Positions 1 to 35,277 of a DNA stretch of 35,277 nt are shown here, in pieces. The stretch is from positions 1-35,277 of IMG/VR virus record IMGVR_UViG_3300027917_000014; one strand, given 5' to 3'. The notes under the pieces are model-generated. The model worked only from the letters and a program-made list of their open reading frames with translations. It searched no databases and was not told the origin of the DNA. This DNA is from a virus. A program made the position numbers and the translations under genes. Each line of letters starts with the position of its first letter. The stretch's first letter is position 1.

Positions 1-99
1 TAACAGTGTTTGCATTTTTTGCTGACTAAACGTAATGTCATAAAAATCACAAAGGCGTTTAGCTAGCTTATAAGTGAGATAACTCACGAAATAATTATC
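1..99. repeat. Terminal direct repeat, left copy (circular contig overlap)
   Basis: The first 99 bases are identical to bases 35179-35277. A reading frame that enters base 1 on the minus strand continues without a break at 35178, so the two copies are one sequence read twice from a circular or circularly permuted molecule. The exact length of 99 is typical of the k-mer overlap left by an assembler and is unlikely to be a biological terminal repeat. The non-redundant genome is 35,178 bp. Confidence 0.93.
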
Positions 100-570
100 A
101 AGCGTATCTGATAACTCATCATCAGCCGCTAATTGAGTAAGTGCAAATTTTCCAGTTATATTAACTTGGTAAACCTCAGACGGTAAAAAATATAAATATA
201 ATTTTGTGCCGCCTTTAATCCTTTCAGCATGATAGCTGTAAGGCAGTGATTCAATATTATCAACACGGGGAGAACCAAAATAGAACTTACGGTGACGCCT
301 GCGCATTGAATAACGCACCTCGCCAATGTTAAATGTAACAGCATCCGTAACAATCAAACCTGATACATCGTATTCCTCTTGGCCTGTTACCGTGTCGAGT
401 GATGCGTGGCCGTAATACGGAATATGACGGCCACTCATCGACTTCTCAGCCAAAATATCATTAAGCATGCGCAACCCATCCGCGAGTTGTGAACCTGCTA
501 CAGTTTCCTCGTCGCGACTTACTATATTAGATAAGTAATACGCATTAGTGATAAGTTGGTCTGTTATCAT
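1..570 (-). CDS. P22 gp4-like head-tail adaptor, N-terminal part (gene spans the join)
   Basis: This is the start of a 232-codon gene whose last 42 codons lie at 35050-35178. The ATG is at 570, just after the coat gene stop at 582. The order coat - this gene - gp10-like protein matches P22 genes 5-4-10, where gp4 is the first ring added below the portal. The N-terminus (MITDQLITNAYYLSN) and the helical C-terminal stretch (SYLTYKLAKRLCDFYD) resemble podovirus gp4/tail accessory factor proteins. At 232 residues it is longer than P22 gp4 (166), the extra part being a central beta-rich segment. Function rests mainly on order and general resemblance. Confidence 0.8.
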   Translation of the reverse strand, partial: MITDQLITNAYYLSNIVSRDEETVAGSQLADGLRMLNDILAEKSMSGRHIPYYGHASLDTVTGQEEYDVSGLIVTDAVTFNIGEVRYSMRRRHRKFYFGSPRVDNIESLPYSYHAERIKGGTKLYLYFLPSEVYQVNITGKFALTQLAADDELSDTLDNYFVSYLTYKLAKRLCDFYDITFSQQKMQTLL

Positions 571-581
571 TTAATTACCCC

Positions 582-1805
582 TTATAGTGGGAAAATCAAA
601 CGCATTGCGTACTCTTCAACCATTCGATAACCCCAAATGACATCATTTACGAAGCCTTTTTGGTTCTCACCGAACTTAGTACCGTAGTACATACGCATAC
701 TTACACCAGAGTCAGGGTCAACGGCATTCGCAGTTGGGAACGGCTCTTGCTCTGGCAAGCGAGGCATTGCTAAGAACAACGCATCTCCGCCATAAATCAC
801 ACCGCATCGGTGACTTGGCAGCGCTTTAAGCTCCATACCTGCCGCAATCGGGTGATTGATGTTTTGATCTGGACCCGCAGTGTCTACCAATGCTGGACTA
901 ATCTTAAGCGTGATATCGCCGCTTGCATCAGCTGGAGCTGTTTGAGTAGCGCGAACTTGTACCGGATTTGCAGATACTTGATGTCCAATGAAGGTTAAGT
1001 AACGCAAATCTGGGTGACCTGAAACGCCATCACTAAATTGCAATAAATCGTTAAATTTAATAGCATTAGCATCAGCACCGCCGCCAGTGTTAACGACTAA
1101 TTCGTCACCAGCTGCATTGATTGATACTACAGTCAACGTTGTGCCATTCTCACCAACGTTACCCGATGTGTGAACAGGCAACAAGTTAGAACGATAAAAT
1201 TCGCAGTTATCGTATTCGCCAACCATCCACTTTTGTGCGATGTCATTGTTACGATTAAGCGCAAATTGTGACAAACCTGAACCGATAATAGCTGGTACGT
1301 CAATATCAGAAAGCACGCAGCGAGTATCAGTTGATGGTGAACCATAGTTGCGATAGAAAGCCAATGCACGTGAAAGCTGAGTATAGCTATCAATTGCAGT
1401 GGTGCCATCACCATAGAAACGATAGTTTCTTAAGTTAGCTCTTGCAACGTCTGCTTCGACCTTGGCGCCAAGTTCAGCGACTGCACTACGACCGAAACGT
1501 GTCATGTAATCATGAACGTTGAAAATCTCTTCTTGTGAAGTGAATTCGTAAGCTACGTTTGCAGCTGACGATACGGTTAAATTAGCAACACGTTGAGTAG
1601 AATCTTGGAAAGTAGCAACCAAGTCAGTGTTAGTGGTAAAACGTGGAGGCAAATCAAAACTTACAGTTGCACCACGGTTGTTAACAATGCGGTCAAAATT
1701 TCTAAATTTTGTGTTCGCTTTGTTAATGTAACAGTACATATTTTGTAGCAACGCCAGACCGGACATCTGGTAAGTAGCCACATCAATCAATGAATTACTA
1801 GCCAT
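582..1805 (-). CDS. Major capsid protein, P22 coat (gp5)-like, HK97 fold
   Basis: A 407-residue protein in the coat position, between scaffold and gp4-like adaptor. Stretches such as VAELGAKVEADVARANLRNY and, near the C-terminus, MRMYYGTKFGENQKG resemble P22-type coat proteins of environmental podoviruses. P22 gp5 has 430 residues. It builds the icosahedral head with the scaffolding protein. The frame is open 11 codons upstream to 1838, but the ATG at 1805 (protein MASNSLIDV) has a GGAG seven bases upstream and is the better start. P22-type coats need GroEL/ES for folding, which fits the GroES gene nearby. Confidence 0.9.
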   Translation of the reverse strand: MASNSLIDVATYQMSGLALLQNMYCYINKANTKFRNFDRIVNNRGATVSFDLPPRFTTNTDLVATFQDSTQRVANLTVSSAANVAYEFTSQEEIFNVHDYMTRFGRSAVAELGAKVEADVARANLRNYRFYGDGTTAIDSYTQLSRALAFYRNYGSPSTDTRCVLSDIDVPAIIGSGLSQFALNRNNDIAQKWMVGEYDNCEFYRSNLLPVHTSGNVGENGTTLTVVSINAAGDELVVNTGGGADANAIKFNDLLQFSDGVSGHPDLRYLTFIGHQVSANPVQVRATQTAPADASGDITLKISPALVDTAGPDQNINHPIAAGMELKALPSHRCGVIYGGDALFLAMPRLPEQEPFPTANAVDPDSGVSMRMYYGTKFGENQKGFVNDVIWGYRMVEEYAMRLIFPL

Positions 1806-1872
1806 TGTTAAAACTCCAAATAAGTTAAATTCGGGCAATGGCTATTTAATTAAAACGCTTCAATTAATCAGA

Positions 1873-2604
1873 TTAAGAAATATAAATCTTTTTAAAATCC
1901 GCTATCGTTTTAGGGCCATCACCTACGCCAACATTTGAAGATTTGACCTGTCTGATTGGATCAGGCGCAACTTGCTGATTAACACCATTCTGATTTTGTT
2001 TAATCGAATTAGAAAGGCGCTTAATCTCAGAAATAGCTAGGTTTTGATCACGTGAACCCAGTTGCAATATGGTTGCTACTTTACCCGGATTTTTAGCCAG
2101 GTCGTAAAGTACATCACCACCATTATCAACCGCATTCGCGTATTGCCAAACCTCAGGTACAGACTGGAAGCCACCAACTGATTCCAACGCTTGATCAAAA
2201 TCCTCATATCGAGATTTAGCATCATTCGTTTTCTGGCCCATTTCCTGCAAGATTCTTTGCGCTTCTTGCTGATAGTAAGCCTGCTGATTTTGCTCCGCTT
2301 GTTGCTGTTGAAGTTGTTGGAATCGCTGATCAACGTACGAATTGAGCGCTGTTTGATCAATACCCCCAAAGCTTGGTGGTGTGTTTTGCACCGGCGCTTG
2401 TTGATATTGAGGCGCTTGCTGCGTGTATTGCTGTTGATTCTTAAATTCTTCAACGGCTTTGTTGTACCCTTTCAGTTTAGAATCACCAACAAGCCTATCT
2501 ACTGTAGATTGTGGCACCATATTTTCAGATGGTGTCGCAACTTGAGTGTCTACACTTGATGGCACACTATCCTGCACCACTTCTGCCTGAACTTCTTCAG
2601 TCAT
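1873..2604 (-). CDS. Scaffolding protein
   Basis: A 243-residue, very hydrophilic, glutamine-rich protein immediately before the coat gene, the scaffold position in P22-like phages (gene 8 before gene 5). Residues about 50-115 are rich in Gln and Tyr, and helical segments follow (for example FQQLQQQQAEQNQQAY). There is no membrane segment or enzyme motif. Scaffold proteins direct coat assembly and leave or are degraded before packaging. AGAGG stands seven bases before the ATG. Scaffold and coat are the first genes behind the leader and promoter at 2630-2802, so they can be expressed separately from the terminase-portal block. Confidence 0.83.
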   Translation of the reverse strand: MTEEVQAEVVQDSVPSSVDTQVATPSENMVPQSTVDRLVGDSKLKGYNKAVEEFKNQQQYTQQAPQYQQAPVQNTPPSFGGIDQTALNSYVDQRFQQLQQQQAEQNQQAYYQQEAQRILQEMGQKTNDAKSRYEDFDQALESVGGFQSVPEVWQYANAVDNGGDVLYDLAKNPGKVATILQLGSRDQNLAISEIKRLSNSIKQNQNGVNQQVAPDPIRQVKSSNVGVGDGPKTIADFKKIYIS

Positions 2605-2629
2605 CTCAAACCTCTTTTATTAACTATTA

Positions 2630-2755
2630 ACCCCGTCACGGTAATGCCGGGATAACGTCTCCCGTCGCGACCATTTCACCCTATGGCTAGGTAATGCCGG
2701 TTTATAGTGACGTCCACTTGAACATCAAAGCTAAGTCGCCCCTTCCATGGGGCAA
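2630..2755 (-). promoter_or_regulatory. Structured RNA leader upstream of scaffold-coat
   Basis: Read on the minus strand this is the 5' leader of the scaffold-coat transcript (about 165 nt from the promoter to the ATG at 2604). It can form a GCCCC/GGGGC hairpin (2738-2753) and a closing helix CGTCAC/GTGACG (2707-2712 with 2634-2639). Inside that helix are a CCAT/ATGG hairpin (2671-2686) and a CGGGA/TCCCG hairpin (2648-2664). The 11-mer CCGGCATTACC occurs twice in unpaired parts. Such a structure may set coat expression or stability; no known RNA family was recognised. No convincing ORF lies here. Confidence 0.5.
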
Positions 2756-2774
2756 AGCAATGTATTCATACTCG

Positions 2775-2802
2775 ATTATATGACTTTTAAATGAACAGAC
2801 AA
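2775..2802 (-). promoter_or_regulatory. Sigma70-type promoter for scaffold-coat
   Basis: On the minus strand TTGTCT (-35, 2797-2802) is followed after 16 bases by a perfect TATAAT (-10, 2775-2780). It lies downstream of the groES terminator and upstream of the structured leader, so it would restart transcription for the scaffold, coat and possibly all later virion genes. Confidence 0.62.
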
Positions 2803-2812
2803 AAAACAGAAG

Positions 2813-2821
2813 TTATCCACA
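2813..2821 (+). promoter_or_regulatory. Perfect DnaA-box sequence
   Basis: TTATCCACA matches the DnaA-box consensus TTATNCACA. It lies 10 bp upstream of the -35 of the scaffold-coat promoter. A single 9-mer is expected on one strand or the other about once in every four genomes of this size, so it may be chance. Binding of host DnaA here could link the promoter to host replication, but nothing else supports that. Confidence 0.3.
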
Positions 2822-2865
2822 CAAGAATTGAACAAGTTGATGCAGTAAGCGCCTTTGTGTACCAC

Positions 2866-2926
2866 AACTTGTCTAATTTTGGGTGTAAAAAAAAAAAAAT
2901 AATTTACACCCAAAATTAGACAAGTT
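2866..2926. repeat. Perfect 24-bp inverted repeat with A13 loop
   Basis: Bases 2866-2889 and 2903-2926 are exact reverse complements, separated by 13 bases, nearly all A on the plus strand (the 13-base A run is 2887-2899). The RNA of either strand would form a 24-bp perfect hairpin. It sits between the groES terminator and the scaffold promoter. On the minus strand the U-run falls in the loop, not after the stem, so it is not a classical terminator. It may be an RNase III site, an insulator or a DNA cruciform. Confidence 0.75.
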
Positions 2927-2956
2927 AAATGCACTTGCTTCGAAAATATCATGGAC

Positions 2957-2982
2957 AAAAAAAAGCCCTCACTAGGAGGGCT
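2957..2982 (-). terminator. Intrinsic terminator after groES
   Basis: On the minus strand AGCCCTC - loop CTAGT - GAGGGCT (2964-2982) is followed by a run of eight T (2957-2964). It lies 22 bases past the groES stop and would end the transcript of the terminase-portal-groES block before scaffold and coat. Confidence 0.85.
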
Positions 2983-3003
2983 AAGCACAGGACTGAAATA
3001 TAA

Positions 3004-3297
3004 CTACTCTATTATAGCAAGTATGTCTGGCTCTGCAACAAAGTTAATTTCGCCATCTTCATGAGCGATATTGATAGAACCGTGTTTGCGTACAAGCACA
3101 TAATCGCCAACTTCAACGTTCATTGGCATAAGCTTGCCGGTTTTATCAGGACGACCAGGGCCAATGGCAATAACTTCAGCTTTGATTATTGGATTGTCTT
3201 TATAGTTTTCGACTACTTCAATCAAATCGCCGTCTATACGTTCCTCAGGCAATTTTCGCAATGCTACACGGTTCAATATGGGTGCTATTGTAGACAT
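3004..3297 (-). CDS. groES: Phage-encoded co-chaperonin, GroES/Cpn10 family
   Basis: It has 97 residues, the exact length of bacterial GroES. The C-terminal core (VIAIGPGR, MNVEVGDYVLV, EPDILAIIE) lines up with GroES (VLAVGNGR, DVKVGDIVIF, ESDILAIVE), and the N-terminal NRVALRKL with DRVIVKRK. GroES caps GroEL so that substrate folds inside. The mobile loop differs: GroES has GGIVLTGSAAAKSTRG, here it is DGDLIEVVENYKDNPIIK, without the usual GGIVL contact. Host GroEL would be the partner and coat protein the likely client, as with T4 gp31. A GGA lies seven bases before the ATG, and a terminator follows. Confidence 0.92.
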   Translation of the reverse strand: MSTIAPILNRVALRKLPEERIDGDLIEVVENYKDNPIIKAEVIAIGPGRPDKTGKLMPMNVEVGDYVLVRKHGSINIAHEDGEINFVAEPDILAIIE

Positions 3298-3362
3298 TAA
3301 AATATCCTCTCTTTAGTTAGAAGGATATACTATGCTAAAAGAGTGGATATTATGCAAGCGTG

Positions 3363-3673
3363 TCATTTGCGCTTCATTTTCTTGAGCGTTCTAGCTAAAG
3401 CAATACGCCTTTTCATTAATGGTGATGCGCCTTTGCTTAGCTTAGACAAATCAGCCGCACTTAGCTTTTCATCACCTTTGACCAAGCCTTTGCGCTTAGC
3501 AACTGCACGCAATGCGCCCGGCTTTTTTATCGCGCCTTGTATCCAGTTTTCATTGCTTTTTTTTTAGGCGCTGAATTAGATTTGCCAAACTTGCGACCTA
3601 CGCTCGGCATGTTTTGCTTACCGCCCGCTAGCTTCATATGAGTACGGCCAGTTTTACTGTGTTGCATTTTCAT
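3363..3673 (-). CDS. Small basic phage protein, split by a -1 frameshift at an A9 run
   Basis: The ATG at 3673 (AGAGG eight bases upstream, overlapping the portal end) opens a 48-residue frame, MKMQHSKTGRTHMKLAGGKQ..., which stops at 3527. The rest of a familiar phage protein lies in the -1 frame: WIQGAIKKPGALRAVAKRKG..., ending LKKMKRK at 3363. The frames join at nine A on the minus strand (3557-3565), coding KKK. A -1 slip there gives a 103-residue Lys/Arg-rich protein. The phase allows A-AAA-AAA slippage, or one A is missing in this genome or assembly. Proteins with an 'IKKPGALR' motif are common in phages; function unknown, and nucleic acid binding would suit the charge. Confidence 0.72.
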
Positions 3674-5771
3674 TGTTAATTACCTCTTTAACGTTGTTTA
3701 AAATGTCTTGCCCATGTCTATGCGCTTGATCGTTCGCTTTCAAGTGCATGTCAGCGGTACTTCTTAAGTTTTCAGCGTGCGCCTTGGCTAGTTGAACCTG
3801 CCCCGCCTCTTGTTGCGCCTGAATCTTTAATAATTGGATTGTATGATCATTTTGCATTTGTTGTTGCTTAAGCTGTAAGTTAGCTTGATCAAGTTGTATG
3901 TCCGCCTGCATCTTTTGCGATTGTAATTGTAGCTCTGATTGTTTAGCTTGTGCCGCCAATACGGCCGGGTTACTCTGCTGCCCTTGCTGTGCAGCTTGCG
4001 CCTGCATTTGCTTTTGCATTTGTGTGAATTGCTCAGCCATTTGTGTCAGCTGGTCAGCGCCTTTGATATCAAGATTGCTAACAAGCATTGGCAAGCCTTC
4101 TTGCTCAATCATTGCCCTGAACCCTTGTGACGCGTTCATTAATTCGACCATCTGAGAAAGTGCGCGGTTTTTCTGAGTCTCGTAGTTAAAACCTGCCTCC
4201 ACCTGAACCTCAAGCACATCATGGTCATAATTAAGCTGCGGTGAACCAGGTTGAGGCATTCCAGTTGGCATTATTTGGTTAATTTTAGTGTATGTACGCT
4301 TTCCCTTCCGATCCACCACAGGAACAGTACGCGGCGTTGCATAATACATTGGGATCATTTCCAAAATAATTTGCGCCGCCTGTGTTAGCGCCATCAAATA
4401 GCCTTTGTTATAAGGCGCACTTACCGCATTATTCGCTGACATTGCCTCTTGGATAGCAACCCCGGAAACTTGCTGTTGATTATTCAGCTGATGATTAAAA
4501 GCACCCAGCTGCGCTTGTACGCTTTGATCAACTCCCATAAATGTCTGGGATATAATCCCGGGTATGTCGGAACGTTGTACAGGAATAGGCGCGGGCAATT
4601 GATTGCCGTCTTTATCCCGCGATGAATAAATCAGCGTTGCAGCTTTTTGTGGGTTAGTCCAATCCTCTGCGGCATCTTCGGGGATCGCTTTCTCATCAAC
4701 AATGTATTTATTTTGCATGATGTTCTCAAGCTCGTTGCCTAAAGACTGTCCTGCAAAGTTTTTCAATCGCTGAGCGCCCATGGCGTTATAAACATAAGGC
4801 CGGGTTATCTGTTCCATTGTGTTAGATGAATTGTTTTGCGATACATACGCGGAGTTACCATCAACAAACACTAACGGCAATTGCGTATAGTTAGTCTCTT
4901 GATATTCCAGTACTCGATCTTGTATTACCACATAACGGCAAATAATCGTTTTCTCAGTCCATCGCGTTTTGACAATTTGTGGGGGTTGCGCAATAGAACT
5001 CCAGTTATTAATTTTTTCTTTGTATCCTCTGTCAGTGATTGTCGAACCATCAGCCAATAAATGCAGCCTAACGCGCTTTTTCTTTTTGCAATAGTAATCA
5101 GCTAACAACAAAATATCGGTTTTCATGTTGCGATAGCTCCACTGGAAACCTTCTAAGCTTTTGTCGTAGTACAAATTATCTACATTTTCGTCGGGGTATT
5201 CTTTCTTAAAATCTTCGAGTGACTTAGGGTACAGCTGAAAACAGTACGCCCCGTCACCCTTGTGCGGCTCGCGTGCCAGTGGGTCAAAACCCGTTAAACA
5301 AGGGTCAAATACTTTGGTTAACTTGATTTCTTGATTAAAACTTTTGCTGTTCTCGTAATCGGTTAGCACTTTCATGACGCTAAAGCCGCCGCCTAACAGC
5401 TCTTTATACACGCCGTAAGAGAATGAGTTTTTATTAGCATCGTATAAAATACTCCGCATGATGCCCTCAACCACGTCGACGGTTTGAGGATCGACTTGGT
5501 CCTCGAGGGCATGCACGGAAAATCCCGGCTCTTGCTTAGCAAATTCGCCAAGCTGCCGCGCAACATAAGGCTCGAGTATATTAAACTCAATGTCTGGTTT
5601 GTCAGTAATATTTAGGATGTCGCGATCTTCCCCAGACAATGACGACTGGAAAACGAATCTCATGAACTCGTTATATCGCTTACGATTAGATTGAAAAGTT
5701 TGGTATGCTTCTTCGATATTGCGTTTAATATCCGCAAAATTCTGTTTCGTGTCTCTAGTATCGACTGCCAT
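3654..5771 (-). CDS. Portal protein, P22 gp1-like
   Basis: At 705 residues it is close to P22 gp1 (725). It follows TerL with a 17-base overlap. The N-terminus (about 1-60) is helical, and a conserved stretch NILEPYVARQLGEFAKQEPG is near 65-85. The last 150 residues are a glutamine-rich coiled coil (QAKQSELQLQSQKMQADIQL), like the long C-terminal barrel of P22-type portals. The portal is the dodecameric ring through which DNA enters and leaves and on which the gp4-like ring docks. Confidence 0.9.
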   Translation of the reverse strand: MAVDTRDTKQNFADIKRNIEEAYQTFQSNRKRYNEFMRFVFQSSLSGEDRDILNITDKPDIEFNILEPYVARQLGEFAKQEPGFSVHALEDQVDPQTVDVVEGIMRSILYDANKNSFSYGVYKELLGGGFSVMKVLTDYENSKSFNQEIKLTKVFDPCLTGFDPLAREPHKGDGAYCFQLYPKSLEDFKKEYPDENVDNLYYDKSLEGFQWSYRNMKTDILLLADYYCKKKKRVRLHLLADGSTITDRGYKEKINNWSSIAQPPQIVKTRWTEKTIICRYVVIQDRVLEYQETNYTQLPLVFVDGNSAYVSQNNSSNTMEQITRPYVYNAMGAQRLKNFAGQSLGNELENIMQNKYIVDEKAIPEDAAEDWTNPQKAATLIYSSRDKDGNQLPAPIPVQRSDIPGIISQTFMGVDQSVQAQLGAFNHQLNNQQQVSGVAIQEAMSANNAVSAPYNKGYLMALTQAAQIILEMIPMYYATPRTVPVVDRKGKRTYTKINQIMPTGMPQPGSPQLNYDHDVLEVQVEAGFNYETQKNRALSQMVELMNASQGFRAMIEQEGLPMLVSNLDIKGADQLTQMAEQFTQMQKQMQAQAAQQGQQSNPAVLAAQAKQSELQLQSQKMQADIQLDQANLQLKQQQMQNDHTIQLLKIQAQQEAGQVQLAKAHAENLRSTADMHLKANDQAHRHGQDILNNVKEVINNENATQ

Positions 5772-7311
5772 AACGCGACTTCGCCCTAATGTTGCGTCGA
5801 CGAGCGTTTGCGGCTGTTATTTTCTTAACAGCGTCTGTAGCAGATTCACGATTGTTATCATAGCCAAGACTGGCTACTTTGTCAATTAATGCCAGCTGGA
5901 TAGCATCGGCACAAGTATCGGCTATATCATCATTTTTGTGTGTGTCATTCATTGTTATTTTGCGCATATGATCAATGCAAAAATCAACATGAGGCGCAAA
6001 GGCATTGAAGCTTACTTGCTTGCGTGCAATGAATGGTTGCGCCCTTAAAAATCTATCGGCCTTGCTTAACACACCGCCCGTAATCTCATCACGTCCGCGC
6101 GATATGTCCAACACATTCAACCCTGGCATGTCTCTGAGCACCGACACAAGCGTTGTACCCGTTGATTTCTTCTCAATAGCGGCAAACTGCGGCTTTACAT
6201 TATAGCCCATGCAGCGCCTGTAAAAGCTCATAAACTCGTCTTTTAGGTCTTTAGGCTCTACGCGGCATTCATGGCAGTCTAGCCAATGCAAACCCAACAA
6301 TCCCGTATCAATGCCCTCGAAAAGTATCTTATACACGCCCCAAAAGCTAAATACGGTTGCATCATTGTATGTCTTGGAAGTCTCGGCGGTATCGGCCGTT
6401 ATGAATGTCGATAGTATGTCGGGGTCTTGATCGTACAGCTGGAACCATTCAGGCTTGAACACACCACCGCCAGCGGGTTGGGGGTTTTGTTGATATTGCG
6501 CTGAGAACTCATAGGGCATTGTTTCTTGCATCTTCTTGAGTTCTTCTAGGCTGTGCATTTCAGGATCCAATGCTTCACCATTGCCACCCAATGCCTTCAA
6601 TACCACCCTATCCCAATCTTTGCCATCCATGCCAAGCAACAACCTGGCTGCCAAGTCATCCTCATGCAACCTTTGGCAGATAAAAACTATTGGCGTGCGG
6701 TTTGGGTTGTTTAGGCGTGATATCAACGTATTTAAAAACCACTCGCCCACTGAATCGCGTGATATGTCGCTAGTTACTTCGCTCGGCTTGTGCATATCAT
6801 CAAGGACAATAGCGCCGCCAAAGTCCTCAACATTCCTAATACCAGCTCCACGCCCAGTAATCGTTCCTCCAGCGCCAGCCGCATAAACTGACCCACCCTG
6901 AATAGTATCAAAGTTATCCTTTGCACTCGTACTGGGATCAATTCTTGCATCAAACAGCTCCTTGTATTCAGGCATGTTAATAATTTGGCGTACGATATTG
7001 GTCTGGCGCTTGGCAAGCGTGTGCGAATATGAAACATACAGAAAATTCGCATTGGGATACTTAGCCAAACACCAGGCTATATAGTGTATACATAACTCGG
7101 TCTTACTGTAACGTGGTGGGATATTAATTAGCAAACGATTGCAATCACCGCGCTGCGTTTTGGTCAGCGCCTTACAAATGGTTATCACATGAGCCTCACG
7201 GCCTAGCGGGCTTGATACTTTAAACTCTTGACCCGTGCGCAGCTTAAAGAACACCTGCGTAAATAGCAAAAGTGATCCTTGCAGTTTTGCGCGTTGTTCG
7301 TCACGATTCAT
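5755..7311 (-). CDS. Terminase large subunit
   Basis: A 518-residue packaging motor. The ATPase domain has a Walker A-like PPRYSKTE (65-72, where many relatives have PPRHGKSE), a Walker B AIVLDD (167-172) and a coupling motif QRLHEDDL (213-220). The C-terminal RNase H-like nuclease begins near 305 (ITADTAETSK) and has IEKKSTGTT and the late acidic motif KNDDIADTCADA. TerL cuts the concatemer and drives DNA into the portal. It overlaps the preceding gene by 11 bases and the portal by 17, so the three are probably co-translated. Confidence 0.94.
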   Translation of the reverse strand: MNRDEQRAKLQGSLLLFTQVFFKLRTGQEFKVSSPLGREAHVITICKALTKTQRGDCNRLLINIPPRYSKTELCIHYIAWCLAKYPNANFLYVSYSHTLAKRQTNIVRQIINMPEYKELFDARIDPSTSAKDNFDTIQGGSVYAAGAGGTITGRGAGIRNVEDFGGAIVLDDMHKPSEVTSDISRDSVGEWFLNTLISRLNNPNRTPIVFICQRLHEDDLAARLLLGMDGKDWDRVVLKALGGNGEALDPEMHSLEELKKMQETMPYEFSAQYQQNPQPAGGGVFKPEWFQLYDQDPDILSTFITADTAETSKTYNDATVFSFWGVYKILFEGIDTGLLGLHWLDCHECRVEPKDLKDEFMSFYRRCMGYNVKPQFAAIEKKSTGTTLVSVLRDMPGLNVLDISRGRDEITGGVLSKADRFLRAQPFIARKQVSFNAFAPHVDFCIDHMRKITMNDTHKNDDIADTCADAIQLALIDKVASLGYDNNRESATDAVKKITAANARRRNIRAKSRYGSRY

Positions 7312-7654
7312 ATGGATCGCCAGCTTCTCTCAATTTCGTAATTAGTTCTCTATAGCCCCCAGATACGTACTCATCCAAAAACTCAATAGTTTCTTTATGT
7401 TTAGCCTCATCATCATAATCATTTAAAACAAAATCCCGGTCATTTTTTAGAACAATAAATAGGGTTATATGAACTGCTCGCCCCACTTCCTTATACACAA
7501 CGCTGCCATCTGTATTGCACGGCGCATATTTATAATCCCATCTTATATCGCTTCGAATAGATGATATTTCTTGCAAACAAACCATATCATATACACAACC
7601 TTCTTTACCTGCGCTTTTTTTTGTATAAATTTTGATAAACTTATTATCCATCAT
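7301..7654 (-). CDS. Hypothetical protein
   Basis: 117 residues, no family recognised. It is soluble and mixed alpha/beta by eye, with a hydrophobic strand VHITLFIVLKN in the middle. It is reading-frame coupled on both sides: the start overlaps the previous stop by 11 bases, and its end overlaps the TerL start. It is part of the accessory block between the terminase subunits. Confidence 0.72.
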   Translation of the reverse strand: MMDNKFIKIYTKKSAGKEGCVYDMVCLQEISSIRSDIRWDYKYAPCNTDGSVVYKEVGRAVHITLFIVLKNDRDFVLNDYDDEAKHKETIEFLDEYVSGGYRELITKLREAGDPYES

Positions 7655-7976
7655 TGCTCCTTATAACGCTAGTTAATTTTTCCCACACCTTAATAACGTC
7701 TTTAAAGTCAGTGTCGCCCGAGGCTTCCCACTCAATTGCTTTGATCAAGTCGTTATTTTTATGCCACATGTCATGAAAGGGATCTACCTTATTGATCTCT
7801 TCATATAACGCGGTTGTAAACTCGTTGTAAAGATATTGTGCTATTGCGTTCATATTGTGGTCGCTATGTGACTGGCAATACTGAAGCATTCTTACAAATT
7901 CTTTAAACGCGCACGAATAACAGTTATTAGATAACAGTTCACTTGCGAACACATAATCAAACGCACCACCACTCAT
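7644..7976 (-). CDS. Conserved 'MSGGxFDY' family protein
   Basis: 110 residues beginning MSGGAFDYVFAS. Small phage and plasmid proteins that start MSGGxFxY are common and have no assigned role. The rest is helical (ALYEEINKVDPFHDMWHK). It overlaps the methyltransferase stop by four bases (ATGA) and the next gene by 11. Confidence 0.75.
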   Translation of the reverse strand: MSGGAFDYVFASELLSNNCYSCAFKEFVRMLQYCQSHSDHNMNAIAQYLYNEFTTALYEEINKVDPFHDMWHKNNDLIKAIEWEASGDTDFKDVIKVWEKLTSVIRSNDG

Positions 7977-8989
7977 AAACCCTCCTTATACTTTTTTGTA
8001 AATAGAGGCATTAATGCGTTAGCAATTGCGTGTACTCCGTTCGGTGGTACAGCATTGCCAATTTGCCTCCTGACTTCCGATTTAGTACCTAGAAATATAA
8101 AATCATCAGGAAACGACTGTAAACGTGCTCGTTCCCTATTAGTTAGAGGTCGTGGCTCGGGGAAATGATATCCCCATGTTCCACCGCCTCCAGCTGCAAT
8201 AATTGTTTTTGCAGGTTCATCCCTTTTTATTCTTCTATAAACATGGCTGATCATTCCTTTAACGTAAAGTGGGTGATCCTTAGGGATGTTTGTGAAGTTA
8301 CCTCCCTCTGGTATAAGTTTTAACATTTCAATAGTTTTTGGCCGTGTGTTCATGTGCTCATTATTGTGCTTGACTTTTTTCACACCTTTTAGAGCTTGGC
8401 CTGCTGTAATATATGGACTTCCTTTTATACCGTGAGTTGCTTCAGGGTGGATAAAATCAAAGTTTGTATCCTTGCGAATCCCGACTATTAATACACGCTC
8501 ACGGAACTGAGGAACACCATACTGGGCAAAGTTATATAACTGAATTTTTATAATATAGCCTGGTTCTATACTTTCAAAGTCTGAAATAATAGTTTCAATA
8601 GCTTTGTGCTTGTTAGCACTTAATATTCCTTTTACATTTTCTGCGACAAATGCCTTTGGCTTTTTTGCATCTACAAAACGTAAAAAGCTTTTATATAAAT
8701 TTCCTCTCTTTCCATTAAGTCCTGGACGTTTCCAAATCATTGAAAAGTCTTGGCATGGAAAACCTCCAAGGATTAGATCGCATTTAGGAATAGATTTATC
8801 AGTATAAGGGTCAATTTCCTCAATATCTCCAGCATGCATTACATCACCAAAGTTATGGGTAAATGTATCTGCTGCCCATTGGTTAATATCATTTGCCCAA
8901 ACAGTCTCATACCCGCATTGATGGAAACCTAAATCAAGCCCACCACATCCGGAAAAAAGGGATATTATTTTCGGCTTGGTTCTTTTCAT
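7973..8989 (-). CDS. DNA (cytosine-5-)-methyltransferase
   Basis: 338 residues with the full set of C5-methyltransferase motifs. Motif I is FSGCGGLDLGF (12-22), motif IV GGFPCQDFS with catalytic Cys79, motif VI AENV (116-119), motif VIII QYGVPQFRER (156-165) and motif X RRQIGNAVPP near the C-terminus. It transfers methyl from S-adenosylmethionine to C5 of cytosine. The recognition region, between motifs VIII and IX, contains IIAAGGGGTWGYHFPEP; the target site cannot be read from it. No restriction endonuclease gene is adjacent, so it is an orphan enzyme, probably protecting phage DNA from host restriction. It is translationally coupled to its neighbours by ATGA overlaps. Confidence 0.95.
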   Translation of the reverse strand: MKRTKPKIISLFSGCGGLDLGFHQCGYETVWANDINQWAADTFTHNFGDVMHAGDIEEIDPYTDKSIPKCDLILGGFPCQDFSMIWKRPGLNGKRGNLYKSFLRFVDAKKPKAFVAENVKGILSANKHKAIETIISDFESIEPGYIIKIQLYNFAQYGVPQFRERVLIVGIRKDTNFDFIHPEATHGIKGSPYITAGQALKGVKKVKHNNEHMNTRPKTIEMLKLIPEGGNFTNIPKDHPLYVKGMISHVYRRIKRDEPAKTIIAAGGGGTWGYHFPEPRPLTNRERARLQSFPDDFIFLGTKSEVRRQIGNAVPPNGVHAIANALMPLFTKKYKEGL

Positions 8990-9222
8990 TCTTTACCCCA
9001 CTTTTTTGGATGCTCTAGCCAATGCGTTAAAGAGCCTATTGTTTTACGATAGCAAGCTAGCTCTTGCTCATTCTTCATCCTGTAACACGCGCTCCAAACA
9101 TCCTCATTTGTAAAGAACACGCGGATCAACATTTCTTGTTTCGATTGATGAAATGATGTATATCGTATATCGCAATCATCTAATATTAACTTTTTGTCTT
9201 CTTCGTCATACAAATAAATCAC
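8986..9222 (-). CDS. Hypothetical protein (GTG start)
   Basis: 78 residues, MIYLYDEEDKKLILDDCD..., no recognised family. It starts with GTG at 9222, overlapping the TGA of the preceding small ORF (GTGA), and ends in an ATGA overlap with the methyltransferase. The tight coupling suggests expression together with the methyltransferase. Confidence 0.68.
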   Translation of the reverse strand: MIYLYDEEDKKLILDDCDIRYTSFHQSKQEMLIRVFFTNEDVWSACYRMKNEQELACYRKTIGSLTHWLEHPKKWGKE

Positions 9223-9389
9223 GACAAATACCTATGCACTCTCGGATAAGCATATAAACTAATAAAACGTTGTTGTTCACCCGCATGTTTTGGAAAACAT
9301 GAAAGCTGCTTTGACTTTACGCTGTTGGCTGCATTCCATAAGGTGACTATCGTCAGTGTTGATACCTTTATCAGCCGTCCTCTTTTCAT
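9219..9389 (-). CDS. Small hypothetical protein, 56 aa
   Basis: The ATG at 9389 has AGAGGG seven bases upstream. The protein, MKRGRLIKVSTLTIV...RVHRYLS, is basic and ends in a GTGA overlap with the next gene. That coupling and the ribosome site are the evidence for it. Its first 113 bases overlap the 3' part of the ORF at 9277-9510 in another frame; one of the two may be spurious. Confidence 0.5.
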   Translation of the reverse strand: MKRGRLIKVSTLTIVTLWNAANSVKSKQLSCFPKHAGEQQRFISLYAYPRVHRYLS

Positions 9390-9510
9390 CGTTTACCCTC
9401 TGTTTAGGTTGTACCAGAAAATTAAGCATATAGCGATGTCCGTACTTAGTGCTTAGTTGCTTAACTTCTTGCTCGGTGAATGGTCGTTGTTTGCTTTTGT
9501 TGTAGTACAT
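9277..9510 (-). CDS. Hypothetical protein, 77 aa
   Basis: MYYNKSKQRPFTEQEVKQLS... has a plausible N-terminal half. An AAGGA lies ten bases before the ATG. The second half overlaps the better-supported 56-aa ORF (9219-9389), so the annotated C-terminus may not be functional. No function can be assigned. Confidence 0.42.
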   Translation of the reverse strand: MYYNKSKQRPFTEQEVKQLSTKYGHRYMLNFLVQPKQRVNDEKRTADKGINTDDSHLMECSQQRKVKAAFMFSKTCG

Positions 9511-9647
9511 TGCTTGTCTTTCCTTATTTGTTGTTTAGTGATTGTTACTTTACTGCTTTGCTTTTCATCATCATCAAAAATATAACCTAGCCTTTGCTTT
9601 TGTTCATCGGTTAAGTTTTGACATAGCTCCAGGTGAAATAATCGCAT
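9453..9647 (-). CDS. Small hypothetical protein, 64 aa
   Basis: MRLFHLELCQNLTDEQKQRL... starts at 9647 with GGGG six bases upstream; the frame is open to an ATG at 9668. The short N-terminal part 'L-x-L-C-x-N-L-T-D-E-Q' looks like a genuine protein, and the C-terminus is lysine-rich. It overlaps the next ORF by 58 bases. No family recognised. Confidence 0.5.
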   Translation of the reverse strand: MRLFHLELCQNLTDEQKQRLGYIFDDDEKQSSKVTITKQQIRKDKQCTTTKANNDHSPSKKLSN

Positions 9648-9669
9648 AAAAAACCCCGTTTCTCTCATG

Positions 9670-10050
9670 TTATAGCCCGAATAATCGCATCAACCTTGTA
9701 GAAAAATCATCGATTGTCTCTTTAGGCTTTTCTTGCTCTTTCTTTTCTTCTTCCTTGGCTTCAACTTTCTCGCTTGCTGCCTTGTTCTTCTCACGCAATA
9801 GCTCTATAGCCTCGCGTTTTCTTACTTCTTCCTCGGCTTTTTTGTACATGCTGTAATAAGGTGTAAACATTGGATCCTCCCTTTTATAGTCAATTATAAA
9901 CTCTTCCATTAACTCGTCAATGTCCGAGTAATCATGGATAACCGCGGGTTGTTTCTTACCACTACTTAGCTTAACGTAGTTAAACGCCCACAGCATGCCG
10001 TAAGTATCAAAGTAATGGTCAAATTGTTTTTTTGTGATTTTTTTTCGCAT
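9670..10050 (-). CDS. Hypothetical protein with charged coiled-coil C-terminus
   Basis: 126 residues. The N-terminal half is mixed (KQFDHYFDTYGMLWAFNYVK). From about residue 65 on it is a Glu/Lys-rich coil (KAEEEVRKREAIELLREKNK). The start lies inside the end of the HTH ORF upstream (32-base overlap). No function recognised. Confidence 0.65.
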   Translation of the reverse strand: MRKKITKKQFDHYFDTYGMLWAFNYVKLSSGKKQPAVIHDYSDIDELMEEFIIDYKREDPMFTPYYSMYKKAEEEVRKREAIELLREKNKAASEKVEAKEEEKKEQEKPKETIDDFSTRLMRLFGL

Positions 10051-10249
10051 CCTTAATAGTTCTCCTTATTGTTTCACTTGACAACATAAGCATGTCACCA
10101 ATCTGATAAATGTTATAACCTGATTCACTGTATGCCACTATCTCACTTAACAGCTTGCTTGAATGTGTTGTATCGTTGTTGTGCTTATAAAAAAAGTGTG
10201 TAAAAAGAAAACTTTTTAACAAGCCGCTCTTTGCCCACTTGTCCATCAT
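10019..10249 (-). CDS. Small helix-turn-helix protein
   Basis: 76 residues. The C-terminal half, IVAYSESGYNIYQIGDMLML followed by SSETIRRTIKDAKKN, reads as an HTH: helix, turn at SGYN, recognition helix near SSETIRRTI. It lies just after the small terminase candidate, so it could be a regulator or a second DNA-recognition component of packaging. There is no direct evidence for either role. Confidence 0.6.
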   Translation of the reverse strand: MMDKWAKSGLLKSFLFTHFFYKHNNDTTHSSKLLSEIVAYSESGYNIYQIGDMLMLSSETIRRTIKDAKKNHKKTI

Positions 10250-10255
10250 TGGCTA

Positions 10256-10759
10256 TCAATACTCTCTCTCATATTCAACCATCAACGCGTTAACCTCTGG
10301 ATTGCCCTCGTCATTAGAAACGTTAACAGTACGCATAGTTGCTGCATCACCAGCTACATAATTAGTAGTAATCATTTGTTCAGGCGCATTATGGCCTTGC
10401 ATGCTATTGAGGAGCTCGATCGCTTTAAGCATGTGCGTGGGCGTGTAGCGTAACTCTTTAGCTTTTCCTGGGTCTGTTGTCACTGTCTCAATCATTTTGT
10501 AAAGCTTCGCGACCTTATAGTTATAATTACACAAACGCGTATAGTACGTGTTCTGCAGGTCTGTTTTTTGCAATGCAGCAACTGCCACTTGGAAAGACTT
10601 CTTGTTTAGTATCTCGCGCGCTTCTTTCTCGCTCTTGATATCAGCGGCGGCTATTGCGTATTCTAAATCGTTGCCACTTTGCGCCAAGCCAATTGCAAAG
10701 AGCTGCTCTTTTTCGTTCAGTTCTTCTTGTGCTTGTATCAACTCGTTTGAGCCATTCAT
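10256..10759 (-). CDS. Terminase small subunit (candidate)
   Basis: 167 residues from the ATG at 10759 (GTG codons extend the frame to 10771). The N-terminal stretch LNEKEQLFAIGLAQSGNDLE followed by IKSEKEAREILNKKSFQVAV has the 'LTxKEx-F-x-A...' pattern and helical repeat of phage small terminases. These recognise the pac or cos site and recruit TerL. P22 gp3 has 162 residues. Its position upstream of TerL in the same transcript fits, although nine or so small genes intervene. Confidence is moderate because the family is very divergent. Confidence 0.62.
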   Translation of the reverse strand: MNGSNELIQAQEELNEKEQLFAIGLAQSGNDLEYAIAAADIKSEKEAREILNKKSFQVAVAALQKTDLQNTYYTRLCNYNYKVAKLYKMIETVTTDPGKAKELRYTPTHMLKAIELLNSMQGHNAPEQMITTNYVAGDAATMRTVNVSNDEGNPEVNALMVEYEREY

Positions 10760-10859
10760 AACATTCACCACAAAATAAAAAACAATAAGGATCTCTCGGG
10801 TCGTACATCAGTGACCCTTTACGCTTGTTGCAATAATCGCATTGCATAATTCCTACCAT
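10641..10859 (-). CDS. Small zinc-finger-like protein overlapping terS
   Basis: 72 residues. The first half has two cysteine pairs, CDYC and CGEC, about 27 residues apart, as in a zinc ribbon. The ATG overlaps the TAG stop of the upstream gene. The second half lies inside the small terminase gene in another frame and is probably a by-product. The Cys pairs support the N-terminal half as real. It could be a short protein or a remnant. Confidence 0.42.
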   Translation of the reverse strand: MVGIMQCDYCNKRKGSLMYDPRDPYCFLFCGECYEWLKRVDTSTRRTERKRAALCNWLGAKWQRFRIRNSRR

Positions 10860-11128
10860 TTGGTTTTATCAGCCCAATATGCCGCGCTCATTTTACCCTT
10901 GGCTATGTTCTTAGCGTGCCTTGCTTTGAATGATGCCCGCTTTTGTTTCATAGCTTTGCTTTCGCCTGCTTTTGGCTTGCCTGCCGTCTTAGCACCTTGC
11001 TCACCAAAACGAATCATCTTTACCTTGTCACCATCTTTTGCAAGTACCACGTGTGACTTGCTTGCGTGCCCAGGCGTGCGCTTAGGCTTGTTATATCCTG
11101 AAAATGTTTCGCCTCTATATTAAATCAT
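10853..11128 (-). pseudogene. Conserved small phage protein with TAA at codon 3
   Basis: The C-terminal part (IRFGEQGAKTAG..., SFKARHAKNIAKGKMSAAYW) belongs to a conserved small phage protein family of unknown function. Its usual N-terminus is present too: FSGYNKPKRTPGHASKSHVV lies upstream in the same frame. The only ATG in that frame (11128) has AAGAAGGA eight bases upstream but is followed by ATT then TAA (11120-11122). Either a nonsense mutation, read-through, a rare non-ATG start after the TAA, or a GTG at 11050 (65-aa product lacking the conserved N-terminus) is used. Function unknown. Confidence 0.7.
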
Positions 11129-11321
11129 TAGCTCTATCCTTCTTAGGCCGCCCGCGTTTCTTCTTAACAACCACCTGAGTTGTAACAACCCTTTCCATGT
11201 CGTCATTTGTCTGTCGCTTCAATTTAAGCACCTCTCCAGTACCATGACACTCAGGGCAAGTCTTTCTCTGCCATCCCAAAGCCATATAATAGCGCTTGCC
11301 GTTACATTTCTCGCATTTCAT
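11115..11321 (-). CDS. Zinc-ribbon / AT-hook small protein
   Basis: 68 residues. N-terminal MKCEKCNGKRYY and TCPECHGTGEV form two CxxC pairs of the DnaJ zinc-finger type (CxxCxGxG). The C-terminus KKKRGRPKKDR is an AT-hook-like motif, which binds the minor groove of AT-rich DNA. This suggests a small nucleic-acid-binding protein, perhaps a regulator of the leftward transcript. It overlaps the preceding gene by four bases (ATGA). Confidence 0.68.
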   Translation of the reverse strand: MKCEKCNGKRYYMALGWQRKTCPECHGTGEVLKLKRQTNDDMERVVTTQVVVKKKRGRPKKDRANDLI

Positions 11322-11914
11322 CTATAATACCTTTTAACAAATCGCATAAATTCATCACTTAATAGCTTTTTGCTGTTTTCAAGTCGCTTGTACTTAAACT
11401 CTAAATCTTCACACTTTTTATAAATCCCAACAATTTCTTTGATGCTAGGCGCATTATGTACCGCCTCATCTATAAAAGTCATTGATTCCTTGCACTCTTT
11501 CAACATAGTGTCCATCTTTTCTATAGCTTGTAAGGCTAGATCAATATCTTGCTTTTTCTTGTTATAAATCCTTGTGAATTGCGCCTGAAGTTTTGGCGTT
11601 AAATGTTTGCTTCCCCCGTGTTCGCTAACTACACTAAATATAAATTTCTTTTCCCATTTTCCTACCCTGATATTCGGCAACTTTTCGTAATCTAAGTTTG
11701 TGTATTCATCTGTCGAATCACTGTATTTTTTTCCTTCATCATAATCATCATAAAACCAGTCTTCATCAACGTACGCGAGATGGTGATATTGATGATCATT
11801 AATAAACTTAATCAGTATCTGAGCCTCCATAATTGAACTACAAGAAAACCAGCCGCGCTTATTCCATAGTTTTTGCTTGCAATCATGACAGATTAAGTAA
11901 TAATCATAGCTCAT
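11318..11914 (-). CDS. Hypothetical protein, first gene of the leftward block
   Basis: 198 residues. The N-terminus has a possible metal site (ICHDCKQK, then NDHQYHH). The second half is helical and charged (IDLALQAIEKMDTMLKECKE, YKRLENSKKLLSDEF). No family recognised. It stands directly behind the promoter at 11942-11970 with a leader of about 20 bases and an AGAGG. Confidence 0.7.
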   Translation of the reverse strand: MSYDYYLICHDCKQKLWNKRGWFSCSSIMEAQILIKFINDHQYHHLAYVDEDWFYDDYDEGKKYSDSTDEYTNLDYEKLPNIRVGKWEKKFIFSVVSEHGGSKHLTPKLQAQFTRIYNKKKQDIDLALQAIEKMDTMLKECKESMTFIDEAVHNAPSIKEIVGIYKKCEDLEFKYKRLENSKKLLSDEFMRFVKRYYR

Positions 11915-11941
11915 TGTTTACCTCTTATACAAATTAATTAC

Positions 11942-11970
11942 ATTATAGCTTGCGCAAAAGTTTAAATCAA
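11942..11970 (-). promoter_or_regulatory. Leftward sigma70-type promoter
   Basis: On the minus strand TTGATT (-35, 11965-11970) and a perfect TATAAT (-10, 11942-11947) are separated by 17 bases. The spacer contains the palindrome TTGCGCAA (11951-11958). It would drive the leftward block from 11914. Confidence 0.68.
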
Positions 11971-11988
11971 TTTATTATGATTGAAACT

Positions 11989-12008
11989 GATGTAAAGCTA
12001 TTTACATC
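11989..12008. promoter_or_regulatory. Operator-like palindrome in the divergent region
   Basis: GATGTAAA-GCTA-TTTACATC is a perfect dyad with 8-bp arms, midway between the leftward promoter and the rightward gene at 12039. An AT-rich TATATAAATATAG follows it and may hold the -10 of the rightward promoter, but no good -35 pairs with it. It is likely the binding site of a small regulator, possibly the HTH protein encoded next to it. Confidence 0.5.
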
Positions 12009-12038
12009 TATATAAATATAGTCCACTTGGAATAAAAA

Positions 12039-12239
12039 ATGAACAAACAAAAATTTCTATCAACGAAAGACGCAGCAGATCGCTATTGTCTATCAGTCAA
12101 TTGGTTTGCAAAGCGAAGAATGGAAGAAAACGGCCCGCCCTATCTAAAATTAGATGGGAAGGTTTTATATGACGCTGATCAAGTAGATGACTGGTTTCTT
12201 AAAAATTATACATATTTAGGATCAAAAGAAAATGACTAA
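12039..12239 (+). CDS. Excisionase/AlpA-like HTH protein
   Basis: 66 residues with the compact winged-helix pattern of the MerR/Xis/AlpA group: FLSTKDAADRYCLSVNWFAK (recognition helix around SVNWFAKRR) then GPPYLKLDGKVLYDADQVDD. In lysogenic phages such proteins are excisionases, but no integrase was found in this genome, so a transcriptional role is likelier. It is the first gene right of the 11989-12008 palindrome and overlaps the next gene by eight bases. Confidence 0.78.
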   Translation: MNKQKFLSTKDAADRYCLSVNWFAKRRMEENGPPYLKLDGKVLYDADQVDDWFLKNYTYLGSKEND

Positions 12240-12441
12240 CAAAAAATCACTGATTGAGGAAGTAATCGACGTAATCAACGCACGCGAGCCAATGGCAGAC
12301 GAGATTATCAATACCTGCTTAGCTATTGTCGACAACTTATATTGCGATCAAGGCGCAGCCGAAAGCGATGTAAAAGGCGTACTTAAAGAATGCGTCCAGG
12401 AGCTTAATAACTTATTGCCTGATGAAAAGGTTCAAGTTTAA
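12232..12441 (+). CDS. Hypothetical protein, 69 aa
   Basis: An acidic helical protein, MTNKKSLIEEVIDVINAREP..., no recognised domain. It overlaps both neighbours by a few bases, so it is in a three-gene cluster with the AlpA-like regulator. Confidence 0.65.
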   Translation: MTNKKSLIEEVIDVINAREPMADEIINTCLAIVDNLYCDQGAAESDVKGVLKECVQELNNLLPDEKVQV

Positions 12442-12628
12442 ACATCCTAACCACGGCGGTAAGCGTAGAAATGCTGGCCGTGGTAGTAACTATGCCAGCA
12501 AAGAGCAACTGATCACGGTCTCACTAAGTCCGATCCAATGGCAGCAATTAACGGGGTTGCTGCACAAGTCGGCAAAGGACCGTGGTCAGTTTATCTATAG
12601 ATGCTATTTAGAAAATAAGCAAAGTTAA
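12422..12628 (+). CDS. Small basic putative DNA-binding protein
   Basis: 68 residues. The N-terminal HPNHGGKRRNAGRGSNYA is the 'GGKRxGAGR' type seen before small DNA-binding domains. ITVSLSPIQWQQLTGLLHKS follows, which reads like the strand-helix start of a ribbon-helix-helix fold. It is probably a small repressor of the Arc/MetJ kind, not proven. Confidence 0.6.
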   Translation: MKRFKFKHPNHGGKRRNAGRGSNYASKEQLITVSLSPIQWQQLTGLLHKSAKDRGQFIYRCYLENKQS

Positions 12629-12666
12629 AAGCAATTAAAAAAAACCTATTTTTTTCACATTTCCTA

Positions 12667-12695
12667 TTGAAACAACTCGTGTTGTGTTGTAATAT
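12667..12695 (+). promoter_or_regulatory. Rightward promoter with operator-like motif
   Basis: TTGAAA (12667-12672), 17 bases, TAATAT (12690-12695). The spacer carries ACAACTCGTGTT (12672-12683), one of three copies of a 12-bp motif found at rightward promoters. A TGTAAC/GTTACA inverted repeat (12701-12717) follows at the start of the transcript. Confidence 0.6.
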
Positions 12696-12746
12696 GTACT
12701 TGTAACGTTGAGTTACACACTAACCACAACCAAAAGGATTTTTACA

Positions 12747-12974
12747 ATGACTAACAACGTTATAAATGTTAATTTTGAGAAAGATGAATACGAGCTTAGC
12801 GCACAGGAGAAACTCCATTTGATGTGTGCTGTACAAAATCATCATGAAATATTATTAAAAGATAGGCGAGGCGTAGTAAAGCCCTGGAAAGAATGGCTCA
12901 AGCTTCATCAAGAGTCAAAAAAACATTGTAACTATGACACAATTGATTTGTTACATTCTTTAAAAATTGTTTAA
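12747..12974 (+). CDS. Hypothetical protein, 75 aa
   Basis: The ATG at 12747 has AAAGGA upstream; the open frame extends 13 codons further but without a ribosome site. The protein MTNNVINVNFEKDEYELSAQ... is polar and helical, unknown. It is a single-gene transcript from the promoter at 12667 and its end overlaps the convergent nuclease gene by 15 bases. Confidence 0.65.
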   Translation: MTNNVINVNFEKDEYELSAQEKLHLMCAVQNHHEILLKDRRGVVKPWKEWLKLHQESKKHCNYDTIDLLHSLKIV

Positions 12975-13280
12975 CGCTTTTTCAAGCCACTCGAGCGCTT
13001 GACCTGATTTTACTTGTTTTGAGTCAACACGGAGCACTTTCCACCCGAGGATAGTGGCCGTGTTGTACTTTTCACAATCACAATGAAAGCCTTTGGCGCT
13101 GGTGTGCCTGCTTTTCGCATAGGTGCCCCCCTCAATCTCTAAGGCAATAAGCCCATTATTTGGCCAAGCGAAGTCAAAGCGCCACTTGCGCCTGGGGTGG
13201 AATTTAAACTCTCTTTCTGGCTCTGGGATATTTTTTATACATTTTATTTGAAAATGCATCGCTTCCTCAAGCTCGCTCAT
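12960..13280 (-). CDS. PD-(D/E)xK-like endonuclease
   Basis: 106 residues. The motifs EFKFHPRRKWRFDFAW and LIALEIEGG give the D...ExE of the PD-(D/E)xK fold. GFHCDCEKYNTATILGWKVL is the conserved second half seen in phage proteins related to Vsr/DUF559 nucleases. Likely a small DNA endonuclease acting in recombination or repair, for instance as a resolvase. It is the last gene of the replication operon. Confidence 0.75.
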   Translation of the reverse strand: MSELEEAMHFQIKCIKNIPEPEREFKFHPRRKWRFDFAWPNNGLIALEIEGGTYAKSRHTSAKGFHCDCEKYNTATILGWKVLRVDSKQVKSGQALEWLEKALNNF

Positions 13281-13288
13281 TTTTTAAC

Positions 13289-13549
13289 CTACCATTTAAG
13301 CTTCATATAATCATGCCTAGGGGGCGAAAATTCCAATGTGCCATATAGGATATCTTTTTTCTTTTTCGCCTCTGTATCGCCTTCATATGCGCCTACAGGG
13401 TGATTGCTAGGGGGTATTTGTTGGCTTAGCCACATCGAGAATTCAAGAATAGGGGCTAGTTCTTCTTTTTTTTGGTTGCAATTAAGGCGGATGTTTATAT
13501 ATTGAAGCGCTTTTGTACAGTACCAATGGTCAAATCCTGCTTGCTTCAT
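13289..13549 (-). CDS. Hypothetical protein, 86 aa
   Basis: MKQAGFDHWYCTKALQYINI... has no recognised family. It lies between the zinc-finger-like gene and the nuclease gene with gaps of four and eight bases, so it is a member of the replication operon. Confidence 0.6.
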   Translation of the reverse strand: MKQAGFDHWYCTKALQYINIRLNCNQKKEELAPILEFSMWLSQQIPPSNHPVGAYEGDTEAKKKKDILYGTLEFSPPRHDYMKLKW

Positions 13550-13553
13550 GATG

Positions 13554-13874
13554 CTATATCCCCTTATTCAATTTGCCCCCATGCGCCTGGATAGTGGCGC
13601 GGTATTTCTCATACGGTGATAGTGTTTCATATTCAGAGTTAATATTAGCCATAAATTGTTCATTTTTCAAGTAAGCCTCGCGCAACATCTCATAACGCCA
13701 GTCTTTTTTATTTTCTGGTAAGTGTTCCATGCAGTAGTAATGTGGCCTTACTGGTGGCCGTGGGATAAAGAATTTGTACGGCCTGTTACATTTTTCACAC
13801 TTAGAGCCTGGTATTGGCTGGCTATAATCGATTTGATTGTCTTTTTTTTGTTCTGTTTCTTTATTGAACTTCAT
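13554..13874 (-). CDS. Putative zinc-binding protein of the replication operon
   Basis: 106 residues. CEKCNRPYK (CxxC) and HYYCMEHL suggest one zinc site around residues 26-52. The rest is helical and charged. It follows the initiator gene with a four-base overlap, the position of the helicase loader P in lambda, but it is much too small to be P and shows no AAA motif. Confidence 0.62.
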   Translation of the reverse strand: MKFNKETEQKKDNQIDYSQPIPGSKCEKCNRPYKFFIPRPPVRPHYYCMEHLPENKKDWRYEMLREAYLKNEQFMANINSEYETLSPYEKYRATIQAHGGKLNKGI

Positions 13875-14797
13875 TGCTTGCTCTTTTCTTGCAAATAATA
13901 CCTACCGAAAACGCTGTACACTTTTTTTTCATCTTGGTAGGTTCCAAGATTGTTTGTGTTCAATTCTTTCCTGGCCAAATTATAGGCATTTCTAGCGGCT
14001 TCGCTAGTTTGTCTTTTTGCGAATATATTTTGCAAAGCTTGGCGCGCCTCTTTCGAAATATCGGAATCGGGATTATTGGGCGAGTTCTGCATATTCACGA
14101 ATTTAGTTATATTATCATTGTTGCGCAGAATATAACCAATGCCATAATTGCCACTGTTGCGGTACCATTCATTTTCAAGACAGCCGTTAATTGCCTTTTT
14201 GAGCTTTTGTTCTGAGTTGTACAAAAGCGCATTCTCAATAGTTTTAATTCTTTCAGGATCCAGCGCCTCACCCTGAACGTCCCTCATTCCTTTGGCCTGT
14301 GCAGATTCTTTCCAATGATCAAAAATTGACAAAACAAAAGGCGACACGGTTTCTTTTATATTTTCTTTTATATTATATAAAAGTGTACCCCTCACATCTG
14401 TGTTAGGGGTACCCCCTACATTGGTGTTAGGGGTACCCCCTACATCTGTGTTAGGGGTCTCACCTCTACCCCTCACATCTGTGTTAGGGGTTTTGTCGAT
14501 ATTATCTCTGTTCAAAAAATAGTACTTGCTTGGCTTTCCTATATCCCTAACGTTATAAATAAGCTTTTTTTCCACCAGTTCTTCGATGGCATAGGTAACC
14601 TGGCGATGGGTTAACCCAGTCTCTATCATGATAGTTTTAATTCTTGGATGAGAATACCCGACACTTTTATCAAGCATATTAAGAAGTACTGAATAGATTA
14701 TTTTAGCATTTGATGATAAGCCAGGCTCACGACATAGCCACTTTAACAGTTTGTGGTAATGTTGCGCTGACTCTTTTGGTGCAAGTTTTTTAACCAT
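13871..14797 (-). CDS. Replication initiator, winged-helix O-like protein
   Basis: 308 residues in three parts. Residues 1-95 hold a winged helix (LSSNAKIIYSVLLNMLDKSV, then TGLTHRQVTYAIEELVEKKL). Residues 103-137 are a linker of four TPNTDVxG repeats. Residues 150-308 are helical (IFDHWKESAQAKGM..., NYGIGYILRNNDNITKF), typical of phage replication proteins. The linker repeats are the protein reading of DNA iterons (14388-14490), so the origin lies inside the gene as in lambda O. With no phage helicase seen, it probably recruits host DnaB. Confidence 0.85.
   Translation of the reverse strand: MVKKLAPKESAQHYHKLLKWLCREPGLSSNAKIIYSVLLNMLDKSVGYSHPRIKTIMIETGLTHRQVTYAIEELVEKKLIYNVRDIGKPSKYYFLNRDNIDKTPNTDVRGRGETPNTDVGGTPNTNVGGTPNTDVRGTLLYNIKENIKETVSPFVLSIFDHWKESAQAKGMRDVQGEALDPERIKTIENALLYNSEQKLKKAINGCLENEWYRNSGNYGIGYILRNNDNITKFVNMQNSPNNPDSDISKEARQALQNIFAKRQTSEAARNAYNLARKELNTNNLGTYQDEKKVYSVFGRYYLQEKSKQ
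14351..14490. other. Predicted replication origin: four iterons plus AT-rich tract
   Basis: Four 22-bp repeats start at 14388, 14412, 14436 and 14469. Each begins CCCCT or CCCCC and ends TGTTAGGGG, and each has near-perfect dyad symmetry (CCCCT...CACA-GA-TGTG-AGGGG read on the minus strand). Spacing is 24, 24 and 33 bp. Directly beside them, 14351-14384 is almost pure A+T (TTCTTTTATATTTTC, TATTATATAA), a likely unwinding element. This is the layout of lambda ori: iterons inside the initiator gene followed by an AT-rich region. Confidence 0.78.
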
Positions 14798-14837
14798 TTT
14801 ACGGGTCCCTTTCCGTAATGAACCAAATAGCTATTAT

Positions 14838-15008
14838 CTAGCTAATGTTTTTTTCCAGTAGTTTCAGTCTCTCTAATTCTTTAACAGGTACAATTGCAAC
14901 CAGTGGTTTATTCCTTCTTGTGATGATGACAGGCTCAATGCCATAGGCTGCCCTATTTACTAGATCGCTAAAATTATTTCTAAATTCAACGGTACTTACT
15001 TTCTTCAT
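14838..15008 (-). CDS. Phd/YefM-family antitoxin, without a toxin gene
   Basis: 56 residues: MKKVSTVEFRNNFSDLVNRA then IEPVIITRRNKPLVAIVPVK. The pattern 'S-xxE-x-R-x-x-x-x-x-L-x-x-x...PV-I-T-R-x-x-K-P-x-x-x-l-V-P' is that of Phd/YefM antitoxins, which bind DNA at the N-terminus and neutralise a toxin at the C-terminus. GAGGAG stands eight bases before the ATG. The gene downstream is the replication initiator, and no Doc, YoeB or RelE-type toxin was seen in the genome. It may act as the operon's autorepressor or counter host toxins. Confidence 0.85.
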   Translation of the reverse strand: MKKVSTVEFRNNFSDLVNRAAYGIEPVIITRRNKPLVAIVPVKELERLKLLEKNIS

Positions 15009-15156
15009 ATTTAAAACTCCTCAAATGTACAAAATGTCAATATTACATTATTTCAAGGATATATCATACCAAATGATCGTATTAGTCAGCATGTATAGCA
15101 ACATTCAGCAATTACCCCTAGAGCTTGTGAGATATGGCTTACACGCTTTATAAGTC

Positions 15157-15195
15157 ACAATATGTGTTGACACTATTGATGACCTTTGTTAAATT
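15157..15195 (+). promoter_or_regulatory. Rightward promoter of the Cro-like gene with operator motif
   Basis: TTGACA (15167-15172), 17 bases, TAAATT (15190-15195). The -35 is perfect, the -10 weak. The operator-like motif ACAATATGTGTT (15157-15168) runs into the -35. The region 15009-15156 must also hold the leftward promoter of the antitoxin-initiator operon, but no clear pair of boxes was found there. Confidence 0.48.
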
Positions 15196-15215
15196 GCGCA
15201 AAAAAGGGGGAAGCA

Positions 15216-15458
15216 ATGATAAAAGAAGAAAAAGCACAAGCGCTAATTCGTGACGTAATACAATTTTTCGGGTCGCGCAAAGAATTTGCCCACGCGCTAG
15301 ATTGCACACCACAGAATTCTAATATGTGGCACCAAGGCTATAGGAAAGTGCCAGTTATCAAGGCGCTAGAAATAGAGAATTTAACCAAGGGCAAGTTTAA
15401 AGCGTGTGATTTACGCCCAGATGTAAAAATATTAAAAAAAGTTGTAATTAACTATTGA
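15216..15458 (+). CDS. Cro/YdaS-like HTH regulator
   Basis: 80 residues from the ATG at 15216 (GGGGGAAGCA upstream; the frame is open ten codons further). The HTH reads FFGSRKEFAHALDCTPQNSN with MWHQGYRKVP, then ALEIENLTKGKFKACDLRPD, the characteristic end of YdaS/Cro-like proteins. It probably controls the early promoters and is the best candidate binder of the ACAAYNYGTGTT motif. There is no partner cI gene on the other strand. Confidence 0.82.
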   Translation: MIKEEKAQALIRDVIQFFGSRKEFAHALDCTPQNSNMWHQGYRKVPVIKALEIENLTKGKFKACDLRPDVKILKKVVINY

Positions 15459-15482
15459 CATTAAAACAACATGTGTTATCAT
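15455..15482 (+). promoter_or_regulatory. Strong rightward early promoter with operator motif
   Basis: TTGACA (15455-15460), 16 bases, TATCAT (15477-15482). The spacer contains ACAACATGTGTT (15466-15477), the same 12-bp motif as at 12672 and 15157. It would drive the long early operon to csrA. Confidence 0.66.
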
Positions 15483-15488
15483 GTTCAC

Positions 15489-15551
15489 ATGATGCAGCGA
15501 AGGTAAATTTTAATTTTAACCTTAAAAAATAAGTGTGTGGCGCTGCATCAT
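15489..15551 (+). repeat. Long stem-loop at the 5' end of the early transcript
   Basis: ATGATGCAGCG (15489-15499) and CGCTGCATCAT (15541-15551) are exact reverse complements. Inside them AAGGT (15500-15504) can pair with ACCTT (15519-15523). The predicted start site of the promoter at 15455 is about 15489, so the mRNA would begin with this hairpin, which could protect its 5' end or regulate translation. Confidence 0.65.
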
Positions 15552-15581
15552 ACTTTAACCAACCAAAAAAGGATAGATAAT

Positions 15582-15956
15582 ATGGGCATTACACCAGATA
15601 GAATTATCAACAAACACCGCAAGCTAGACGATATCATACCAGAGCTTGCAAATTTGTGCGGTATATACTGCTTTTCAGATTTAAGCGCCAAGCAAAAAGA
15701 CGAGCTTGTATCAATATATCACAATGAACGACAATCGACCGTGCATTCAATCCTTGAGGGCTTGCCGCTCAATGGCCTTACCACTTTTGACGACCTAGAA
15801 AGAGCGCAAGAAGAATTTACAGAGTGGGCGCGATACGACATTGACAGAATGATCGAGGAACAATGGGAAGATCAGTTCGATATACAAGCCAGGCTAGATG
15901 AGGTAGCCCTAGATAATCGATGGCGAAACGGCGACTTGCTCAATAGGAAACGTTAA
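15582..15956 (+). CDS. Hypothetical protein, 124 aa
   Basis: The ATG at 15582 has AAAGGA eight bases upstream; the longer frame from 15537 starts inside the hairpin and lacks a ribosome site. It is acidic and helical (FDDLERAQEEFTEWARYDID, RMIEEQWEDQFDIQARLDEV). No family recognised. First gene after the strong early promoter. Confidence 0.7.
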   Translation: MGITPDRIINKHRKLDDIIPELANLCGIYCFSDLSAKQKDELVSIYHNERQSTVHSILEGLPLNGLTTFDDLERAQEEFTEWARYDIDRMIEEQWEDQFDIQARLDEVALDNRWRNGDLLNRKR

Positions 15957-15968
15957 AAGAGTACCGAC

Positions 15969-16002
15969 GTGACGCCTGGGCCCGATCAACAAAGGGCGTC
16001 AC
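15969..16002 (+). terminator. GC-rich stem-loop, possible attenuator
   Basis: GTGACGCC (15969-15976) and GGCGTCAC (15995-16002) pair perfectly around an 18-base loop, followed by AATTTTAATT. The T tract is weak, so it may be a partial terminator that lowers expression of downstream genes. Confidence 0.45.
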
Positions 16003-16024
16003 AATTTTAATTGATGAGGTGTTT

Positions 16025-16291
16025 ATGGGCAAGCTAAAAATAGAAAGTGATTCGAAAGAAGTAACTGTATTAGTGTTTGATAATACCGATTATGACGCTA
16101 TGGCAAAATACAAGCGCATGATAACGGTTGACGATGCGTACTCATGTTTATTTGATATAGAGCAAAAATGTAGGGAGTGGCGCAAATATATACCTGATGA
16201 TTGGACCGAAGAAAAAGCAGAGTTAGCATGGGATTTACAAAAGGCTATTTGCGACATTATAGACGAGTATAAGCTTGCCGATTATTATTGA
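16025..16291 (+). CDS. Hypothetical protein, 88 aa
   Basis: GAGG lies five bases before the ATG at 16025. MGKLKIESDSKEVTVLVFDN... is followed by a helical part (CLFDIEQKCREWRKYIPDDW). The pattern of a short N-terminal strand region and a helical end resembles other small phage proteins of unknown role. No function can be assigned. Confidence 0.68.
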   Translation: MGKLKIESDSKEVTVLVFDNTDYDAMAKYKRMITVDDAYSCLFDIEQKCREWRKYIPDDWTEEKAELAWDLQKAICDIIDEYKLADYY

Positions 16292-16305
16292 TAAGGAGAT
16301 TTACA

Positions 16306-16431
16306 ATGATCGATTTTGTAACAGCACATGAAAGGTTAGGCATTAAAAGCAATGAACAAAACTGGTTTTACAGGATTGTTTCAACTTCAGTTGTTTTTGG
16401 GTTAGTATTATTACTGGTGATAGTACTATGA
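16306..16431 (+). CDS. Small single-pass membrane protein, 41 aa
   Basis: AAGGAGATTTACA precedes the ATG, an excellent ribosome site. The protein MIDFVTAHERLGIKSNEQNW ends in one hydrophobic segment (VVFGLVLLLVIVL). It is expressed early and sits in the membrane with the N-terminus probably in the cytoplasm. It could modify the host membrane or exclude other phages; no family recognised. Confidence 0.65.
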   Translation: MIDFVTAHERLGIKSNEQNWFYRIVSTSVVFGLVLLLVIVL

Positions 16432-16441
16432 GGGGGTGTTT

Positions 16442-16720
16442 ATGTGTTTTTTCAATAGTAGAGCTACTGTACCGCCTGAGCCTTCTAAACCTGTTGTTAA
16501 CGGTAGGGTGAGGGAGGAAAGTATCGAAGAAAAAAAAGTACGACTGTCAATTAATGTGATTTATGTCGCTGAAAAAGGCAATAGCAGTCCCAGTGATGTT
16601 ATCTCAGATATGGTTGATATCATCCAAAAGAATGACAAAAAAGGTATTTTTAGGGATGAGGTTATCAATAAATTGATAGAACAAAAATGCGATGAAAAAT
16701 TTAAAGAAATACAACCATAA
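16442..16720 (+). CDS. Hypothetical protein, 92 aa
   Basis: GAGGGGG lies five bases before the ATG at 16442. MCFFNSRATVPPEPSKPVVN has the Cys-Phe-Phe start and proline-rich segment seen at the beginning of some phage virion proteins. The rest (DVISDMVDIIQKNDKKGIFR) does not match those. Unknown. Confidence 0.66.
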   Translation: MCFFNSRATVPPEPSKPVVNGRVREESIEEKKVRLSINVIYVAEKGNSSPSDVISDMVDIIQKNDKKGIFRDEVINKLIEQKCDEKFKEIQP

Positions 16721-16738
16721 AAAAAGGAGATAGAAGCA

Positions 16739-17014
16739 ATGTTTTCAATATTCAAACTTGATGAGGAAATGAACGGCAATACAATCAAATCCGTGGCGCG
16801 TGATCAATTGGTCTCTCGTGTTAGCTCTGAGGTTTTAGCCGCTAAAATTGAGGCCAATACCACTACCGCCAGGCTTTTAAAGTCGGTTATTGACGAGTTG
16901 AGCGCGCACGATCCCAACTTGAAAAACAATTTGAGATTAATTCTCGAAAAAGAGCACCAAGAAGCAAAAAGAAGTTCCAACCACCACCCAAAATTTTATT
17001 CTCACACAAATTAA
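16739..17014 (+). CDS. Hypothetical helical protein, 91 aa
   Basis: AAGGAGA lies eight bases before the ATG. Mostly helical (LVSRVSSEVLAAKIEANTTT, ARLLKSVIDELSAHDP), with no recognised motif. It belongs to the early operon. Confidence 0.66.
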   Translation: MFSIFKLDEEMNGNTIKSVARDQLVSRVSSEVLAAKIEANTTTARLLKSVIDELSAHDPNLKNNLRLILEKEHQEAKRSSNHHPKFYSHTN

Positions 17015-17026
17015 GGATATAAAGCA

Positions 17027-17419
17027 ATGAGACCACAATTTTTTGAACCAATTGTAAAAAGCCCTACGTTAGTTATACCAGAAAAATTAGAAGAAAATAA
17101 CATACATAGGATACATTCTATCAGCTCCAAGATAGTTGATATGTTAGACAATGAAAGTCGCAAGCAACCACTAACAAATACAGAGGTTGAGAACATTATA
17201 CAACTTGTTGTACTTCACTGTGACTCACGTGATCTAATATTCGATAGACTGATCAAAGCGAACGTTGAGCGGTCAAACTCTCCCGATGTTTTGCGGATGA
17301 GTCCATATGATGAGTGCAAGATTGACGCGACAATTAGACATATTAGCCCAACTCCGCACAATACGCCGATGCTTAAGGCCGTAGCGCCAAAAGCTAAAAC
17401 ACCAGATTTTCAATTATAG
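17027..17419 (+). CDS. Hypothetical protein, 130 aa
   Basis: MRPQFFEPIVKSPTLVIPEK..., helical in the middle (IIQLVVLHCDSRDLIFDRLI), with a proline-rich C-terminus. No family recognised. It stands 10 bases before the recT-like gene. Confidence 0.65.
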   Translation: MRPQFFEPIVKSPTLVIPEKLEENNIHRIHSISSKIVDMLDNESRKQPLTNTEVENIIQLVVLHCDSRDLIFDRLIKANVERSNSPDVLRMSPYDECKIDATIRHISPTPHNTPMLKAVAPKAKTPDFQL

Positions 17420-17429
17420 GGATATAGTC

Positions 17430-18041
17430 ATGAATGATAACAAAGAAATACAAGTTAAAAATAACGCGTTAGCTCCTGCTAATTTTACTGAGCTGATGTC
17501 ATTTGCTGAATTAGTAGCTAATACTCAGCTTGTGCCTGCTAACTTTCGTGGCAAGCCAGCTGATATAGTTGTAGCTTGTCAGTACGGTAACGAGGTTGGC
17601 TTGCATCCAATGCAAGCAATTAATCACATCGCGGTTATTAATGGCAAGCCCTCGATGTATGGGGACGCTTTGTTAGCACTAGTTAAGCGCAGCGCCGCTT
17701 TTGAGTGGATTAAGGAAACGGTGGAAAGTACTGAAGATGATCGCATTGCGCGCTGTGTTATTAAGCGCCAAGGTGAGCCTGAAGCCGAGTATACATTTAG
17801 TTGGTTAGAGGCGAAACAAGCCGGCTTAACTAATAAATCCGGGCCTTGGAAAACCTACCCGAAAAGAATGTTGCAAATGCGTGCGCGTGGATTTGCGCTA
17901 AGGGATGTTTTCCCAGATGTATTGATGGGCTTGATTAGCGCTGAAGAAGCGCATGATTATCCTGTTAAGAATATAACGCCTAAGGATGATTTTGCGCCCA
18001 TTGATGACATAGTCACTATCAGGGAGGATTACAATGAATAA
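17430..18041 (+). CDS. RecT-like single-strand annealing protein
   Basis: 203 residues. The core LVPANFRGKPADIVVACQYG, then EVGLHPMQAINHIAVINGKP and SMYGDALLALVKRS is the signature of RecT/Bet-type recombinases. These coat ssDNA and anneal it to complementary strands. MLQMRARGFALRDVFPDVL is the conserved C-terminal helix. No adjacent exonuclease was recognised, but a Gp157-like and an SSB-like gene follow, giving a recombination module. Confidence 0.88.
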   Translation: MNDNKEIQVKNNALAPANFTELMSFAELVANTQLVPANFRGKPADIVVACQYGNEVGLHPMQAINHIAVINGKPSMYGDALLALVKRSAAFEWIKETVESTEDDRIARCVIKRQGEPEAEYTFSWLEAKQAGLTNKSGPWKTYPKRMLQMRARGFALRDVFPDVLMGLISAEEAHDYPVKNITPKDDFAPIDDIVTIREDYNE

Positions 18042-18516
18042 AACACTTTTTGACTTAACAGAAGAATATAAACTTATATTAGAAAGCTTGGAGGATGGTG
18101 AGCACCATGATCATCTAATTGATAAGCTCACTATTAACATTGATAGCCTGCATGATAAAGCTGATAACTATGCCTATATGATCAAGCAACTAGAAAGCGA
18201 AGCGGAGGCGTTAGAAGTTGAGGCGCGCCGCTTGATTGATAAATCAGAAAGCAAGAAAAAATCAATTGCTTTTCTGAAAGATAGGCTTAAGTTTGCTACA
18301 AGTATGTATGGCAACTTCAAAACTAACTTGCATTCATTCAGCACGGTTAAGCATGAGATTGTAACCGTTGAAAATGAAAGCTTAATTGATGATGATTTTT
18401 TCACTGAAAAAGTAACTAGGCGCTTGTCTAAGACTAAATTAAAGGAATCTATCAAAGCTGGCAACGATGTCCCAGGCGCTGTGCTCGATTATACGTATAG
18501 TTTAAGGATTAAATAA
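18034..18516 (+). CDS. Siphovirus Gp157-like protein
   Basis: 160 residues. It has a helical N-terminal half with a coiled coil (ADNYAYMIKQLESEAEALEV, EARRLIDKSESKKKSIAFLK) and a conserved beta-type C-terminus (DDDFFTEKVTRRLSKTKLKE, SIKAGNDVPGA). This matches the Gp157 family, found beside RecT and SSB genes in phages and thought to act in recombination or replication. It overlaps recT by eight bases. Confidence 0.85.
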   Translation: MNKTLFDLTEEYKLILESLEDGEHHDHLIDKLTINIDSLHDKADNYAYMIKQLESEAEALEVEARRLIDKSESKKKSIAFLKDRLKFATSMYGNFKTNLHSFSTVKHEIVTVENESLIDDDFFTEKVTRRLSKTKLKESIKAGNDVPGAVLDYTYSLRIK

Positions 18517-18517
18517 C

Positions 18518-18691
18518 ATGAGGTTAGAAATAGGGATAGCGCCTTTTGTAATTTTCTTTGTTTTTTTTATATGCAAGCTTGCAGGCGTGATAACGTGGCC
18601 TTGGTTGTGGGTGACTGCTCCCTTGTGGTTGTCTGTTAGCTTAGCTTTATTTTTACTGGTATTTTTTTTGTTAACAGAGGAGTTTTTTTGA
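18518..18691 (+). CDS. Small two-TM protein, 'Fragile-X-F'-type
   Basis: 57 residues, MRLEIGIAPFVIFFVFFICK then ITWPWLWVTAPLWLSVSLAL. Two hydrophobic segments are separated by the Trp-rich turn WPWLWVTAPLW, which is characteristic of small phage membrane proteins named transmembrane Fragile-X-F. Role unknown. It overlaps the next start (TGATGG). Confidence 0.78.
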   Translation: MRLEIGIAPFVIFFVFFICKLAGVITWPWLWVTAPLWLSVSLALFLLVFFLLTEEFF

Positions 18692-18843
18692 TGGCTTTAA
18701 CTTTCAATAATTTTGATGATGTTTTCAAACATATGCAACAAGTATGCGCGGCTTTTAATTATAAATTAGAAATAAAGCCAATCATCGAGGAAAAAAAAGA
18801 GGCAGTTTCTTTAGGTGAATTAAAATCAGGGGGTACAAAATGA
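18691..18843 (+). CDS. Small hypothetical protein, 50 aa
   Basis: The ATG overlaps the TGA of the membrane protein, with GAGGAG upstream. MALTFNNFDDVFKHMQQVCA..., acidic, with the stop in an ATGA overlap with the next gene. Real by coupling; function unknown. Confidence 0.68.
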   Translation: MALTFNNFDDVFKHMQQVCAAFNYKLEIKPIIEEKKEAVSLGELKSGGTK

Positions 18844-19178
18844 ACGAAATAGAGATTAACGGTATTATTTACGTTGAAAAAAACAAGCAAGAAAAATCTA
18901 AGTATTGCACGATTAGGACTTACTCAGCGGGCGTGTGGGTAGGTATTGTGGACAAGATGGAGGGTAAATACGCAGAAATAAGCGATGCGCGTAGGTTGTG
19001 GTATTGGTCAGGCGCTGCCAGCTTATCAGAACTTGCAGTAAATGGCGTAAAAAATCCAGACGATTGTAAGTTCCCTACAGCTGTTGATCAAGTTATATTA
19101 ACAGAGGTGATAGAAGTTATTCCTATGACTGAAAAAGCTATAGAAAGTATTAAAGGCGTCAAGGTATGGGAAGCATAA
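18840..19178 (+). CDS. Conserved phage protein, DUF6948-like
   Basis: 112 residues. The sequence YCTIRTYSAGVWVGIVD, RRLWYWSGAASLSELAV, CKFPTAVDQVILTEVIEVIP and ESIKGVKVW matches a conserved phage family that I recall as DUF6948. Function unknown. Such genes are often followed by a gene of Gly-rich repeats, as here. Confidence 0.85.
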   Translation: MNEIEINGIIYVEKNKQEKSKYCTIRTYSAGVWVGIVDKMEGKYAEISDARRLWYWSGAASLSELAVNGVKNPDDCKFPTAVDQVILTEVIEVIPMTEKAIESIKGVKVWEA

Positions 19179-19585
19179 ATATTGATACTGTAACATACAA
19201 ATATGGAGCCGGATACGGAGGCGGAGCCGGATACGGAGACGGAGCCGGAGACGGAGCCGGAGACGGATACGGAGACGGAGAAGGTGGCGGAAGCGCAGAC
19301 GGATACGGAGACGGATACGGAAACGGAGCCGGAGACGGATACGGAGAAGGTGGCGGAGCCGGATACGGAGACGGAGCCGGAGACGGATACGGACACGGAG
19401 CCGGATACGGAGACGGACACGGAGCCGGAGACGGATACGGACACGGAGCCGGATACGGAGACGGACACGGATACGGAGACGGAGCCGGAGACGGATACGG
19501 AGACGGAGAAGGTGGCGGAAGCGCAGACGGATACGGAGACGGATACGGAAACGGAGACGGAGACGGGGACGGATATGACGATTAA
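19166..19585 (+). CDS. Glycine-rich repeat protein (GxGx, 139 aa)
   Basis: After MGSINIDTVTYKYG the whole protein alternates Gly with Asp, Tyr, Ala, His or Glu (for example GDGYGDGEGGGSADGYGDGY). The DNA consists of 6-bp units (ggagac, ggatac, ggagcc, ggacac). It overlaps the DUF6948-like gene by 13 bases. The protein should be extended and unstructured, perhaps metal-binding through Asp and His. Gly-Asp-Tyr repeat proteins in this position are known in other phages; no role is established. Confidence 0.7.
   Translation: MGSINIDTVTYKYGAGYGGGAGYGDGAGDGAGDGYGDGEGGGSADGYGDGYGNGAGDGYGEGGGAGYGDGAGDGYGHGAGYGDGHGAGDGYGHGAGYGDGHGYGDGAGDGYGDGEGGGSADGYGDGYGNGDGDGDGYDD
19246..19556 (+). repeat. Hexanucleotide repeat tract with an 83-bp exact duplication
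   Basis: The Gly-rich gene is built of degenerate 6-bp units. Bases 19246-19328 recur exactly at 19474-19556, an offset of 228 bp (38 units). This shows recent duplication inside the tract, by slippage or unequal recombination, which would change protein length without changing frame. Confidence 0.9.
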
Positions 19586-19754
19586 CAACGGAGACGGATA
19601 CGAAGACGGTAGCGGAAACGGATACGGAGACGGAAACGGACACGGATGCGGAACCGGAGACGGATACGGACGCGGAGACGGACGCGGTAACGGAGACGGA
19701 TACGGAGACGGAAACGGATACAAAGACGGAACCGGAACCGGATATTACGAATAA
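19575..19754 (+). CDS. Second glycine-rich repeat protein, 59 aa
   Basis: The ATG at 19575 lies inside the end of the first Gly-rich gene, in another frame. MTINNGDGYEDGSGNGYGDG... repeats the same theme and has one Cys. Either this is a separate gene coupled by overlap, or the two were one gene interrupted by a frameshift at TATGACGATTAA. The shared start pattern argues for two genes. Confidence 0.58.
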   Translation: MTINNGDGYEDGSGNGYGDGNGHGCGTGDGYGRGDGRGNGDGYGDGNGYKDGTGTGYYE

Positions 19755-19778
19755 CAATTATTTAAACGGGGAAAAAAC

Positions 19779-20219
19779 ATGCAATTTGGATTTACTGAAG
19801 ATGACTTCAAAGACGATGGAGAATTTACGCAGACGCTCAAAGATGGCAGAGCATCCGGTAAGGCCATGAACTTTGAAGAAGGTGTCGACAAGCAGGGCAA
19901 TCCTAGAATAACTTTTGATATTGAAACGTTACAAAATGGCAAGCATGGGAAGGCCAAAGAGTTTGTATCACAAAAACAAAAGTTCAAATTAATTAACTTG
20001 GCTAAGGCTTCAAATTCGCAAGAACTCAGAAACGCGATTATTAATGATGAACATATCACGGCAAATCTAATTAATGGGCTAACATTTGAATTTGAGGTTC
20101 AAATCAATGGAAGCTATGCCAATGTTGGCCGGTACATTCGACATGGCGCTGAGCCCGCTCAATCTGAAAATGAGCCTTTAAAAGATGAGACTCCATTTAA
20201 TGATGATATCCCATTCTAG
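19779..20219 (+). CDS. SSB-like protein with acidic C-terminal tip
   Basis: 146 residues. The last residues FNDDIPF match the SSB tip (DDDIPF) by which SSB binds host replication proteins. The body (ITFDIETLQNGKHGKAKEFV, FEFEVQINGSYANVGRYIRH) is beta-rich, like phage DUF669-type ssDNA-binding proteins. It probably protects ssDNA during replication and works with the RecT-like protein. Confidence 0.72.
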   Translation: MQFGFTEDDFKDDGEFTQTLKDGRASGKAMNFEEGVDKQGNPRITFDIETLQNGKHGKAKEFVSQKQKFKLINLAKASNSQELRNAIINDEHITANLINGLTFEFEVQINGSYANVGRYIRHGAEPAQSENEPLKDETPFNDDIPF

Positions 20220-20227
20220 GAAATAAA

Positions 20228-20380
20228 ATGAGTGAAGAAAATGAATATAATTTTGTGGGGTACTATGGCTTTAAAGAGGGTTATAGAGTCCATAAAATAT
20301 TTTTGCGCAAAAAGCCATGTTTATTACATCGATTAATTAGCAGAATAACCATGAAATGGGTATGGGTGAACTACCCTTGA
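20228..20380 (+). CDS. Small basic hypothetical protein, 50 aa
   Basis: MSEENEYNFVGYYGFKEGYR... is basic, with an ITMKWVWVNYP end. It begins nine bases after the SSB-like gene with a weak purine-rich site. No family recognised. Confidence 0.5.
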   Translation: MSEENEYNFVGYYGFKEGYRVHKIFLRKKPCLLHRLISRITMKWVWVNYP

Positions 20381-20390
20381 TAAGTTATGC

Positions 20391-20457
20391 GGCGTGGGTT
20401 CATCCTTACCACGCTGCTAGGCGCGCCTTGTAGGCTGGTTACCGTAGCAAGGCGTGC
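20391..20457 (+). ncRNA. Two-hairpin structured leader before csrA
   Basis: GCGTGG/CCACGC (20392-20397 with 20409-20414) and GCGCGCCTTG/CAAGGCGTGC (20421-20430 with 20448-20457, one G-U pair) form two consecutive GC-rich hairpins in otherwise AT-rich DNA. They end 27 bases before the csrA ATG. CAGGAG, which contains the GGA recognised by CsrA, follows as the ribosome site. It may be a regulatory leader or a processed small RNA. It does not fold as a tRNA. Confidence 0.52.
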
Positions 20458-20484
20458 TGCCTTAAAAATACAGGAGTATTTACA

Positions 20485-20682
20485 ATGTTAATCGTTTCAA
20501 GACATCCAGTTATTAGAAGGGATGGTACTAGGGTTAGTGATGAAACTTTGAGTAAGTTTACAATTATGGTCGATGACATTAAAATCGAAGTGTCATTAAT
20601 TGAAAATAGGGGCAATCAATCTAAGATAGGCATTAAAGCGCCGCGAAAGGTCCAAGTATTAAGAAATGAGCTACTTCTTTAA
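20485..20682 (+). CDS. csrA: CsrA/RsmA-family RNA-binding regulator
   Basis: 65 residues (E. coli CsrA has 61). The second half IKIEVSLIENRGNQSKIGIK then APRKVQVLRNEL aligns with CsrA VTVTVLGVKGNQVRIGVN, APKEVSVHREEI. MLIVSR matches MLILTR. Arg6 and the Arg of VxR (E. coli Arg44), both RNA contacts, are kept. About a dozen residues are inserted after the first strand (HPVIRRDGTRVSDETLSK). CsrA dimers bind GGA in mRNA leaders and change translation or stability. AGGAG precedes the ATG, itself a possible target. Its end overlaps the convergent holin-like gene by 12 bases. Confidence 0.88.
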   Translation: MLIVSRHPVIRRDGTRVSDETLSKFTIMVDDIKIEVSLIENRGNQSKIGIKAPRKVQVLRNELLL

Positions 20683-21063
20683 CGCTTCTTTAATGCTACC
20701 TATTGCGGAACCAATAACATTAGGTATTGAGCGCATGCCAAAGACTGCTAAGCACATGCCAGAGAGTACATTAGATTGCCAATCTTTGAGCATGTGCCAG
20801 GCTTCTTGTACTTTGTGCCCCCATTCCGGGGATATTAAAGACGCAAGCAAAGGGGAAGCGAACAAAATAAACGCAGCCCACCTTAACAATTTATCTTTGT
20901 CATTTAATTGAGCAATCTCCCATTTGCTATTAGATTCTTGCTGACTAAGCAATAAGCGCTTTTCAAGTTCTAACGCTGCCATTGATCTTTCGTGCTTGGC
21001 TTTGGACTTTTCTCCAAGCCATCCGAATACCGTTTTAACACCATCAACGATTAGGCTTATCAT
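20671..21063 (-). CDS. Holin-like protein, 3TM holin family
   Basis: 130 residues from the ATG at 21063 (AAGGTTAAAG upstream). It has a charged helical region (20-58), a membrane segment LLRWAAFILFASPLLASLIS (59-78) and a second one (NVLSGMCLAVFGM, about 98-110). The sequence resembles holins of the 3TM, gene-transfer-agent type. It would open the inner membrane for the endolysin. Last gene of the leftward late transcript. Confidence 0.75.
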   Translation of the reverse strand: MISLIVDGVKTVFGWLGEKSKAKHERSMAALELEKRLLLSQQESNSKWEIAQLNDKDKLLRWAAFILFASPLLASLISPEWGHKVQEAWHMLKDWQSNVLSGMCLAVFGMRSIPNVIGSAIGSIKEALKK

Positions 21064-21361
21064 CTTTAACCTTATATTGTGTGTTATATTTAGGACTAGG
21101 GGCCAGATATAACGCCCTAGCAGCCTCATATAGGCCGAAAATGATCATGCCTATACTAAACAGTACCCGCCAATTTTTGAGGCTAAAATCAAAGAATTTA
21201 GCGTTCCTGCTTCTTTTGTAATCTTCCAGATGATGACGCGCTTTAATTTCTCCAACATTGTCACCTAGATCATTGGCCAATAATTGCAATTCTTGAACCT
21301 CGCGCTCAACAATTGTAAGCCGCTTGTCGATTTCGTGCATTTGTTGTTCAATCTTGACCAT
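21044..21361 (-). CDS. Coiled-coil membrane protein of the lysis cassette
   Basis: 105 residues. Residues 1-50 form a coiled coil (MHEIDKRLTIVEREVQELQL) and about 71-88 a membrane segment (VLFSIGMIIFGLYEAARALY). AGGTG lies five bases before the ATG. Between endolysin-like and holin-like genes, it may regulate the holin or act as a spanin-like part; the topology does not settle it. Its end overlaps the holin start. Confidence 0.66.
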   Translation of the reverse strand: MVKIEQQMHEIDKRLTIVEREVQELQLLANDLGDNVGEIKARHHLEDYKRSRNAKFFDFSLKNWRVLFSIGMIIFGLYEAARALYLAPSPKYNTQYKVKDDKPNR

Positions 21362-21369
21362 ATCGTCAC

Positions 21370-21861
21370 CTATGTTTCACGTGAAACATATTGCTTATAA
21401 TTGTGTATAAATTCCTCAACGGTGCCTTTGCCTTTTGGCGTGTTATAGTATCGTTTCCAATATTCAGCTAGCCCTTGTATATCGTCTGATTGCGGCAATA
21501 TCTCAGGAACTCTAAAATAGTGAACGCGCGCCATTGCTGTAGCATAAGCCAAATCATACATAAGCCTAGAAGCCTCTGACCTTTCTTGAGAACGACAGCT
21601 TTTACATACGATTGTCAGCATTTTTAATAGTTCTGACTTTCTAATTAGGTAGTTATCCCATAAATCATAGTAAGTCCCTGGCTCCATTTGATATATGCCT
21701 AATGCTGGACCAGAACCTAACTGCCTTATATACGTGCCTAGCGCCGATTCTTGAGCTGCTGTACCTAAAATCAAATTTTCAGCTGATAATGACCAGAGAT
21801 TCAATTTTTTTAGAACGGGCCTAACAATATCTTGTCGCAACTGGTCAATATCGATAGCCAT
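21370..21861 (-). CDS. Lysozyme/transglycosylase-like endolysin
   Basis: 163 residues from the ATG at 21861 (AAGGTGG upstream). The segment NLILGTAAQESALGTYIRQL with GPALGIYQMEPGTYYDLWDN is the lysozyme-like fold; Glu38 in AAQESALG is the likely catalytic acid, as in lytic transglycosylases. There is no signal peptide, so a holin is required, and a holin-like gene follows two genes later. Its last codons (VSRET-stop) are made of the parS palindrome at 21373-21388. Confidence 0.75.
   Translation of the reverse strand: MAIDIDQLRQDIVRPVLKKLNLWSLSAENLILGTAAQESALGTYIRQLGSGPALGIYQMEPGTYYDLWDNYLIRKSELLKMLTIVCKSCRSQERSEASRLMYDLAYATAMARVHYFRVPEILPQSDDIQGLAEYWKRYYNTPKGKGTVEEFIHNYKQYVSRET
21371..21390. 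promoter_or_regulatory. parS: parS site (ParB/Spo0J binding sequence)
   Basis: TATGTTTCACGTGAAACATA is a perfect 20-bp palindrome. Its central 16 bp, TGTTTCACGTGAAACA (21373-21388), equal the chromosomal parS consensus bound by ParB in most bacterial phyla. Expected by chance about once in 10^5 genomes of this length. No second copy and no parA or parB gene were found, so host ParB would be the ligand. It lies at the 3' end of the endolysin-like gene. Confidence 0.9.
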
Positions 21862-22097
21862 TAAACCACCTTCATGCCGTGCCACTGCGCGCCATCAAAA
21901 AACTCAGGCTGGTTGGTGTCTGTATTGTAAATCATAAACCCTTTGTATGCTTGCATGGCATCACGTTCAGCTGTGGTTTTGTGAATGAATGAATAAGGCA
22001 TCATATACACACCATCATGATCAATCACTTTATCATATTGAGTAATAAAGTTACTGCCTACTTGTTCAGTATGTTTCATTTCATAATCGCCAGCCAT
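21861..22097 (-). CDS. Small tail-associated protein, 78 aa
   Basis: Starts at 22097 (MAGDYEMKHTEQ...), overlapping the previous stop (TAATG), with GGGAG upstream. The C-terminal half, KTTAERDAMQAYKGFMIYNT then QPEFFDGAQWHG, is the 'T-x-x-x-R-D-A...G-x-x-x-Y-N-T-x-T-x-x-x-x-x-x-y-d-G-x-x-W' module of phage fibre and receptor-binding proteins. The same module occurs in the genes at 24665 and 25508. Confidence 0.7.
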   Translation of the reverse strand: MAGDYEMKHTEQVGSNFITQYDKVIDHDGVYMMPYSFIHKTTAERDAMQAYKGFMIYNTDTNQPEFFDGAQWHGMKVV

Positions 22098-22702
22098 TAT
22101 AAAGCACTCCCTAACGTGTTCTTGGTGTATTGTACAATTGCCGCGCACAAGTACGCATCATTATTGTAAGTATCAGTACCGTCACTGCCATTTCGCTCGA
22201 CCTGTAAATTGATCAACGTACTTTTAAGGATGCTAGCGCCAGGGATAGTAAAATCACCTGTTGTTACTCGCTGTTCAGTAACGCCAGGACCTGCTTGTAA
22301 AAGTGTCAGCGTTGTTGCTGCGGTTGCTATGTTGTCACCATCATCAACAAGATTATATTTAACATCCCACTTAACGTTTCCAGTGTCTGTATCAGCTGGC
22401 CCCCAAATAATATTAACGATGACGTCTGTACCTTCTTCATAATCGTTAGGCATTTGCAACGCATTCAAAACGCACTCATCTGCATTTTTCTTGAAAGAAT
22501 AAACAAACGTAATATCATTAAGGACGGCATTAGCTGGTGATGTACTACCGCCCTGAAAGTTACCGCCTGCTATTGTTAGCTTAGCTTTTTTTCTTGCAGT
22601 GCCTAACAACGTTAAGCCGTCAGGCCCAGTGGTCACATTATTAGTAACATTGCCTGTACGTGTCTGCCCGGTTAGTTCATCTGACTCATAATTAGTGCCC
22701 AT
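22097..22702 (-). CDS. Tail protein, beta-rich; paralogue of the next gene
   Basis: 201 residues of beta-rich sequence. MGTNYESDELTGQTRTGNVT and LQMPNDYEEGTDVIVNIIWG with ADTDTGNVKWDVKY line up with the gene at 22712-23293 (FPNDYEVAGSLRVKLHW, NTDTGDVAWAIGR). The two are tandem duplicates. Location between the fibre genes and lysis genes suggests virion-surface proteins, perhaps with a lectin-like fold. Confidence 0.72.
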   Translation of the reverse strand: MGTNYESDELTGQTRTGNVTNNVTTGPDGLTLLGTARKKAKLTIAGGNFQGGSTSPANAVLNDITFVYSFKKNADECVLNALQMPNDYEEGTDVIVNIIWGPADTDTGNVKWDVKYNLVDDGDNIATAATTLTLLQAGPGVTEQRVTTGDFTIPGASILKSTLINLQVERNGSDGTDTYNNDAYLCAAIVQYTKNTLGSAL

Positions 22703-22711
22703 ATAGCCCCC

Positions 22712-23293
22712 TTAAACTTTATCCGAATCATATTCTAATGATAATGATAATAAACGTGCATTACCGGTAAAGGTGTCACTTGCGTTGCTAGCTGCTCGAG
22801 ATATAAAAAAAGCAAAATTAGTACCAGGGTTGGCGGAGGCGGCCGATAAAGTCGCAGTAGCTATCGTCATGGCATTAGCAGTGCCGGGCGCTGTTGATGT
22901 AAAAACCGTAGAACTGACGCCCGTAATTAAATCACCCTCATTAGTAAAGTCTCTACCTATTGCCCATGCCACATCACCGGTATCTGTATTATCAGGCGCC
23001 CAGTGTAATTTAACCCTTAAAGAGCCTGCAACTTCATAGTCATTAGGAAAAATGAAATGCCCAAAAAGTGATTGATTAATTGATGGATCAAATTCTCTAT
23101 AAAATGTAGCGCCAGTGATACCGCTCCCAGGTGCTGTACCCCCGTCAGCAAGTTCGGTACAAGATACCGTGACTAAATTTTTTCTAACTAATGCCCCGGA
23201 GAAACTAATGCCGTTAGTATCAATGGTGACATTATTTACAGTAGTGCCGAATCTAGCAACGCCAAAATCGCTGACTTGATAGTATGTACCCAT
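22712..23293 (-). CDS. Tail protein, beta-rich; paralogue of 22097-22702
   Basis: 193 residues, starting MGTYYQVSDFGVARFGTTVN. It shares the order NNVT - R - PNDYE - W-x-P-D-x-x-D-T-G with its neighbour but is well diverged, so the duplication is old. No catalytic motif. It is likely to be a fibre or decoration protein. Confidence 0.72.
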   Translation of the reverse strand: MGTYYQVSDFGVARFGTTVNNVTIDTNGISFSGALVRKNLVTVSCTELADGGTAPGSGITGATFYREFDPSINQSLFGHFIFPNDYEVAGSLRVKLHWAPDNTDTGDVAWAIGRDFTNEGDLITGVSSTVFTSTAPGTANAMTIATATLSAASANPGTNFAFFISRAASNASDTFTGNARLLSLSLEYDSDKV

Positions 23294-23302
23294 TTAATTC
23301 CC

Positions 23303-24652
23303 CTATCCTAAAATTACCCATTTTAAGTTATTGTAACCCATGAAAGCATTGTTAGTTTCATCGAACACAATCAAACCCTTGGACGGTGTGGCTATAGCAT
23401 TCATCTCCGCATTCGTCATGATAGGAACTCGAAAACCTTTAGTTCTACTATTAACCGCAAGTTCAGCGCTAGGAACAGTTGTGCTTGAACCAAAAATGGA
23501 TCCACCATCTGCAAGCACACAGAAACTTTCTGCTACAGTTGTGCTAACGTTAGCCGCTGCCGTTGTGTCTAAGTTGAAAATCACACTATCATTAGTTGCA
23601 GCATTAGCATAACGGCCAAATGCAAGCGAATAATCACCTGAAGCCGTGTTATTGATGCCGCCAACAATCGCCGAACCTACGCCACTCGAATTATTGGTGG
23701 AACCCCCAAGACAAACGCCAAGATTACCAGTAACAGTATTTTGGAACCCTCCCAAGATACCCCCATTATTAGCTGTAACGGTATTTGTATTGCCGCCTAC
23801 GATGCCACTGTTGGTAAATGAGCCATTGATTGTGTTGTCTCTACCACCACCGATAAATGCGTGATCAGCTACGTCAATTTCATTAGCCTCACCACCTATA
23901 ATCACAGAATCATCACCACCGCTTGTAGCGCCAATGACATGATTGAGACCTGAAATAATGGAAGATCTGAGGCCAAAAGTAATATTTGAATTGTTACAAC
24001 CAAATGCTATTGCATGGTTTTGATTGACTGTTACATTATTACAACCGATTATAGCGCTGTAAGTACCTGAGGTAGAGCTACTCGTAGAGGCAGCAATTAG
24101 ACTAGCCGCCGATCCCGTAGGGATTGTACTTGTTCTTGATGATATGATAATACCATCTGCGCTATCGACTTGGTTATCATTACCACCAATAATGACCGCA
24201 CAGTTAGCATTGACAGTATTGCGTAAACCACCGATCAATGCAGTATTATTACCACTGGTATTAGTTAGATTATCACCACCACCGATAAATACATTATCAC
24301 CCGTGGTAATAGTATTTGTGTTACCACTGTAAATGCCATTGTTAGAACCTGCAAATATATTGCTGCTTGGCGTGCCTGCTTTGACTCTTTCGTTAACTAC
24401 ATCATAAGTAAGTGTACTAGCTGAAGTGATCGAACCGTCCACATCTGCAAAAAGGATTTGCCCACTGCCATAAGTATTAGACTCACCTAGCAAGCGAGTT
24501 CTTAAAGTGCCGCTATCATCACGGTACTTAATCATGACATCCTTGCTTGAAGTATTTAAGTATATATTAGCTTCAGAATTCGCTATAGCTGCATCTGCTA
24601 ACTCACCATTAATACTCAAGAATAGGTTACTATTATTTAATTTATATGGCAT
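23303..24652 (-). CDS. Tail fibre with YadA-head-like beta-roll repeats
   Basis: 449 residues. Residues 1-75 (NSEANIYLNTSSKDVMIKYR) match the N-terminus of the next upstream gene. Residues about 110-345 are about fifteen 14-16-residue repeats of the type AFIGGGRDNTING, SGIVGGNTNTVTAN, GILGGFQNTVTGN, SLAFGRYANAAT. These are the repeats of trimeric autotransporter heads (YadA, Hia), which form a left-handed beta-roll trimer. The end has the RVPIMTNAEMNAI...GLIVFDETNNAFMGYNN module. A receptor-binding fibre that imitates bacterial adhesins. Confidence 0.78.
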   Translation of the reverse strand: MPYKLNNSNLFLSINGELADAAIANSEANIYLNTSSKDVMIKYRDDSGTLRTRLLGESNTYGSGQILFADVDGSITSASTLTYDVVNERVKAGTPSSNIFAGSNNGIYSGNTNTITTGDNVFIGGGDNLTNTSGNNTALIGGLRNTVNANCAVIIGGNDNQVDSADGIIISSRTSTIPTGSAASLIAASTSSSTSGTYSAIIGCNNVTVNQNHAIAFGCNNSNITFGLRSSIISGLNHVIGATSGGDDSVIIGGEANEIDVADHAFIGGGRDNTINGSFTNSGIVGGNTNTVTANNGGILGGFQNTVTGNLGVCLGGSTNNSSGVGSAIVGGINNTASGDYSLAFGRYANAATNDSVIFNLDTTAAANVSTTVAESFCVLADGGSIFGSSTTVPSAELAVNSRTKGFRVPIMTNAEMNAIATPSKGLIVFDETNNAFMGYNNLKWVILG

Positions 24653-24664
24653 TTTTCATGCTCC

Positions 24665-25492
24665 TTATAAAGCTACGTCATAAACAAGCGTAAATGACTT
24701 AAAACCGGTTGTGCCTGACCCTATAAATGGTTCATTATCAACCGTTGATGCTACTAATAAACTGCCTGTAGATGTTAATAACACTTCACCAACCATATTA
24801 GCGCCGTTATCGAAAACTTTAATCACGCCGGTTTTATCAGATATTGGCCTAAATGCCGCATCAATTTGCGTATCCAGTCCGATGGTATTACTTGTAGTTG
24901 CCGCGCCTGTTACCTCAGAAAATGATATAGCGACTTGTGTATCACTAATAAAACCGATTCTATAACTTACATTAACAGGTGAAGCATAAGGCCCCGACAT
25001 GGTTGTATTCACTAGAGTGGTAGCTTCATTACCAAGACTCACCCATAGTGTGCCTGAGTAATAATCATAAGTATTCGTATCTGTGTTAAATACCTGCAAA
25101 CCTGTAGCTGGTGATGGTAACGCATCTCTTTGAGCTTGCGTCATGCGTGGCGCTGGTATACTACCTCTTGTTGTGCTGAAAATAGCAAGGGCTGCAACCG
25201 TGCCAGCTGGTGCACCAATACCCAATGTCTTTTTAGTATTATCCCAATAAAACTCAGGATCTGAGGTAATACTCCCATCCGTGTCGCCGAATAGCACTTC
25301 ATTAGTTGCAAAGCTGCTGGATTCACCTATTAATATGGTACGCACGGTTCCAGTATCATCTTTATACTTAATTTTGATATCTTTCGATGTAGTATCTAAA
25401 TGAATATTGGCCTCACTGTTTGCTAAATCTGCATCAGCTACAGTACCTTGAATACCTATATGATGCTTAGTTTGATTTATTTTATAGGTCAT
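24665..25492 (-). CDS. Tail fibre protein, mosaic of two neighbours
   Basis: 275 residues. The N-terminus (NSEANIHLDTTSKDIKIKYK, VLFGDTDGSITSD) is paralogous to the 23303 fibre. The middle (PAPRMTQAQRDALPSPATGL) and C-terminus (SGPYASPVNVSYRIGF, VIKVFDNGANMVGEV) are paralogous to the gene at 25508. It therefore joins modules of both, as expected from recombination among receptor-binding genes. Confidence 0.75.
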   Translation of the reverse strand: MTYKINQTKHHIGIQGTVADADLANSEANIHLDTTSKDIKIKYKDDTGTVRTILIGESSSFATNEVLFGDTDGSITSDPEFYWDNTKKTLGIGAPAGTVAALAIFSTTRGSIPAPRMTQAQRDALPSPATGLQVFNTDTNTYDYYSGTLWVSLGNEATTLVNTTMSGPYASPVNVSYRIGFISDTQVAISFSEVTGAATTSNTIGLDTQIDAAFRPISDKTGVIKVFDNGANMVGEVLLTSTGSLLVASTVDNEPFIGSGTTGFKSFTLVYDVAL

Positions 25493-25507
25493 TTGTTCGC
25501 CCCTTTA

Positions 25508-26317
25508 TTAAAGTGAATAGGTAAAAGTTGTTGCTTGCAAACCAGTATTACCACCTACAGAAACACCAGTAAAAGCAGATTGATTTGCAGTTACACCGAT
25601 AGTTATTTGTCCAAAATTATCGATTTCGACAACACCAAACATTGCTTGACCATTATCTAATACCTTAATCACTTGTCGCTGTTCTGACCCTGCTCTGAAC
25701 TGGGCCGGGACAAGTGTATCAATGGTCAAAATTGCGTTTGTAGTAGCCGCAACCGCTATATTTTTAAGCTTAACCATCACGCGCTTACGATCTAACATTA
25801 CAAACTCAAGGTCATAAGATTGTGGTGAGGCATAAGGTCCGCTAATTGTGTTTGTCTGCGTTACTGTCTCTATAACTGGCAAATACTCCCAAACGCCATT
25901 GCGAGAAGTAGATAACCTTGCTTCATCAGTATCGTATACAACCAGCCCCGCTGTAGGACTTGTGATTAAGTCACGCTGCGCCGTCGTCATTCTAGGCGGC
26001 AAAAACCCCTGTGAAATACTGTACACGTTTAATACTGCATCAGAAACGGAAGTTGCGGTATTCACGTTTACAATACCAACCGCGCTCAATGTTTTAGCGC
26101 TATTTTCCCAGGTGAGGCTTGTATTATTCTCAGTGATAACACCCGATGGACCAACGTACGGTATTGAATTCTGAGTTAGGCTTGTGAAAGTCAAAGCCGC
26201 TTCTGATATCTGAGAACCCGTATATTTTTTAGTCACGCCGCCTTGGGCCGTAGCGAATTCATCACTGGCCGCAGGGGTGGCAACCGCTGGTAAGCCTGAT
26301 ATAGGTAAGTCTGCCAT
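25508..26317 (-). CDS. Tail fibre protein
   Basis: 269 residues. The N-terminus MADLPISGLPAVATPAASDE is a type often found at the base of phage fibre proteins. The middle PPRMTTAQRDLITSPTAGLV and C-terminus SGPYASPQSYDLEFVMLD with VIKVLDNGQAMFGVVEI match the gene at 24665. AAGGAG lies upstream. Likely a receptor-binding protein. Confidence 0.75.
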   Translation of the reverse strand: MADLPISGLPAVATPAASDEFATAQGGVTKKYTGSQISEAALTFTSLTQNSIPYVGPSGVITENNTSLTWENSAKTLSAVGIVNVNTATSVSDAVLNVYSISQGFLPPRMTTAQRDLITSPTAGLVVYDTDEARLSTSRNGVWEYLPVIETVTQTNTISGPYASPQSYDLEFVMLDRKRVMVKLKNIAVAATTNAILTIDTLVPAQFRAGSEQRQVIKVLDNGQAMFGVVEIDNFGQITIGVTANQSAFTGVSVGGNTGLQATTFTYSL

Positions 26318-26332
26318 GTAGCTTACTCCTTA

Positions 26333-26503
26333 TTAAATAATTATTCTTGAACCGTTTTCCTGCAATAAATACGAGCCGTTTTCCTGTAACAACACGTCCA
26401 CCGTAGGCGGTATAGGCGCTGTGCCTAAATCGCTAACATTGGAGTTATATAGATCTTCATCTAATCTAACACCATTACTTTTGTAAAAAACTTCAAAACT
26501 CAT
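26333..26503 (-). CDS. Small tail-tip protein with LLQENG repeat
   Basis: 56 residues. The start overlaps the preceding stop (TAATG). The end VLLQENGSYLLQENGSRIII contains two LLQENG(S) units, the 'LLLENGxYLLLENG' motif at the end of many phage tail proteins. Proteins with this motif sit beside fibre genes; function unknown. Confidence 0.72.
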   Translation of the reverse strand: MSFEVFYKSNGVRLDEDLYNSNVSDLGTAPIPPTVDVLLQENGSYLLQENGSRIII

Positions 26504-26859
26504 TAGTCTAAATCCGAAGTGGTTTTATAAAAATTAACGACAACCTCGCAAACATCCTCGCAATAAAATTGCAAAGTATCGCCCGCTGTTACTTTCCTGC
26601 TCCCAGGGTTAAGCTCTGTATCGCCAGCTAGTTGCAAAGTAGTGCCGCTAGGCGGTGTGGTCAACGCTGAACCATTCAAACGAACATATACGTCAGTTGC
26701 TTTAGTGAATGAGAAAAAAGCATCAGTAACTTCTTTAGGTACAGTTAACGTTGCTACCGTAGCCGCTGGAATTTGTGCCCAATAGCTATCATCACTAAAT
26801 GATAACCCATAAGTTTGATTGCCGTTTATATCTCTTCTAATTCTTAAAGGTGTTGTCAT
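26503..26859 (-). CDS. Small virion-associated protein, 118 aa
   Basis: A beta-rich protein, MTTPLRIRRDINGNQTYGLS, then VTAGDTLQFYCEDVCEVVVN. It resembles small phage proteins found beside tail fibre genes. Possibly a capping or decoration protein; no enzyme motif. Confidence 0.65.
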   Translation of the reverse strand: MTTPLRIRRDINGNQTYGLSFSDDSYWAQIPAATVATLTVPKEVTDAFFSFTKATDVYVRLNGSALTTPPSGTTLQLAGDTELNPGSRKVTAGDTLQFYCEDVCEVVVNFYKTTSDLD

Positions 26860-26870
26860 TTTTTATTCTC

Positions 26871-29237
26871 CTAAAAATGAATAATGTAGTATGATGATTT
26901 GTTGTAAGGCCTGGATTCTTTGCGGCCACTATATAAAATATCTAAAGGATCATCTCCAAAATTTCCGCCTGGATTTGGATTTGCCCAAACCGGTGTGCCA
27001 CCAGTATGAACAACTTTAGATCCTTTAAAGTCAGCTTTGTGATTATGATATAGATTGGCTGTACCTTGACATGTATTCACAAAGTCACCATTCATTGATG
27101 CCCCAGGCAATGTAATTGCATATCGTCTGACAGCATCAGGATCAACATTTGCACCATCATCAACACCACGTATGAATTGCCCGCGCCAGTCAGGTACTGC
27201 AAATCTATTTTTATTGATTGATTGATGGATATTTGTAGCCACGATATCAACTGTATCTGTAGATGCAATCTCAACTTTTATACCTGTCTTGCTAGAAAGG
27301 TCAGGCGTTGTTGAGCCACCATCCACGCTAAAATAAACACGATAATCTCTATCTGTTGAGCTATAGTCAAAGTACTCACCATCATTAATTGATGCACCAT
27401 CAACGGGTATCACGGTAGAAGTTTGAAACCCATTCATAGCAAAACGAGTTTTTTGCATTACATTTTCTTGTGTATCACTACCATCAAGATGAATCTCTAT
27501 TCCCGTTCTACCAGCAATATTAGGATTGTCACCGTTACCATCAACCGTATACCAAATGTAATAATCGGTAGTGGTGTTTGACCATTCGAAATATTTAGCT
27601 GGATTGCCTGCACCAACATCCAATGTTGCTGCATCCACGGTTGTAAACCTGGTGATATCACGCAATTCATTAGCCACACCAGCTTGCTTATGGCTAACGC
27701 TAAAACCAGATGTACCAGCGCTAGCAGATGAATTAGCCGGGCCACGCGTTAACGTTTCGACCCAAAGGTCTGTTGTTGATTGTCTATACGAAATAGCGTC
27801 ATAGTCATCACCAGTATGAGCCGTATCAAACGTGAAACCAGTCAAGTTGCCATTAGCTATGTCAGTAGTAGAACCTTTGGTATTGTTATGTATGATTGTT
27901 TTGTTAACATTAGTAGCTTTCCAGCCTGTCATATGAGTATAACCAGTACCAAACAGCGGTATGTCAGTAGGGCTATTATCAAGAAGCACATCACCTAACC
28001 TAGAGTTTGGCACGCCAGAAGTAGAATCATCATAACCATAATCACTACCATTACAATAGAAATATCCATTAGGTATTACCGTATTGCTAATTGGCCAAAA
28101 CAATGTCGTACCCACAATGCTTCTATCAAATTCTAGGCCACAATCGCCTAATGTAACTGGAAGGTATTTGTCTAAACCGTTAACATCAGGATACTCAAAA
28201 CTACCACCCAGGTATACCGCTGCATCTTCTTCATCCGTGATGTACGGATATTCAAGTAAATTAACATCGCCTTTAGCCAATACAACATCAGTAATGGCAG
28301 CTGTGAACGTGCCATCTCTTGGGAATCTGATAGCTAATTCGACATAATCATCGTCATTCGAACCGAGTGAAATGCCATCATTTACACCGAAAGTAAACGT
28401 GCCTTGTACATCAGTATTAGCTGTGGTCAAATCCTTGGCATTTATAATTGTCTTTTCTACACGTGTGCCAGGGCTACCACCAGTACCAAAATTCCAGATT
28501 ATATAAGCCTCGACTGAAACATTTGCGCCCGTTTTGCTTCTACCTGAAAACTTGAAGGTAAACTCATCAGTATCAGATGCAAACTTATTAACATCTTTAA
28601 ATCTAATACGAATATCTTTGTATTGATCAGTACCAGCTGCGACCGTATTTTGTAGCTGGCATTCATATCTTGGGTATCTTTCAGGTGTTGTTGCAGTACC
28701 CAGCCTATTGAACGTGATTTTATCAGTTGAAGATGAGCCATCATCCCTGACAAAGTACCATGGGCCATAAGCAATACATTCAGTATCTGAAGTGATTGTA
28801 CCGATATTCTTATGCGCTCTGAACTGGCCATTAGGCACAAAGTTATCTAAGTTTTCAGTATCGCCGCCTGTATCTTCAAAAAAGTTAGGTACAGCTTCTC
28901 TATTTTCTTGATTGACACCAGTAGCGCTTTTAATCTCAACATAATAAAGCGTAACTAAATCAGTAGTGGTATCAGGATCGCCATCATACGGAAAGTAATA
29001 TATTTTGAATGGCGTAGTACCGTCACTATCAAGAGTAACTACATTGCCTTCATTGTTGTATTGATAAGATGAAGGACCGCCACTTAAGCTATACACGCTC
29101 TTTGGCGTAGTACGATTGCAATCCTCATAAAAGGTTAGCGTACCATTGCGCAAAGGCAAGCCAGTGTCTTTGTCTCTAAAGACCTCTTGTAATGAGATGT
29201 CAGTGATAAATCTCGAATCTAATCCTACTGATGCCAT
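26871..29237 (-). CDS. Tail fibre/tail protein with collar-type C-terminus
   Basis: 788 residues. The N-terminus (VFRDKDTGLPLRNGTLTFYE) is a common phage-tail anchor. The middle is beta-rich, with two similar units around FEWSNTTTDYYIWYTVDGNG and FDYSSTDRDYRVYFSVDGGS. The C-terminus (ISNTVIPNGYFYCNGSDYGY, VPDWRGQFIRGVDDGANVDP, ESRPYNKSSYYIIHF) is a tail-collar domain. It is in the place of the P22 tailspike gene, but no endorhamnosidase-like beta-helix is seen. Confidence 0.8.
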   Translation of the reverse strand: MASVGLDSRFITDISLQEVFRDKDTGLPLRNGTLTFYEDCNRTTPKSVYSLSGGPSSYQYNNEGNVVTLDSDGTTPFKIYYFPYDGDPDTTTDLVTLYYVEIKSATGVNQENREAVPNFFEDTGGDTENLDNFVPNGQFRAHKNIGTITSDTECIAYGPWYFVRDDGSSSTDKITFNRLGTATTPERYPRYECQLQNTVAAGTDQYKDIRIRFKDVNKFASDTDEFTFKFSGRSKTGANVSVEAYIIWNFGTGGSPGTRVEKTIINAKDLTTANTDVQGTFTFGVNDGISLGSNDDDYVELAIRFPRDGTFTAAITDVVLAKGDVNLLEYPYITDEEDAAVYLGGSFEYPDVNGLDKYLPVTLGDCGLEFDRSIVGTTLFWPISNTVIPNGYFYCNGSDYGYDDSTSGVPNSRLGDVLLDNSPTDIPLFGTGYTHMTGWKATNVNKTIIHNNTKGSTTDIANGNLTGFTFDTAHTGDDYDAISYRQSTTDLWVETLTRGPANSSASAGTSGFSVSHKQAGVANELRDITRFTTVDAATLDVGAGNPAKYFEWSNTTTDYYIWYTVDGNGDNPNIAGRTGIEIHLDGSDTQENVMQKTRFAMNGFQTSTVIPVDGASINDGEYFDYSSTDRDYRVYFSVDGGSTTPDLSSKTGIKVEIASTDTVDIVATNIHQSINKNRFAVPDWRGQFIRGVDDGANVDPDAVRRYAITLPGASMNGDFVNTCQGTANLYHNHKADFKGSKVVHTGGTPVWANPNPGGNFGDDPLDILYSGRKESRPYNKSSYYIIHF

Positions 29238-29238
29238 G

Positions 29239-31161
29239 TTATTGGTCTCCCTTTGGCTTATGTATTCTCAAATAATCATCAATTATTTTTGGATTAGTAA
29301 GCCTTGATTTTAAATATCTTCCATACAATGGTGTCGCAGAAGCACCAAGAACAGCCCCCAATGGGCCGCCAAGCACTTGCCCACTAGCAACCCCAGGAAC
29401 CATGCCTAATATGGTTTTAGCCCCTGACTTAATAAGTTCTCTTAACTGATCTTCTTTCTGACCAAACATTCCAGTATAAGGATCTAAATATTTTCCAGAC
29501 AGTCCAGGGTGATATTTATTAAATTCAGTTAGTTTTTTTATGAACTCAGCATTTTCAGGAGGCGCAAGTTGTTCAAGTTGCTTTATTTTGAACTTGCTTA
29601 ACGCATTTAATTTAGCCGTTATTGATTTTTTATCGGCAATTTTTGCAGATAGAATTTTTAAGCCCAGCTGTTTTTTTAGTTCTGGATTTTCAATTGTATC
29701 CATTAGTTTTTTTGTCTGTGATGTATAATCTACATCACCAGGGCTTGCCTTGATTTGTGATGATATATAGTTACCAGGGACATTCTGAGTTTTTAAAGCG
29801 GCATAAAACGGTGTTCTTTGTTTGCGTTCCTTATCATAAAATTCCATTTCCCCCTGCTTTCTTCTCGCCTCTCTGGCATCTGCCGATAACATATTGAAAG
29901 TATCAGAACCTTTAGATTTTTTCAAACTTTCTTCAAAACCTTCTCTAAGCATGCTGTATAGTCTATGAATAGTAGGCGGTTTATTAGCATATGCGTCCTG
30001 CAGTGCATCATTTATCACTGATTCTTGTTTAGTAGCCTCATGAAATGGCGTACTGTCATTGAGATTATCCAGATAATAATTCAAATCTCTAACTGGCTCA
30101 CTATACATTCTTTCAGACGGTGAACCAGATGTAATTGCGTCACCAGGCAAAGAGTTAAGCGCTTCAATTATTTTTTTTCGCATAGGAGCTGAATTAAATG
30201 ATATTCCCTCTTGCTTGGCTGCTTCATCTCTTAGAAAATATTTCAAATTTGTATCATCAACTAATTTTTTATACATAGGCATTTGCGCATCATGCACTTG
30301 CTGCGGAAGATTGCCAAAATCGCCATAATCGTTTATTCCTGACTTTCTTAACCAGTCGCGTAATGCAAGATTCAAATCAGCATAAGGCTCTTCTGTACCA
30401 GAAAGCACAATACCCTCAGCACGCTGATAATCTTTAGCCATATTCGGAGATTCCAAAATATGATGCGCTGGTAAATTAACGCCCTCTGGCACAACATCTT
30501 GAGCCTTCTGTATCTGATCATACGGCCTGCCCGCAACAGATTTTTTAATATACGCTTCTGAACCAACTAATGGAGATGTTTTTTTGACACCCTTCACACC
30601 AAACCCAGGAATCATTGACTCAATAGCAGATAGAAGCGTACCAGCTCCTTTTTCACCAGGAGGCGCGTCAGCTGCTCCAATATAACCAGCGGCACCCATC
30701 AATCCCAATGGACCACCCAAAGCTCCAATACCCAATACCGGCGCATCCGCTACCATTTGGCCCAATCCTTCAGAAAACCTGCCTATTCCTGTCTGTTGCA
30801 ACTGAGGCGGTATAAGCTGCGTTGGCTGCATTTGGAATTGTCCTAATTCTGGGTGTCTTTCATGCCTTATTCTTGCTGGCAATGTAGCCAATCTTTCTGC
30901 CTCTCCAGTCAAACCGGATATGCCGCCCATAAGACCAACTTTTGCCGCCCTTCCAGGCTGCGCCCAAACATCTTTAGCCGCTTGTGCAGTAACGCCAGGT
31001 ATATTTAAAATACCTTGAATTTGCTGGCCCAATAAATCTACCATCTGTGATGGTATAGACGTCTCTTGAGGCTTTTCTTCTTGTTGCAATTGAGTCGCCG
31101 TTAAATAATTTTCTGGCTCTTCTTGCTGCAATTGATCAATTGACAAATATTGTCGCGTCAT
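29239..31161 (-). CDS. DNA ejection protein, P22 gp16 position
   Basis: 640 residues. Order relative to the gp10-like gene and fibre matches P22 gene 16. The N-terminus is Gln-rich (LSIDQLQQEEPENYLTATQL). Around 130-175 and near the C-terminus are long Gly/Ala/Leu stretches (APVLGIGALGGPLGLMGAAG, ASGQVLGGPLGAVLGASATP) able to enter membranes. The middle is helical. Such proteins leave the capsid with the DNA and help it cross the host envelope. Confidence 0.7.
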   Translation of the reverse strand: MTRQYLSIDQLQQEEPENYLTATQLQQEEKPQETSIPSQMVDLLGQQIQGILNIPGVTAQAAKDVWAQPGRAAKVGLMGGISGLTGEAERLATLPARIRHERHPELGQFQMQPTQLIPPQLQQTGIGRFSEGLGQMVADAPVLGIGALGGPLGLMGAAGYIGAADAPPGEKGAGTLLSAIESMIPGFGVKGVKKTSPLVGSEAYIKKSVAGRPYDQIQKAQDVVPEGVNLPAHHILESPNMAKDYQRAEGIVLSGTEEPYADLNLALRDWLRKSGINDYGDFGNLPQQVHDAQMPMYKKLVDDTNLKYFLRDEAAKQEGISFNSAPMRKKIIEALNSLPGDAITSGSPSERMYSEPVRDLNYYLDNLNDSTPFHEATKQESVINDALQDAYANKPPTIHRLYSMLREGFEESLKKSKGSDTFNMLSADAREARRKQGEMEFYDKERKQRTPFYAALKTQNVPGNYISSQIKASPGDVDYTSQTKKLMDTIENPELKKQLGLKILSAKIADKKSITAKLNALSKFKIKQLEQLAPPENAEFIKKLTEFNKYHPGLSGKYLDPYTGMFGQKEDQLRELIKSGAKTILGMVPGVASGQVLGGPLGAVLGASATPLYGRYLKSRLTNPKIIDDYLRIHKPKGDQ

Positions 31162-32540
31162 TAATTCACCCTCGTCACATAATCAAATTTAGACAATAAT
31201 TGCCGCGCATGTTTTTCAGTCGTTGGGAATACTTTTCCTTTGTCAGGCCCCGCTGTAATTTTTAAATTAACTCTATCCGTAGATAATGGCAGCCTTACAG
31301 CTTTTCTTCCTATAATCCCATAAGCGTCACCAAAAGGCTGAGCATTCTTAGCCAATGACTGGTGCATATCGTTTGTAATTTCAAAAACATCGTTGAGCTT
31401 CCTTATTGTAGCATCTGGGTCATATTGCAATGAAGACTGTGCAATCTTCCAAGGATCTTCAGCTTTATTAAGACCGCCTAAAGATTTAGTTAATCCCTCG
31501 ATTAATGACGTTCCGGATGGGAACAATGTACCTAAGGCGGCTCTTGCAGCTTCCATGTCGGCATAAGCTCCCGGATGAAATGTTTTATCCATGTATTCTT
31601 TTGACTTACCCCACAGACCTTGGTATTTTGAAGCATTCATAAGGATTTTTTTAACCTTTGGTGATCTTGACCAGTCGTCAAACGCTCTGGATGCGTCAAA
31701 TCTGGCTCTAAGCTGATCACTAATAGCTTTATTATTTCTAGCAATCAAGCTGGCGCGCTGCAAAGAAAGTTCGAAAGGCGTCAATGGTTTCTTAGTCAGC
31801 GGATCAGTTGGCACAGACGCTTGTTGCGTAACCGTTGCCTGCTGTTGCGTGATGTCTTGTTGTTGTGATGGTTGCATTTGTGATATTTGCTCACCAGCTT
31901 TTTGCATTTGCGCTAAATTTCTTTGTAAGTTAGATACATCTCCAGGAACTGCTTTAGTTGCTGGTTGCATGGTTTGAGCTGGCATTTGTTTTACCAATCC
32001 TAATTTACTTAGCTGGTCTTGAATGGCGCTCGAATAATCTTGTTGTGGTAATTGAGTTTGCCCAGGAATTATGCCGGCACCACCCATAGCTTGAGTCATT
32101 AACGTTTTTGTCAATGCATCAATACCGCCAGGATACTGTTGGTTTATGGCATCTATAGTTTGAGAAGGTAAAGATTTCATCCAAGCACGAATTTGATATA
32201 TTTGATTGCCGAATCTTTGTTGACTTTGCTCCACCGCCTTTTGTCTTGCTAGTGCATTTTGAGCCTGAGTAAGCGCAGTCAATGGCATATAATCAATTTT
32301 CTTTTGCGTGAGCTGCGGCAACAATTGAGCTTGCTGAGCTGCATACTGAGCCATTTGTGGTGCATATTGCGCTTTTACGCGGTTCATTTGATTTTGTAGC
32401 AACTGATTTTGTAATTGTGCTTGCAGCTGTTGTGGCTGATATATCGTGCTAATAGTCTGCTGTGCACCCTGTAAACCAGACATCACCGGATTTTGTTGCG
32501 CTAATACAGACGCTAATCTTTGTGGGTCGAATAATCTCAT
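31161..32540 (-). CDS. DNA ejection protein, P22 gp20 position, Gln-rich
   Basis: 459 residues, with about a quarter Gln in the first 250 (for example QPQQLQAQLQNQLLQNQM). The C-terminal third is a folded, helical region (TSLIEGLTKSLGGLNKAEDP). In P22 the gp7-gp20-gp16 genes stand in this order, and their products are ejected before the DNA. The stop overlaps the next ATG (TAATG). Confidence 0.68.
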   Translation of the reverse strand: MRLFDPQRLASVLAQQNPVMSGLQGAQQTISTIYQPQQLQAQLQNQLLQNQMNRVKAQYAPQMAQYAAQQAQLLPQLTQKKIDYMPLTALTQAQNALARQKAVEQSQQRFGNQIYQIRAWMKSLPSQTIDAINQQYPGGIDALTKTLMTQAMGGAGIIPGQTQLPQQDYSSAIQDQLSKLGLVKQMPAQTMQPATKAVPGDVSNLQRNLAQMQKAGEQISQMQPSQQQDITQQQATVTQQASVPTDPLTKKPLTPFELSLQRASLIARNNKAISDQLRARFDASRAFDDWSRSPKVKKILMNASKYQGLWGKSKEYMDKTFHPGAYADMEAARAALGTLFPSGTSLIEGLTKSLGGLNKAEDPWKIAQSSLQYDPDATIRKLNDVFEITNDMHQSLAKNAQPFGDAYGIIGRKAVRLPLSTDRVNLKITAGPDKGKVFPTTEKHARQLLSKFDYVTRVN

Positions 32541-32550
32541 CTACTACCCC

Positions 32551-33231
32551 TTAAATACCTGGAATAAAACCAGCCAACGAACCTAAGCCACCAAACAAGC
32601 TGCTCATTCCTGATTGGCTTTGCTGGGCTTGTGCTGCTGCCATTTCAGCCTGTGCTTGCTGTGCTTGTGCTAACGCTTGCGCTAGATTAGTAGCACCCGT
32701 AAAACCTTGCTGTTCCAAACCACTAAGGCCGCCAAGACCTTGACCATAAAGCCCTAACATTTGATTCATGTAGTTTTGATATTGTTGATTAGCAAGGCCG
32801 CTTGCTACTTGCTCTGCTTGCTGTTGAGCGGCTGGCGTCCCAGCCATCCCACCAGCTGCGGCTGCGCTTCCCGCTGCCTGCAAAGCCTGCTGTTTTTGGA
32901 ATTCATAGCCCGGATCAGCCTGAAAACCTTGACCCAATTGAGCATACAACTGACCTGGATCTTGCATCATGCCACCGTAGGCTTGTTGCAATTGAGGAAT
33001 TAACTGCTGCCCCATTTGCGCATAAGGTCCAAGATACTGCTTTAACATATCCGGAATGCCGCTTGTGTATTGCTGATAAGCTGCTTGCGGACTTTGTCCT
33101 CCAAACATTCCGCCAAGAAGTCCGCCAAGCGCGCCCCCCAAACCACCAACCATAGGATTGAACTTATTTTCTGAACTCATGGCCTGCTGAGTTGCACCAA
33201 TATTTTGCGCTTCTTGATATGGATCTCTCAT
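32551..33231 (-). CDS. DNA ejection protein, P22 gp7/gp14 position, Gly/Gln-rich
   Basis: 226 residues. An N-terminal glycine-rich segment (GGLGGALGGLLGGMFGGQSP) is followed by a long Gln/Ala/Tyr helical region, ending FGGLGSLAGFIPGI. Both ends look membrane-active. Coupled by ATGA to the preceding gene. Confidence 0.65.
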   Translation of the reverse strand: MRDPYQEAQNIGATQQAMSSENKFNPMVGGLGGALGGLLGGMFGGQSPQAAYQQYTSGIPDMLKQYLGPYAQMGQQLIPQLQQAYGGMMQDPGQLYAQLGQGFQADPGYEFQKQQALQAAGSAAAAGGMAGTPAAQQQAEQVASGLANQQYQNYMNQMLGLYGQGLGGLSGLEQQGFTGATNLAQALAQAQQAQAEMAAAQAQQSQSGMSSLFGGLGSLAGFIPGI

Positions 33232-33620
33232 GTTACTGTCACCGTTTTAATTTCATCGTTAAAACCAATTTTCAACTCATCCGTATCAGTATCGTGAATG
33301 AATCGACCATTCCTTTGACCGCTTGGAATTGCATTTATCTCATCGGTCGTCAATTGCTCTAATGTAGTCATGTTTTTATTCACACCCGCTACATTTACTA
33401 TGGGGGCATCTGCTTCACTGTCATAAAGCATCGCGCCCGTAGAATTTGAATTATTCAGCGTTGCTAAATTCTCCTGATTCTGTTGGGGCAATTTAAAGCC
33501 CTCTTGCGATATATTTCGTTGCAAGTAATTAGCTTGCGTCTCAAAATATATCCGCCATTTATCAGCTAATTGCCCATTTTTGGCATAAAACCCATCCTTC
33601 GGCAAACTTGGGATACTCAT
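33228..33620 (-). CDS. Short virion protein in the tail-needle position
   Basis: 130 residues between the gp10-like and ejection genes, where P22 has its needle gp26 (233 residues). The N-terminus (LADKWRIYFETQANYLQRNI) is a helical segment typical of small tail proteins. The C-terminal half (LYDSEADAPIVNVAG, RFIHDTDTDELKIGFN) is beta-rich and lacks the long coiled coil of a needle. It may be a shortened plug or a different protein. Confidence 0.55.
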   Translation of the reverse strand: MSIPSLPKDGFYAKNGQLADKWRIYFETQANYLQRNISQEGFKLPQQNQENLATLNNSNSTGAMLYDSEADAPIVNVAGVNKNMTTLEQLTTDEINAIPSGQRNGRFIHDTDTDELKIGFNDEIKTVTVT

Positions 33621-35062
33621 ACAAAATAACTCAACGTCGCGCCAATAATGACGAATCTAAATTTGCCCCAAAATCTAAACTGAAACACCGTATCATTCGA
33701 AGCGCCAAGCTTTTGGAACCTCATCTTACTAATTCTATTAGGAAGCGCTCTGACTTCTTTGCCGAAAATATTGCCGAATGACGCACCACCATTTTTAGAC
33801 ATTGATAAATCAACGCGCCTAACTTCACTACTGTTGCCCTGCTCCATAGTAATGTTGACTTCATTAATCGCATAAGTCTCTGCATTAGGAAGCCTAAAGT
33901 TTCTAGTAATTCGCTGTCTTGGTATTTCGTAAATCCTATCTTTGCCTCTTATTGACTCGTCATACGTCTCTAAATCTGCACTCATTTCATATAAATTGCC
34001 GTCAATGTTGCTAACGAAATAATGCGTGTTGTTAAAATAAACAACGCGCTTGGCTATGTGCTTGTCGCCACAACTATTTGTCGCGTTGAAAAACTTTTGC
34101 GTGTTAAAATCATACAGATACGTTACGTTATCTGAATTGAATGTAATCTGATAAATAACATGGCCGTCTTGCTCAAAAATAAAGGCTGTTGCATCTTCAG
34201 GCTTAGATAACGTGCCTAGCTGAAAGTTAATACCATCCGTTGATATCTGTTGCGGCGCGCCTCCATTTGACACCATAATGGTAGGACTTGCCGACTCATT
34301 GCCAGCAAGCCAAACCAATCGCCCGAAGCCCATCGCTATTGTCTGAGCATTCAAGCACCCATAATCGATACTGATTGAATTATCACGCTGATAGGGGAAT
34401 ATCTGTGCCCCAACATCATGCCATATCTCAGTTGTTGTTTTGCCGAAAACAAATAATTGCCTTTCAAAAGCAACGGCCGCAACACTAATGTCGGGCTTTG
34501 TCTCAATTGCCCCCGATCTAAGCGGATTTATAAATCTTATATCACCGTCGTCGGTAAAATTAGATAAAAACCATTGATTTGAGTTGCCATCTGCAACAAT
34601 GAAATAAGTGTCTTGAAAGTCTATATATATAGGCTTAAATGGCACTACTTGCGGGTCTGTCTGACTTTCGTCAAATGCCTTAAAGGTAGAATTCTTATAA
34701 TCATAAATGTAAACAGTTACACCATCGACAATGGCAATTTGATTATTATTGTTCTCTGTAATGTAAACTGGCCCCGTCGAGGTTTTTAAAAATCCTATAC
34801 GCTGTTTGCCAAGCCCCTGACCAATAATAAAAACACTATCATCAATCACGGCAATCAAATGCCTAAAAGCAATACTACGGTATAATTCCCGTGCATCTTC
34901 AGCACCAGGGAGAATCTCAAGCGCTGGTTTATAACCGGCATAGGGAACTAATGCCCCATCGGATATGATCATGTTATAAGTAGCCTCAATAGACTGCTTT
35001 TTATAACGATCAAAACTTGTCCCGCCAACTATGTCTAGTTGTTCAGTTCTCAAGGTCGCCAT
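33617..35062 (-). CDS. Packaged DNA stabilisation protein, P22 gp10-like
   Basis: 481 residues (P22 gp10: 472). It has a beta-propeller-like pattern of repeated strands (VYIYDYKNSTFKAFDESQ, YLYDFNTQKFFNATNSC). It follows the gp4-like gene with a 13-base overlap, as in P22 where gp10 caps the portal-gp4 tube. VGGTSFDRYKKQSIEATYNM at the N-terminus resembles the start of the family. Confidence 0.82.
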   Translation of the reverse strand: MATLRTEQLDIVGGTSFDRYKKQSIEATYNMIISDGALVPYAGYKPALEILPGAEDARELYRSIAFRHLIAVIDDSVFIIGQGLGKQRIGFLKTSTGPVYITENNNNQIAIVDGVTVYIYDYKNSTFKAFDESQTDPQVVPFKPIYIDFQDTYFIVADGNSNQWFLSNFTDDGDIRFINPLRSGAIETKPDISVAAVAFERQLFVFGKTTTEIWHDVGAQIFPYQRDNSISIDYGCLNAQTIAMGFGRLVWLAGNESASPTIMVSNGGAPQQISTDGINFQLGTLSKPEDATAFIFEQDGHVIYQITFNSDNVTYLYDFNTQKFFNATNSCGDKHIAKRVVYFNNTHYFVSNIDGNLYEMSADLETYDESIRGKDRIYEIPRQRITRNFRLPNAETYAINEVNITMEQGNSSEVRRVDLSMSKNGGASFGNIFGKEVRALPNRISKMRFQKLGASNDTVFQFRFWGKFRFVIIGATLSYFV

Positions 35063-35277
35063 CCTCTACCGATATTAACATCAGCCCAGTTATAACCTGT
35101 TACCTTGTTGGTTAAGGTAGACATCTTTTTAATTGATAGATCTTGCGGACTCACTTCATTGAGCTGGTCTTCAATTTCTAACAGTGTTTGCATTTTTTGC
35201 TGACTAAACGTAATGTCATAAAAATCACAAAGGCGTTTAGCTAGCTTATAAGTGAGATAACTCACGAAATAATTATC
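35050..35277 (-). CDS. P22 gp4-like head-tail adaptor, C-terminal part (gene spans the join)
   Basis: This is the 3' end of the gene that starts at 570. Bases 35179-35277 repeat the window start, so the non-redundant part is 35050-35178 (42 codons and stop). The reading frame continues exactly over the join (TTA at 1-3, then GAA at 35176-35178). It ends NKVTGYNWADVNIGRGWRP and overlaps the gp10-like gene by 13 bases. Confidence 0.8.
   Translation of the reverse strand, partial: DNYFVSYLTYKLAKRLCDFYDITFSQQKMQTLLEIEDQLNEVSPQDLSIKKMSTLTNKVTGYNWADVNIGRGWRP
35179..35277. repeat. Terminal direct repeat, right copy
   Basis: Identical to bases 1-99. It should be removed to obtain the 35,178-bp circle. 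Confidence 0.93.

Follow-up and report, generated by a model that had tools for sequence, protein, structure and literature searches.

The ParB-parS system is the best-studied bacterial centromere, and, judged by analogy with the systems described here, a mobile element that borrows the ParB of another replicon through a parS site is of a kind already known. The DNA of phage phi29 is trapped in spores by the ParB of its host, Spo0J (Meijer et al., 2005, cited by PMC9437464). The phi29 genome holds four copies of TGTTTCACGTGGAACA, with one mismatch each, against an expectation of 0.19 when up to three mismatches are allowed. The endolysin gene contains one of these four, as do the exact parS of the phi29 relative B103 and a parS site of Goe1. 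A second example is the integrative element SGI1, whose parS-like sites hijack the parABS system of IncC plasmids. Here, the parS mimics bind the ParB of the other replicon and the element gains stability (PMC10954446).

The DNA analysed here (the window) comprises 35,277 nucleotides, positions 1 to 35,277 of the virus record IMGVR_UViG_3300027917_000014. Like phi29, it joins a parS of the host-chromosome type to a phage without parA or parB, and it has that site among its late genes, the endolysin gene included. For phi29, it has been published that a host ParB takes charge of the phage DNA. Unlike phi29, with its four one-mismatch sites and its sporulating host, the window phage is P22-like, with one exact site and an O-type origin. 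The spore route of phi29 cannot be assumed for it, and a spore stage is probably absent.

Like SGI1, for which binding of ParB has been demonstrated, the window phage is a mobile element with a parS and no partition genes; unlike SGI1, which is integrative and has a plasmid ParABS as its partner, it is a phage whose parS is of the chromosome type. With phage-plasmids such as P1 and the extrachromosomal mycobacteriophages it would share a ParB/parS pair on phage DNA. These, however, encode ParA and ParB and have their own centromere (PMC7157519), whereas the window phage encodes neither protein. The window phage differs from these precedents in the type of phage, the single exact site and the likely lack of a spore stage.

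A canonical parS site at the end of an endolysin-like gene

The features around the site are as follows.

20671 to 21129, minus strand: gene that closes the late operon, 152 aa, phrog_2524 (E=1.4e-6), function unassigned, holin-like by position only
21044 to 21361, minus strand: following gene in the lysis cassette, 105 aa, without a match to any family
21370 to 21861, minus strand: endolysin-like gene, phrog_3108 (E=1.4e-43)
21371 to 21390: 20-bp perfect palindrome TATGTTTCACGTGAAACATA, enclosing the parS core
21373 to 21388: parS core TGTTTCACGTGAAACA, exact match to the chromosomal ParB site

An earlier note, made by reading the sequence, had described a perfect chromosomal parS in a phage that has no parA or parB, and the description holds. 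The 16-mer matches the canonical ParB-site consensus with 0 mismatches and is the only parS match in the window when up to 3 mismatches are allowed. The palindrome around it is the longest perfect one in the window, the runner-up having 14 bp, and the A/T flanks of the core are the commonest parS flanks in other viral contigs as well. Profile searches in six frames of the window detected neither ParB (ParB_N, PF02195) nor ParA (ParA-type AAA_31, PF13614). The chance expectation of about 10^-5 given in that note is also borne out, as Markov models of the window expect 1.35e-5 (first order) or 1.41e-5 (second order) exact 16-mers in 35,277 bases. The site is real, and its origin is almost certainly not chance. 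An assembly chimera was considered and ruled out, as the site lies inside a phage gene and the record closes as a circle. A search at the site for a terminator-like hairpin or an Rfam element found neither.

Read on the minus strand, the endolysin-like gene ends TAT GTT TCA CGT GAA ACA TAG, that is, Y-V-S-R-E-T-stop, and the C-terminus of its protein reads NYKQYVSRET-stop. The third base of the Tyr codon falls in the parS core, and so do the last five codons, Val-Ser-Arg-Glu-Thr, which the note had already named. The ribosome-binding site of the gene at 21044 to 21361 (ATAGGTGACGATATG) begins directly after the palindrome. The site is placed as near to an intergenic position as this compact operon permits. 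A 57-bp similarity of this region to another locus was set aside, as it comes from parS and a like ribosome-binding site behind it, and not from a homologous gene.

What does the site cost the protein? The predicted structure has a mean pLDDT of 90, falling to 55 in the last residues. Lytic transglycosylases and lysozymes head the list of similar folds; none reaches E<=0.001, and because this weak resemblance is consistent, the predicted fold makes "endolysin-like" a fair name. In an alignment of 13 relatives, the family stops within a few residues of the parS position and has no shared tail. Since parS lies in a variable tail where the confidence of the model is low, it would cost the endolysin-like protein little.

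Genome organization and lifestyle

The phage record is complete, and a 99-bp direct terminal repeat closes the window to a circle of 35,178 bp. Its structural genes form a P22-like set: portal (phrog_156), large terminase (phrog_38), major head protein (phrog_283), scaffold and Hc3 head closure. Further genes encode a RecT-like annealing protein, a Gp157-like protein and a C5 cytosine methyltransferase. Between the portal and scaffold genes lies a phage co-chaperonin of the GroES type (3004-3297, minus strand; Cpn10, PF00166 E=4e-12), and between the scaffold and co-chaperonin genes an inverted repeat of 24 perfectly paired bp around a 13-nt loop makes a strong hairpin (2866-2926). Elsewhere, repeats of 12 and 18 bases form an extended array (19129-19790) inside an ORF (19203-19754) for a low-complexity, repetitive protein.

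The replication and control region contains the following.

13871 to 14797, minus strand: O-like replication initiator, HTH_36, phrog_270 and phrog_18020, with iterons inside it
14385 to 14498: four iteron-like repeats, spaced 24, 24 and 33 bp, a direct repeat family inside the replication gene
14838 to 15008, minus strand: Phd/YefM-type antitoxin (PF02604 E=7.5e-15, TIGR01552)
15186 to 15458, plus strand: Cro/YdaS-like regulator (PF15943 E=3.4e-11, PF14549), divergent from the antitoxin

A lone Phd/YefM antitoxin and a divergent Cro/YdaS-like regulator occupy 14838-15458, the place at which one would look for the repressor in a phage of the lambda type.

From parS together with the iterons, the antitoxin and the lack of an integrase, the note had argued for a plasmid-like stage. 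The last of these was confirmed, in that a six-frame search of the window detected no tyrosine integrase (PF00589). The iterons and the antitoxin carry less weight than the note gave them. The iterons are present, but inside the O-like gene, in the arrangement of a lambda-type origin. The Phd antitoxin is present too, but no toxin partner was detected in the window. Among PLSDB plasmids, the replication protein had no match and a portal query returned only 4 weak matches of the P22 type. Of the marks of a phage-plasmid, the window shows no parA, parB or other partition gene of its own and no plasmid-type replication gene, and no plasmid relatives were found. In addition, virulent phages of the phi29-like group and the Herelleviridae, which have no episomal stage, carry parS as well. 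A plasmid-like stage is therefore possible for the window phage, but it is not indicated and is weakly supported.

Relatives and host

The nearest relatives of the window phage, with 100% and 87% portal identity, both stop short of the lysis genes. The 100% identical contig spans only positions 1-10583 and 32546-35277 of the window. The 87% relative, which ends just before the lysis genes, is a 20-kb phage contig in a Thermoplasmata bin with no exact parS. That bin, "Thermoplasmata archaeon bin33" (CP070751.1), was deposited as a chromosome and consists of contigs joined by 100 N; the contig of the sister phage lies at about 1124935-1145119 and is likely contamination. Since only runs of N connect this contig to its neighbours, it is uninformative as to an archaeal host.

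Further out, a parS with up to 2 mismatches was found in 0 of 29 IMG/VR relatives, all of them distant (28-54% identity in the endolysin or 43-48% in the portal). Vibrio phage PhiPS02, a relative in its lysis gene, also has no parS-like site within 2 mismatches. A search of relatives was the check that the note had proposed; in relatives so distant, its negative outcome says nothing either way and does not refute the note's reading. The PhiPS02 record (PV649651.1) annotates a ParA-like protein at 11059-11688, with no ParB_N domain and no canonical parS. The neighbouring gene at 24665-25492 of the window gave weak partial matches only, none of them a close genome that covers parS. The endolysin family, one module of the genome, points by sequence to phages of marine gammaproteobacteria (Vibrio, Pseudoalteromonas, Alteromonas).

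parS sites in other viral genomes

At least 119 IMG/VR stretches contain the exact 16-mer, and 16 contain the 20-mer palindrome. Two control words were searched for in the same collection. The reversed letters, ACAAAGTGCACTTTGT, occur in 1 stretch; TTGTTCACGTGAACAA, which has the same composition and keeps the CACGTG core, occurs in 5. Because the controls give 1 and 5 against at least 119, chance accounts for at most a few percent of the exact parS matches in viral contigs.

The 162 parS sites in 134 IMG/VR loci (126 non-redundant site contexts; 18 loci with two or more sites) include 63 that are intergenic, against 12.7 expected from random positions, an excess that is approximate because genes were called by a simple longest-ORF rule. 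Thus, as a class, parS sites in phages lie far above chance and are concentrated in non-coding DNA. ParB_N was not found in 94 of 100 parS-bearing records (44 of 50 and 50 of 50), which is suggestive but not proof, as many IMG/VR records are fragments and some may be plasmids.

In GenBank, 211 phage records match the palindrome as a blastn probe, a search that needs about 17 matching letters and so also catches some sites with one or two mismatches; 30 records go under the name Listeria phage LM and, as contigs without annotation, might be of bacterial origin. The reversed core has 0 matches in GenBank phages, the five listed falling on the junction of core and flank. Like the window phage, GenBank members of the Microviridae, Inoviridae, phi29-like phages, Herelleviridae and actinobacterial phages carry the same 16-mer, mostly without ParB_N. 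These are unrelated genomes, which differ in the number and the position of their sites. Among 16 of the phages checked, ParB_N was not found in 15, Paschalis being the exception.

Exact sites were seen in the phi29-like phages Bacillus Goe1, Enterococcus Athos, Glutamicibacter Voltaire and Hungatella CH17P1. Voltaire (NC_073479.1, 8742-8776) has two of them 19 bp apart, intergenic and beside an amidase gene. Three exact sites each occur in Lactobacillus Bromius (Herelleviridae), Roseobacter DSS3P8 and Butyrivibrio Bo-Finn, and two in Gordonia Orchid; Arthrobacter Nancia has one- and two-mismatch sites only. Among single-stranded DNA phages, exact sites occur in M17988.1 (692-712), PQ006134.1, MK765589.1 and others, with no ParB gene in those checked. 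The Microviridae are represented by Spiroplasma phage 4, where the site lies in a gap between genes directly before a ribosome-binding site, and by a tortoise microvirus; one inovirus has five exact sites in 5.8 kb. Among the papers searched, none dealt with parS in Microviridae, though this does not prove the finding new.

Most of the listed parS-bearing phages infect hosts that have a chromosomal ParB. Escherichia, like every name outside the listed top ten, accounts for at most 6 matching records, and the GenBank phage collection searched is rich in Escherichia and Klebsiella phages. Enterobacteria, E. coli included, are not known to have a chromosomal ParB.

Proposed recruitment of the host ParB

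A canonical parS in a phage that has no parA or parB makes recruitment of the host ParB the natural reading. The note had proposed as much, and by analogy the proposal gains from the precedent of phi29 with Spo0J and from the many phages that carry parS and no ParB. Thus, by these analogies, the most likely mechanism is the loading of host ParB onto phage DNA. More specifically, we put the probability at roughly 0.55 that the palindrome is functional, loading the host ParB and so tethering the phage genome to the segregation machinery of the host.

Here, ParB-CTP clamps of the host would load at 21373-21388 on entry of the phage DNA and during its replication, and would then slide along the circular phage DNA. 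This would couple the phage genome to the ParA/SMC segregation apparatus of the host, near the host origin or the cell pole. The phage DNA would be held and positioned and, where lysis does not follow immediately, would be inherited by the daughters with no parAB from the phage. We infer three things: a matching host ParB, its binding to the site, and positioning or inheritance as the benefit.

Against this stands the single copy of parS in the window, where several phages have 2-5. Further, no relative found has parS, so that this lineage gives no direct sign of conservation, the relatives being distant ones. Virulent phages, of course, cannot gain vegetative inheritance; therefore, the site of the window phage may likewise serve another purpose than positioning or inheritance.

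Competing explanations

The same binding of ParB could bring a different benefit. Replicating copies of parS might act as a decoy, titrating the host ParB together with the SMC that it loads and disturbing segregation or division of the host. Such sabotage would suit virulent phages and the high-copy microviruses and inoviruses, which carry parS where inheritance is no issue, and some phages, such as the inovirus with five sites, have many sites, as a decoy would. With one site per genome, however, titration by the window phage would be weak, and we consider this use rather unlikely. A switch of gene expression appears doubtful. Here, ParB spreading from the end of the late operon would damp transcription of, or read-through into, the lysis genes until replication dilutes it, which would, were it so, tie the time of lysis to genome copy number. 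The position of parS at the junction of the endolysin-like and next genes, directly before a ribosome-binding site, speaks for such a switch, as do the endolysin-gene sites of phi29, B103 and Goe1 and the repression by ParB of parS-adjacent promoters in Pseudomonas aeruginosa, reported in PMC5521831. Yet the location of parS varies widely between phages, in many different places, and the number of promoter-like sites around parS in the window equals, and does not exceed, that in shuffles.

Other explanations do without a ParB that acts today. Were the site a relic, a plasmid-like ancestor would have had parABS and lost parAB, leaving a site that is now neutral or nearly so. The ParA-like gene annotated in PhiPS02 and the lone Phd antitoxin would accord with such a past; PhiPS02, however, lacks a parS-like site of the chromosomal type, no plasmid relatives were found, and a neutral, exact 20-bp palindrome in a coding end would decay fast, which makes a relic very unlikely. 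Palindromes are common operators, and the window does encode a Cro-like regulator, so the site might belong to another DNA-binding protein and be identical to parS by coincidence. An operator of this kind is highly improbable, given a single copy, control regions that have no second one nearby even with up to 3 mismatches, and an extended match to parS that is exact to the flanking A/T. As for pure chance, one window was picked from many and its relatives are without the site. Set against the 1-5 matches of the control palindromes and the at least 119 of parS in IMG/VR, which leave chance at most a few percent, and still less where the 20-bp palindrome is concerned, this too has a very small probability.

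Implications

By loading the host ParB, a phage that plugs into the ParB-parS system with 16 bases would obtain the positioning of its genome for free. Because a few synonymous changes remove parS and leave the phage proteins unchanged, or nearly so, and because several laboratory hosts are available as parB deletions, its role is directly testable. The survey suggests that many unrelated phages do likewise, strictly lytic and single-stranded ones included.

A broader reading is tentative: recruitment of the host ParB through an exact parS might be a general, convergent strategy of phages, one that serves infection itself rather than the inheritance of an episome. The strategy so conceived could possibly extend over single-stranded DNA microviruses, inoviruses, phi29-like phages, Herelleviridae and P22-like phages. 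Its uses, on a guess no firmer, might lie in placing, shielding or counting phage genomes, or in blocking host segregation or a DNA-sensing defence. Whatever the use, host-type parS in unrelated phages that have no ParB is a more interesting result than the single site in the window.
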